DNA from: Asterias amurensis
Lineage: Eukaryota; Echinodermata; Asteroidea; Forcipulatida; Asteriidae
DNA: 64,000 nt
NCBI RefSeq assembly: GCF_032118995.1
Contig: NC_092650.1
Span: 23,570,001 to 23,634,000 of the forward strand
Direction: 5' to 3'
Positions 1 to 64,000 of the stretch are shown one piece after another. Under the pieces are notes generated by a model. The model saw nothing but the letters and a program-made list of their open reading frames with translations. It was not told where the DNA came from and did not search any database. Position 1 is the first letter of the stretch; each line of letters starts with the position of its first letter. The translations under genes and the position numbers were made by a program.

Positions 1-215
1 CTCAAGGTGCCTTACCCTACCCACCACCTTACCAATGTGGGGTGAATTATCGGCCACCTAGTCCGGGTATTGTACCACAACCTACAGTCGCCTACCCACT
101 ACCACCACCCAACCAGGGTGACACTTCTGGGACTTTCTATCCACCGCCAAGTCACGCACTTTACCCGCCATCTGAGAAAACACCAGAGCCCCACCAAGGG
201 GCAGCTAAACAATGA
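1..215 (+). CDS. Proline-rich protein, last exon (copy 0, cut by window edge)
   Basis: The last 70 or so residues of the proline-rich protein found whole in the copies ending at 5660, 11105 and 27277. The frame ends with the same AAKQ-stop and keeps the PYPPPYQ motif, a PPxY-type WW-domain ligand. The start lies left of the window. The AATAAA used by the other copies ~155 bases after the stop reads AATATAAA here (about 370); another AATAAA lies near 412. Function unknown. Confidence 0.6.
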   Translation, partial: QGALPYPPPYQCGVNYRPPSPGIVPQPTVAYPLPPPNQGDTSGTFYPPPSHALYPPSEKTPEPHQGAAKQ

Positions 216-2073
216 CAAACTGGTTTGGGTCGTCAGGTTACCAGACCCAAAAGTCCAATGAAAACGCAGCTTAAGCAGTCCATATTTATAAACAACTTTA
301 ACATCATACAAGACGATAGAACACACAGTGTATAGGTTGCGTAAAAAACATGAATGTTTTACAGTTTATTAATATAAAAAAATACTCAAAATTAAATTTG
401 TCATTAATCAAATAAAATTTATTAGAAGTAGTAAAAAATAAATGGACGGATTAACCAAAGTATTTCTTTAAACAAATGGTGCATTCTGATTGCCTGTTGC
501 GTGTGACATCACTAAGGAGGAAAGTTTATTGAAACGAAATTTCTAATAAACTTTAATGATACTGAGTATATACAATAAATCCGTTTTCATAAATAAGATC
601 TGGGTATTGGTAAGAAACAAAAAAAAATAGTGAAGATCACAGATTTACATAAAACTTGCATGGTACAATGATGATGTTAGTAGAAAACATCTCTTGAAAT
701 ATTTCTGTCTGATATGTCGTATTTGATGAGAAAAAAATCTAACTTCGCGTTTGGAGTTTATCGCTTTAGTGAGCGTTTTATTGATTTTTATTTTGTTTAT
801 TTGGCATCGATGCAAGGCAAAATTTGTAATCGCTTCTTCACTATTCTGACCAAGATGGCCGATCGATCTCAAACTTCTACAGGTTTGTATAGTTTATGTA
901 TAATATGGTGGATAACATAAAGTGATTACACTGCCATCAACTGTTTTGTGAGCCCAAAAAAATAACTATGTAATGTTCCTTTAAACCATTTTCAAACGGA
1001 GCTTTATGGACTGGAAGTGGCGCACCCAGGGAAAGGGTGGCCTTTTATGTTTCAAACACCACACCCAACCCTAGCCTCACCCAACCCCAGACCAAAAATG
1101 AAGGCCATAAAGAGAGACTTGGGATCACCTGTCTCCCAACCCCCCACTTGGGTTAAACACTTTTTTGGGGGTGCGCCACTTTGGTTCTGGGTATAACGTT
1201 ATACTAGTATATACACCTTTCCCATGAAATATGTAAATTACACATCGGACGTCCTATACGAATTTACACTATGGCAAAATGAGGGGAAATCTTGCCATCT
1301 TATGGTGCCGATGGTGGCGTGACGTGTAACATGCGTATGTCTGACTCTATGGCCCTTTTCGAAACCACGGCTTCGGCTTTGGATTCGGCTTCTCAGGCTC
1401 CGTCCTCTCGTCTGAAGCCCTGAGCACGTACGCAAAGCGCACGCCAACTTGCCAAAAACAATCGCGGGGCAAAGCTAGCTTCGTAAAGGGCCTACGGCGT
1501 TTGCCAACAAAGACCGTCTGTACGCATGCGTGAATGTAATAAGCATATTTCACGGAAAGGCTTACTGGTTGAGACTGATATCTTACAACTATCTAAAGCT
1601 AAACACAACAAACTGCAATATAATTCCAGGTATCAAAACAAATACGGTCAATATATGCCAAGACCTTTGCATAAATGCCGGTTTATTTGAACCAATGGAA
1701 GCCGGGGCCCCCATATCAATGTTGACCGTACACGATAAAATTTGAAATATTTCTGGAAAATTGCCCTACTATAATCTGAACGTGCATTAAAAACTATAAC
1801 TTTATCAAATCACATTTAACTATAAATTTTATTTTAAAAACTAATTTGTATCCCAGCGTTCAAAATTACTTACAAATTAAAGAATTAAGGGTTTTTTTAC
1901 CAAAGGGCATAAAGTTTAGCATAGTAAAAAAATGAAAATTGTATATCCTAGCGTGCCGATTATATGTTTTTGGTTTTTTTTTTTACCAAATGGGCATAGC
2001 TTTTAGCATCATAACATTGTGGAAATTTAACAATAATTATTCAGGTCACGCTTCATAGTGTTGGTTGATTTCA
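216..2073. other. Non-coding spacer of the tandem unit
   Basis: No exon seen. It holds the 3' flank of the proline-rich exon, a family IV MITE (about 600-984), a short element with terminal inverted repeats reading GTGGCGCACCC (about 1016-1183), and a second inverted-repeat element whose ends read CCTTTCCCATGAAATATG (about 1217-1565). The minus-strand poly(A) signal AATAAA for the FN3-like last exon is at 1828-1833. The same layout recurs in the units at 5661-7508, 11106-11942 (cut) and 27278-29122. Confidence 0.6.
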
Positions 2074-2345
2074 TCATCCGTGGTTTATCAACACGTTCAC
2101 TGTCTCTGGCAACCCTGCCGCATTGACAGCAGTCACTGTCAGGTAGTAGTCTGTATGGGGAACCAGCGGTGATACACGCATACCAGTATCCATTGTCTCT
2201 ATCCACTGCATGACGTCACTTCCGCCAAGGACGGTACCGAGAGAGACTTCAAAGAACATTGGAGAGGAGGACATGAACATTTCGTCCCAGCTTAAATCAA
2301 CCAAGGTGCCATTGCCCTGCCATGTCGTGATTAGAAGATTCGAAC
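2074..2345 (-). pseudogene. Orphan copy of the FN3-like gene's last exon (copy A)
   Basis: Near-identical to the terminal exon of the large FN3-like gene at 29123-29394, including the splice acceptor (tattacag) and the stop after VLINHG. It encodes 90 residues with the motif YYLTVTAVNAAGL. No other exon of that gene lies near it, so it is an exon carried along by the tandem duplication. It now sits just downstream of a truncated coiled-coil gene on the same strand and probably serves as 3' untranslated sequence of that gene. It could only be translated if spliced to an unknown upstream exon. Confidence 0.75.
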
Positions 2346-2378
2346 CTGTAATAGTAAAAGCACAGACCAATCTTTACT

Positions 2379-2867
2379 TCATACGTGCGACGCCATTCGA
2401 CGTGTTTCCTCTTGCTCAGAGCTAGCTGTTTCTTGGTTGGTTGATATTGCAGCCTGCAACTCACTAACCATTCGACGTGTTTCCTCTTGCTCAGAGGTGG
2501 CTGTTTCTTGGTTGGTTGATACTGCAGCCTGCAACTCACTAACCATTCGACGTGTTTCCTCTTGCTCAGAGGTGGCCGTTTCTTGGTTGGTTGATATTGC
2601 AGCCATCGTACGTCTTGTGTCCTCCAGCTCCGATGAAACAGTTTCATTCATTAATACTTTGAGCTCTTTCACCAGGTCTTGTGTGTTTCCGAGTTCATCT
2701 TCAAGAATGACTAGGTAGTTTTCTACAATAAGCCTTAACTTGTCTACCTTACTATTTGTGTCTACATTACATGAAACCGTTCTCTGATGTCTGGAAGCTT
2801 CAACTTGTAGTTCAACTTGAGCTTTCACGATCAAAACGACCAAGAGCGAACGTGTAAACAACCCCAT
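2379..2867 (-). CDS. Truncated secreted coiled-coil protein (chimeric copy A)
   Basis: A 162-residue frame beginning [11 protein letters not shown], a hydrophobic leader, followed by one cysteine and a heptad-rich stretch, then under three units of the 25-residue coiled-coil repeat. It matches the N-terminal end of the full gene at 18526-24485 but ends after ...EETRRM with ASHV and a stop. The ASHV residues come from the 3' flank of the FN3-like last exon. The SRCR and C-terminal exons are missing. No splice donor is seen at its end; AATAAA on this strand at 1828-1833 could end the transcript. I chose the ATG at 2867 because the longer frame opens with TTG. It could be a working short secreted coiled coil or a dead by-product. 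Confidence 0.6.
   Translation of the reverse strand: MGLFTRSLLVVLIVKAQVELQVEASRHQRTVSCNVDTNSKVDKLRLIVENYLVILEDELGNTQDLVKELKVLMNETVSSELEDTRRTMAAISTNQETATSEQEETRRMVSELQAAVSTNQETATSEQEETRRMVSELQAAISTNQETASSEQEETRRMASHV
2393..2397. other. Tandem-duplication junction (CCATT microhomology)
   Basis: Left of this point the sequence follows the flank of the FN3-like last exon (GCGACGCCATT); right of it the sequence follows the coiled-coil repeat (CCATTCGACGTG). In the 23-29 kb source locus these are separate places, 29442-29446 and 24011-24015, each with CCATT. The same junction recurs at 7828-7832. Confidence 0.85.
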
Positions 2868-3061
2868 GTTGCTCAATTAACTGCAACTACAAAACACGAC
2901 TCTTTCGTTGCTGAATAGAGTAGAAATGTATAGATGAGTGAGCAACAGCCTGTCTGTAGATCATTTTACATTGAACAGATGGTACCCGCATTAAAGTTTG
3001 TTTTTCTTCCTGATACGCTGTTAGAGCAACCTGGATTCTTAGGGGAAATAGCCGTTGAACG

Positions 3062-3442
3062 TTAAAGACACTGGACACTATTGGTTATTGTCAAAGACCA
3101 GTCTTCTCACATCTCAACATATGCATAAAATGACAAACCTGTGAAAATTTGAGCTCATTACTGGTCGTCGAAGTTGCGAGATAATATGGAAGAAAAAATA
3201 CACTTGTCACACGAAGTTGTGTGCTTTCAGTTGCTTGATTTCGAGGGCCTCAAAATCTAATTCTGAGGTCTCGAAATCAAACTCGTGGAAATTTACTTTT
3301 TTTTTCTCGGAAACTACGTTACTTCAGAGGGAGCCTCTACTCACAATGTTTTATACTATCAGCTCTCCATTACTCGTTACCAGGTAAGGTTTTGTGCTAT
3401 TAATTATTTTGAGTAATTACCAATAGTGTACACTGCCTTTAA
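3062..3442. mobile_element. MITE family I (TTAA-flanked), copy in unit A
   Basis: Starts TTAAAGACACTGGACACTAT and ends near AATAGTGTACACTGCCTTTAA, so the termini are inverted repeats flanked by TTAA. The interior holds an imperfect inverted repeat around ...CGAGGGCCTCAAAATC.... No transposase. TTAA targets are typical of piggyBac- and Kolobok-type transposases; which one mobilised it is inference. Equivalent copies: 8506-8885 and 24680-25060. Confidence 0.8.
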
Positions 3443-4082
3443 GAGAGACTGACTCGGGAACTATGTAGGTAGGTCAGAGTTCAGAAAGTGTTGCGTGAAC
3501 AACTTTCAACCAGACTCGATGATTGGTTTTGGACTTGGGCCAGACCCAAAGTTGTTATAATGACGTGTTGACAACGAACCAGGTGCAACTCAGTCTGAAA
3601 ATAACCAGGAAAGATGGCTTAACAAGAGATTGATGGTTTTTACAGCTTTCACTACGTAATGTCTACAACATGTTTACTACACATCACTACACATCAATAA
3701 TATTGAATGCAACATAATATAAATAACTAGGCTTTCGAAAACACATCAACATTTTGCTAACAAATTGCAAGAGAGAATCGTGGGCTCGTTTTAGATTAAG
3801 ACTATACGAGGGTAAATCACAACAAAATAGCATTATCAGTTATACACTGCTTCTCCACACGGGAACGATAACGACAAGGACAACAACGACAATGACAACG
3901 ACAAAGGTCGTTCAAACAAGTTAATTTAGGAACGATGGAATTAATATATATTAAAAAGCCGCGGCCTCATTGTTTATTATTATTAATTACCAAGATAATA
4001 ATCGACAGGTTAGAGTGGTAGCAACTTACACTCATAACAACACTGTGATTTGAATCGACATAATTAAAATGATCCGCCAAAC

Positions 4083-4378
4083 CCCTTTTGTGACGTCAAT
4101 CGAGGCAGACTTTGCCTGCAATGCGTATAGTAAACACAAGTGCAAAGTACATGTACGTCCAAGTCGTGCGTTAGTACGTTTCAAAAAGTGTTTTTCTGCA
4201 TTCAGCAGCAATACACCTGGTCGGCATTGCCGGAAAAAAAACAAAAAAATCTTTTTTTGAAACGTACAAACTAACGACTTGGTCCGTACATGTACTTTGC
4301 AATTGTGTTTACTCTACGCATTACAGGCAAAGTCTGCCTCGATTCACGTCACGAACAGCGCCCTCTCGGGTCGGGGTC
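4083..4378. mobile_element. Foldback element with ends like the THAP transposon remnant (unit A)
   Basis: The left arm (from GAGGCAGACTTTGCCTG) is repeated inverted on the right (CAGGCAAAGTCTGCCTC), and the arms are over 100 bases long. Outer sequences TTTTGTGACGTCAATCGAGG and GTCACGAACAGCGCCCTCTC also bound the THAP-domain remnant at 13965-14500, so this looks like its non-autonomous derivative. Copies: about 9526-9820 and 25701-25996. Confidence 0.6.
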
Positions 4379-4514
4379 TACTCTTAAATTTGTAACTAAC
4401 ATAACAACTGATTTTTTTAAACTTAGTTAACTGTTCATTCACATTCCACTCATCAAAACACAAATATATTAGTGGCAAAAGCTTTATGTTGAAAAAATAC
4501 CACTTCCCGGTGAC

Positions 4515-4885
4515 TTTAAAGTCATTATACACTTTCGGAACGGAAAAAAAAAATCACGGATTTACAAGTAACGTTCAGGGTTTACGGAAGGTAATGGTAA
4601 AAGACTTATCTTGAAATATTATTCCATGAAATGCTTTACTTTTTGAGAAAACTTTAAAACAATTATCTATTCTCGATATCGAGAATTACGGATTTATAGT
4701 AAACACATGTCATGACACGGCGAAACGTGGGGAAACAAGGGTGGGTTTTCCCGTTATTTTCTCCCGACTCCGATGACCGATTGAGCCTAAATTTTCACAG
4801 GTTTGTTATTTTATATATAAGTTGTGATACACGAAGTGCTGGCCTTTGGACAATACTGTTTACCGAAAGTGTCCAATGGCTTTAA
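4515..4885. mobile_element. MITE family II (TTAA-flanked), copy in unit A
   Basis: Starts TTAAAGTCATTATACACTTT and ends GAAAGTGTCCAATGGCTTTAA; a short palindrome TCTCGATATCGAGA lies in the centre. Equivalent copies at 9959-10327 and 26134-26502. Confidence 0.75.
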
Positions 4886-4959
4886 AAGAGCCATTTTGGT
4901 TTCGACGTTTTTCAGAACTGTTATTTCCGTGGTGTTGTTACTGAAAGTTCTACTGCAGG

Positions 4960-5117
4960 AGTGCGTTTTGGCGACCCCAACCAAAAACTGTTTCTGACGT
5001 CATAACCAAAACGGTAACCGAGCTCACAACTCGGTTATCGTTCAGTCTGAACAGCAGAACCAACGACCAACAACCGAAACAGTTTTTGGTTGGGGTCGCC
5101 AAAACGCACTCGCAGGT
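4960..5117. mobile_element. Short element with ~36-bp near-perfect inverted ends, upstream of the proline-rich exon
   Basis: GCGTTTTGGCGACCCCAACC at about 4962-4981 is matched by its reverse complement near 5090-5107, and the pairing extends to about 36 bases. Inside is a second hairpin (TAACCGAG ... CTCGGTTA). It ends about 50 bases before the splice acceptor of the proline-rich exon. Copies at about 10404-10558 and 26576-26730. Confidence 0.65.
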
Positions 5118-5168
5118 TGCTCTGAACATGATTCCTTAAACTATTTTGTACTCTGTCGGTTTTCACAG

Positions 5169-5660
5169 GCACGAGGCACTTCCGTGGCACCACAGAACCT
5201 ACCAGTTATAGTTCATCCAAGCTCGGGTGTAACTATTCAAGGCAACACCATTGCTCCATCGGCGTTCTTCAGTCCTTCCCAACAAAATGTGGTCCTTAAT
5301 CCTTATAACAAACCGTATCCAGTGGCTGCTCCGATGCCAAACTATGCACCCTCCCCGCAAGTCGCTCAGGGGCCACAACCAATACAGGGTACCACAGCGT
5401 ACCCACAAGCCACTCAGGGTACCACCACAGCGTACCCACCAACCACTCAAGGTGCCTTACCCTACCCACCACCTTACCAATGTGGTCTGAATTATCGGCC
5501 ACCTAGTCCGGGTATTGCGCCACAACCTACAGTCGCCTACCCACTACCACCACCCAACCAGGGCGACACTTCTGGGACTTTCTACCCACCGCCAAGTCAC
5601 GCACTTTACCCGCCATCTGAGAAAACACCAGAGCCCCACCAAGGGGCAGCTAAACAATGA
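5169..5660 (+). CDS. Proline-rich protein, last exon (copy A)
   Basis: A 163-residue open exon with a splice acceptor (ttttcacag) just before 5169 and no in-frame ATG, so it is a downstream exon; upstream exons were not found. The protein is rich in Pro, Tyr, Gln and Thr, with spaced repeats like QGTTAYPQATQGTTTAYPPT and a PPPY motif in PYPPPYQ, a typical WW-domain ligand. There is no membrane segment in the exon. AATAAA lies ~155 bases past the stop. Such tails occur in cytoplasmic ends of small membrane adaptors (Shisa- or WBP1-like), but that is only a resemblance. It is divergent to the minus-strand coiled-coil gene, with ~2.3 kb between them. Confidence 0.6.
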   Translation, partial: ARGTSVAPQNLPVIVHPSSGVTIQGNTIAPSAFFSPSQQNVVLNPYNKPYPVAAPMPNYAPSPQVAQGPQPIQGTTAYPQATQGTTTAYPPTTQGALPYPPPYQCGLNYRPPSPGIAPQPTVAYPLPPPNQGDTSGTFYPPPSHALYPPSEKTPEPHQGAAKQ

Positions 5661-6459
5661 CAAACTGGTTTGGGTCGTCAGGTTACCAGACCCAAAAGTC
5701 CAATGAAAACGCAGCTTAAGCAGTCCATATTTATAAACAACTTACATCATACAAGACGATAAAACACACAGTGTATAGGTTGCGTAAAAAACATGAATGT
5801 TTTAAAGTTTATTAATAAAAAAAAATACTCAAAATTAAATTTGTCATTAATCAAATAAAAGTAGTAAAAAATAAATGGACGGATTTACCAAAATATTTCT
5901 TAAAAACAAATGGTGCATTCTGATTGCCTAATGCGTGTGACATCACTAAGGAGGAAAGTTTATTGAAACGAAATTCATAATAAACTTTAATTGGTACTGA
6001 GTATATACAATAAATCCGTTTTCATAAATAAGATCTGGGTATTGGTAAGAAACAAAAAAAAATAGTGAAGATCACAGATTTACATAAAACTTGCATGGTA
6101 CAATGATGATGATAGTAGAAAACATCTCTTGAAATATTTCTGTCTGATATGTCGTATTTGATGAGAAAAAAATCTAACTTCGCGTTTGGAGTTTATCGCT
6201 TTAGTGAGCGTTTTATTGATTTTTATTTTTTTATTTGGCATCGATGCAAGGCAAAATTTGTAATCGCTTTTTCACTATTCTGACCAAGATGGCCGATCGA
6301 TCTCAAACTTCTACAGGTTTGTATAGTTTATGTATAATATGGTGGATTACATAAAGTGATTACACTGCCATCAACTGTTTTGTGAGCCAAAAAAAATAAC
6401 TATGTAATGTTCCTTTAAACCATTTTCAAACGGAGCTTTATGGACTGGAAGTGGCGCAC

Positions 6460-6618
6460 CCAGGGAAAGGGTGGCCTTTTATGTTTCAAACACCACACCC
6501 AACCCTAGCCTCACCCAACCTCAGACCAAAAATGAAGGCCATAAAGAGAGACTTGGGATCACCTGTCTCCCAACCCCCCACTTGGGTTAAACACTTTTTT
6601 GGGGTGCGCCACTTTGGT
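6460..6618. mobile_element. Short TIR element GTGGCGCACCC (unit A)
   Basis: Ends read GTGGCGCACCC and its reverse complement GGGTGCGCCAC, about 150 bases apart, with no coding content. Copies at about 1016-1183 and 28065-28226. The copy in unit B is broken at 11942, the point where array homology stops. Confidence 0.55.
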
Positions 6619-7508
6619 TCTGGGTATAACGTTATACTAGTATATACACCTTTCCCATGAAATATGTAAATTACACATCGGACGTCCTATACGAATTTAC
6701 ACTATGGCAAAATGAGGGGAAATCTTGCCATCTTATGGTGCCGATGGTGGCGTGACGTGTAATATGCGTATGTCTGACTCTATGGCCCTTTTCGAAACCA
6801 CGGCTTCGGCTTTTGATTCGGCTTCTCAGGCTCCGTCCTCTCGTCTGAAGCCCTGAGCACGTACGCAAAGCGCACGCCAACTTGCCAAAAACAATCGCGG
6901 GGCAAAGCTAGCTTCGTAAAGGGCCTACGGCGTTTGCCAACAAAGACCGTCTGTACGCATGCGTGAATGTAATAAGCATATTTCACGGAAAGGCTTGATG
7001 GTTGAGACTGATATCTTACAACTATCTAAAGCTAAACACAACAAACTGCAATATAATTCCAGGTATCAAAACAAATACGGTCAATATATGATGCGAGACC
7101 TTTACATAAGTGCCGGTTTATTTGAACCAATGGAAGCCGGGGCCCCCATATCAATGTTGACCGTACACGATAAAATTTGAAATATTTCTGGAAAATTGCC
7201 CTACTATAATCTGAACGTGCATTAAAAACTATAACTTTATCAAATCACATTTAACTATAAATTTTATTTTAAAAACTAATTTGTATCCCAGCGTTCAAAA
7301 TTACTTACAAATTAAAGAATTAAGGGTTTTTTTACCAAAGGGCATAAAGTTTAGCATAGTAAAAAAATGAAAATTGTATATCCTAGCGTGCCGATTATAT
7401 GTTTTTGGTTTTTTTTTTTACCAAATGGGCATAGCTTTTAGCATCATAACATTGTGAAAATTTAACAATAATTATTCAGGTCACGCTTCATAGTGTTGGT
7501 TGATTTCA

Positions 7509-7780
7509 TCATCCGTGGTTTATCAACACGTTCACTGTCTCTGGCAACCCTGCCGCATTGACAGCAGTCACTGTCAGGTAGTAGTCTGTATGGGGAACCA
7601 GCGGTGATACACGCATACCAGTATCCATTGTCTCTATCCACTGCATGACGTCACTTCCGCCAAGGACGGTACCGAGAGAGACTTCAAAGAACATTGGAGA
7701 GGAGGACATGAACATTTCGTCCCAGCTTAAATCAACCAAGGTGCCATTGCCCTGCCATGTCGTGATTAGAAGATTCGAAC
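7509..7780 (-). pseudogene. Orphan copy of the FN3-like gene's last exon (copy B)
   Basis: Same as the copy at 2074-2345: identical predicted residues, acceptor and stop, no companion exons. It lies directly downstream of the truncated coiled-coil frame of unit B. Poly(A) signal AATAAA on this strand at 7263-7268. Confidence 0.75.
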
Positions 7781-7813
7781 CTGTAATAGTAAAAGCACAG
7801 ACCAATCTTTACT

Positions 7814-8311
7814 TCATACGTGCGACGCCATTCGACGTGTTTCCTCTTGCTCAGAGCTAGCTGTTTCTTGGTTGGTTGATATTGCAGCCTGCAACTCACT
7901 AACCATTCGACGTGTTTCCTCTTGCTCAGAGGTGGCTGTTTCTTGGTTGGTTGATACTGCAGCCTGCAACTCACTAACCATTCGACGTGTTTCCTCTTGC
8001 TCAGAGGTGGCTGTTTCTTGGTTGGTTGATATTGCAGCCATCGTACGTCTTGTGTCCTCCAGCTCCGATGAAACAGTTTCATGATTATCAGTCATTATTA
8101 CTTTGAGCTCTTTCACCTGGTCTTGTGTGTTTCTGAGTTCATCTTCAAGAATGACTAGGTAGTTTTCTACAATAAGCCTTAACTCGTCTACCTTACTATT
8201 TGTGTCTACATTACATGAAACCGTTCTCTGATGTCTGGAAGCTTCAACTTGTAGTTCAACTTGAGCTTTCACGATCAAAACGACCACGAGCGAACGTGTA
8301 AACAACCCCAT
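7814..8311 (-). CDS. Truncated secreted coiled-coil protein (chimeric copy B)
   Basis: A 165-residue frame with the same architecture and the same MASHV end as copy A at 2379-2867. It differs by a 3-residue insertion (VIMTDNHETV instead of VLMNETV) and a few substitutions; copy A shares the shorter form with the full gene. The frame is intact, so there is no sign yet of decay. Start chosen at the ATG at 8311, as in copy A. No downstream SRCR exon lies between here and the neighbouring unit. Confidence 0.6.
   Translation of the reverse strand: MGLFTRSLVVVLIVKAQVELQVEASRHQRTVSCNVDTNSKVDELRLIVENYLVILEDELRNTQDQVKELKVIMTDNHETVSSELEDTRRTMAAISTNQETATSEQEETRRMVSELQAAVSTNQETATSEQEETRRMVSELQAAISTNQETASSEQEETRRMASHV
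7828..7832. other. Second tandem-duplication junction (CCATT)
   Basis: Identical join to that at 2393-2397, so the array grew after the first junction formed, by unequal exchange or further duplication. Confidence 0.8.
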
Positions 8312-11300
8312 GTTGCTCAATTAACTGCAACTACAAAACACGACTCTTTCGTTGCTGAATAGAGTAGAAATGTATAGATGAGTGAGCAACAGCCTGTCTG
8401 TAGATCATTTTACATTGAACAGATGGTACCCGCATTAAAGTTTGTTTTTCTTCCTGATACGCTGTTAGAGCAACCTGGATTCTTAGGGGAAATAGCCGTT
8501 GAACGTTAAAGACACTGGACACTATTGGTTATTGTCAAAGACCAGTCTTCTCACATCTCAACATATGCATAAAATGACAAACCTGTGAAAATTTGAGCTC
8601 ATTACTGGTCGTCGAAGTTGCGAGATAATATGGAAGAAAAAATACACTTGTCACACGAAGTTGTGTGCTTTCAGTTGCTTGATTTCGAGGGCCTCAAAAT
8701 CTAATTCTGAGGTCTCGAAATCAAACTCGTGGAAATTTACTTTTTTTTCTCGGAAACTACGTTACTTCAGAGGGAGCCTCTACTCACAATGTTTTATACT
8801 ATCAGCTCTCCATTACTCGTTACCAGGTAAGGTTTTGTGCTATTAATTATTTTGAGTAATTACCAATAGTGTACACTGCCTTTAAGAGAGACTGACTCGG
8901 GAACTATGTAGGTAGGTCAGAGTTCAGAAAGTGTTGTGTGAACAACTTTCAACCAGACTCGATGATTGGTTTTGGACTTGGGCCAGACCCAAAGTTGTTA
9001 TAATGACGTGTTGACAACGAACCAGATGCAACTCAGTCTGAACATAACCAGGAAAGATGGCTTAACAAGAGATTGATGGTTTTTACAGCTTTCACTACGT
9101 AATGTCTACAACATGTTTACTACACATCACTACACATCAATAATATTGAATGCAACATAATATAAATAACTAGGCTTTCGAAAACACATCAACATTTTGC
9201 TAACAAATTGCAAGAGAGAATCGTGGGCTCGTTTTAGATTAAGACTATACGAGGGTAAATCACAACAAAATAGCATTATCAGTTATACACTGCTTCTCCA
9301 CACGGGAACGATAACGACAAGGACAACAACGACAATGACAACGACAAAGGTCGTTCAAACAAGTTAATTTAGGAACGATGGAATTAATATATATTAAAAA
9401 GCCGCGGCCTCATTGTTTATTATTATTAATTACCAAGATAATAATCGACAGGTTAGAGTGGTAGCAACTTACACTCATAACAACACTGTGATTTGAATCG
9501 ACATAATTAAAATGATCCGCCAAACCCCTTTTGTGACGTCAATCGAGGCAGACTTTGCCTGCAATGCGTATAGTAAACACAAGTGCAAAGTACATGTACG
9601 TCCAAGTCGTGCGTTAGTACGTTTCAAAAAGTGTTTTTCTGCATTCAGCAGCAATACACCTGGTCGGCATTGCCGGAAAAAAAACAAAAAAATTTTTTTT
9701 TGAAACGTACAAACTAACGACTTGGTCCGTACATGTACTTAGCAATTGTGTTTACTCTACGCATTACAGGCAAAGTCTGCCTCGATTCACGTCACGAACA
9801 GCGCCCTCTCGGGTCGGGGTCTACTCTTAAATTTGTAACTAACATAACAACTGATTTTTTTAAACTTAGTTAACTGTTCATTCACATTCCACTCATCAAA
9901 ACACAAATATATTAGTGGCAAAAGCTTTATGTTGAAAAAATACCACTTCCCGGTGACTTTAAAGTCATTATACACTTTCGGAACGGCAAAAAAAATCACG
10001 GATTTACAAGTAACTTTCAGGGTTTACGGAAGGTAATGGTAAAAGACTTATCTTGAAATATTATTCCATGAAATGCTTTACTTTTTGAGAAAACTTTAAA
10101 ACAATTATCAATTCTCGATATCGAGAATTACGGATTTATAGTAAACACATGTCATGACACGGCGAAACGTGGGGAAACAAGGGTGGGTTTTCCCGTTATT
10201 TTCTCCCGACTCCGATGACCGATTGAGCCTAAATTTTCACAGGTTTGTTATTTTATATATAAGTTGTGATACACGAAGTGCGGGCCTTTGGACAATACTG
10301 TTTACCGAAAGTGTCCAATGGCTTTAAAAGAGCCATTTTGGTTTCGACGTTTTTCAGAACTGTTATTTCCGTGGTGTTGTTACTGAAAGCTCTACTGCAG
10401 GAGTGCGTTTTGGCGACCCCAACCAAAAACTGTTTCTGACGTCATAACCAAAACGGTAACCGAGCTCACAACTCGGTTATCGTTCAGTCTGAACAGCAGA
10501 ACCAACGACCAACAACCGAAACAGTTTTTGGTTGGGGTCGCCAAAACGCACTCGCAGGTCGCTCTGAACATGATTCCTTAAACTATTTTGTACTCGGTCG
10601 GTTTTCACAGGCACGAGGTACTTCAGTGGCACCACAGAACCTACCAGTTATAGTTCATCCAAGCTCGGGTGTAACTATTCAAGGCAACACCATTGCTCCA
10701 TCGGCGTTCTTCAGTCCTTCCCAACAAAATGTGGTCCTTAATCCTTATAACAAACCGTATCCAGTGGCTGCTCCGATGCCAAACTATGCACCCTCCCCGC
10801 AAGTCGCTCATCAGGGGCCACAACCAATACAGGGTACCACAGCGTACCCACAAGCCACTCAGGGTACCACCACAGCGTACCCACCAACCACTCAAGGTGC
10901 CTTACCCTACCCACCACCTTACCAATGTGGTCTGAATTATCGGCCACCTAGTCCGGGTATTGTACTACAACCTACAGTCGCCTACCCACTACCACCACCC
11001 AACCAGGGTGACACTTCTGGGACTTTCTACCCACCGCCAAGTCACGCACTTTACCCGCCATCTGAGAAAACACCAGAGCCCCACCAAGGGGCAGCTAAAC
11101 AATGACAAACTGGTTTGGGTCGTCAGGTTACCAGACCCAAAAGTCCAATGAAAACGCAGCTTAAGCAGTCCATATTTATAAACAACTTAAATCATACAAG
11201 ACGATAAAACACACAGTGTATAGGTTGCGTAAAAAACATGAATGTTTTAAAGTTTATTAATAAAAAAAAAATACTCAAAATTAAATTTGTCATTAATCAA

Positions 11301-11942
11301 ATAAAAGTAGTAAAAAATAAATGGACGGATTTACCAAAATATTTTTTAAAACAAATGGTGCATTCTGATTGCCTAATGCGTGTGACATCACTAAGGAGGA
11401 AAGTTTATTGAAACGAAATTCATAATAAACTTTAATTGGTACTGAGTATATACAATAAATCCGTTTTCATAAATAAGATCTGGGTATTGGTAAGAAACAA
11501 AAAAAATAGTGAAGATCACAGATTTACATAAAACTTGCATGGTACAATGATGATGTTAGTAGAAAACGTCTCTTGAAATATTTCTGTCTGATATGTCGTA
11601 TTTGATGAGAAAAAAAATCTAACTTCGCGTTTGGAGTTTATCGCTTTAGTGAGCGTTTTATTGATTTTTATTTTTTTATTTGGCATCGATGCAAGGCAAA
11701 ATTTGTAATCGCTTTTTCACTATTCTGACCAAGATGGCCGATCGATCTCAAACTTCTACAGGTTTGTATAGTTTATGTATAATATGGTGGATTACATAAA
11801 GTGCTTACACTGCCATCAACTGTTTTGTGAGCAAAAAACAATAACTATGTAATGTTCCTTTAAACCATTTTCAAACGGAGCTTTATGGACTGGAAGTGGC
11901 GCACCCAGGGAAAGGGTGGCCTTTTATGTTTCAAACACCATT
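7833..11942. repeat. Tandem segmental duplication, unit B (cut short)
   Basis: Follows unit A base for base apart from scattered differences up to ...TTTCAAACACCA at about 11942, where the other copies continue CACCCAACCC and this one changes to TTTTCTGAAGCAGC. The last ~1.3 kb of the unit, including the FN3-like exon, is missing here. Confidence 0.85.
10611..11105 (+). CDS. Proline-rich protein, last exon (copy B)
   Basis: 164 residues, open throughout, with acceptor ttttcacag before 10611. It has one extra residue (His in QVAHQGPQ) compared with the copies ending at 5660 and 27277, and LQPTVAYP where others have APQ or VPQ. The PPPY motif is kept. All copies keep the frame, which argues for recent duplication or continued selection. 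Upstream exons not found. Confidence 0.6.
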   Translation, partial: ARGTSVAPQNLPVIVHPSSGVTIQGNTIAPSAFFSPSQQNVVLNPYNKPYPVAAPMPNYAPSPQVAHQGPQPIQGTTAYPQATQGTTTAYPPTTQGALPYPPPYQCGLNYRPPSPGIVLQPTVAYPLPPPNQGDTSGTFYPPPSHALYPPSEKTPEPHQGAAKQ

Positions 11943-12584
11943 TTCTGAAGCAGCACTTTAAAGGAAGAAGTTTGGTTTGTTATTTACACAGGGTCTTTCA
12001 TTGTTTTTACACAAGTATGTATTGCTGTTACAACTATAGATAGTTAAGGTGGTTTTTAACCCAAACTGGTATTAAATACTAATTTGTCCTTAATAAAAGA
12101 TAACATTTGTTGAAGTGAGCATCTAACATTCAAACTTGTCGTTATATTGTGTTTGTGGTGTTCTTGTTAAATTCGAAAAGGGTGTATAGTTTTTATTTTA
12201 TTCAAGTAAAACTCTCCAAATGTCAAGGCACGACCCGTTTGTAAAAAGTGTGGGTTTTGTTTAAATAATTAAAAAACAGGATTTGCTATTATTATTTTTT
12301 CACGATTCAAGCTTAGATGGGGTTGTCTTTGAAGCTATTATTTTGTTTGGTAATTTTTTAATTTTTTTTTAATGTTGCCATTTGCATTTTTTGTACTAGA
12401 ATTAGTATAAAAGTATAAACAAATTCAAAAATGAGTACACAGCCCCAGTTATTGGGTCTAGTTATGAAATACAACTATGTCATGGGACAGATAAAAAATT
12501 GATCTGCATATAGGTTGCATGTTAATGCATTTTTTGTTTTGTAGTAACTTTATATAATATGGAATGCCAAAGAGGCATTTAATA

Positions 12585-12812
12585 ATCGGTAAGGTCTTTT
12601 GCAACCGGTGATTAAATTTGTCATCGGTGATGGTCTTAGGTCATCGGTGATCAACTTCAGCAATCGGTGATGCATATATTCAAGATCGGTGATGGTCCAA
12701 GTTGCAATCGGTGGTCAACTTTAGCAATCGGTGTCTGCATATTCAAGATCGGTGATGTTCTTTCGCCATTGGTGATCAACTTTAGCAATCGGTGATGGTC
12801 TTTCGCAATCGT
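12585..12812. repeat. Minisatellite of CAATCGGTGAT type
   Basis: About ten degenerate copies of a ~20-base motif built on GCAATCGGTGATCAACTT, with variants such as AGATCGGTGATGGTC. It sits directly before a partial family IV MITE (12812 to about 12960). No coding meaning seen. Confidence 0.65.
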
Positions 12813-12960
12813 TAAAGGAACGTTACAGATTTGGTAAGAAACAAAAACTGTGAAGATCACAGATTTACATAAAATTTACACGGTGAATGATCGATGATAT
12901 CGATGATAATGGTAGAAAACATCCCTTGAGATATTACTGTAGGACGCAAGCCTCGTGCGT
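12812..12960. mobile_element. MITE family IV, partial
   Basis: TTAAAGGAACGTTACAGATT opens the element, followed by the shared GTGAAGATCACAGATTTACA segment; the right half is missing. A full-length copy is at 44679-45059. Confidence 0.6.
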
Positions 12961-12999
12961 CTTGGAACATTGGAACCCGTTAGTGAGTGCGCCATAGAT

Positions 13000-13085
13000 A
13001 TAGAATATAATACATTATCTATGGAGTGCGCGAGTTTGTTCCATAGATATAGAATTAAGTTGTTATATTCTATATCTATGGTTTG
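13000..13085. repeat. Palindromic cluster CCATAGATATAGAAT
   Basis: CCATAGATATAGAATATAAT at about 13000 is answered by ATTATCTATGG nearby and by ATATTCTATATCTATGG at about 13065, making nested hairpins. No gene. Confidence 0.45.
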
Positions 13086-13399
13086 TTCACGCGATACACG
13101 CGTGCGTAATGCGTTTTATGCGTCGTGTTTCTGATGAACTTTACGCTTGCGTATGGCGTACCACCGGCGTTGCCTGTTTATGTCAACACATTTTTTTTCA
13201 TCATTCTTTTTTCCTTGTATTTTCGTATATTAAATTTTACAGATTTATTTACCCAGCGTCTGGCTTCCTTGTAAGTTCCGGTCATAGAGCTATATATATT
13301 GACTAGAGCGCTAACACCCCGTTATACACGCACTAAGGTTTTGAAGCCGTGTGGGCGCATCTATGTATATGTACAAACCAATACAAAAGCTTGAAATAG

Positions 13400-13595
13400 A
13401 CCCTTCCCATGAAATATGTAAATTGCACAAAGCGCGTGCGCACTAACGTTTTGGTTGGCAAAATGAGGGAACATCGCGCTGTTTTGTACACGGCTAATGG
13501 GTGCGTGACGCAGACGCGATTGCGCGTCTGCTTAGTGCACAACAGGGTCTGTACGCATGCGTGAATGTAAGCATATTTCATGGGAAGGGTCCATT
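13400..13595. mobile_element. Short TIR element with ends CCCTTCCCATGAAATATG
   Basis: The left end CCCTTCCCATGAAATATG pairs with CATATTTCATGGGAAGGG at the right. The same termini bound the larger elements at about 1217-1565, 6650-7000 and 28265-28610. Confidence 0.65.
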
Positions 13596-13964
13596 GTGTA
13601 CGGCAATTGTACGACGGAAAATTATCAGTAGCAATTTTCCTAGAGAGTCGTGTTGATCCAGCCGAAGATTACTCGAGTTTGGAGTTCCACGGTTCGATAT
13701 CCAGGGCTGTGATGTTCAATTCATTTTAAACTCCGTCAAATAATAAAATTAATGACGGTGGACGGAAATTTATCAGTAGGAATTTTTCTCTGGGTCGAGT
13801 TTGTCCAGCGAAATTGTTTTGACTTAAAGGCACCTAGAAATATATTTTTTTTTTTCTTTAAACATTAGAGTAGATGTTCCTGAACAATAAAATAATTTTT
13901 TGAGTAATTGTTTTCGACGATTTATATGTTTAACAAATTAAATAAAGATGTGGGGGTGACTCCG

Positions 13965-14500
13965 CCTACCCCTTTTGTGACGTCAATCGAGGAAGACTTT
14001 GCCTCGATCGAACATACGTACGTGCAAGTACATTCAAGTCCTGGACGTGAGTTTGTACGTTTGAAAAAGTTTTTTTCTTGCATTTTCCCGGCAATGTCAA
14101 CCAGGTGTATTGCTGCTGAATGCAGCAAAACAACTAAAGATGGTGTCAGTTTACCAAGTTGTCCGGTCCGACGTCTTTTCCAGCGCTGTGCGGCAAACAC
14201 TTCGAGCCGTTGTGCTTCGAGAATCCGGAATACACCACACATTTTGACATGAAGAGAAAAGTTCTTTTCTAAAACATGACGCCATCCCAATAATTTTTCC
14301 AACTAGTGGGGAAGTCGAAGAAGGTACCTGAAAGACGTAACGAACCTAAAGAAGCATTTGCCTTACGTGAAAAAATCAGGTATTGTTTTAACTTTGAGGG
14401 CGTTTTTAGCTTGCGCCAAGCGTCAATATGCTGTGTTGGCACTGCATGCGATTCATCGCGCCTCAAATGACGTCACGAACAGCGCCCTCTCGGGTCGGGC
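13965..14500 (+). pseudogene. THAP-domain DNA transposon remnant
   Basis: The plus strand encodes STRCIAAECSKTTKDGVSL at about 14095, the start of a THAP zinc finger (Cys-x4-Cys in this family's N-terminal signature). After about 14165, in another frame, comes LCGKHFEPLCFENPEY, which fits the C-terminal Cys/His half of a THAP domain. The two halves are therefore out of frame. No transposase core follows. Ends resemble the foldback elements of the tandem units. THAP domains belong to P-element and Kolobok transposases as well as host factors; the short repeat-like ends favour a transposon. Confidence 0.6.
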
Positions 14501-14992
14501 TTTTTTCCAATTTGTAAATAACATGGAAACTAATTTATGTTAACCTTAGTTAGTTGTTTATTCATATTCCACTCAACTCATCAAAACACATATTTTAGTG
14601 ACAAAAGCTTTATTTTGACAAAATACCACTTCCAGGTGACCTTAACATTTTCAAAATTGATGGGGGACAGAACAATTTTATCAGTGTGAATTTTCCTAGA
14701 TTATTCTAAAAGTCGAGTGCTGCCCATTGGAGGATTGTTCAAAATCTATGCTGGTCCCAGGAGGGTGGTGGCAAAATCGACTTTTAAAGGGGTGGGGATC
14801 CTCATCCCTCAAATTAAACAAGTTTTCAGAGTGTTTTAAATGAGGTACCGGAACTTAATAGGAACTGGGCGATTGATGACCTAAAAAAATAATGGGCAAC
14901 AACTTTAATTGCACTTCCGTTGCGACTACAAGAATTTATTTTACTTCCTCATGCACTGGACTAAACACTCATGTCAAGTTTCAGATTTTGCC

Positions 14993-15218
14993 TTAAAGGC
15001 AGTGGACACTATTGGTAATCACTCAAAATAATTATTAGTATAAAACCTTTCTTGAATACTAGTAATGGGGAGAGGTAAAACATCGTGAGAAGCGGCTCCC
15101 TCTGAAGTAATGTAGTTTATTAGAAAGAAGTAATTTTCTACGAATTTGGTTTCGAGACCTCAGATTTAAAATTTGAGATACACCAAGTGAGAAGACTAGT
15201 CGTGCCCGATGTCTTTAA
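14993..15218. mobile_element. MITE family I, internally deleted
   Basis: Opens TTAAAGGCAGTGGACACTAT and keeps the segments ATAAAACC and CGGCTCCCTCTGAAGTAA, but the right half is shortened, ending GATGTCTTTAA. Confidence 0.7.
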
Positions 15219-15373
15219 ACTTTGGGAAAATGCGAGAGAGTGTGGGAGAGAGGGGCCACCATGTGCATCCCCGTAAAAAAAAAAATTGTTTTGCAAGTTT
15301 GATGATCACACTTTTATTTTTAGATTTTGAAATTTCGCAAATTTTCTGCTTGTGTTGCTTATAATGTTTCTGG

Positions 15374-15735
15374 TTCAAGGATTTGGGTGCTTTTTCAAAA
15401 TGTCCATAGATTTACATTAAACTCGCAGGGTTTAGAGATACTGATAGTGGAAAGCTTCCCTTCAAATATTACTAACTGCAGGTGCTGTAGTTTTTGAGAA
15501 ATGAGTAAAACAATGTAATGAAAATACGTTTGTAAATGCTTAAAATAATTTTGGTCTCATGAGACGAAAATTATTTTCATGACATTGTTTTACTCATTAT
15601 CCCAAAACTACACCACAGCACGTAATATTTTCAGGGAAGCTTTCTACTATCGTTATCTTCAAACTGTGTAAGTTTAGTGTAAATCTGTGGACATCGTGTT
15701 TTTTGTCCTACAAAAAGTACATACACCCTTTTTAA
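15374..15735. mobile_element. MITE family III
   Basis: Begins near AGGATTTGGGTGCTTTTTC, ends ACATACACCCTTTTTAA, and has a central inverted repeat GGTCTCATGAGACGAAAAT. It shares its right-hand TTAA with the family II element that follows, so one has inserted at the edge of the other. Confidence 0.6.
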
Positions 15736-16104
15736 AGCCATTGGACCCTTTCGGTACAGAAAAAAATAAAAGTTCACAGATTTAAAAATAATTTACAGGG
15801 TTTATAGAAGGTAATGGTGAAAGACTTCTCTTGAAATAATTAGTCCATGAAATGCTTTACTTTTTGAGAAAACAGTAAAACAATATAAATTCTCGTTAGC
15901 GAGAATTACGAATTTATTTTAAACACATGTCATGACACGGCGAAACGCGCGGAAACAAGAGTGGGTTTTCCCGTTATTTTCTCCCGACTCCGATGACCGA
16001 TTGAGCCTAAATTTTCACAGGTTTGTTGTTTTAAATATAAGTTGTGATACACGAAGTGTGGGACTTGGACAATACTGTTTACCGAAAGTGTATAATGGCT
16101 TTAA
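15732..16104. mobile_element. MITE family II
   Basis: Starts TTAAAGCCATTGGACCCTTT, ends GAAAGTGTATAATGGCTTTAA; full-length, about 370 bases. Confidence 0.75.
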
Positions 16105-16302
16105 TATAACAAACGCGAAGTTGTGCAGCATTGAACGTTTGGTATTACTTACCCCTCTCTCAATCAACCCCCTCCCCCTCCCCCTCTCGTCTCTCTTTGT
16201 TGTTTAGTTGAAATTTTACCGGGGAAGTGCCCCTCCATCTTGACCCAGCATGCATGCATCATCAACGAAGCTTTCAATAATAAAGTACGCTTTTGGTTTT
16301 AC

Positions 16303-17393
16303 TAGGTGTATCTCAACATATAAAACACGTAACAAACCTGTGGAATTGTTAGCTCAATTTGTCGTCGAATTGGCGAGATAACAATGGAAGAAAAAACACC
16401 TTGGGCCGATTTCACAAAGAGTTAGGACTATTATACAAATATTGACTGCTTCGAGTGCTATGGTTAAAACTATGACTCCCGAGGTGATCCCCGGAGCGTT
16501 CTATTTTCCCGAGGCGAAGCCGAAGGAAAATAGAACGCTCCGGGGATCACCGAGGGAGTCATAGTTTTTAACCATTGCACGAGTAAAAGCAGTCAATATT
16601 TGTTTTATAACACCCCAAACATTTCTAAATACTGTACTGTTATTATTAAGTTACAGACCTGAATGCTACAATCCACGGACGACGCGAATACAGATTGCAA
16701 ACACTTTTACTTACTGTGTTGCATGTAGTGTCGTGCAATCCGAAATGGTTACAGACTATTAATTTATCATCCTCGTACACGCAACGGACGTCTGGGTACT
16801 GCACGCCTGTGCTAGTCTGTCGGACTAGCGCACGGCGCCGTGTGCTAGTCTTCGGGCTAGCGCATGGCAAACCGACGCACTATCACACGGCCGTCGTCAA
16901 GCAAAACTAAGACATGTCATGTGACGCGCTCTAAACCAATGAGCAGCCAGAATACTTGCAAGTGGTGTTATAATATAATGGCTCTATGGACTAGTATTAT
17001 CTCGAGTTAGGACCAGTTACTCGTCCTAACTTAGGACTATCCATGCAATTTGTATATCTCCTATAGGACTAGTCCTAAGTTAGGACTAGTCCTAACTCTT
17101 TGTGAAATCGACCCCTTGTCACACGAAGTTATGTGCTTTCAGACGCTTGACTTATAGAGACCTCAAAGTTTAATTTTGAGGTCTTGAAATCAAATTCATT
17201 ATATTAGTGAATAATTACCTCTTTCTCGAATAAAACGTCACTTCATAGGTAGTCGTGTCTCACAATGTTTTAACCTATCACCCTCTCTCCATTGATAAGT
17301 ACGTTTTTATGCTAACAGAGTACCAAAAAATAATCAAATATATATAATTTGGTAACAGAGTACCAAAAAAGGTAATCAAAAATAGTGTCTTAA
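16303..17393. mobile_element. MITE family I interrupted by another element
   Basis: GGTGTATCTCAACATATAAA through GGAAGAAAAAACACCTT at the left and TTGTCACACGAAGTTATGTG onward at the right are consecutive parts of family I, split by the insertion at 16404-17115. Confidence 0.65.
16404..17115. mobile_element. ~0.7 kb TIR element nested inside a MITE
   Basis: Ends GGGCCGATTTCACAAAGAGT and ACTCTTTGTGAAATCGACCC are inverted repeats of about 26 bases. The flanks fit a 3-base duplication CTT. The interior carries a long GC-rich palindrome (about 16470-16580, arms CCCCGGAGCGTTCTATTTTC) and many copies of TTAGGACTAGTCC. No transposase frame is visible. The superfamily is not clear; a 3-base target duplication would fit PIF/Harbinger-like elements. 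Confidence 0.65.
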
Positions 17394-17395
17394 AA

Positions 17396-18525
17396 TGATT
17401 ATGTAAAAGACTATCCCGCCTAAGGACGAAGGATGATGATGATGATGATGTAAAAGTTAATATGATTATATATGTAAATGATGATGTAAAGTAATATGAT
17501 TATATAAGAGTTAAAAATGATTATGTAAAAGTGATACGCATGATTCATATACCGGTGCGACACCAACGGGTCGTGCACGGTGCGGATTCGCTTCAAAGCC
17601 TTGGTCTCACTCAGTATTGATGTGGATGGTCAAGTAATCCGCCATGGCCAACGGTCCAGCTGGAAACAATAACAAGAAAATAAAATGAAAGGCTCGGGAA
17701 AAAAAGCACCCTGTGAGAAAGCATCATATTTTTTTCCAATTGTGCTGATAAAGCGTGTCTTTTTAACACAAAGCGTGTTTTTCATTACCACACGTTTTTG
17801 TTTTGCAAATGGTTTTGACAATAATGTTGTTGTTTCAGTGTCAACTACTCAAACTACTTAGGTTCCGCAGACTTCCGTCCCAACCTGGCCAGAGGCTACA
17901 CACTAATCATTATTTATTTTTAGTGAAACAAGAAATCATTGTTCGTTCCCGATGCGTGCTATCTGCTCGTAGACACGCTATAACGATTAATGGGAGATTT
18001 TGGAACGCTAGGTGGCAGCAGATGCGTGTATTATGCCGGTTGCTTATACACATGGATTATGTAGACCGCCCATCTTTTTTTGCCACGTCACAGCCCGAGT
18101 TTTTGCCAACCCAGGTTGGAAAACTATGGAAACCTTTAATGCAAATCAAAAACAGATCGCTACTGTTTGTTACAATGTACAAAACTATTCAAACATTGTG
18201 TTCATTTTGCTGAAAACAAAACAACTACTTATGGGAGGTATTTTATTTAGTAGCAGGTTTACAGAAAATGTTGAATTTGGTTAAAACATAATATTTTAAA
18301 ACGATTGGGTGTTTTACTAACATGCGGCCGGCCGTCAATGCCAACCAAGGCAACACAAAAGAAAGGTTTATTATACTGACGAGACTTTCCCCATAGTAAA
18401 CATGTATATAAACAGAGCACCAGTCTACTTTAAAAAGTGCGCGTATAGATTTGATAGTTGCAACGGCTGGAAAAGCGGATACGCTTTTAAAATAATGTTT
18501 ATCTTCATAGATTCTTAACACTAAA
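17396..18525. other. Non-coding stretch downstream of the SRCR gene
   Basis: Short (GAT)n at about 17430-17450 and AT-rich ATGATTATGTAAA repeats to 17540. A segment near 18000 (TGGAACGCTAGGTGGCAGCAG) recurs near 35830 and looks repetitive. A minus-strand AATAAA at 18367-18372, 154 bases past the stop at 18526, is a good poly(A) signal for the SRCR gene. No convincing exon. Confidence 0.5.
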
Positions 18526-18763
18526 TTACGTAAACGTTGAGCCGGTGTAACCCTTTAAGACATTAGTTGTTATAGTTTTACCGTTTGATGTACCAACATT
18601 CCAGTTGATATTTCCTTGTCTGCTGTACAGTAAGACCGGATAACTTCTGAAGGATCGTTCCCATTGGCAAATGCCATCTGAATCTAGCACCACCATCCAG
18701 CCATAGTCCAAAAGGCAGCCGTTATAGATCTTATTGATGAAGAACCGTCGACGAGACGATCCA
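18526..18763 (-). CDS. SRCR gene exon 5: end of C-terminal domain
   Basis: Enters in phase 2 after an acceptor ending AACTTTAG. It encodes [13 protein letters not shown] and [11 protein letters not shown], then CQWERS and a tail ending GSTFT-stop. The RRFFIN...GC..D.GW pattern closes a domain that I remember from many secreted invertebrate proteins, without a name I can confirm. Confidence 0.8.
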
Positions 18764-21700
18764 CTAAAGTTTGCGTGACAAGAGAAACGAGAAAGGAATT
18801 CTGATACCAACAGTAGCTTATTTATATATACCCACAATAATGGGAGAGGTTGATAGTACAAAACATTGTGAGAAACAGCTCCCTCTGAAGTGACGTAGAT
18901 TTCGAGAAAGAAGTAGTTTTCCCACGAAATTGAGTTCTCGAAATCAAGCATCAGAAAGCACACAACTTTGTGTGACAATGGTGTTTTTTCTGTCATTACT
19001 ATCTCGCAACTTCGATGACCGATTGAGCTGAAATTTTCACAGGTTTGTTATTTTATGCATATGTTGAGATACACCAACTGTGAAGACTAGTCTTTGACAA
19101 TTACAAATAGTGTACATTGTCTTTAAAAGTATAATTCAAGCAGACGTATATTTTGTTTAGCAATGAATGAGTCAGCTTTAGCTATATCAGCCCATGTCTC
19201 AGCCTGAACATCTGACGTCAAACTTCGAGGCTCGTGAATAACGCCAGTAAAAGCGTGGAGGAAGGAAGAGAAGGAGCTCAAACGAAGGGACTTCAAAAGT
19301 CGAACCCATGGTACCGCGGTCGTTTAACGACACCTCGGAATCACCCACATACCTTACACAGACAATGACCGACCTGGCGTATGTGAGTTTGCGCGTGCGC
19401 ACTGGTTCTTCACTCAACTATTGTGTCGTATGTCGTATGGATATAATACAAAAAACAACTTTTTTGAGACCTGTTAAAAATTGTGTACATACACTTGTGC
19501 TCACCAAATCGAAAAACACATTTGAACACCAACCACCCTCGTGTGCTAATACCCACAGTTTGAACCACCGCTAGTGACCGGAAAGTCACAAATGCTAAAG
19601 ACAATGCTAAAGAGAGGAGGCAAACAGATCCAGCATCTTTTCTTGCCGTAAAACTTTTTATTGAAGAAACAGAAATGCATAGTATATCCCGTCCTACTCT
19701 TTGTGTAACTTCACTCCATAACTCGTCATCTCATCTGTTTTATTTTGTTATAAACTATTATTAGCATACTCTTTCTGGTTACTTTTCGAATGTTTCAGAA
19801 CATTATTTCTCCGTCTTTTATTCAGTGTTTAAATTTTCAAGCGTTTGTTTCAGTCACAGTTCAAATTTGACTGAAACGAACGCTTGTGTGTATGCGTTCT
19901 TGTTATGGAGTTTAAAATAAAACAATGTATGCGACGTGCCGAGCTGACCACCATCATGTGTACGTACCTACTGGCCCAAATATCCCCAAAGATAGAGAAG
20001 TAGTTCATGTTTGTCGTTGTTGTCAGGTCACTCCATGGAGAGGATACAAGGCGCTCCTTGGCGAACCAGCTCGTAATGTCAGAGTCCACTCCATTGAATA
20101 CCAATTCAACTTTGACCCCAGTCTGGTCGTACAAGGACAACTTGACCTGGACAGAGATTCAAGTTAAACAGGATTGTATCATCGAAAGACAAAAAAACAA
20201 AAAACATGTTGCGTAAATCGCACTGATCCACGCACACTTCTAACAAACAGGCTCAAAAGATTATAAGCCCATTAGGAAATGCATTGAGCTAGTTATTGTC
20301 ATATGAACATTCGTCCTGCACTACGAAAAGGTCGTTAGATACCCCCAGGGGAATCCGCCTGGTCCTCTCAAAATTCGAAACCTCAGCTGAGGTATCGAAT
20401 TCAAGCAGCCGAAAGCACACAACTTGTGATGCAAGGGTGTTTTTTCTTCCATTATTCTCTCGCAACTTCGACGACAAATTGAGTTTAAATATTAATACAG
20501 ATTTGTAATTTTATGCATTATGTTGAGAAACACCAAGTGTGAGAAGACAGGTCTTTGACAATTACCAAAGGTGTCCAGTGCCTTTAAGCTTACGTCGCTG
20601 CATGTTTATAAATTAACTCATAATTGTATCAAATAAAATCACTGTTTCTGAAAAGCAAGTACATGTCTGTTTTCGGATACAGACAGGGGACCAGTCTATT
20701 CCCTCACCTGCTTGATGTTCAACTGTCCATTTTTCCAAGAATTGTACAATATGTTGTTCCGATAGTTCCCGCTGTTCTCTGAGCCGCACTCCAAGATTGA
20801 GTCAGTCCACAGGTCATACATATTAAATCCCGTCCCAGCAACCCCTTTGAAGACCAACTGCCATCCACACTCTGAGTAGAAAAGGTGATGTTATTAAAAA
20901 CAATCATAAATTAACGAACAAGAAAGGCTTTTTGTTATTTAAAAAATAAATAATAATCCCGCATTCCGCAAAAGGTCGATTGGGGTGTAGTTCATGGCTC
21001 GACTTGTAAGCAAAATATCGGCACTCGCGGAAATTCTGCGCTTACGCCAAGCATATTTCAGTTAGCAAGGAATTTTGGCTTGTGAGCGTGTGACTCCATG
21101 TTGTGATAGGTATTCTACACTTATACAGCATTTAAACCACTTCTCCTAGCTTTATAGTACCTCTGTGCAGTATATATTTCTGATGTTTTTGGACTATCTG
21201 GCTCAAAATATATGTTACATTACATTACAAAACGATTTGGACTTTTCCTTTTTTTATTGTTTGTTACTTTCAACCACACACCCTGTATACATACCAGTGC
21301 AGATTACACCAGCATCTTCACTGTGACCACAGTTGTCAATTGTGCTATATGAGCATTGGGCAATGTTGGTCTCTGTTCCGGTACAAGCAACATCATCCAT
21401 AACTATGTCTCCACTACCCTGACCAAAGTAGGCTGACGATTTGGCTGATAGTGCACTTGAATAGCCAAGTTGTGTACACACCACTGTAGCGTCATTGATG
21501 CCCCATTGGTCATCACACACTGTTCCCCATGCACCGTTTACATACACCTCAACACGGCCTTCTGAGCTAGAGCTTCCACCAACAAGTCGCACAGAAAACG
21601 AACCTGTTCAGTTAATGAGTTACAAAATAACAATAACTGATGTTTTCAAACGTTCATTTGAAAAGAGCACAATGATAAGTTGGTGCTTCCTCCAACAAGT

Positions 21701-24485
21701 CTTATTGAGAACTCATCTACACACCGTATGCAAACAAAATAACACACATTCCGTTATCAGGAGCTACAATGTTCAGTTTACCTTGAATATGTAACGAAGG
21801 GAGCATGATGCAACACATTCTAAAAGGATCAGGGTCTTTTTTGAAATACAAAACACAATTTCCACAGGGTTTTTGAAGACAATGATATAAGAAGGCTTCA
21901 CCTAAAATAAAAAACTATTACTTGCTGAAGTGCTGTAGTTTTTGAGAATGAGTAAATGCAATGGAGAGCTGTTGATAGTATAAAACATAATTTTGAGGTC
22001 TCAAAATCAAGCATCTGAAAACACACAACTTTGTGTGACACATGTGTTTTTTCTTCCATTATTATCTCACAACTTTGATGACCAATTGACCTCAAACTTT
22101 CACAGGTTTGTTATTGTATGCATATGTTGAGATACAGCAAGTGAGGAGACTGGTCTTTAGTGATCAGAGTCTTTAAGAGCTGTATCTTGCTTCTCTCTAA
22201 AAGCTTAATGTTTATAATATGTAAAAACAATTCTGTACAGCGTTTTGAGATTTTCTTTTTGCAAGAAGCTTTTCAAAAAATGTTTATTATTACTATTATA
22301 ATTGTGAATTGATTTTTATATTGGTAATGAGCAATGGAGAGCTGTTGATGGTATAAAACAGTGTAAGAATTGAAACGGCTCCCTCTGAAGTATCGTAGTT
22401 TTCGAGAAAGAAGTATTTTTCAACTTAAATGATTGAATTGAATTGAATTGGAGACTTCAGCTGAGGTCTCGAAATCAGGCGTCTGAAAGCACACAACTTG
22501 TGCGACAAGGGTGTTTTTTCTTTCCTTATTCTCTTGCAACTTCTACGACTATTTGACTCCCTTATTTCACAGGTTTGTTATTCTATGCATTATTTTTTTA
22601 CTGTCGAGTTACACCAAGTGAAAACACTGGTCTTTGACAATTACTGAAGGCGTCCAGTGCCTTTAAACATACAAACTGTCTTAATGTAAAAGAGTGAAAA
22701 AACACTCCTTTTGTCCGCCATACCACTCTTGCAAACAGCCATATGACGAAAAACTCTTTTTAGAGTGAAAGACGGGTACTTTCAACTCAATTTAGAGTGA
22801 GGTTTGTTCCACGTTCACTCAAAAAGAGTAACACAGATTGACTTTCACTCTCAAAAGAGCGGAAGTGATACCACTCGGAGTGAAAACACCCTTGTCGTCG
22901 CACTTTTGTGTACGAGTAAATTTGAACGCATGTTTATAATGGACAGTTTAAGGTGTAATGCTTACGATCTAGTGTGGGGGCGAGTACGTTTCGAATGGTG
23001 ATTAAATAGACCCCTTGCATAATGTCGCCACTGAGGTCCATAAAGGGCCATCTTTGGCGGAGAGTAATGCGCAGCGCGTCACCGCGCGTTGATAGATTGA
23101 CATTAAAGGTGACCGCCAATGCTAGGGGTCTTTGGTGTACAACAGTCTCCCCTCAACAAAGTCTTGGATATTTAAGAGGTAGTGTTGTCTGCTTGTGTCT
23201 ATTTCTACCTCCATGGTTTAACCACGATTGTGAGCAAACAAAACCTACCATGGATCTTCGTCAACCTAGATACTGATTCCTGGAGCTCTTCCACCTGACG
23301 CCCAATGACTCCCATTTCACGTCTTGTGTCTTCTAACTGAAGTGCTGTGTTTCTTAGTGCGACAGTTACCTTTTGTTGGTTGGTCGAAACTGCAGTCTGC
23401 AACTCACTAACCATTCGACGTGTTTCCTCTTGCTCAGAGGTGGCTGTTTCTTGGTTGGTTGATACTGCACCCTGCAACTCACTAACCATTCGACGTGTTT
23501 CCTCTTGCTCAGAGGTGGCTGTTTCTTGGTTGGTTGATACTGCGACCTGTAACTCACTAACCATTCGACGTGTTTTCTTTTGCGCAGAGGTGGCTGTTTC
23601 TTGGTTGGTTGATATTGCAGTCTGCAACTCACTAACCATTCGACGTGTTTCCTCTTGCTCAGAGGTGGCTGTTTCTTGGTTGGTTGATACTGCACCCTGC
23701 AACTCACTAACCATTCGACGTGTTTCCTCTTGCTCAGAGGTGGCTGTTTCTTGGTTGGTTGATACTGCGACCTGTAACTCACTAACCATTCGACGTGTTT
23801 TCTTTTGCTCAGAGGTGGCTGTTTCTTGGTTGGTTGATATTGCAGTCTGCAACTCACTAACCATTCGACGTGTTTCCTCTTGCTCAGAGGTGGCTGTTTC
23901 TTGGTTGGTTGATACTGCACCCTGCAACTCACTAACCATTCGACGTGTTTCCTCTTGCTCAAAGGTGGCTGTTTCTTGGTGTGTCGCTACTGCACCCTGC
24001 AACTCACTAACCATTCGACGTGTTTCCTCTTGCTCAGAGCTAGCTGTTTCTTGGTTGGTTGATATTGCAGCCTGCAACTCACTAACCATTCGACGTGTTT
24101 CCTCTTGCTCAGAGGTGGCTGTTTCTTGGTTGGTTGATACTGCAGCCTGCAACTCACTAACCATTCGACGTGTTTCCTCTTGCTCAGAGGTGGCTGTTTC
24201 TTGGTTGGTTGATATTGCAGCCATCGTACGTCTTGTGTCCTCCAGCTCCGATGAAACAGTTTCATTCATTAATACTTTAAGCTCTTTCACCAGGTCTTGT
24301 GTGTTTCCGAGTTCATCTTCAAGAATGACTAGGTAGTTTTCTACAATAAGCCTTAACTCGTCTACCTTACTATTTGTGTCTACATTACATGAAACCGTTC
24401 TCTGATGTCTGGAAGCTTCAACTTGTAGTTCAACTTGAGACTTCACGATCAAAACGACCAAGAGCGAACGTGTAAACAACCCCAT
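18526..24485 (-). CDS. Secreted coiled-coil/SRCR protein, five exons (708 aa)
   Basis: Exons: 24485-23249, 21603-21295, 20871-20708, 20146-19968, 18763-18526. All have AG acceptors and GT donors, and phases agree (1,1,0,2), giving 709 codons with one stop. Layout: hydrophobic leader (1-24), one Cys near 31, coiled coil (about 35-405) mostly of eleven 25-residue units, one SRCR domain (about 415-515), then a ~190-residue C-terminal domain. Coiled coil plus terminal SRCR recalls class A scavenger receptors such as MSR1, but here the leader is short, no long membrane anchor is evident, and an extra domain follows. Such proteins usually bind microbes or debris outside the cell; that role is inferred. 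Poly(A) signal at 18367-18372. The gene diverges from the proline-rich exon at 26786. Confidence 0.85.
18830..19126. mobile_element. MITE family I, in intron 4 of the SRCR gene
   Basis: Contains AACAGCTCCCTCTGAAGTGA and ends AGTGTACATTGTCTTTAA; the left end is worn. Confidence 0.65.
19968..20146 (-). CDS. SRCR gene exon 4: middle of C-terminal domain
   Basis: Phase 0 in, phase 2 out (donor GTACGT). Encodes [20 protein letters not shown] and [11 protein letters not shown] ... NYFSIFGD. The paired VxLxLY and LVFNG..S....WF patterns are typical of the same unnamed domain. Confidence 0.8.
20365..20586. mobile_element. MITE family I, right half
   Basis: AGCAGCCGAAAGCACACAAC through GTGTCCAGTGCCTTTAA, in intron 3 of the SRCR gene. 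Confidence 0.6.
20708..20871 (-). CDS. SRCR gene exon 3: start of C-terminal domain
   Basis: Phase 1 in, 0 out (donor GTGAGG). Encodes [15 protein letters not shown] and [10 protein letters not shown], then [32 protein letters not shown] is the opening signature of the domain completed by exons 4 and 5. Confidence 0.8.
21295..21603 (-). CDS. SRCR gene exon 2: complete SRCR domain
   Basis: Symmetric phase-1 exon of 103 codons. Encodes [67 protein letters not shown]. All core SRCR landmarks are present. The six cysteines match the group A set rather than the eight of group B, although group A domains in vertebrates are usually split over two exons. Confidence 0.95.
21925..22175. mobile_element. 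MITE family I, partial
   Basis: Segments TATAAAACATAATTTTGAGG and AACTTTGTGTGACACATGTG, ending in TTAA at 22172. Lies in intron 1 of the SRCR gene. Confidence 0.6.
22316..22666. mobile_element. MITE family I
   Basis: TTGGTAATGAGCAATGGAGA to GCGTCCAGTGCCTTTAA, in intron 1 of the SRCR gene. The following 22680-22900 is rich in AGAGTGAAA and its complement and forms weak hairpins, possibly another short element. Confidence 0.6.
23249..24485 (-). CDS. SRCR gene exon 1: leader and coiled-coil array
   Basis: 412 codons plus one base. Leader [19 protein letters not shown], then a heptad region, then the 25-residue repeat (unit pattern [20 protein letters not shown] followed by EETRR), and an exit segment [14 protein letters not shown] before the donor at 23249 (G|GTAGGT). 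25 residues is three heptads plus four, so the coil must include a regular stutter or hendecad. The open frame beyond the donor (to 23205) reads into the intron. I start at 24485 because the upstream in-frame codons begin with TTG, not ATG. Confidence 0.85.
23400..24221 (-). repeat. 75-bp coding tandem repeat (11 units) with a 225-bp higher-order period
   Basis: Each 75-base unit encodes 25 residues. Units alternate by the residues after [39 protein letters not shown]. The run GAV-TAI-VAV is repeated, with TAI units carrying EQKKTRR or AQKKTRR, so blocks of three units have been copied together. Confidence 0.9.
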
Positions 24486-24679
24486 GTTGCTCAATTAACT
24501 GCAACTACAAAACACGACTCTTTCGTTGCTGAATAGAGTAGAAATGTATAGATGAGTGAGCAACAGCCTGTCTGTAGATCATTTTACATTGAACAGATGG
24601 TACCCGCATTAAAGTTTGTATTTCTTCCTGATACGCTGTTAGAGCAACCTGGATTCTTAGGGGAAATAGCCGTTGAACG

Positions 24680-25060
24680 TTAAAGACACTGGACACTATT
24701 GGTTATTGTCAAAGACCAGTCTTCTCACATCTCAACATATGCATAAAATGACAAACCTGTGAAAATTTGAGCTCATTACTGGTCGTCGAAGTTGCGAGAT
24801 AATATGGAAGAAAAAATACACTTGTCACACGAAGTTGTGTGCTTTCAGTTGCTTGATTTCGAGGGCCTCAAAATCTAATTCTGAGGTCTCGAAATCAAAC
24901 TCGTGGAAATTTACTTTTTTTTTCTCGGAAACTACGTTACTTCAGAGGGAGCCTCTACTCACAATGTTTTATACTATCAGCTCTCCATTACTCGTTACCA
25001 GGTAAGGTTTTGTGCTATTAATTATTTTGAGTAATTACCAATAGTGTACACTGCCTTTAA
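24680..25060. mobile_element. MITE family I, copy in source locus
   Basis: Same insertion as 3062-3442 and 8506-8885, so it predates the duplication. Confidence 0.8.
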
Positions 25061-26133
25061 GAGAGACTGACTCGGGAACTATGTAGGTAGGTCAGAGTTC
25101 AGAAAGTGTTGTGTGAACAACTTTCAACCAGACTCGATGATTGGTTTTGGACTTGGGCCAGACCCAAAGTTGTTATAATGACGTGTTGACAACGAACCAG
25201 GTGCAACTCAGTCTGAAAATAACCAGGAAAGATGGCTTAACAAGAGATTGATGGTTTTTACAGCTTTCACTACGTAATGTCTACAACATGTTTACTACAC
25301 ATCACTACACATCAATAATATTGAATGCAACATAATATAAATAACTAGGCTTTCGAAAACACATCAACATTTTGCTAACAAATTGCAAGAGAGAATCGTG
25401 GGCTCGTTTTAGATTAAGACTATACGAGGGTAAATCACAACAAAATAGCATTATCAGTTATACACTGCTTCTCCACACGGGAACGATAACGACAAGGACA
25501 ACAACGACAATGACAACGACAAAGGTCGTTCAAACAAGTTAATTTAGGAACGATGGAATTAATATATATTAAAAAGCCGCGGCCTCATTGTTTATTATTA
25601 TTAATTACCAAGATAATAATCGACAGGTTAGAGTGGTAGCAACTTACACTCATAACAACACTGTGATTTGAATCGACATAATTAAAATGATCCGCCAAAC
25701 CCCTTTTGTGACGTCAATCGAGGCAGACTTTGCCTGCAATGCGTATAGTAAACACAAGTGCAAAGTACATGTACGTCCAAGTCGTGCGTTAGTACGTTTC
25801 AAAAAGTGTTTTTCTGCATTCAGCAGCAATACACCTGGTCGGCATTGCCGGAAAAAAAACAAAAAAATCTTTTTTTGAAACGTACAAACTAACGACTTGG
25901 TCCGTACATGTACTTCGCAATTGTGTTTACTCTACGCATTACAGGCAAAGTCTGCCTCGATTCACGTCACGAACAGCGCCCTCTCGGGTCGGGGTCTACT
26001 CTAAAATTTGTAACTAACATAACAACTGATTTTTTTAAACTTAGTTAACTGTTCATTCACATTCCACTCATCAAAACACAAATATATTAGTGGCAAAAGC
26101 TTTATGTTGAAAAAATACCACTTCCCGGTGACT

Positions 26134-26502
26134 TTAAAGTCATTATACACTTTCGGAACGGAAAAAAAAATCACGGATTTACAAGTAACGTTCAGGGTTT
26201 ACGGAAGGTAATGGTAAAAGACTTATCTTGAAATATTATTCCATGAAATGCTTTACTTTTTGAGAAAACTTTAAAACAATTATCAATTCTCGATATCGAG
26301 AATTACGGATTTATAGTAAACACATGTCATGACACGGCGAAACGTGGGGAAACAAGGGTGGGTTTTCCCGTTATTTTCTCCCGACTCCGATGACCGATTG
26401 AGCCTAAATTTTCACAGGTTTGTTATTTTATATATAAGTTGTGATACACGAAGTGCTGGCCTTTGGACAATACTGTTTACCGAAAGTGTCCAATGGCTTT
26501 AA
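26134..26502. mobile_element. MITE family II, copy in source locus
   Basis: Same insertion as 4515-4885 and 9959-10327. Confidence 0.75.
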
Positions 26503-26785
26503 AAGAGCCATTTTGGTTTCGACGTTTTTCAGAACTGTTATTTCCGTGGTGTTGTTACTGAAAGTTCTACTGCAGGAGTGCGTTTTGGCGACCCCAACCA
26601 AAAACTGTTTCTGACGTCATAACCAAAACGGTAACCGAGCTCACAACTCGGTTATCGTTCAGTCTGAACAGCAGAACCAACGACCAACAACCGAAACAGT
26701 TTTTGGTTGGGGTCGCCAAAACGCACTCGCAGGTCGCTCTGAACATGATTCCTTAAACTATTTTGTACTCGGTCGGTTTTCACAG

Positions 26786-27277
26786 GCACGAGGTACTTCA
26801 GTGGCACCACAGAACCTACCAGTTATAGTTCATCCAAGCTCGGGTGTAACTATTCAAGGCAACACCATTGCTCCATCGGCGTTCTTCAGTCCTTCCCAAC
26901 AAAATGTGGTCCTTAATCCTTATAACAAACCGTATCCAGTGGCTGCTCCGATGCCAAACTATGCACCCTCCCCGCAAGTCGCTCAGGGGCCACAACCAAT
27001 ACAGGGTACCACAGCGTACCCACAAGCCACTCAGGGTACCACCACAGCGTACCCACCAACCACTCAAGATGCCTTACCCTACCCACCACCTTACCAAGGT
27101 TGTGTGAATTATCGGCCACCTAGTCCGGGTATTGTACCACAACCTACAGTAGCCTACCCACTACATCCACCCAACCAGGGTGACACTTCTGGGACTTTCT
27201 ACCCACCGCCAAGTCACGCACTTTACCCGCCATCTGAGAAAACACCAGAGCCCCACCAAGGGGCAGCTAAACAATGA
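26786..27277 (+). CDS. Proline-rich protein, last exon (copy C, source locus)
   Basis: 163 residues, acceptor ttttcacag before 26786, AATAAA about 155 bases past the stop. Differs from copy A in a few places (QDALPYPPPYQGCVNY, YPLHPP) but keeps PYPPPYQ. If the gene has upstream exons they should lie between 24486 and 26785, since the duplicated unit starts at the coiled-coil gene; I could not identify one. Alternatively the unit captured only the 3' end and all copies are orphan exons. Confidence 0.6.
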   Translation, partial: ARGTSVAPQNLPVIVHPSSGVTIQGNTIAPSAFFSPSQQNVVLNPYNKPYPVAAPMPNYAPSPQVAQGPQPIQGTTAYPQATQGTTTAYPPTTQDALPYPPPYQGCVNYRPPSPGIVPQPTVAYPLHPPNQGDTSGTFYPPPSHALYPPSEKTPEPHQGAAKQ

Positions 27278-29122
27278 CAAACTGGTTTGGGTCGTCAGGT
27301 TACCAGACCCAAAAGTCCAATGAAAACGCAGCTTAAGCAGTCCATATTTATAAACAACTTACATCATACAAGACGATAAAACACACAGTGTATAGGTTGC
27401 GTAAAAAACATGAATGTTTTAAAGTTTATTAATAAAAAAAAATACTCAAAATTAAATTTGTCATTAATCAAATAAAAGTAGTAAAAAATAAATGGACGGA
27501 TTTACCAAAATATTTCTTAAAACAAATGGTGCATTCTGATTGCCTAATGCGTGTGACATCACTAAGGAGGAAAGTTTATTGAAACGAAATTCATAATAAA
27601 CTTTAATTGGTACTGAGTATATACAATAAATCCGTTTTCATAAATAAGATCTGGGTATTGGTAAGAAACAAAAAAAAATAGTGAAGATCACAGATTTACA
27701 TAAAACTTGCATGGTACAATGATGATGATAGTAAAAAACATCTCTTGAAATATTTCTGTCTAATATGTCGTGTTTGATGAGAAAAAAATCTAACTTCGCG
27801 TTTGGAGTTTATCGCTTTAGTGAGCGTTTTATTGATTTTTATTTTTTTATTTGGCATCGATGCAAGGCAAAATTTGTAATCGCTTTTTCACTATTCTGAC
27901 CAAGATGGCCGATCGATCTCAAACTTCTACAGGTTTGTATAGTTTATGTATAATATGGTGGATTACATAAAGTGCTTACACTGTCATCAACTGTTTTGTG
28001 AGCAAATAAAATAACTATGTAATGTTCCTTTAAACCATTTTCAAACGGAGCTTTATGGACTGGAAGTGGCGCACCCAGGGCAAGGGTGGCCTTTTATGTT
28101 TCAAACACCACACCCAACCCTAGCCTCACCCAACCCCAGACCAAAAATGAAGGCCCCAAAGAGATACTTGGGATCACCTGTCTCCCAACCCCCCACTTGG
28201 GTCAAACACTTTTTTGGGGTGCGCCACTTTGGTTCTGGGTATAACGTTATACTAGTATATACACCTTTCCCATGAAATATGTAAATTACACATCGGACGT
28301 CCTATACGAATTTACACTATGGCAAAATGAGGGGAAATCTTGCCATCTTATGGTGCCGATGGTGGCGTGACGTGTAATATGCGTATGTCTGACTCTATGG
28401 CCCTTTTCGAAACCACGGCTTCGGCTTTGGATTCGGCTTCTCAGACTCCGTCCTCTCGTCTGAAGCCCTGAGCACGTACGCAAAGCGCAAGCCAACTTGC
28501 CAAAAAAAATCGCGGGGCAAAGCTAGCTTCGTAAAGGGCCTACGGCGTTTGCCAACAAAGACCGTCTGTACGCATGCGTGAATGTAATAAGCATATTTCA
28601 CGGAAAGGCTTACTGGTTGAGACTGATATCTTACAACTATCTAAAGCTAAACACAACAAACTGCAATATAATTCCAGGTATCAAAACAAATACGGTCAAT
28701 ATATGCCAAGACCTTTGCATAAGTGCCGGTTTATTTGAACCAATGGAAGCCGGGGCCCCCATATCAATGTTGACCGTACACGATAAAATTTGAAATATTT
28801 CTGGAAAATTGCCCTACTATAATCTGAACGTGCATTAAAAACTATAACTTTATCAAATCACATTTAACTATAAATTTTATTTTAAAAACTAATTTGTATC
28901 CCAGCGTTCAAAATTACTTACAAATTAAAGAATTAAGGGTTTTTTTTACCAAAGGGCATAAAGTTTAGCATAGTAAAAAAATGAAAATTGTATATCCTAG
29001 CGTGCCGATTATATGTTTTTGGTTTTTTTTTTTACCAAATGGGCATAGCTTTTAGCATCATAACCTTGTGGAAATTTAACAATAATTATTCAGGTCACGC
29101 TTCATAGTGTTGGTTGATTTCA

Positions 29123-29394
29123 TCATCCGTGGTTTATCAACACGTTCACTGTCTCTGGCAACCCTGCCGCATTGACAGCAGTCACTGTCAGGTAGTAGTC
29201 TGTATGGGGAACCAGCGGTGATACACGCATACCAGTATCCATTGTCTCTATCCACTGCATGACGTCACTTCCGCCAAGGACGGTACCGAGAGAGACTTCA
29301 AAGAACATTGGAGAGGAGGACATGAACATTTCGTCCCAGGTTAAATCAACCAAGGTGCCATTGCCCTGCCATGTCGTGATTAGAAGATTCGAAC
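29123..29394 (-). CDS. FN3-like gene, terminal exon
   Basis: Phase 1 in, 90 codons with stop. Encodes LVDLTWDEMF, FFEVSLGTVLGG, YYLTVTAVNAAGLPE and ends VLINHG. This exon is the one duplicated at 2074-2345 and 7509-7780; the single residue difference is LTWD here against LSWD in the copies. Confidence 0.85.
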
Positions 29395-32300
29395 CTGTAA
29401 TAGTAAAAGCACAGACCAATCTTTACTTCATACGTGCGACGCCATTTTGTTTATCCGTTTGTTCTCGATAACACACGCATCACACCAGGGCCCTGTTTCA
29501 TAGAGCTGCTACGCACAAAAATTTGCTTAGCATGACATTTCTTCCCTTATAAAAACAGTATTAACAACCACATTTCCATGTGTTGCATATTGCTTGTTAC
29601 TGGTATTCAGCTGTTGTTTGCTTATCCTGAATAATAATGTGTAAATTTGGTTGGTAATCCTGTTTTTATCACGGAAAGAAATTTCATGCTATACGCAAAT
29701 TTGTGTGCTTAGCAGCTCTATGAAATTAGGCCCTATTGTTTACAACATTGGGTTGCAGCCACCGACAGGGCTTCAGTCTTCAGTGGGTTGCTTCTTCTTT
29801 CAGCTTTGGAGACTAAACTAGGAGGTTAGTGGCATTGTAGCTCTTTTTAAACGTCCCATTTACACCAATCGTCATCCGCGTACAGGACAGCGGAGTGATT
29901 CTTCTTTTATTGGGACTACATTCTGTATCTGTTCGGTACTGCCATAGAGCTATAGCTCTATGGGTACTGCACACAAACTCCACTATCGGGATACCAATGG
30001 TGCAGGCACGTGGTGGCTAGTGCTGGATAGCAGGCACGTGGTGGCTAGTGCTGGATAGCAGGCACGTGGTGGCTAGTGCTGGATAGCAGGCACGTGGTGG
30101 CTAGTGCTGGATAGCAGGCACGTGGTGGCTAGTGCTGGATAGCAGGCACGTGGTGGCTAGTGCTGGATTAGTTGTGGGTCCCCCGAATAAAGGTAGACAT
30201 ATTCATGTCATTTAATCTTGTCTTGAATGTGTCTATAACTGGAGATTGGCGAATGTTTACAGGTAGGCGAAGGTTCCATTCGGCCATGGTTTTTGGTAAG
30301 ACTGAGAATTTATAACAGTCTTTCTTTGTCACTTTAAATTTCATCAGGTTGATATTATGTTGATGCAAAGCCATTGGACACTTTCGGAACAAAAAAAACA
30401 AAAAGTCAACAGATTTACAAATAACTTACAGGGTTTACAGAAGGAAATGGTGAAAGACTTCTCTTGAAATAGTATTCCATGAAATGCTTTACTTTACGTT
30501 ATTTTCTCCCGACTCCGATGACCGATTGAGCCTAAATTTTCACAGGTTTGTTATTTTATATATAAGTTGTGATACACAAAGTGTGGGCCTTTGGACAATA
30601 CTGTTTACCGAAAGTGTCCAATGGCTTTAACACAAACAGACAAATATAAAGGGCATTAAGTATTTAGAAACGTGGCTTTGACAAAAACATACACAAGTGT
30701 ACATAGTGAAATATATCATCACAATTATAAAGAGCGCAACAGTCATCTTGAAAAATACAAATTCAAATCCAGACAAAAACAGCCTTAGATATATATTTTA
30801 AAAAACGAGTTTGAGAAAAATATTCCAATTGTTAAGTGAGAATATATAATAATTAACAGAAGGAAAATCAATACATTTATAATAAAAAAGATAAATATCA
30901 TAACCATTATAAAAGTGCAATATTCACGTTAAAATATAAATTAATTGATAGCGAATTTCAGACACAAAAACACAAATTCAATTATATTGAAGAAAAAAAA
31001 ATCAAAATAAAAAGAAAAAAAGATCATTCCGAATAAGTCGCTACAATTGTATAAAATGCAAATTCAGTTAAAGTCTCCAGCGAGAAATTGTACTCCAATT
31101 AAAGGTAGAACAAATATGACATACATACCTTGGCTGGTAGGTCTCGAGGTCTCAACTGTGACATTCTGAGTGATAGTCTGGCTGATCAAATCCGCATGAT
31201 TGACAGCTCTGACAGACAGGCTATATGTTGCATCATCCTCAAGAGTAAGATCTGACCAATTAAGATGCTCCTCCGATGCGGATCCACATCGTGTCCATGG
31301 AGATGGGGAGTAACTTGGTCCAGTGAGACGGCACTGAAATGTGGGGAAGGGGTCATTTTTATTAGAAGATAAACCTTTGGTTTTTGAACCTGTTTGATTG
31401 TTTTTAACGGTATACCCCCGGTATATGTATAATACAACTAACCTGTGAAAATTTCACTTCGGAAAAGTGGTCACGTTTTTGAGATTTTGCCGAAAATCCG
31501 GAGCGGATATGATCACGTAGGAAGAATAATCCATAATATTTCAAAACACAATGTGAGAAACATCACTGACAGTAACGTTAACTAAATTCAAATTTTGGGG
31601 GAAACAAAACTACATCTTTTGCCATAATCACATTACTTTGAAACAAAATGATTCTCGAACGCTTTATACTATCAAAATCTTTCTAAGTAAAGGTTTTCAT
31701 TTTAAGTTTAGAGTGATCACCAAAAGTATCGTATATACGGGAGAATGTATGTTCTTATAGGAATAATTGTTGTAAATGCAGATCATTAACAGTATGCTCT
31801 CATGAGGCAAATTAATTTAGAAATTGAACAACACTTTTTAAACGATCAAATGTTCAATGAAAATACAAATCATAAAACCCCGGGTCAACCTAATCATCAG
31901 ATTACAATAATAAAACTATTTTTACAATTTTTAAACCCAAAGAATTCGTGATTTCCATTGCTATAACTCACCTGATAAAATTGAATGCCAAAAGGGTCCA
32001 TGAACCCTTCCCATGATGCCTTGAGGAAACTATTCTGTGACTGGTACCCGTCAAGCGTTGCATACGCTGTGTCAGACACGGCTTTCACTTTGACAACGGC
32101 TGCCAGTGAACTTGGCGGCTCTGTTACTATGGTAACGCCATCAGATGATTTCCACGATGACCTCCCGGCGTTGTTGAAGCATTTAACAGTAGCAAATAGT
32201 TTCTGACCTTCGACCATGACACGAGCGAGATTTGCAGTTATCTTTGATTCTGAATTGGGTGAAACTGTGCTGGGTATGACGTCATCAAGCCCCGGTTCCA

Positions 32301-35300
32301 AACCTGAAAGAGTCAAAATGTTAAACTTGTTGGCATTATTTTCAACATGCCTCAAATGTCTTGAATATGAGTATTTTCATAGAATCATAACTCACAAGGA
32401 CTTTTTGGTAATAAGAGTACCATTATCTTTTTTTTATAGGAATATCAACCAATCTTAACAAACTTCAAGTAAACACTTAAAGGCAGTGGACACTATTGGT
32501 TATTACTATACTCAATATAAATATTGACATAAAAACTTACTTGGTAATGAGTAATGGGGAGCTGTTGACAGTATAAAACATTGTGCGAAACGGCTCCCTC
32601 TGAAGTAACGTAGTTTTTGAGAAAGAGGTAATTTTCCACGAATTTGATTTTGAGACCTCAGATTTAGAAATTGAGGTCTCGAAATCAAGCATCTGAAACC
32701 ACACAACTTGGTGTGAAAAGGGTGGTTTTTTTTTTCATTATTATCTCACAACTTTGATGATCGATTGAGCTCAAATTTTCACAGGTTTGTTATTTTATGC
32801 ATATGTTGAGATACAGCAAGTGAGAAGACTGGTCTTTGACAATTACCAATAGTGTCCAGTGTCTTTAATATAAGAAAAATCAACTAAAAAATAATCAATT
32901 CAAGCAAATGCTTCAACCCTAATTAAATCTTACCAATGGCCCATTCACAGTGATCAATTCCACTTTCCGGATCAGAGGCGGACCAGCTGAAAGAGACAGA
33001 TTTGTCATCTGAACTGAAGTCAATATCTATAAATTGAAGGGAAAAAAATGCATAACATTGTTATTTATCTAAGCCTTTACATTTCTGTATTATGTATGCT
33101 TTAAGTTGCTGCGTCCTGTGTGTTGTGTAATGCACTTAAAAGAACCCAGCTCACGTATCATTAAGAGAAGGGGGCTCGCCTGTGTGTTCCATTTATTAAC
33201 AGTGTTTATCATTGATTATAGCATACTGTCATGACATTTGCTGACAACCAGCTTTTAAAGTAATAGTTGGTAGAAGTTCCGCATTGTAGCCGTTATTGTT
33301 GACTATTTGAGTCTAATAAAGTTGGGTTGAAACTTTACATGGTGGACGTAGTGACTAATTACACATGCAGTAATATAAGAGAGGTTTATTGCAGTAAAAC
33401 CATGTGAATATCTCTTTTGAGTAGCATTGGATCTGAAAAGAAACGGTGGTTAAAGACTCAAAGTTTCGATCAGGAGGCTCTGAGTGTCTTCAGGAGAATG
33501 CTGGACTCTGTTAACCACCACTTCTTTTCCGAACCAACACTACTCACAAAGAGATATTCACCTGGGGTTTACCGCCAAACTCAGCCTAATAAAGTTGCTA
33601 GTGTTCTTACCATCTTCACTTCCTCCATCTCGAACTGAATGAATAATGGGAGTTGTCAGGTCAATTAGAACAGGGTCAGAGGTCACAACAGATATGAGGT
33701 CAGCAGCATTCTTTGCCGTCACCGTGACATAGACAAATGAACCGTGAGACATGGTGAGTTCGGTATTGATGGCGTTTGTTTGGGTTCCAACAGACTTGTA
33801 GTTCTGTAATTGGGTGCCACCGGAACTGGTTCCTGGAAATAAGACAAATTACCGTGTGGATCAGAAGAAGAGCTTTTTATGGGACCCAAGATCTTTATAA
33901 TATTGTACAAATGATAACTTGTGGAAGTGTCGTGGCCGAGCGGTTAAGAGCACCGAATTCAAACTCTGGTGTTTCTGATCAGCAGAGTGTGGGTTCGAAT
34001 CCCCAGCCGTGGAACTTGTGTCCTTAAGCAAGACACTTAACCATTGCTTCGTCCCTCGGATGGGACGCGAAGCCGTTGGTCTCATGTGTTATGTTACGCA
34101 TGTAAAAGAACCCAGTGCACTTATCGAAAAAAGAAAGGGTTCAACCTGGTGTTCCTGGTCTGATCGGCAGCAAATTGCGCCACAGCACCTTGAAAAAGCA
34201 TTACATGGTGCTATCAGAATTTAGGTCTCATAATTCAAACGTAGTCCCACATCTGGCACAGCGCCAGGAGCGTCACTGGGTTTACCGACATGTGCGCTAT
34301 ATAAGAAACCCCAATTATTTATTATTATGACAGTGAATATCATTCTGCAAGTCTGCTGCCAGTAAGTGTCTCTCAAAGTATCACTCTAGCCATAAGTACC
34401 CAGAACGATATAAACCAACACAAAAAGTCTCACACAAACACATACTATTTTGCATTCCTGTGGAGACATTTCCTTTGACCCTGTGGCCCAAAACCTTTGT
34501 ACACAAAAGTTTATTGTGGGGCACCACTATCCACATATGGTGTGTTCGTTTAGCTTCCCTAGGTCGACCCCGGTCTGCCTCGGTACAGTTGAATAGCTTT
34601 GGCGGGGCTCATCACCCGGGTCAGCCCCCAGTGCCCTGCTTGACCTCAGGTCACTTGGGGGTGACCTGAGGTGCATGCCATCACCACGAGAGGGCGAGTG
34701 TGATCGTTCTTTTAGCTCTTGTCATGGGCTCACCTGAGTGAGCACTGCGGGGTCGACCCAGGGAAGCTAAACGAACGCACACTATGTCTTTAGAATTCCC
34801 CTATATGAAGACATTTTGTGCTCCTTTTTCTGCTCTGTACTCTGTCTCCATAAGGTACATATATATAAAATCTAAGAAAATACAACTTGTTAACTGCAGT
34901 TAAAGCCATTGGACACTTTCGGAACAGAAAAAAAAAATTAAGTTCACAGGTTTACAAAAAACTTACAGAGTTTACAGAAGGTAATGGTGAAAGATTTCTC
35001 TTGAAATATTATTCCATGAAATGCTTTACTTTTTGAGAAAGCATTAAAACAATATCAATTCTCGATATTGAGAATGACGGATTTATTTTAAACACATGTC
35101 ATGACACGGCAAAACGTGCAGAACAAGGGTGGGTTTTCCCGTTATTTTCTCCCGACTCAAATGACCGATTGAGCCTAAATTTTCACAGGTTTGTTATTTT
35201 ATATATAGAAGTTGTGATACACGAAGTGTGGGCCTTGGACGATACTGCTTACCGAAAGTGTCCAATGGCCTTAAACAGAAAACTATTTGATAACAAATAT

Positions 35301-38300
35301 ATCGAGACTTTCCCCTTTTTCCATAGTCTAGCGGTAAGGAAAAAAGGGGTTCTCAAAGAAGTTTTCGAACTTAATTTACCAATGGCCCAATTGTAGTCAA
35401 TAATAGGACTCTCTGTATCAACGAAATGCCACTTGGCCTGGAGTGAAGACCAACTGTGGATGAACTGCGTATGGACGTCTACTGATCCCTGACCACTACT
35501 CGGCTCTGTGGTTATTTGTGTCACCTAGAATTTACAAATAACCGGAAAGATTTAAGTACAAACAAAATGTTTTAACAGATCTACAATTCAACTTTGTATT
35601 TCTTGTATTACAACCAGATGTGGGGAGGCACGTCTATGGACCACAGTAATTATTTCGTCTTTGTTTCTCCTAGCCCATCTCGAAGTATTTTTGTATTGTC
35701 ATGTATTGTTGAATAGGCTGAATAAAAAATAATAATAATAGTAATAATAATAATAACTGTGGCCTGTCTTGCTTATTTTTCACGAATGCACAAAACTTGC
35801 GGCGAGTATATAATCATATCAATAGAAGACTTTGGAACGCTAGGTTGCAGCAGACCTACCAGTTACATTTCCATTGTTTACATCGGCCCTTTACGAAACC
35901 ACGGCTTTGTCTCCAGATTCGGCTCAGGGTAGCTTGGCCCTTCGATTGGTTTCACAATATTGCGTGTGCTTTGCGTATGCTCATGGCTTCAGACGAGAGA
36001 ACAGAGCCTGAAGCCGAATCCAAAGCTGTGGTTTTGAAAAGGGCTATAGGTCTGAGCACACGCACATTACACAAGACAATGGATTAACCTGGTAAGTCTG
36101 CTGCCATCCAGTGTTCTCTAATGTCACCCATTACTCTCTCATTTTGTCAACATGTCATCACTTTTTTTTAAGTTACTTTTTGTGGATATCAAGTAATCAG
36201 TAGAGGGAACAAGTTTAAAAATGAAAAAGAAAAAACTCTGATTGATTAAAATTAGGACAAACTAGGACAAAAGTTAAAAAATTAGTATTTTAAAATGTGT
36301 CATCATCATTGTATAGCTTCTTTGTATTGATTCTCGTACCTGAATATTGTCAAGTAGAATTCCGTTTGAGCGTCCAACTGATGATACTCTCAACGTTGAG
36401 AGAGCTTCGCTGGCTGTGAAATAAAACCTCTGTTCATGCCATTGTATGGATGCCAGATTCTGATTAGAGTGACTACCAGCTGGGCGACTGTACAACCTGA
36501 AGACACGGTTTAATCCTGGTGCTTCAATGCGACCTTCCTGGTTTAACAGAGGCTCGTGAGATGGGACAACGTGACTAGTGAAGAAGAGAACCCGGTAGTG
36601 GCTTCCAGGGGTCGAGTTAAAAGTTTGTGAGATCGATCCTTGTAGTGATAAGAAAGAGCGTCCGTCACGAGCAATCTTCTTCCCATGGGTGATCACAGTG
36701 ATTTGGGCACCAGAGCCGAGTTCCCATGGCGCTATTTCATCTTGCGGACTTTCAGAGTCTTCTTCAGAGCTTGTTGTGGACTCAACAGCTGATTCTGTTG
36801 TCAAAGCAGGTGATGAGTTGTCATTTAACTCGGCCTCATCTTCTGTTGTGGAATCAGCTACAGGAGAATCCGTCGTAAAGGCAAGTGAAGAGTTGTCAGT
36901 TGACTCGGCCTCTGTCATCTGCGTTGACATTGGTTCCTGAATATCTGCTTAAAGACAGTGGACACTATTGGTAACCACTCAAAATAATTATTAGCATAAA
37001 ACCTCTCTTGGTGATGAGTAATGGGGAGAGGTTGATGGTATAAAACATTGTGAGAAACGGCTCCCTCTGAGGTGCCTTAGTTTTCGAGAAAGAATTAAAT
37101 TTCCACAAATTTGATTTTGAGACCTCAGATTTAGAACTTGAGGTCTCGAAATCAACCATCTAAACGCACACAACTTTGTGTGACAAGGGTGTTTTTTTCT
37201 TTCATTGAAAAGATAATAATATTATCTTGGAAGTTTGAGCATTGAGCTCAAATTTTCACAGGTTAGTTATTTTATGCATATGTTGAGATACACCAACTGT
37301 GAAGGCTAGTCTTTGACAATTACCAATAGTGTACACTGCCATTAACAAGGATTTCACCCAAAAATAGGTCCACAATATAACTTTTAAATAAAAGCCACTA
37401 TGTGTTATACCGACCAAATGTTAAACAGTGAAAACACTTTGTGAAGGTTCTACACCACAGTGGGAACTGACTGGGTAAATTTTAAATTAATTTTGAGTTG
37501 AGCAAAGAAACATTTTACTAGACTGGGACTTGAATCTGTGACCGCCCTTTAATTATGGCGGTCTTACTATCTTTTTTTCATAATCACACCCAAGTTTACG
37601 ATAAGATGTGGCAGCAAAGAAATACCCTTAAGGAGATCTGACTCTTTAAATTTTAAACTTCAATAAATGAACCACCGACTGCCTAGGTAATTTGTTTCAG
37701 AGTGAGAACAACACAAATAGGTTTAATGGATGGAAATTGGCACCGGAGATAAAACATATTAATTTGGGTTTTTACCCACATACACCGATGTGTATTAGCA
37801 CTGTATACTCAGTACTTTCCTGAGCTATGTGGACAAAAAATCATTGGCATATTACACGGGTGGGATTCGAAACCCACCTCTAGAAGCTTTGCTTTACCAA
37901 CTAATATAATAATAATAATAATTTGGGGGGCTAATCGTCCTTACTCGCAGCTAGAGCTGAATTGCGAAGGACGCGGCTAAAACATGTTCGAGAAGCAGGC
38001 ATGCAAGGGCGCATTCAGCTGCCAGCCACATCAACCCATTATGAGCACAGCAAAGATCGAAAGTGTTTGATTTTTTCCTATTAAAATCCTATATTAAAGT
38101 AATAAGTTTCATTCATCGCGTACCTGGTTCGTTTTTTCCTTCAAATGATGGATTTACGATGAGATTATCTCCAGAGTGGATGCAATTCTGTGGTTCTGGA
38201 GGAGTGACGTCAACCACAACCCCATCAGAGAAGACTTGCTCTGATGCTGTACCAGCTGCGTCAATGGCCGACACTATGGAGTAGTACCTAATACCTGTGA

Positions 38301-41300
38301 TGATACAACAACCAAATGAAAAATGAATTATAATTTTAAGTTTGATCGTGATCAATAATGACCCGGTACAATTTATGAAAGTCATTCTGTTTACATTTTA
38401 TGATCATAACCAACATATGTATTATCATTTATATGACCAGAACAGCGGAAACAAGATAAAACAACCAATATAAATAATGAACTGCGAGAAAACAAACCCC
38501 TGTTTGCGAACTTCATCAAAGCAAAATGAAAACTTTGAAGAAAATAAAAGGACACATTTTGCGGAATGTACTACATGAGGATAAGAATGAGTGCAAAGTT
38601 GAAAATAATTACGGATGTTCAATCGCAATAAATAGTAATAACGGAAAATTTACCTCCTGTGAGTGGAACTTCGAGCATCTTCGAAGCCGATAGCCGCATC
38701 CCAACATCGGTACATTGGAGGACACTATGATCAGTAGAATCAGGAGATCGGCCCACACACCACTCATAGTGATCAATGTAGGACTCCAGGTCTGTAAAGC
38801 CGTGCCATGAGGCTGAGATCACTGTGCTAGAGTTCTGGTATTCTAAATCATGCAGATCTATATAAGAGGAGAAGGCAGACTTTGAATGTTTGGTGGAAGT
38901 GTCGTGGCCGAGAGGTAAAGAGCACCGAATTCTAACTCTGGTGTTTCTGATCAGCAGAGTGTGGGTTCGAATCCCCAGCCATGACACTGTGTCCTCAAGC
39001 CACACACTTAACCATTGCTTCAATCTCGGATGGGACGTTAAGCCGTTAGTTAGTGTTTTGTACTCGTGTAAAAGAACCCAGTGCACTTATCGAAAAGAGA
39101 AGGAGTTCGCCCTGGTGTTCCTGGCTGTGGCTGCTTTATGCACCGTAGCACCTTGTAAACACATAGGTGCTAAATAATTTGGTCTCCAAATTCATCACTG
39201 CCATTACATATACGTATATACTCAGCGCCTTTATTACCTTGTTTGGTAGATACGTGCGCTATATAAGACTTTGTTATTATTATTATTATTATTATAGACC
39301 TTGTTCATTGACGTCATCAAGCTGCCATCTTAGAGTGAAAACGATGACGTATCAAATGCGACGCACAGACTTGTACGCGCGGCCGGGATTGGCCAATGAT
39401 CAACCTTCTTTTGACCTCTAAGTGAGGGCGCCCTCCTCAAATGACATCATGGGCATAAGGTTTTAAAGCCATTATACACTTTCGTTGTACAGTATTGTCC
39501 AAGTCCCACACTTTGTGTATCACAACTTATGTATAAAATAACAAACCTGTGAAAATTTAGTCGGGAGAAAATAACGGGAAAACCCACTCTTGTTTCCGCA
39601 CGTTTCGTTGTGTCATGACATGTGTTTAAAATAAATCCGTAATTCTTGCTATCGAGATTCATATTGTTTTAGTGTTTTCTCAAAAAATTAAGCATTTCAT
39701 GGAGTAATATTTCAAGAGAAGTCTTTCACCATTACCTTCTGTAAACCCTGTAAATTATTTGTAAATCTGTGAATTTGTTTTTCTTTTCTGTACCGAAAGT
39801 GTATAATGGCTTTAAAGGGTATCAAATATTGGCTAAAACAATAACATGTTCCATACTAAGCAAATGATTACCCTTTCACAATCAAACATAATATAGGGCT
39901 CAAAATGTCTCAGAGAGCAATGCAACTTGTAATGTATCAGCTCTAATAAACTGTGACACTGGTGAGTGGTTTAAATAAGAAAAGAAGTTATTTTTCAAAT
40001 GAGAAGTACAAACAATTTCAAATGGCAAGTACACAATATAACCCAAAGTTAATTAGTCAAATTGCTTGCAGTCTTCACGTTGCAGCATATTTTGTTTATC
40101 AAATCTTACTTTCTACTTCTCATAAAATTATTATAAACTTCTATTTCTCAGATCACAACGCTAGCTGTGACAAACATTAGACCTCATCAGGTAGAAAAGG
40201 GGTTAATAAACATCAAAACAAATAACACTTCAAAGTGTGTCTACAAGTGCTCCCCAAAAGATGCTAAAATGTCTACCATTCTGACTATTGATTACAAGGG
40301 GAAAAAATCATCGAACCAAACATAACAGTCCGGCTACTACCACAAGACCTACTTCCAAAAAAGCAAGTGACGTAAACACAATAAGAGTTGCTTTTCTGAA
40401 AAAAACTTTGGAGCATTTTGCGTCATACCTATCCCATCAAACACCAGTCCGGCATCCGGTTGTCTTAGATCAACCACAAAGCCATCACTGCTTCTGAGTG
40501 TGCGCAGACCGGCTTTGTTGATTGCCCGAACGTTGCTATAGTAACGGTTCCCGCTCTGTAGACCAAGGCCAGTGAACTGTGTCGTCACGACATCCGCCGT
40601 TAAGATTTTGTCGGCAAAGTGACTGATATCCTCACCTGTAATATTAAAAACAGTTTTATAGCAACAAATTTATTTTTTGACAAAAGAAAATTTTTTGTCT
40701 TCTTTCTTTTTGTAAATCTCATAAGAGGGTGTGGTTATTGGTTGTTGATTCCGGAGTTTAGAAAGTCCAGAAAAATGTCAGGAACATTCTTAGATGTTCC
40801 CCTTTTTGATTGCTTGTTATTATGTTAAAAATAGTGATTTGGGTCACTTTTGGGCAGGCTCCCGTGTTATTTGTATTTTGGTATGTCTCTAATGTTTCAT
40901 AATTTTTTTTTACAATTCAAGAATTTTCGTTGCTGTGTGCTTTTGATGTTTTTAGCCTGAATAAATAAAACAAGATTCTAATCATTTGTTTTAGTTGTTT
41001 TACCTCCTTTGAATGTGCTGAGCGATACCTCGTACTGCGATATCTCGTCGTCTCGAAACACTCCCTCCCAAGAGACGTACAGAGTAACAGGATTGGTGAC
41101 ATAGTCGGTATCCTCCGTAGAACCCTCAGTTGCTAGATCTTTAATCTGAAAATTAAACGTTGAGCTTAATAAAACTTAACCTTTTAAAAGGTTTCAACAC
41201 CTTTTGTAAATCAATTTTGAGGACATGAATCCCTACTCACTGTGAATGAAGATCTACGTAATTTGATTAAAGGCCTGGTCCCACTGCAACGATAACGACG

Positions 41301-44300
41301 CCAAGAGAATGCATTCTATTGGTTGAATGAGCGTGTGCGTATTCTGCGTGGAGCAATTCAACCAATAGAACGCGTTCTCTTTGCGTCATGATCGTTATCG
41401 TTCTAGTTATTGCTGCAGTGGGACCGGGCCTTAACCTGTAGAAGTTTCAGCTTCATTTGATGGTCAAGTTTTTGAGAAAAATGTGAAAATCTCAGAGCCA
41501 TGTTTTCAGGAGAGTCATATGTTGTACTTGCAAAAATAATGTTCATCTCCAGAGACGAAAACTGTTTTTTGTGACATTTACTCATTTCTCAAAAACTGCA
41601 GCACCTCAGCAAGTAATATTTTAAGGAAAACTTTCTACCAGCATTATTTTCAAACCGTGTAAATTTAATTTAAATATCTGGACAGTTTTTTGTGTCATAC
41701 AAAAAGTACCCAAACCCTTAGAAATCAAAGCTTTCTAACGATCTTCCAAGCATCAAGATCCCAAACTCTAGATCATTGAAGACATAAGGTTGATTAATTA
41801 GAAGCAGAAAAACTGCCAGTTAAAATCGTAACTCTTCTTCCAAGCTTACCTTAGTTCCTCTGACTTTTGAGATTTTTGGAGCCTTGATATCTGGTGTAAC
41901 ACCATCTGATCTAAACTTGGCGTACGAGGTGGCACTGTACCAGGCACGGATGTAAAAATGATAACTCAGCCCAGTCATCAGAATTCGGTCTGAATAATAT
42001 CACAACAAAAGGTTAAACTATAAGATCACATTGTGACTTTGAATGTTTTGAAATAAGTTTTGAATGATATATTTAGTAATATGCGCTGGTGTCCATATTG
42101 AAATGTATGGCACGGTGACACATCAGTAGAAGAGAATGTTTATGCGGTCCTCATAGGTGAGTCTTGAGGGAAGTTTTAAACGAACCAAGTGATGAAGAAA
42201 GTTTAACTTTTGGCCGAGATATTGGAATTGAAGGCCTTCGGGCTTCAGTTTTTTTGTAAACTTTTTTAATTCCAGGCATATATCCCAAGCTTTGTTTTTA
42301 TTTTGTATGTGTTTTTATGACGAATAGACAAATGATAATAATAATAACAATAACTTGAACCAGAAGTGTATACCAATCTTTCTTGCACGATGTTACGGTC
42401 CAGAAAAAGTGTTTACTGTTAATAGACTCGCAGTAGAAATGATATGGTTGAAGTCCTTCTCAGAGATAATTATGGCGTGATTCACCAAAAGGAAAATTTA
42501 TCCCAACTTCCCTAAGAAATACCTTTTAGATCTGGTACATTAAAGATTGCCCATTAATGGTTATTTTACATAAAATTCCCAAATATAAAAACTTTTGTTT
42601 CTTCTCTTGGTTCAGTCAAGGCAATTTACAACAATGCCTTGGCTCACACGAATGTTAACGTCTGCAGACTCAGCCCTTAGTATTTAGTGAGGGGAAAAAA
42701 CTTTTTTCACATTAAAACAAACACGGATTACAGTTCAAACATGGTTTTAACCAAAATACTTCGTCTTTTAACTTGGGTAATAACTATTATACCTAGCCAA
42801 ACAAGCGCTCATCTCGATCGCTGATTTACCAATGCCAACCTATACGAATATTACATAGGCCTAGCGTTACAGTAGATTTTGTATTTTGCAGGTTTCCCCC
42901 CTATTTACCTTTATCGAGCACGACGATGGTGTGATTTTCCTGGCCAATGTCGAACCAAACCCTTTCATTGGCTGAATCAAATACTCCTGTTGGCTCAACA
43001 TCTGATGACGAGTCATCCCCAATACTCCATTCATACCTTTATCCAGATTAGAACAAAAAGATTTGGGGTTATTGTAATATTTGGAGTACATCTGTGACAG
43101 AGTTGGAACACTGCAGATTGGCCCAGTGGTTTCTTTACATAAAATAAACACGCCCTCTGTGGGGTTATCACGTTACGTTATTAATATTATTATAATGTCA
43201 CGTTACTGAAGATTAAGTTACACACGTTATGTAATGTTATGTTATGTTCTGCCGTCATGTTACGTTACATTACGTTTTACATTAGACGTTATGTCATGAT
43301 TTGCGCGAGGTTGCGTTTTGCGTTCTATTATTTTACCTAACTTCACGTTGCATTTAAAGGATTTGGGTACCTTTCCAAAATGTCCATAGATTTACATTAA
43401 ACTTACAGGGTTTGAAGATAATGATAGTGGAAAGCTTCCCTTCAAAAATTACTTACTGGTGTGCTGTAGTTTTCATGACATTGTTTTACTCATTTCCCAA
43501 AAACGGGTCCAATGGCTTTAACATTATGTTATATGTTACATTATGTTATATGTTACATTACGTTTTACGTAACATCATGTTACATTTTACGTTACATTAT
43601 CAGTTTTAGGTTACATGTTACGTTACGTCTCTTTGATAATCTATACGATTGCCAGTCCATACCGGTTGGGCTTTGAAAGACTGGTGACTTATAGTCCTGA
43701 TAGTGAGACCACACTCTAAATTCTGCAATGTGATACGATATATTTGATAGAATGATATTTCTAATTAGCAAATTGATTTCTTTTTGTGACTCCTTCACTC
43801 GATAATAGCAGAAGCTACTTAGACTTACCAATTGATACTTAGTCCTTTCTGCTGACTGACCCGCCATGCAGCAGCCATCATATACTGAGTGGGAGTGCCA
43901 TCAATATCAATCAAGTTATTGATGTCGTCAAAGTTCAGATCGATAACGTCTATGACCTCGATCTCAGTATTAGGATTGTCTACATGGATAACACAAGTAG
44001 AAAAGATTTTTTTAATAAGGCAAAATTTTTCTAAAATACCTAATTGAACGAAAAACGGCAAGATGTGATCTTTGCTGAGTTTAATTAAAAATTCTTGCAT
44101 TCAAAAAGTAAAATTTAGTTCGCATGAGGTTAAACAGACTTTGGTTGCTTTAAAGCGATCATTTTGAAAATTCCTAATACATCATGACACATGTTACCCA
44201 TGTGTGAGCTCTGTGTTGTATAGCAGCTTTGTTGCAGCGTGGAGCTAAAAATAACAAAGCATCTCTCACACATGGCGTCAACGTAGTGTCACTTTGAAGC

Positions 44301-47300
44301 ATGTTGTCGCCGGACTTGTTTCTAGCTTTTCAAAACCTTAAGGTTGGAGCCTATTTTGTATCGATAGTTACAAAAAAATTCTCAGAAGTGAGTAACAAAA
44401 ACATTGTAAGTTTAAAAAAATACAAATTAAAAAACATTTCACTCAAAATAACACGGATGAAGGATCAGTATTCCCTTCCTTTTTAAAGGCCACAGTTTTT
44501 CTTTTTCTTTCTTTTTTAAATTTTTTTTACATTTTAACGATCTCAGACGAATTTTCGTTTTTGAAAAATAGCCCATCCGGTGGTCTTCAAAATTAAAAGA
44601 AGTAAACCTCCTCCTTCCTTTTTTTAGAAGGCAGGATGCTAAGCATTATGGTTTTTTTTTTCAAATTTCAATTGACATTAAAGGAACGTTACAGACTTGG
44701 TAAGAAACAAAAATCGTGAAGATCACAGATTTACATAAAACTTACACGGTCTAATGATGATGATAGTAGAAAACATCCCTTGAAATATTTCTGTCTGAAA
44801 TTTCATATTTGATGAGAAATATGTAATCTAATTTTGCAATTGGAGTTTATCGCTCAGGGAGCGTTTTATTCATTTTTCTTTTGGCATCGTTGCAATGCAA
44901 AATTTGTAATCGGTTTTTCACTATTCTCTCATGACCCAGATGGCCGATCGATCTCAAACTTCTACAGGTTTGACAGTTTTTGTATATGGTGGATTACAAG
45001 TGCCTACACTGCCAGCAACTTTTTTGCTAGCAAAAACCACTTCTGTAATGTTCTTTTAAGTTTCTCCGAGCAGAGAGAATAAGCAATCTTACCAATGGTT
45101 AAATCACTACATAGTCCTTGAGCTGTAGAACAGGCCCCATGGATGGGTGCACAAGCGCAGTGACCCTCACATGTTGCAGCTTGGCAACGACGTACCAGGA
45201 CCAGGGCCCCCTCATCGGGAGATGTTTCAGAAACTTCAAATGTGGAATGGCGGCGACTGCTTGGTAGGCCAACCTTTATTTATTAAATTATGAAAGAAAA
45301 TACATACACAAAAACCAAATGTTAACACAGACAATTGTGACCTTTGACTATAACTTGGCAATGAATTTCAAATGAAGTAAATAACCAATAAGTATCACAA
45401 AACACAAATAGTGGGATCTTACTTGAAACTGTCACTTCTTAGGAAGTGTCTTATATGTGAACAACTTTGACAATGTCTTATTGACAGTTCTCATATGTAT
45501 CATTAAAACAATGAATTATGCTAATTATTCATTAAACAATTACTATAAGTAAGTAACCATAAAGGACTAGGTAAGTTTTTAAGTTGTTTGAAATACAAGG
45601 GAAGGAACCTTTATTTTTTAAATATTTGTTGCTTTTTTAAGTGGTTAAAACACTTTTTTAGTCTAGTTTTCAACTTACCCCATTTACAGCCCATACCGAT
45701 ACGTAAAGGTAGTGATTGTTGGAATCAGTTATACTGCCCTCTACTGGTATAATTGCCGTTTGTGCAATGCCTTCGTCCAATGACATACCATCACTGCTGT
45801 GGTTCACTCGAACTGGTCCACTCTAAAAGGGACACACAATAACTGGTTTAAACTTGGTGCATTTAACTGCCAGTTAGCAACTGACGTCATGAAGCCAAGG
45901 GTAGAATTAGCTGTTGCAAACAACTTACCAACCAAATGGACCGAGAGTATAAATGCAAAAAATAGTTAATGGCCTGACGTTTCGGCCCTAGCAGAGTCTT
46001 TCTCGAAGGCTAAAAATTTTTAGCCTTTGAGAAAGACTCTGCTAGGGTCGAAACGTCAGGCCATTAACTATTTTTTTGCATCTTGTCTTTGTACCACAAA
46101 ACTCAAATCTCTTCTCAAAACTTATCTTATGTCACAGGTTTTCAAGAACTATTTTTGTTGTGTCTGTTTTTCTTTGTTGTTGTTTTTGTTTTGTTTTGGT
46201 GGGGGTGGTTTTACTGCGCCTTGAACACCCAGCAGGGTGGATATGTGCACATTACAAGTCTTATTATTACTATTATAATAATGTTTGACATGCATTACCA
46301 ACCCGTGGAAATATTCGTGGGTTCCCCCCCTGGAATGGAGATACACAATAAATGGATGGAAAAATTTGTTTCCGAAACTATTGACAAATCTTAGAGTACT
46401 TAATCTTACCGGTGTGAGTTCTGAGCCCCCGTACGTTCGTCCAACAGAGACAAAGTAATGACTGATGCCGGAGTGCAAGTCAGCAAACCCAAGCCAAGCA
46501 AGGGCGAGGGATCCGGTGGAGGTGAACGGGTCCTCTAACCATGTCATCCAACCAGAGTGATAGCGTAGAGGTCGTGGGGTCGTCATTGACGTGGGGTCGG
46601 TGCTCTCTTCGGTACTTTCTTCCGGCTTCAGAATTAAAGTTATAAAACATAAAGTATGACTGGAGTTGTTGTTAAATTAAACTCACTCAAACCATGCTAT
46701 GTCAAGTCATTGTTTCAAACAATACTCGGCATATGAAGTTTAAAAAAATAATCATGCAGTACAGAGACATCACTTAACTTCATAGCAACATATTCAAGGA
46801 GTTGACAATTTGTTTGAGATTATGTTCAGATTGTACTATTGCCCCTTTCGTTTTTAAACATTAGTTGCAAAACATTGTTTTGAAATGATGGAGCGTCACT
46901 TAGTGATTGAAGAGCGCTATATTATAAGAAACCAAGATAATGATTACTATTAGGCCTATAGACCGATCCGACGTGCACCGGGCGTGCAATTGTTTAGCAC
47001 CGTGCGCCATTGCTGGGGTGTACATGTGCCCAGTTTTGTGCACAAAGACATGAGGAAATCATGTTTCTTTTTACTCTTTATGGAAATTAAATGTTTTCCT
47101 CAACGAATAACACAATTTCCTTAACAGGACATCATGATATACCAATGTAGATCACTGACCACAAATATTTGCAACAAAATATAAGCCGAATCATCTCGAA
47201 AAAGGTGCTTGTCTTAGGCGAGTTAGGGGTCAAAGACGCGGAAACCGCATAATAGTCGCTAAAATGCATTACATCGGCAAGGTATTTTGTCAAAATTTCA

Positions 47301-50300
47301 GTACTTTACTTTCTGCTTAATCTAAAAAATAAAAAGTAAGAATGTAGTACGTTTTTATATCAAGCAGCCATATCAAGGAAATTTCACAGGTTGTCGAGGA
47401 AGACATTCAATTCCCATAAAAAGTGAAAAGGAAAACGATTTTCTCGTGTCTTCGTGCACAAAACTAGGCACAAAGACTACCCAATAATGGCGTGCAGCGC
47501 ATGGCAGCACCCAGCACTTGCGCGCCTGGATCGGTCTATTCTGGAAAAAATATTGGGTATTTGAAAAGCAGCATTTATCAAGAATATCGTGAATGTACTG
47601 AAGCAGTTGATTCCACCTCTTGTTCCGTTGGAGTTATCCAAATTATATGATGACGCTCAAGGTTAGCAGCACTCTCTGTCTCAACTGCAAACGTTCCTAC
47701 AGTCGGGGAGCTACAGTCGACCTAAATGTGAGAAGATAATATCGACCAATAACGATTAAATTGTACCTTTAAAATTGAAGCCAATTTATGAACGCATAAG
47801 GGGACACTTTATAAGCCTGATCAAAACGTAAGACAGAACTTTAACAATCTTTTTAATATAGTGAATCTTGGGCGCCAAACACAAAACAGAGAGCAGTTTG
47901 TAGGCACATCAAGAAGAGTTGTTTTGTCGTTAAAATAATGACAAACTTATAGAAGATCGTTACCGGCCAAATTAACCATTGTACCTGTGCAATTTGTGAC
48001 TGGTATCCAGTTCATGTTTGCCTAACAGGAGAACTTTTAAGCAATATCTTTTTAGTTTTAGCAGCCATTTAAAATTTGGCCAGGACATTCTGAAGCATTA
48101 TATCAATGCTTCTCTAATGTTTCCGAATACAAGTTGCGCCATTATCTCGTAATAAGAAAAACTTGCCAAAAGACAAGACCTTGCATGAATAAGTTTCATC
48201 CCGGGTTGCGCTACGATCTAAGAATCAATAGTGATGTCACTTACAAGAAATTCTGCTGACTTTGCTTCAGTACAGAGACCAGCCTGGTTACATGCTACCA
48301 CTGTGATGACGTAGCGACTTCCTTCATGTAAGGTCAAATTGGTGAAGGTGTGGTCTACCTCGCTTCCAGCAATCTGTTTAAATAAAATAAAAAATTGCTT
48401 TTTAATTTAAACATACTCTTAATATACACTATTGATAATTGTCAAAGACCAGTCTTCTCACTTGGTGTATCTCAACATATGCATAAAATAACAAAGCTTA
48501 TAACCAACATGATCATGTTGAGGTTATTTGTTAGCGAGTAATGTGACTTAAAGAAAAGTAACATGGACACTATAATGAACACACTAATCAAAGAATGATG
48601 AATGATTGGGTTGCTTTATGTTCGAAACTTTGACAAAATAAGGTTCAACAGAGTCCTCTATTTTTATGTTCCTTAATGTTAACCTTTGCTCAAAAACAAC
48701 CTTTTTTATTCCGAGACATTACCTTGATGGTTGGAATGTTAACATCTCCATTATGGTGTGTGCTCACTGAAACGTATTGGTCCGTTATGCCACTCTCTAC
48801 GTCAACGAACTTCCAGACGAATCGAATGACGTCACAGAGAACCTAAGGGTATAGAATGGTTTCTGATGAAATTTCTTAAGAGACTAAAATGTTGTGAAGA
48901 AATAATTCTTTCAAATAAGGCCTGAATTCTTTCCTTTTTTCTCCAACAGCAAACCTACAAATCCAATTAATTGTTTATCACTGAATTGTTTAATAGGTTT
49001 TTAATCAAACTTCTTTTCATCAACTGTAATCTCCTTAGCCTGGAAATTTGTTCAAGAAGCTATTTTATTTTTTCCTCAAGGGTAAATATGCACTATATGA
49101 AAAAATTACCTTGGTATGTCATACTTTTATGGATATCAACATTGGGAAAATTTATTTGTTCATATTTTACATGATTTAATTGAACTAAAATACATAATAA
49201 GAGACCATCAAAACATTCCTACTAAAGCCTCCTGAAACTCTGAAATACAAACATTTTTAATAAAAGTTTTACCATAGAGCAAGGTTTTACCTGAGTGTTT
49301 CTAAAGACTATCCCCCAGTGTTCATATTTTACATTAATTAATTAATTGGACTATTGGATTAATAAGAGACGATACAAAATTTCACAACAAAGCCTCCTTT
49401 GATTATTGATACAAATGTATTTTTATTACCTGAGTGTTTCTGACGACTACCCCGACTGTTCCGTCAATGGTTGGTTCCTGAATCACTTCAGGTGGGCTTG
49501 AATCTACACGGAACCCATTGGACGTAGATTCACTCCACATACCAAGCCCATTATACGCACGGACTGTGATGTAGATATCAGTATTTTCTAGCATCTGATC
49601 TGACTCCGACAGGAACATCAGAGCAGATTGTGACAGCTCAATACGTGTTGATGAAAGGATATCAGCCGAGCCTGGTGTGGTACCAGCTCGCCATTCATAG
49701 TGTGATAGGCTGGAATGGGGATCATGGAAACCCCACCAATGTGCAGAGAGCTGCCTCCTGTAAAACAAGCAATACAACTTGTTATACCTCGGTAACAAAA
49801 TCTGAAGTTTGATTGGTCGAGAACAAATCACGTGCCGTGCAACAAATACACATGTACCATGGCTGCACAGCGCGGTGGGTAACATGAGTGATGTTAACAG
49901 GTGTACATCACCTTGATCGTTCCCACCGTTGGTCGATTTCCGGTGCATAGTACGAAACGGCCGCGGGTTCGAGGGAACAGTGAAGAAAGGTTTCTTATTT
50001 GAACAACTGTTCGTCTGCTTATTAAGCTCGTCGTTATATGTTTGAAGATGACAACAGAACTTTGAGAAGAAGAATAATCATGTTAACAAGGTATAACAAA
50101 AACAATTGTTGCATGCTGTGATTGGGGTCCATGGGTTCTGTACACCCTCGGGGGAAAATGGCACTACGTCTCGAGTGCCATTTCCCCCTCGGGTGTACAA
50201 AACGCCGTGAAGCCCGTCACTCTGGTGTTTGCTTTTAAACTTGCCATTAAACTTGCAATCAGGGTTGAATTGCGTGTTTTTGTATGCTCAACATTATTGT

Positions 50301-53300
50301 TTCTATCAGTAAACAGAAGTACTTGGTCAATGTCCAGTATTGTCAAATGAGCAATTTATCTAAATAAATTAGTAGTTTTGTTTTCTTTCAATTAAAGTGT
50401 ACATCGATCATTTCCCTGCAAAAGATTCGTGACCTTATTGCGACACTCATCTTTTTTTAAGAGCCGAGTGGTAACTTTTTTTAAATTGCTTTCCTATATA
50501 GAATTTTAACGGTATAACCTGTGATTCTTTTCCAATTTCTGGATGAAATAAGCAAAGTCAAACTCGAGAAGGAAACCAACCTTGACGACTGAAAGCTGAT
50601 ATCGCCACCACCGGGGCTCCCATCATAGACGCGACCTACCAACGGGGGCGAATCATCAACCAGTACCCCATCAGATGTCACTGAAGTACACAGATCAGCA
50701 GCGTTACAGGCCGTCACAGTTACATAGTATGTGAAACCTGGCACAAGGTTCAGGTTGTCAGCTTTAACCTCTAAAAAAAGAAAATATTTCAAAAACTTAA
50801 GCTTACAAAGACACTGGACACTATTGGTAATTGACAAAGACCAGTCTTCTCACTTAATGTACATGTATCTCAACATATGCATAAAATAACAAGTGAAAAT
50901 TTGAGCTCCCTATTACTCGTCACCAAGTAAGGTTTTATGCTAATAATTATTTTGAGTAATTACCAACAGTGTCCACTGCCTTTAACGCCCAAAACAAATC
51001 AGTTACAATACGTGGAAAACACTATTTTACTCGCTTTAAACAATTTGATACGCTGGACATACAAAGAACGTAGGCCTTCACTTGGCAATGTGTGTGCTAT
51101 AGATTGGACTGGTAAAAAAATCAGTTTAATTTTAAAGCTTTGATTTTTAACATTTGTGAGAAAAAGTTATATAATAAACAAAGTTTACTTATTGGCAATG
51201 ATGTATTTTGAATACGAGGCTTTTACATTGTCAATCCTTTTTTCATGGAACTCATTTGTATAAATTGTGATAGCTGAATGTCAACTATCATCGTGGTGCA
51301 CTTAAATTCGAGTCAATGCATTTACAATGATTTGATCTTCCTTTTTTTACCAGTATCCATTCCGATGTTCTGCTCTGATATGACGTCGCTACATCCTTTA
51401 CAAGTCCCTGCTCTCCACGAATAACCAATGAGGGCGCTATGGGGGTCATGAAACCCTTCCCAGAATGCACTTATTGTCTTCCGGTCCTCCTGGAAGTCAC
51501 GATCTCTGTGATTGGATGATGCGAGAGAGCGATCTCCATCGAAGACATGACCTGCCACTGGAGGGCTCTCGTCTACCGTGAAGGCACCGAACGCCTTTAA
51601 CGTGATCAACCCAACATGATTGATGGCCTAAAAAAATTGTAACCAAAATTACTTGTACAAAATCAGTTTTCTCAATGAAAATCTTCTTCTATAAATACAT
51701 TATTAATTGATTTTCTTGTATTTGAATCACTTTTTTTTCCAAGTAAATCTGACCTAACTATTGCTGCAATTACCTTTATAGAAATGAAATACGAGTGACC
51801 TTCATGAAGGGTCAAAGGTTGTGAAGGGTCAGTGACTCCAGACTCTGAGTCCTCTCTGGTGAATGGCATGACATCAGCATGACCTGGATGTGAACCCACG
51901 GCCCACTCAAAGTATGAGATGCCACTTTCTACATCTGAAAAAACATTCTCCCAGCTGTGATGAAATAATTTTTAAAAATCATACTATAATCAAATTTCAA
52001 AGTGTACAAATTGGACTGCCTAGATCATTATAGTTCCATATTTAATTGATCATTGAATATTTGTTGTTAACAATGGCAATTTTGTTCAAGAGTGCTCAAC
52101 TGTTAAAGTGATAGTATTGCCTCCAGATAAGGCGCTTTGAGCTATAAAAAACATTAACTTTGAAATGAAATATGGTGGACAGTATATTTTAAAGTGCTTA
52201 AATAATATAATGATTCCGAAATTTTGTGTGTTTGTTTGCAATTTTTGGACAGAACATGGGCAGCTAGTTTGTGGTATTAAACTCTTTATTCAATAAAATG
52301 TTTTGGGGTTTTTTTTTCCAATCACCTCACCTCGCCTCGCCTTGCTTTAGTTTTGAAAAGACATTGTCCTTCAGGTCCAGTTTTGCAAAAACAAAATTCA
52401 CAGTTTATGGGGGTTATTTTTAGCATCTGACTAGCCTAAGTTTTTGTTTCACTTTGTAAGCAACTCATTTGTAGCATTACCTATTTATGGATACGACCGA
52501 CCATGTTTTGTCTCTTTAATAACCGAAATAAATAAATAAATGGACTTTCACTTGAAAAATCCTTGAAAATGAAAAACAGGATTGCAACAAAAAATTAAAG
52601 ACACTTTTCTGTTCACCAACTTACCTTGGTGAGACAGATGTTGTGGACATAAGGAAGCTGCCCCCAATGTCTAATGTGTAGACATCACTCACAGTCGGTG
52701 ATGTTGTGTCGATCATAATTGCGTCAGACGATGATTTTGTAGATAAACCAACAAAATCAGTTGCTAAAAAGAGCAAAAGTATTGTCATCAATATTTGAGA
52801 AGATTGTTAATACTTCATTGTTATATTGCAGGTGTATTAAACATTATCTTCCAGTACGCACTAATCCACCAATCAGAAGCTTGAACTACTGAGGCGATAA
52901 AAACATATATGCTTTGACATCTGTTTTATATCCTACTTCCTCTGTTTTGATTACACATTGCGTATTGTGAATTGTCATTTTGTCAGGCTCCGTATACGAA
53001 CAGTGCATTCTAAACTTTGTGCGCGTGAACTAACGCTCTGAAGTTTAAAATTTTGCACGTTGCAAGTGAGACTGGAAGATATATTCGTTTTCGTTGGATA
53101 TGGGACGCAGAAGCGCTATATTTTTTCGTATTCCACTTGCGCTTGTGTGATAACTTATATAATTAAAATATTAAATGATTGCGTCTTAAATGGGGATTCA
53201 TAATATACAACCAGTCATTTGCTGGATTATGGGTGCATTTTGGGAATCAAAGAATAAAGTAGATATTACATATTATTTAATTTACATTTCACTCATTTTT

Positions 53301-56300
53301 AAGGATTTTTGGTACCTTTTGTAGATCAAGTTTTTGGCCAAGACAGGAACCCCCGACAAAAAGATCATTGTTAATTACCTCTAATGACTGCATAGTAGGC
53401 GTGTCCATTCTGTAACCTCAAGTTGTGTATGATGATGCTGTTAGCAATACCGACACGGGTGAAGTCTTGGACATCGTTTCCACCTGGCATTGATCCTGTA
53501 AACATTCACAACCATCGTTTAGGTTTAAATTCACATTACTTATTTAAAGACACTGGACACTATTGGTAATTGTCAAAGACCAGTATTATCACTTGGTGTA
53601 TCCCAACAAATGCATAAAATTTGGGCTCAATTGGTTATCCAGTTTGCAAGAGAACAATGAAAGAAAAACACTATTGTTGTATTACTTTGTGTGCTTTTAC
53701 TATTTTAGATGCATTATAAAATGCTTCAGCTGAAGTCTTTTATTATTTGAGTAAAGAAGTTAAGTTTCTCAAAAATTACCTTACTTCCAGAGGGAGCAGT
53801 TTCTCACAATGTTTTATACTATCAACAGCTCGAGCTTCGTTGCTCGTTACCAAGTAAGTTTTTACGCTAACAATTATTTTGAGTAATTACCAATAGTGTT
53901 TAGTGCCTTTAATTTAGACAAAAGGTATTTCAAATAATTGGTTTCAATAGATATCAACATGCATATTGGTAAACCACAAGGATCTCATATTAGAATCTCA
54001 CCGATTGCATACTCGTAGTACTTGACTCCAGAATGATGGCGTGCTAAGCCGTGTTCCTCAACATCACTAAAAGACTCCCATTGTATAACCAGCTCAGAAG
54101 TCGAACTCTAATTGCCACAAAGATACAAATAAGTTTTACACCGAAACATTTGTTTCAGTCTTAAAGTCAATATCGATTTACCTTAATAACAATAATTACC
54201 ATAAGTAGGGTTTGAAACTTTGCATGGTGGAATTTGCAGTAAAACTATGTAATGAATATCTCTAAATGACCCGGTAACTCATTTAGAGATAGTCATTACA
54301 TTGTGTTACCGCAAACCTTTCCATATAATAATTACCATAACTTGTTTAAAGGATTTCTGTACTTTTTGTAACACAAAACACATTGTCAACAGATTTACAT
54401 TAAACTTACACCGTTTGAAGATAGTGGTAGTAGAAAGCTTACCTTAAAATATTAGTTGCTGAGGTACAGTAGTTTTTTGAGAAATTAGTAAAACAATGTC
54501 ACAAAAATATGTTTAAATAATTTCCGTCTCCTGAGACGAATAATTATTTTCTTAGTTTTACTCTTTTCTCAACAATTAAAGCACTTCAGCAAGGGAAGCT
54601 TTCTACCATCATTATCTTCAAATTGATGAGTGAGTAATCTGTGGACATTGTGTATTGTGTCCTATAAAAACTACCCACCAGACCCTTTAAGATCCAAGAA
54701 GCTTGTTATATCTCTTTTATCAATTAATTTGCAAAGTTTAAACAGACAATGATACAAGAACCACATTACATGGTTCTTAAAGTTTGAAGAATTATTTTTT
54801 CCCCTATAGGAAAACAATGTAAAGAATAGAAGATGTATGGAAACTCAAACAATACTTCATTTAATCACTCACAGATGAAATACACTATTCATCGGACACG
54901 CACAACTGTTGTGGTGCCACCTTGGCTAGTTCTGTCATGTTGGGTGGGCTTGCTAAACCCTGTCAAGTTGTTCCTTTTATGACCATGCACTTTTTTTTCC
55001 AGGGTTTTCCCAGGGTTTCCTTTTGAAATGGGCGGGGTTCCCATATTCAACCAATCAAACTCAAATAATACAGGTAGTTTTTTTTGTCTTGTGTTTGTTT
55101 TCTTTTCCACAGAGGAAATTATTTATTCAAACTTAGCAAAACTCCTCAATTTACGAATTATCTGGCAAGTAGATACACACATGGTGTTACCGCAAACCAA
55201 ATACATATTGATACCTCACCATGCAATGCCTCAAATCCTATATACCTGGTAGTTGTTATGACTGCTCCAGCCAATCCAAACAGAGCCAGGTGTCGGCGGT
55301 GTCGTATCAATGACAACCCCGTCGCTACAGCTGGACACTGACGGCAGAGCTTCCGACCATTTCTCATGCTCTAGTGTGACTTCATCAGCGTGAATGCAGA
55401 TGCGGTAACGTTCGCCGTGCTCGAGCGATAAACCATGGACATTCACAAACTCTTTATCTAAAGCAAGAATCGTTTAGTCAAGAACAATGCTCGTTAAAAT
55501 TGTTTTTCTTTAAAGCACCATTAAAAGTGTTTGAGACCTCTTGTAGATCCAGTTTTTTGGCCATGACAAGAATCCCTACTCACTGGAAAGTCACAGAGCA
55601 ATGTTTTCTTGAGAAAAACATTTCACGAGACTTTACACAACTGCGCAACGTTAATGGCGCAAGGAGATTCGCATTAATACGTTGTTTATATGCTCAAATA
55701 ATTGACGTCTCGTGAGGAGAAAATGAATTTGTTACATTGTTTTACTCATTTCTCAAAATTACAGAACTTCAGCAAGATATATTTTACGGGAAGCTTTCTA
55801 CCATGATAATCTTCAAACCAAGTAAGTTTAATTAAACCTGTGGACTTATATGTCCACAGATATATGTTGCATACCGAAACCCTTAAAGGCAGTGAACACT
55901 TTTGGTGATGTAGTTTTCGAGAAAGAAGTAATTTTCCACGACTTTGATTTCGAGACCTCAGATTTAGAATTTGAGGTTTCGAAATCAAGCACCTAAAAGC
56001 ACACAACTTCGTGTGATAAGGATGTTTTTTTTCTTTCATAGTTATCTCGCAACTTCGACGACCAATAGAGCTCAAACTTTCACAGGTTTGTTATTTTATG
56101 CATATGCTGAGATACACCAAGTGAGAAGACTGGTCTTTGACAGTTACCAATAGTGTCCAGTGTCTTTGAAAATAGCAGCAATGTGAGACGTAAAAAAAAT
56201 TTTTTCCACTTACCTGTGTTTCCACAACCTACAGCCATCGGATGTTCACAAGGGTAGTTCAAGCCAATGTCTAAGTCACCGAAATCGGCAGATCCTGTAT

Positions 56301-59300
56301 CTTTAACCGCTGCCCAGACGTAGTTCCTGTGACGTAATGAAGGCCAGACTGCTGATAGGACGGTTGTTGATGAGATGTAGTTCGCATCGGCTTCAAGCCA
56401 CAGAGCATTCTGTTCTAAGTTCACTTCGTCTTTAGGGAGAGAGGAAATCATTTTTAAGTTTTAGTTATTTTGAAATGTTACTTCATCTAGTGGAGAAAAA
56501 AGACATTTGGAGCTCTTAGTTGTTGTATTAACATTCATAAATACATATACATACATACATACATACAACATAATTGTTATATACCGACATTCCATCGAGA
56601 TCACAGCGGTTTGTGATGATACAATCCAAAGCAATACAAATCGGAATGAAACTATATACAAACAGCAAACAATCAATAATGGGAAAAGGTGTGTTATCAA
56701 GTTTTTCTTAAAAAATGTTTGTGCAGACCGGAGTGTATAGGTGAGAGATTGTTCCATAATAATGTTGCAACAAAGGAAAATTATCTGTCAGCGACTGATT
56801 TGAGTGCCCAGCATGAATTTTGGTATCTAATTTATTATCTAATGTAAATTATCATCTCTTTATGAGCATGGAGTGTGGCAGTGTGGTTCTGATAGAAGTA
56901 TGTGGGTATTAAAGTTTGATCACGTCTGCCAAAGCCCTGCAAGCTTTAATTAAGGTGATTTTGTATTGCCATTATACAATTCCTGTATCAAATATTTAAA
57001 TGAGTTTTTGGTCAATCAATCATAGCCTCCTTCAAGTTGCTAGTATTGAGACTGTTTGACGTTTGGTACCGAGTCACACTGCTTTAACGTGTGAATGGGG
57101 CCCAACGCGTAAGAATCTACATGCAAATTTTTATTGTTATTATTCTAAGTTATAGTCATAGCCTCCTAGAAAGTTCCAATTCCCCATGGTTAAGGTCGGA
57201 ACTTACGGTCTGAGTCGATGACAACATGCGGTTTAACAATCACCACATCGTCACAATCCACGACCTCGGTGCTCACTATGGATGAAAGTCCAGCTTTGTT
57301 GTAGCCTCTCACAGCCATACGGAGACACGTGTCGTGGTCGAGTTGTCCATCCAACGATGCAGTGAATCGGGCCTTTAAAAATTAAAAACAGTATTTAAAA
57401 AAATCCAAACAATTTCTTGTAGTGTTAACGTTGACTTTTTCACTTTTCTTACTGAAGCGACTGAAGTTCTCAACAAACAAACATTTAAAAAGAAGTTTCA
57501 ACATACCGTCTCACCAATGATGTTCAAATCATCGATGCGTTTCCATTCACTCAGTATGGCACTGTGTTCCCCCTTCTCAGCGATAGTCCACTCGTAGAAA
57601 TCCATCAACTCTAACTGTCTATCATGGTCGATGTACGCATGCTCAAATGTCTGGAAGGCCACGTGGAGATTTGTACTTGTTGAATCTGTCTCGATGTCAT
57701 TGATTGTGACGTCACCTACAACAGGCGGCTGGGAGAGTACCCAGAACCCGTCACTTATCATAGGCTGAAAGCAGACACTCCCATGGCAGAATTGAACCTG
57801 TGCCAAACACAAACAGTACGGTTATTTATAAATAAGTACATACACCATTTTTTCCCCCAGTTATCAGTGTTGAATTGAATGCCCTGACTTCAGACAACCA
57901 AAAGGCTAACAGGGACTCGGAGACCTCGACGAGGATGCCATCAAGTGGCTTGAAGTCACTCAATTATCAGTGTATTTTTTCCCATGTTCACCTTGGTTCA
58001 GATACCAAACGAAAGGTGTAGTGATGTTTTAAATCTGTTATTCCAATCCCTTTGTCTTGAGACTTTTGTTTTATCTCTATTTCCAAGATCCTGACAAATT
58101 AATTTCCTCAAAAGTTTTGAAATTCGATCCTTCTCGCTCTTTTTCTTTGTAGATTGGATCTTATAAAATCAAGGATAAATAAATGTTTTCTAAAGAAGAT
58201 TAATCATCAACAAAATTACTGAATCATCTGCATCATTATTTATTTCAAAACATAGTTCAATAAGTTTGTCTTTAAACAAACACTTGTTGACAATTTTCAA
58301 ACTAGAGTTATAGTTTTGAAATACTGGATTCTTGAAGGCAGGGTTTACTTTTGGTAAATACTGCACGAGTTAACTTGCCGTTTATATAATTCAACATTGT
58401 TAGAATAGAACCTCTTGAATGAGTAATTCTGTTTTAGAGAAAGATGTCATTTTTCACCCTATACATTTTAATGCGTGAAAGGCTCCAGGCATGAATTCTC
58501 AAGCATCAGCACAAATTTTGTTTATTTCAATATTTTCTTGCAAATTGGTTGACCAATCGATTGGGTTGTACCGAGTGGGAAACTGGTCTTCGAAGTAGAT
58601 AGATAGATAGATAGTTTGGTTTATGTTTGTTACACTCGTGGCCAATGGCAAAATTACAGTAAAAATTACAATTAAAACAAAAATAGTTTAGGCCTGCATA
58701 CAAAAACAGTTTACATATAAAAATTACACAAGTACCATGCCTGAAACTTTTGAGTTTTGATTACCTTTGATCTCAGACGTGCTCCGTCATGTAACCCAAG
58801 GCTTACATCCAAATGGTTGAACGCCATTCCTAGATCTTGATAGTCCAATAACGTGACCCACTCTGATGAGCTATTGTCCACATCTTAATAAAACCAAAAA
58901 ATATATCAGCATTAATAATTCAACAAAGGGTAAACACGACAACAGAAACAGTCGTTGATGAAACTGGAATTCTGAAAAGTAAATTTGAAATGTTTGTTAT
59001 AATTCTCATGCAACACATCTCAACTGGAATTTCAATGAGAGCTTTCCAAATGAGCCGGCATTTTGAGGAACATTTAAGTGGAACAGAATAAAACATTCCT
59101 TAATTGACTGTGAACCATTAACTTATAAAACACTCACATTATTTTCAAGGAGCCTAGCCAGATTCCTTAAAGGCACTGTACTGGACACTATTGGTAATTA
59201 CTCAAAATAATTGTTGACATAAAAACTTACTTGGTAACGAGCAATGGAGAGCTGTTGCTAGTATAAAACATTGTGAGAAACGACTCCCCCTGAAGTAACG

Positions 59301-62300
59301 TAGTTTTTTTGAAAGAGGTAATTTCTCACTCAAAAAATAAATACTTCAGCTGAAACCTTGTATTATACATAAGCACACAAAGCAATGCAACAAGGGTATT
59401 TTTTCATTATTCTCTTGCAACTTCGATGACCAATTGAGCCCAAATTGTCACAAGTTTTTAATTTGATGCATATGTTGGGATACACCAAGTGAGAATACTT
59501 GTCTTTGACAATTACCAAACGTATCCAGTGCCTTAAATTTAGTTGAGAAATTGTGTTTCTAAAGTATATAAATAAAGATAAGCTAAATAATACCATGTCG
59601 AGTCAGAATCTCATGTTCCACTGCCCATAAGACATTGGTTACAAAGGGCCGTAACATGACCGGGATGCTCCATCGGGCGGAGATACCAGACGTAGAGGGC
59701 TGGTATGTAATGTCATCCTCACAGGGTTGAGATGGGGCGGTTGCGTGATGAGATAACCCAGTGGGTGTGGTTACTGAAGAGGAATAGTTTAAGATTCAAG
59801 ATCAAAAATATTTATTGTCATGAACAAAAACATGAAATTTGTCTTCCCTGTGTAAAGGAGACTATACAATACATACAAGAAAGGCATAGCAAAAATATAA
59901 CGACAAGAGAAAAATTACAATTTATACACTAAAGATATGGGGAGCATGTAAAAGGTACAAAATATAGTTGTCCAAATATTAAGAATTAAGATGAAGATAA
60001 AAACCAACACAGATATAGTAAGTTACAATTATTACTGTCAGGATTTTTAAGACACTCCCCTCTACACATCTCTTCAGTCTACTGATGATGACTGGAGCTA
60101 GTCGAAACAATGAGACCATTGAGAACCCACTCCCCGGTAGTGAAGTTAATAGCAATCCTTTAAGTTAAAGTAGTAACCACAGCCAATTGTCTATACCTTC
60201 CGCCCAGGTAGTAGTTAAAAACCAGTACAGTTCTTTTTAGAACCGAGAAGTCTCCCCAACAATCCGATAAATCTACTCCGCGGTAGTAGAATACAGCAAG
60301 ACAGTTCTCTAAAGAACAAACACACAACCTGGCAAGTAGATACACACAACCAAATAGATATCGATACCTCATCAATCATGCAATGCCTTAAATCAAATTC
60401 CTCGAAGTTTCCTCGAATTTGATCTTGACACCTCAAATCAAATTCCATATTTATTTTAGACAATCCTTATTTCAGCCCTGCCTTACCCATTCTAATGGAA
60501 ATGATAATACTTGTAAAACATACCTTAAACATGTCTTAAAGGCAGTGGACACTATTGGTAATTACTCAAAATAATTGTTTGCATAAAACCTTATTTGGTA
60601 ACGAGTAATAGGGAGAGGTTGATAGTATAAAACACTGCGAGAAACGGCTCCCTCTGAAGTGATGTGGTTTTCGAGAAAGAATTAAGTTTCCTCGAATTTG
60701 ATTTTGAGACCTCAGGTTTAGAATTTGAGGTCTTGAAATCAAGCATCTGAAAGCACAGATGTGGGTGGTGTTGCTTTCTTTCTAATTATCTCACAACTTC
60801 GACAACCAATTGAGCTCAAATTTTCACAGGTTTGTTATTTTATGCATATGATGAGATACACCATGAGAAGACTGGTCTTTGACAATTACCAATAGTGTCC
60901 AGTGTCTTTAAAACCCAACAATTCTCTAAATTTAAGAATTAGCTCAAAATCTTACTGTTAGCAGGATCACATCCGAGTCCATCTTTGATCAATGCACCTT
61001 CTAGGAGTTGACCCTCTGGGATGACCTTGATACCGTCTGACGTCACGATGACGCTTCCAGTTTCAGATGTTGCCCGGACGGTGAGGTAATAGGTCTAATA
61101 AAAGTCCATTAAATAGTTGTCCACTGTTACAATTTGTTATAACAAAATTACAATTGGGCTGTGTATCTTATTTCGGCAAAGTCAACATTAATTGTGGTGT
61201 TGACTTATAAGGGCAGACATGTGGCATAGATTCAGCCCATCGAGTTACAAATAAATTCAATTCTTCTTAAAAAATGGTTTATTAAAACATAAATTGCAGT
61301 ATAAAAACTAAATTGCACAAAAACATCCAACAAAATGTGTAGTTCAGGATTTAATGAAACGATCAAAATTACGATATGGGGTTATTTAAAGGCAGTGGAC
61401 ACTATTGGTAATTACTCAAAATAATTATTGGCATAAAACCTCACTTGGTAATGAGTAATGGGGAGCTGCTGATATAGTATAAAACATTGTGAGAAACGGC
61501 TCCCTCTGAAATAACAGAGTTTTTGAGAAAGAAGTAATTTTCCACGAATTTGATTTCAAGACTTCAGATTTAGAATTTGACGTTCCGAAATCAAGCATCT
61601 GAAAGCACACAACTTCACTTGACGAGGGTGTTTTTTCTTCCATTATTATCTCGCAACTTCGATGACCAACTGAGCTCAAATTTTCACAGGGTTGTTTTTG
61701 TATGCATATGTTGAGATACACCAAGTGAGAGGACTAGTCTTTGACAATTACCAATAGTGTCCACTGTCCTTAACAACCATCCCGCATACGTCGCTTAATC
61801 ATTCAAAAGTTGGACCAAGGCTTTCATCACTCAATATTTCAATACTAACGCTACATCATTTACAAGGCATATCAGCTCTAGGTTTTACCATGAGTGGTGT
61901 CAGATCAAGTCCGTCTAACTCGTAGGACGTGGCATTGCCGACGTCAATGAAACCATTGCTGACGCCGTATGAACCATCTTCTCCTGTTCCTACGGCCACT
62001 TCATAATTGATGTCAAGATGGGGATGTTCAAATCCGAACCATTGAGCGGAGAGTTTTGACTGATCCATCTGTACATCGGTGTCCTTAACAACCTAGTTAT
62101 AAAAAATAAATTAAACATCTCTTATATCGTTGCGGTACCTGCTGCCAAAAACATAGGATTCGAACTGCCTATAGCTACCGGGCAACCTCAGTAGTCTAAA
62201 TGGTAAGACACGGCTCTAAAATTGCAAGAGTCGTGGGTTCGAATCCCACCCGAGTAACATGCCTGTGGGTTTTTTTTTCACAGGACTCGGGGAAAGTAGT

Positions 62301-63208
62301 GAGTATACAGTGCTAAACACACATCGGTGTGTGGGTAAAAACCAAAATTAATATAATAATAATACAAATTTATTGAGTTTATACTGCGCTCTCTCCAGGA
62401 CCAGAAAATTACACAGAAACAGTTTTTAAAAAGTACACCAATAAAACTAAGCAAAATAGAAATAAAAAAGTGCATGAAGACCTCACTCCTGTAAAAACTG
62501 TAGAGACAATGCAGCTAGGTACAATTAAGCATATACAGATTTTTTAATTACAAGCTTGCATGTTGGAAGACATGACAATTGGATTTAATTTAGATGGATA
62601 CTCAGGCAAACTTACGCACTGTCCTTACACTAGCCTCTACTTAATCATTGTCATAACACTAAGTTGTTAAATGGTTTCGTCAGCATTCGATGTGATAGTT
62701 TGAGGGGTAGCTTTTGTGAATCCACTTTTTGGCCCACATAACCCAAATATTTGAATGCCTTCCATTAGAATTCATGGACTGTTTCACTTTACAGTTTCCT
62801 TCAGATAAAGTAGAGATATAAAAAAAAAAATGAAACAATATCTATTTCCTTTTTCTATATCCATTTCCTTTTTCCCGAGAAGGCGTCGGCTAAAGACATC
62901 CTCTTGCTCAACTGATTCTAAGGAACATACCCCAAAGTCAACTCCTTCCCCAGATGGTGGAACATCCAGCACGACCCCCTGGGACGGCAATTGCACAATA
63001 TGCCTGTACACAGACGAGGTTCCTACTGTCGATAGTCCGGCACTATTCTCCGCTTTGACTGAGATGTAATATTCATGATCGCCATGGAGATACCAGCTTA
63101 GATCATCCAATAGGAAGGCCGCACAGAAGGTTTGGGATTCACACGGACCGATGACGTATTCTTTCTGGGATCGATATGAAACGAACTCTGTGCCTCCTCT
63201 AGTGTGTC
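29123..63208 (-). CDS. Very large FN3-like repeat protein, 3' part (36 exons, 2350 aa seen)
   Basis: Exons, 5' to 3': 63208-62931, 62092-61889, 61094-60956, 59773-59594, 58883-58765, 57797-57507, 57372-57207, 56429-56214, 55457-55246, 54107-54002, 53495-53379, 52763-52625, 51954-51774, 51627-51351, 50770-50581, 49757-49430, 48842-48723, 48373-48245, 47721-47617, 46625-46410, 45822-45679, 45273-45093, 43979-43829, 43036-42909, 41989-41850, 41145-41004, 40635-40429, 38857-38654, 38294-38124, 36944-36340, 35524-35380, 33832-33611, 33026-32934, 32303-31972, 31333-31129, 29394-29123. Every join keeps phase, and the frame stays open to the stop at 29123. The repeating pattern is a WxGFxDPxSxIxxYEW-like strand, a YYxTVxAxNAAGL-like strand and SDGVxVDxxPP, as in FN3-like beta-sandwich repeats. 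No membrane segment is seen. Probably a secreted or matrix protein; function unknown. Only the donor at 47617 is weak. AATAAA at 28876-28881. Confidence 0.85.
29488..29735. mobile_element. MITE with ends GGGCC..TTTCATAGAGCTGCT
   Basis: The left end GGGCCCTGTTTCATAGAGCT matches the reverse complement of AGCTCTATGAAATTAGGCCC at the right; about 245 bases, no coding content. In the last intron of the FN3-like gene. Confidence 0.7.
30003..30170. repeat. 28-bp minisatellite, six copies
   Basis: Six consecutive copies of a 28-base unit containing CAGGCACGTGGTGGCTAGTG, nearly identical. No spacers, so not a CRISPR array. Lies in the last intron of the FN3-like gene. Confidence 0.95.
30170..30362 (-). 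pseudogene. LINE tail fragment
   Basis: The minus strand encodes CYKFSVLPKTMAEWNLRLPV and SPVIDTFKTRLN, the usual ending of non-LTR retrotransposon ORF2 proteins (F..LP.T...WN.LP......S...FK..L) as in CR1/Jockey-like clades. Only the last ~60 residues remain. Confidence 0.5.
30363..30630. mobile_element. MITE family II, internally deleted
   Basis: Starts GCAAAGCCATTGGACACTTT, ends AAGTGTCCAATGGCTTTAA; lacks the central ~100 bases. The rest of the intron to 31128 is AT-rich with nothing recognisable. Confidence 0.7.
31129..35524 (-). CDS. FN3-like gene, exons 31-35
   Basis: Exons 35524-35380, 33832-33611, 33026-32934, 32303-31972, 31333-31129. Signatures include ESPIIDYNWAIG, FVYVTVTAKNAADL, DPESGIDHCEWAIG, KCFNNAGRSSWKSSDG and YSLSVRAVNHADL. 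This is two to three FN3-like repeats, each spread over two exons, with the split falling after the YxWAIG strand in phase 1. Confidence 0.8.
32477..32868. mobile_element. MITE family I, full length
   Basis: TTAAAGGCAGTGGACACTAT to AATAGTGTCCAGTGTCTTTAA; one of the best-preserved copies. Confidence 0.85.
33927..34332 (+). mobile_element. tRNA-derived SINE
   Basis: The head GTCGTGGCCGAGCGGTTAAG (A box) and GGGTTCGAATCCC (B box) resemble a class II tRNA such as tRNA-Leu or Ser. The body contains AAAAGAACCCAGTGCACTTA and the tail GTGCGCTATATAAG followed by an AT-rich repeat. A second copy is at 38895-39294 and body fragments are near 33112-33200 and 46910-46945. Confidence 0.8.
34538..34784. 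mobile_element. MITE with ends TGTGTTCGTTTAGCTTCCC
   Basis: TGTGTTCGTTTAGCTTCCCT near 34540 is matched inverted by AGGGAAGCTAAACGAACGCA near 34762. Central GC-rich part with TGACCTCAGGTCA-like palindromes. Intronic. Confidence 0.7.
34900..35274. mobile_element. MITE family II, full length
   Basis: TTAAAGCCATTGGACACTTT to GTGTCCAATGGCCTTAA, ending about 105 bases before exon 31. Confidence 0.8.
35885..36055. repeat. Inverted repeat CCCTTTACGAAACCACGGCTT
   Basis: GGCCCTTTACGAAACCACGG at about 35885 pairs with TGTGGTTTTGAAAAGGGC at about 36030. The interior resembles part of the 1238-1550 element of the tandem units. Confidence 0.5.
36340..38857 (-). CDS. FN3-like gene, exons 28-30, with galactose-binding-like segment
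   Basis: Exons 38857-38654 (WHGFTDLESYIDHYEW), 38294-38124 (YYSIVSAIDAAG, GVVVDVTPPEP, NLIVNPSFEG) and 36944-36340. The last is the longest exon seen (605 bases). It begins with ~70 acidic Ser/Thr residues (TEAESTDNSSLAFTTDS and a similar second copy), then continues WELGSGAQITVITHG, DGRSFLSLQGSISQTF, RVLFFTSHV, ILLDNIQ. NPSFEG...W...GRSFLSLQGSISQTF is the pattern of galactose-binding-like or DUF642-like jelly-roll domains in secreted proteins. The acidic block therefore sits inside that domain. Confidence 0.8.
36949..37345. mobile_element. MITE family I abutting a splice acceptor
   Basis: Its TTAA at 36949-36952 is four bases from exon 30 (ends 36944). On the gene's strand the acceptor reads TGTCTTTAAGCAG, so the element supplies the sequence in front of the AG. 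Confidence 0.8.
37777..37900 (-). mobile_element. tRNA-derived SINE fragment (second type)
   Basis: Inverted GGGTGGGATTCGAAACCCACC with an upstream TACACCGATGTGTATTAGCA; the same head and body as the copy at 62180-62365, on the other strand. Confidence 0.5.
38895..39294 (+). mobile_element. tRNA-derived SINE, second copy
   Basis: GTCGTGGCCGAGAGGTAAAG and GGGTTCGAATCCCC head, AAAGAACCCAGTGCACTTAT body, and GTGCGCTATATAAGAC tail ending in (TTA)n. Same family as 33927-34332. Confidence 0.8.
39463..39815. mobile_element. MITE family II, inverted
   Basis: TTAAAGCCATTATACACTTT at the left and GTGTATAATGGCTTTAA at the right; the body is in reverse orientation to other copies. Intron 27. Confidence 0.75.
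40429..43979 (-). CDS. FN3-like gene, exons 23-27
   Basis: Exons 43979-43829, 43036-42909, 41989-41850, 41145-41004, 40635-40429. Signatures: AAAWRVSQQKGLSINW joined in phase 2 to YEWSIGDDSSSD, then LMTGLSYHFYIRAWYSAT, VTLYVSWEGVFRDDEISQYE, and YYSNVRAINKAGLRTLRSSD followed by GFVVDLRQPDAG. One repeat and a half, each strand group in its own exon. Confidence 0.8.
41268..41434. mobile_element. Small TTAA-flanked MITE with long inverted ends
   Basis: TTAAAGGCCTGGTCCCACTG at the left, CAGTGGGACCGGGCCTTAA at the right, and nested inverted pairs further in (AACGATAACGA/TCGTTATCGTT; AATTCAACCAATAGAACGCG against GCATTCTATTGGTTGAATGA). 167 bases, nearly a full hairpin. Confidence 0.8.
43150..43630. 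repeat. ACGTTATGTTAC-rich low-complexity tract split by a MITE
   Basis: Irregular repeats of TTACGTTACATTA and TTATGTTATG at 43150-43330 and 43525-43625. A family III-like MITE (TTAAAGGATTTGGGTACCTT, about 43357-43522) sits between them. Confidence 0.55.
44679..45059. mobile_element. MITE family IV, full length
   Basis: TTAAAGGAACGTTACAGACT to TCTGTAATGTTCTTTTAA, TTAA on both sides. It ends ~33 bases before exon 22. Confidence 0.75.
45093..48842 (-). CDS. FN3-like gene, exons 17-22, including a cysteine-rich segment
   Basis: Exons 48842-48723 (FVWKFVDVESGITDQY), 48373-48245 (RYVITVVACNQAGLCTEAKS), 47721-47617 (VDCSPTVGTFAVE), 46625-46410 (WLGFADLHSGISHYFVSVG), 45822-45679 (YLYVSVWAVNG) and 45273-45093. 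The last encodes RRCQAATCEGHCACAPIHG and ACSTAQGLCSD: eight cysteines in about 30 residues after an FN3-like strand, a disulfide-rich knot. The donor of the 47721-47617 exon (GAG|GTGGAA) is weak; only its phase supports it. Confidence 0.75.
45955..46082. mobile_element. Near-perfect palindromic foldback element
   Basis: TAATGGCCTGACGTTTCGGC on the left arm and GTCGAAACGTCAGGCCATTA on the right, arms of about 60 bases meeting near 46018 with almost no loop. Intronic (intron 20). Confidence 0.85.
49170..49325. repeat. Decayed duplicate of exon 16's 3' end and flank
   Basis: GTTTTACCTGAGTGTTTCTAAAGACTATCC at 49285 and the preceding ~110 bases mirror 49385-49455, where the real exon 16 ends. The copy has lost the frame and lies within intron 16. 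Confidence 0.55.
49430..52763 (-). CDS. FN3-like gene, exons 12-16
   Basis: Exons 52763-52625, 51954-51774, 51627-51351, 50770-50581, 49757-49430. The clearest repeats lie here: FWEGFHDPHSALIGYSWRAG, YYVTVTACNAADLCTSVTSD, GVLVDDSPPLVGRVYDG, HWWGFHDPHSSLSHYEWRAG, DIYITVRAYNGLGMW. The WxGFHDPHSxLxxYxWRAGT string occurs in exons 14 and 16, which marks them as sister repeats. Confidence 0.85.
50805..50985. mobile_element. MITE family I, internally deleted
   Basis: AAAGACACTGGACACTATTG to AACAGTGTCCACTGCCTTTAA; only the two ends remain, 180 bases. It lies 35 bases upstream of exon 15. Confidence 0.75.
53544..53912. mobile_element. MITE family I
   Basis: TTAAAGACACTGGACACTAT to AGTGTTTAGTGCCTTTAA. 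Begins ~49 bases upstream of exon 11. Confidence 0.75.
54002..56429 (-). CDS. FN3-like gene, exons 8-10
   Basis: Exons 56429-56214, 55457-55246, 54107-54002; exon 11 (53495-53379, HNLRLQNGHAYYAVIR) follows. Signatures: NYVWAAVKDTGSADFGDL, HGERYRICIHADEV, CSDGVVIDTTPPTPGSV, IQWESFSDVEEHG, GVKYYEYAIG. Cysteines are more frequent here than further downstream. Confidence 0.8.
54349..54690. mobile_element. MITE family III
   Basis: AAAGGATTTCTGTACTTTTT to CCACCAGACCCTTTAAG, central inverted pair TCCGTCTCCTGAGACGAA. Confidence 0.6.
55883..56168. mobile_element. MITE family I
   Basis: TTAAAGGCAGTGAACACTTT to AATAGTGTCCAGTGTCTTTG; the left part is shortened. It ends ~46 bases before exon 8 and directly follows a family III remnant (55510-55886). 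Confidence 0.65.
57207..63208 (-). CDS. FN3-like gene, exons 1-7 of the visible part
   Basis: Exons 63208-62931, 62092-61889, 61094-60956, 59773-59594, 58883-58765, 57797-57507, 57372-57207. Signatures: EYYISVKAENSAGLSTVG, GVVLDVPPSGEG, WFGFEHPHLDINYEVAVG, YYLTVRATSETGSVIVTSDG, MISDGFWVLSQPPVVGD, YEWTIAEKGEHS, RMAVRGYNKAGLSS. The first exon enters in phase 1, so at least one more exon lies beyond 64000 or in 63209-64000; I could not find one in the latter. Confidence 0.8.
59167..59536. mobile_element. MITE family I
   Basis: TTAAAGGCACTGTACTGGAC (with a 5-base insertion) to GTATCCAGTGCCTTAA. Confidence 0.7.
60236..60395. repeat. Dispersed repeat with CTACTCCGCGGTAGTAGAAT
   Basis: Matches 63236-63412 in inverse orientation (TTCTACTACCGCGGAGTAG; CTACTTGCCAGGTAG) and partly 55135-55235 (CAAGTAGATACACACATGGT). 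No coding content. Confidence 0.6.
60536..60911. mobile_element. MITE family I, full length
   Basis: TTAAAGGCAGTGGACACTAT to AATAGTGTCCAGTGTCTTTAA; ends 45 bases before exon 3. Confidence 0.85.
61386..61773. mobile_element. MITE family I, full length
   Basis: TTAAAGGCAGTGGACACTAT to AATAGTGTCCACTGTCCTTAA, between exons 2 and 3. Confidence 0.85.
62180..62365 (+). mobile_element. tRNA-derived SINE (second type)
   Basis: TCAGTAGTCTAAATGGTAAG resembles an A box and GGGTTCGAATCCCACC a B box. The body GAGTATACAGTGCTAAACAC and ACACATCGGTGTGTGGGTAA is shared, inverted, with 37777-37900; the tail is (TAA)n. Not called a tRNA gene because no clean acceptor stem closes. Confidence 0.65.
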
Positions 63209-64000
63209 CTAAAGCGAAAAAAGAACATTGTCTTCATGTAAAGGATTTGAGGCATTGCATGGTGAGGTATCAATATATATCTGGTTTGCGGTAACACCGT
63301 GTGTGTATCTACTTGCCAGGTAGAGTTTGTTCTTAGAGAACTGTCTTGCTTTATTCTACTACCGCGGAGTAGATGTTTGGGGGTTCGGGAGACTTCTCAG
63401 TTCTGAACATTGTCTTCATCCACTACCAAATATCTAACACCCGGTTCTAACAGGCGCTCCAGGGTCAGCCAAACCAAATAGATAGGAGCGACTCTTGGTC
63501 GACCCAATTCAATTTTGGTTTCAGACAGGCGAGGTAAACATAACATTTACATTGGCTCAGCTCATGAAAGATCGTTGTCTTAAACCGAGGCGCTCCAGAG
63601 TCGTTCTGTATGACTGCAACAGTCAATCTTTCGACTCCTAGCATCCAGTCGCTCCTACTTGTTTCAGACGTCAAACTTTTCATGCACATAATTCAATAAT
63701 TAATGGTTCAGCGCGACTCTCGAACGCCTGTCTTCAAACGAGTGTAAGTAAAAAATATGTATAGGTGAACCTGCTCAAACACTATTGTTAATCACTCAAA
63801 ATAACGTTTAGCATAAAAATTTATTTGCAGCAATGGAGAGCTGTTGTAGTATACAACATTATGAGAAAGAGGTAATTTCTCACCCAAATAATAAGGCTTT
63901 TTAGGCATCTGAAAGCACACGAACTTGTGCAACAATTATGTTTTTTCTTTTATTTATTTCTTGCAACTGCGAAGACCAATTGAGTCAAAATGTTCACAGT
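63209..64000. other. Upstream intron or flank at the window edge
   Basis: Holds the CCGCGGAGTAG repeat (63236-63412), an unassigned stretch with imperfect repeats of GGCGCTCCAG and GAGCGACT (63430-63720), and the left part of a family I MITE (about 63770 to the edge). No exon recognised. Confidence 0.45.

Follow-up and report, generated by a model that had tools for sequence, protein, structure and literature searches.

The window analysed here, a 64,000-nucleotide stretch of Asterias amurensis DNA, holds two predicted minus-strand genes whose parts recur in a pair of gene fusions. One of them, called the full gene below, fits a five-exon model with GT-AG introns and would encode a 709-residue protein made up of a leader, a long coil, an SRCR domain and an unnamed C-terminal domain. 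Its coil exon 1 (23249–24485, minus strand) carries about 11 coil repeats and ends at a predicted phase-1 donor, ATG/GTAGGT (slashes mark splice borders); on the same strand lie the SRCR exon (21295–21603; PF00530, E 3.3e-33), two predicted exons of the C-terminal domain (20708–20871 and 19968–20146) and the predicted last exon of the 709-aa model (18526–18763). The C-terminal domain has a lone Pfam match, PF24907, at E 0.014 and under its cut-off, and no relative under E 0.4 among solved structures. Hydrophobic periodicity of the coil peaks at 3.6 among the five periods tried, from which we draw no inference. The other gene, an intact FN3 gene, ends in an exon (29123–29394, minus strand) that matches PF00041 at E 2e-4 and 22 bits, under the curated cut-off of 25.

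Self-alignment delimits a 5.44-kb segment, 24011–29446, that is the source of three further tandem units at the left of the window. Unit S0 (1–2397, starting 917 bases left of the window) corresponds to 26134–29446 of the source and holds the FN3 3' end together with what we infer to be the tail exon of an SRCR receptor; S1 (2393–7832) is a complete copy of 24011–29446, and S2 (7828–11940) is a truncated copy of 24011–28110. The S0/S1 and S1/S2 junctions, at 2393–2397 and 7828–7832, are identical and consist of the 5-base microhomology CCATT, as both a sequence check and the self-alignment confirm. In the predicted gene models, with both genes on the minus strand, the breakpoints fall at 24011 inside coil exon 1 and at 29446 inside the last FN3 intron; the proposal of a sequence-only reading of this DNA, that a tandem duplication had fused the coil gene's 5' part with the FN3 gene's 3' end, thus agrees with the self-alignment and the models. 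The FN3 end of the first chimera comes from the third unit, S0.

Each chimera retains the start codon, the leader and a polyadenylation signal, as that reading had also noted, and three of the roughly 11 coil repeats. Chimeric frame 1 (2379–2867, minus strand, 162 aa) runs from the start codon through the leader and three 25-residue coil repeats to the junction and a stop after MASHV; frame 2 (7814–8311, minus strand, 165 aa) has the same junction and the same end, and in both the M of MASHV is the final coil residue. AATAAA lies downstream at 1828–1833 (chimera 1, minus strand) and 7263–7268 (chimera 2), with its equivalent at 28876–28881 in the FN3 gene. By self-alignment, the coil start in the chimeras is accompanied by 3.6 kb or more of DNA copied from upstream of it, and a homologous coil exon 1 with leader is present in the window copies as it is in the coil–fibrinogen family described below. 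As to signs of a decayed pseudogene, the chimeras show none in their frames, which are open, or in their upstream DNA, which is retained. The fusion is real in the assembly and had been correctly located.

When up to 3 mismatches are tolerated, a 24-base sequence spanning the junction has exactly two matches in the 491.5-Mb genome, and its reversed form, used as a control, has none. Among 50,000 random breakpoint pairs drawn from the same two regions, 0.5% have a microhomology of 5 bases or more. Since the two chimeras share a base-for-base identical breakpoint and a single 5-base microhomology, they represent one fusion event in two copies; the suggestion that such a gene had been made at least twice is therefore not borne out.

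The position of the fusion point bears directly on what the chimeras might encode. It lies inside the last intron of the FN3 gene, leaving 47–52 bases of intron before the last exon, whose phase-1 acceptor, TTACAG/GTTCG, is retained. The FN3 last exon of S0 (2074–2345, minus strand) would be exon 2 of chimera 1, and that of S1 (7509–7780, minus strand) exon 2 of chimera 2. The stop after MASHV is thus present in both frames as had been described, but it is encoded by an intron remnant and is the outcome of an unspliced transcript alone. Relative to this stop, the acceptor lies 33 bases after it, and two candidate donors lie 83 and 158 bases before it. In chimera 1 the candidate phase-1 donor TTA/GTGAGT (2459–2464, minus strand) has the G of its GT at 2464, with a second at 2539; the equivalent phase-1 GTGAGT donors of chimera 2 (minus strand) have their G at 7899 and 7974. 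The predicted introns, of 119 or 194 bases, would both yield spliced products in frame, giving coil–FN3 proteins of 224 or 199 residues from chimera 1 and 227 or 202 residues from chimera 2, whereas use of a weaker donor four bases earlier, ATG/GTTAGT, would shift the frame (chimera 1 then giving 137 or 112 residues). The FN3 part of the spliced chimera matches PF00041 at E 7e-4 and 20.1 bits, the curated cut-off being 25. The natural product of the chimera may therefore be read, on the predicted splice sites, as a two-domain coil–FN3 protein and not a truncated coil, an outcome absent from the sequence-only reading.

These candidate donors arise from the coil repeat itself. MVSEL in the coil repeats is encoded as ATGGTTAGTGAGTTG, which contains a phase-1 GTGAGT, and a phase-1 donor is found in nearly every 75-base repeat: the full coil exon holds 11 GTRAGT sites, all 11 in phase 1, and each chimera holds two GTGAGT sites (counts of a longer exact motif are 9, 2 and 2 for the full coil exon and the two chimeras). 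TTA/GTGAGT outscores 81% of the 21 SRCR-exon donors from this genome that make up the scoring matrix and, of all 8117 GT sites in the window, ranks among the best 1.3%; these 21 come from a rule that took the first phase-1 GT, applied to 60 ends of SRCR domains, so that some are surely wrong, and they include window sequence. The retained FN3 acceptor stands at the 39th percentile of 28, the same as the SRCR acceptor of the full gene. The in-repeat donors are internal to the exon and their exon side, TTA, is weak; the full gene apparently bypasses them for the higher-scoring ATG/GTAGGT. Fibrinogen, SRCR and FN3 acceptors are all predicted to be in phase 1, matching the coil donor.

The full gene, which had been regarded simply as the full-length coiled-coil/SRCR parent, does contain coil and SRCR exons but appears to be itself a fusion with a cassette from a coil–fibrinogen gene. 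Other loci of the coil exon family occur elsewhere on C3 and on C10 and C20; those at C3:2.5–4.1 Mb, C10 and C20 adjoin fibrinogen-domain exons, and the number of coil repeats differs widely between family loci. We entered 23 coil places, comprising the 3 window copies and 20 others, after merging rows that repeated a locus and leaving out the short matches at C10:13118695 (34 bases) and C10:5668645 (76 bases). Eighteen of the 20 non-window loci (all but L024 and L025) have a fibrinogen exon 1.2–8.9 kb downstream on the same strand, within the 10 kb considered, as against none of the three window copies. Only the full gene in the window, among the coil places counted, has this SRCR exon and a C-terminal exon downstream; the 10 kb downstream of each of the coil exons in S1 and S2 hold no SRCR exon, and among the PF00530 matches from the 150 of 454 candidates scored none lies within 10 kb of a coil place outside the window. 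Co-location here means proximity and strand, not a gene model, and was counted with DNA queries, of which the one for this SRCR exon would miss very dissimilar SRCR exons; the PF00147 scan scored 150 of 700 candidates and the fibrinogen exon search 40 of 51. From 30 SRCR rows, the 17 on C3 were entered, the other 13 being on C9, C11 and C13, contigs without coil places. At the one locus read in sequence, L005 with L057, three frames lie after the coil exon and between them account for the fibrinogen C-terminal domain (PF00147, E 1.2e-14, 8.3e-33 and 1.4e-20).

We compared nine of the 19 non-window coil loci fetched with the window. Upstream, homology among the matches listed stops at 25271–25272 in seven of the nine, the exceptions being L004 and L016, whose listed matches reach 24625 and 24457. 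Downstream, the border falls at 22320–22321 in four of the nine (L005 through L057, L008, L013 and L014), while the other five end earlier, among the matches listed or with the fetched piece, and are thus silent on this border. Past both borders family members remain alike, at seven loci upstream and at L057, L013 and L014 downstream, where L057 and L014 are alike over 721 bases at 92% and L013 shares just 89 bases. These borders, combined with family likeness beyond them, indicate that 22321–25272 (minus strand) is a cassette moved from a coil–fibrinogen gene into the SRCR locus, comprising about 787 bases of upstream DNA, coil exon 1 and the first 0.93 kb of intron 1. The SRCR exon of the window is nearest to plus-strand SRCR exons 29–34 kb left of the window (90–92%). 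The full gene thus reads as a mosaic of at least two sources, and probably of three.

How old are the fusions? Units S1 and S2 differ by 0.76% from each other and by 0.88% each from the source, with private differences spread near-evenly (S2 17, S1 12, source 18 over 4098 columns), while S0 differs from S1, S2 and the source by 1.58–1.93%. A 348-base stretch including the FN3 last exon is exactly the same in S0 and S1 and nearly identical in the source. The surrounding tract, 28761–29446, which was chosen after window-by-window divergence had been inspected, has 1 difference in 685 between S0 and S1 (51 in 2612 elsewhere; Fisher p 1e-4), 2 in 685 between S0 and the source (55 in 2611 elsewhere; p 4e-4) and 3 in 685 between S1 and the source (45 in 4750 elsewhere; p 0.27). 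It spans the FN3 last exon and the 3' region, and farther left S0 differs by up to 3–4%, making it a mosaic. Constraint on the FN3 exon was considered as a reading of this tract and set aside, because S0 is a mosaic and gene conversion or later exchange explains the tract equally well.

Over the 158 shared codons (108 synonymous and 366 nonsynonymous sites), synonymous to nonsynonymous substitutions number 3:2 between copy 1 and the source, 2:6 between copy 2 and the source, and 1:6 between the copies – counts so few that selection and neutrality are indistinguishable from them. Both chimeric frames are intact, as had been pointed out in their favour, but this was to be expected: in simulations, a frame of this length survives in 95, 85, 78 and 67% of cases when 1, 3, 5 and 8 substitutions are placed at random, so that open frames are uninformative at this age. 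Two changes, E43K in copy 1 and L9V in copy 2, introduce residues that are seen at these sites in none of 10 aligned family sequences. Most likely the copies are young, perhaps polymorphic, and under no detectable selection yet. An excerpt of a sea star genome report gives a heterozygosity of 0.96% by k-mers (PMC11090083); the divergence of the units (0.76–0.88%) is near this figure, and it is therefore possible that the array is polymorphic or haplotype-specific.

On balance we think it probable that a recent tandem duplication, seeded by microhomology, produced a fusion that was then copied, and that the cassette's promoter drives a spliced, secreted coil–FN3 protein. A single duplication of 24011–29446 would have brought the coil 5' cassette (upstream DNA, start codon, leader and three coil repeats) to about 50 bases from the FN3 last exon, on its upstream side, and copying of the unit would have yielded two identical fusions. 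Transcription would start from the cassette's own promoter, and the FN3 acceptor would pair mainly with the in-repeat phase-1 GTGAGT donor to give a secreted coil–FN3 protein of 224 or 227 residues, the unspliced coil of 162 or 165 residues being a minor form. In an earlier step the cassette would have moved from the coil–fibrinogen family into the SRCR locus, so that the fusion would be the second time that this 5' module took part in exon shuffling. Two successive rounds would then be visible in one genome, in a probable immune-type gene family, with donor family, moved cassette, breakpoints and phases all readable and the second round at under 1% divergence; the predicted 119- or 194-base coil–FN3 intron would decide whether the fusion was born truncated or two-domain. 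A broader and distinctly speculative extension, which we think unlikely on present indications, is that the 5' cassette is a repeatedly reused front end, heading fibrinogen, SRCR-plus-C-terminal and FN3 tails in one genome. If this were so, a break almost anywhere in the coil array could, through the in-repeat donors, be joined in frame to any phase-1 extracellular exon, and the array would serve as a ready-made landing strip from which new recognition proteins, secreted and oligomeric, could arise.

The main rival, a serious possibility that nevertheless falls short of probable, accepts the same structure and sees the fused copies as passengers, silent or with a degraded product, drifting after neutral duplication; the two readings are not exclusive, the structural part being common to both. 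The low age of the copies, the substitution counts too few to tell from neutrality, the unmatched E43K and L9V, and the truncation of S2 amid rearranged surroundings would all suit silent copies. Such silence sits less well with the upstream DNA of the coil gene, intact in both copies, or with Drosophila yakuba, where, in the excerpts of one study, fusions of like geometry often change expression, 24 of 76 chimeric genes formed by tandem duplication being upregulated (PMC5460883). By analogy with that count, expression of the sea-star chimeras is plausible. At a lower probability, and improbable in our judgement, is the effect originally envisaged, in which the unspliced chimera gives a secreted coil of 162 or 165 residues, with MASHV at its end, and this coil poisons or modulates the oligomers that the full protein forms. 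The open frame, the retained leader and start, and the downstream AATAAA are all compatible with it, and an unspliced message, with no exon junction after its stop, would not be expected to undergo decay; yet the usable-looking acceptor lying 33 bases past the stop, and the good donors that precede the stop by 83 and 158 bases, weigh against this, the open frames are uninformative, and the helicity and assembly of the short coil are putative, as read from its sequence repeats.

That the units are an assembly artefact, made by misjoining of haplotypes or repeats, we regard as very improbable. Their divergence is at the level of heterozygosity, as such an error might give, but the window and the fetched flanks (30 kb left and 10 kb right) are free of N, S1, S2 and the source each carry private substitutions, with a 9-base difference in the S2 coil exon, and S0 and S2 end at different points. 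Nor would haplotype misjoining alone create a repeated 5-base microhomology joint.

Exon shuffling by tandem duplication is a known kind of event; what this locus adds is that the donor gene is already a fusion with a coil–fibrinogen cassette, and that the product may be two-domain. As in the excerpts on D. yakuba (PMC5460883), the duplicated stretch begins in one gene and ends in another, so that its junction is a 5'–3' fusion, and the geometry is the same as in the legend of Fig. 2 of that study, with the intervening DNA copied. Unlike the cases in those excerpts, there are here three extra units, S0 and S2 are incomplete, and the 5' donor was already chimeric. The window genes share with the coil–fibrinogen family (Fibrinogen_C, PF00147) the coil exon together with about 787 bases before it and 0.93 kb of intron 1, at roughly 87–97% identity, which varies with the locus and the stretch compared, but differ in that the full gene has SRCR and another domain and the tandem copies an FN3 exon. 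Its one SRCR exon likens the full gene to the invertebrate SRCR superfamily expansions described in excerpts of PMC10855680, whereas in chimeras 1 and 2 the coil is not followed by any such exon. Among the open-access papers listed, judged by their titles and the starts of their abstracts, none deals with such a coil cassette or with a starfish chimeric gene of this kind.

The neighbourhood has been rearranged several times, as is suggested by the joining of the S2 end to 1.24 kb that resembles DNA farther to the left. This piece (11941–13183) is 93% similar to C3:23550683, 18–19 kb left of the window. A simple model of copies lying next to their parent was rejected, as S2 breaks off at the equivalent of 28110 and this piece comes next. 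The middle of 11941–13183 contains a ATCGGTGATG-type tandem array with many dispersed relatives.

Left of the window, on the plus strand, SRCR exons are followed by a membrane-spanning exon (L009:8676–8797) and then by the proline-rich frame of S0, which would be the tail exon of this left-hand SRCR membrane receptor. Copies of the tail exon lie on the plus strand at 26786–27277 in the source, 5169–5660 in S1 and 10611–11105 in S2, the one in S0 presumably being native; those in S1, S2 and the source are apparently orphaned behind the upstream DNA of the coil gene. The source copy diverges most from the others in 27011–27260.

Nearby, an inverted copy (L058) running from C3:23516923 to 23523000 or beyond matches window positions 20992–14780 at 92–97% in pieces and has C-terminal exons resembling those of the full gene. 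In the 3.9 kb that precede this copy there is no match of at least 120 bases to the window or its flanks, and hence no copy of the SRCR exon of the full gene. At C3:23514206 (L059) there is a different open frame, whose start resembles, by eye, a leader and a short coil.

Within the window, a 28-base unit is present six times, each time perfectly, at 30002–30168. Another repeat, dispersed and about 380 bases long, occurs at 3061–3443, 8505–8886, 24679–25061, 32476–32868, 36948–37345, 60535–60911 and 61386–61773. Each of the three coil starts has one copy about 200 bases upstream of it, and a piece related to this repeat lies at the 22321 border of the cassette.
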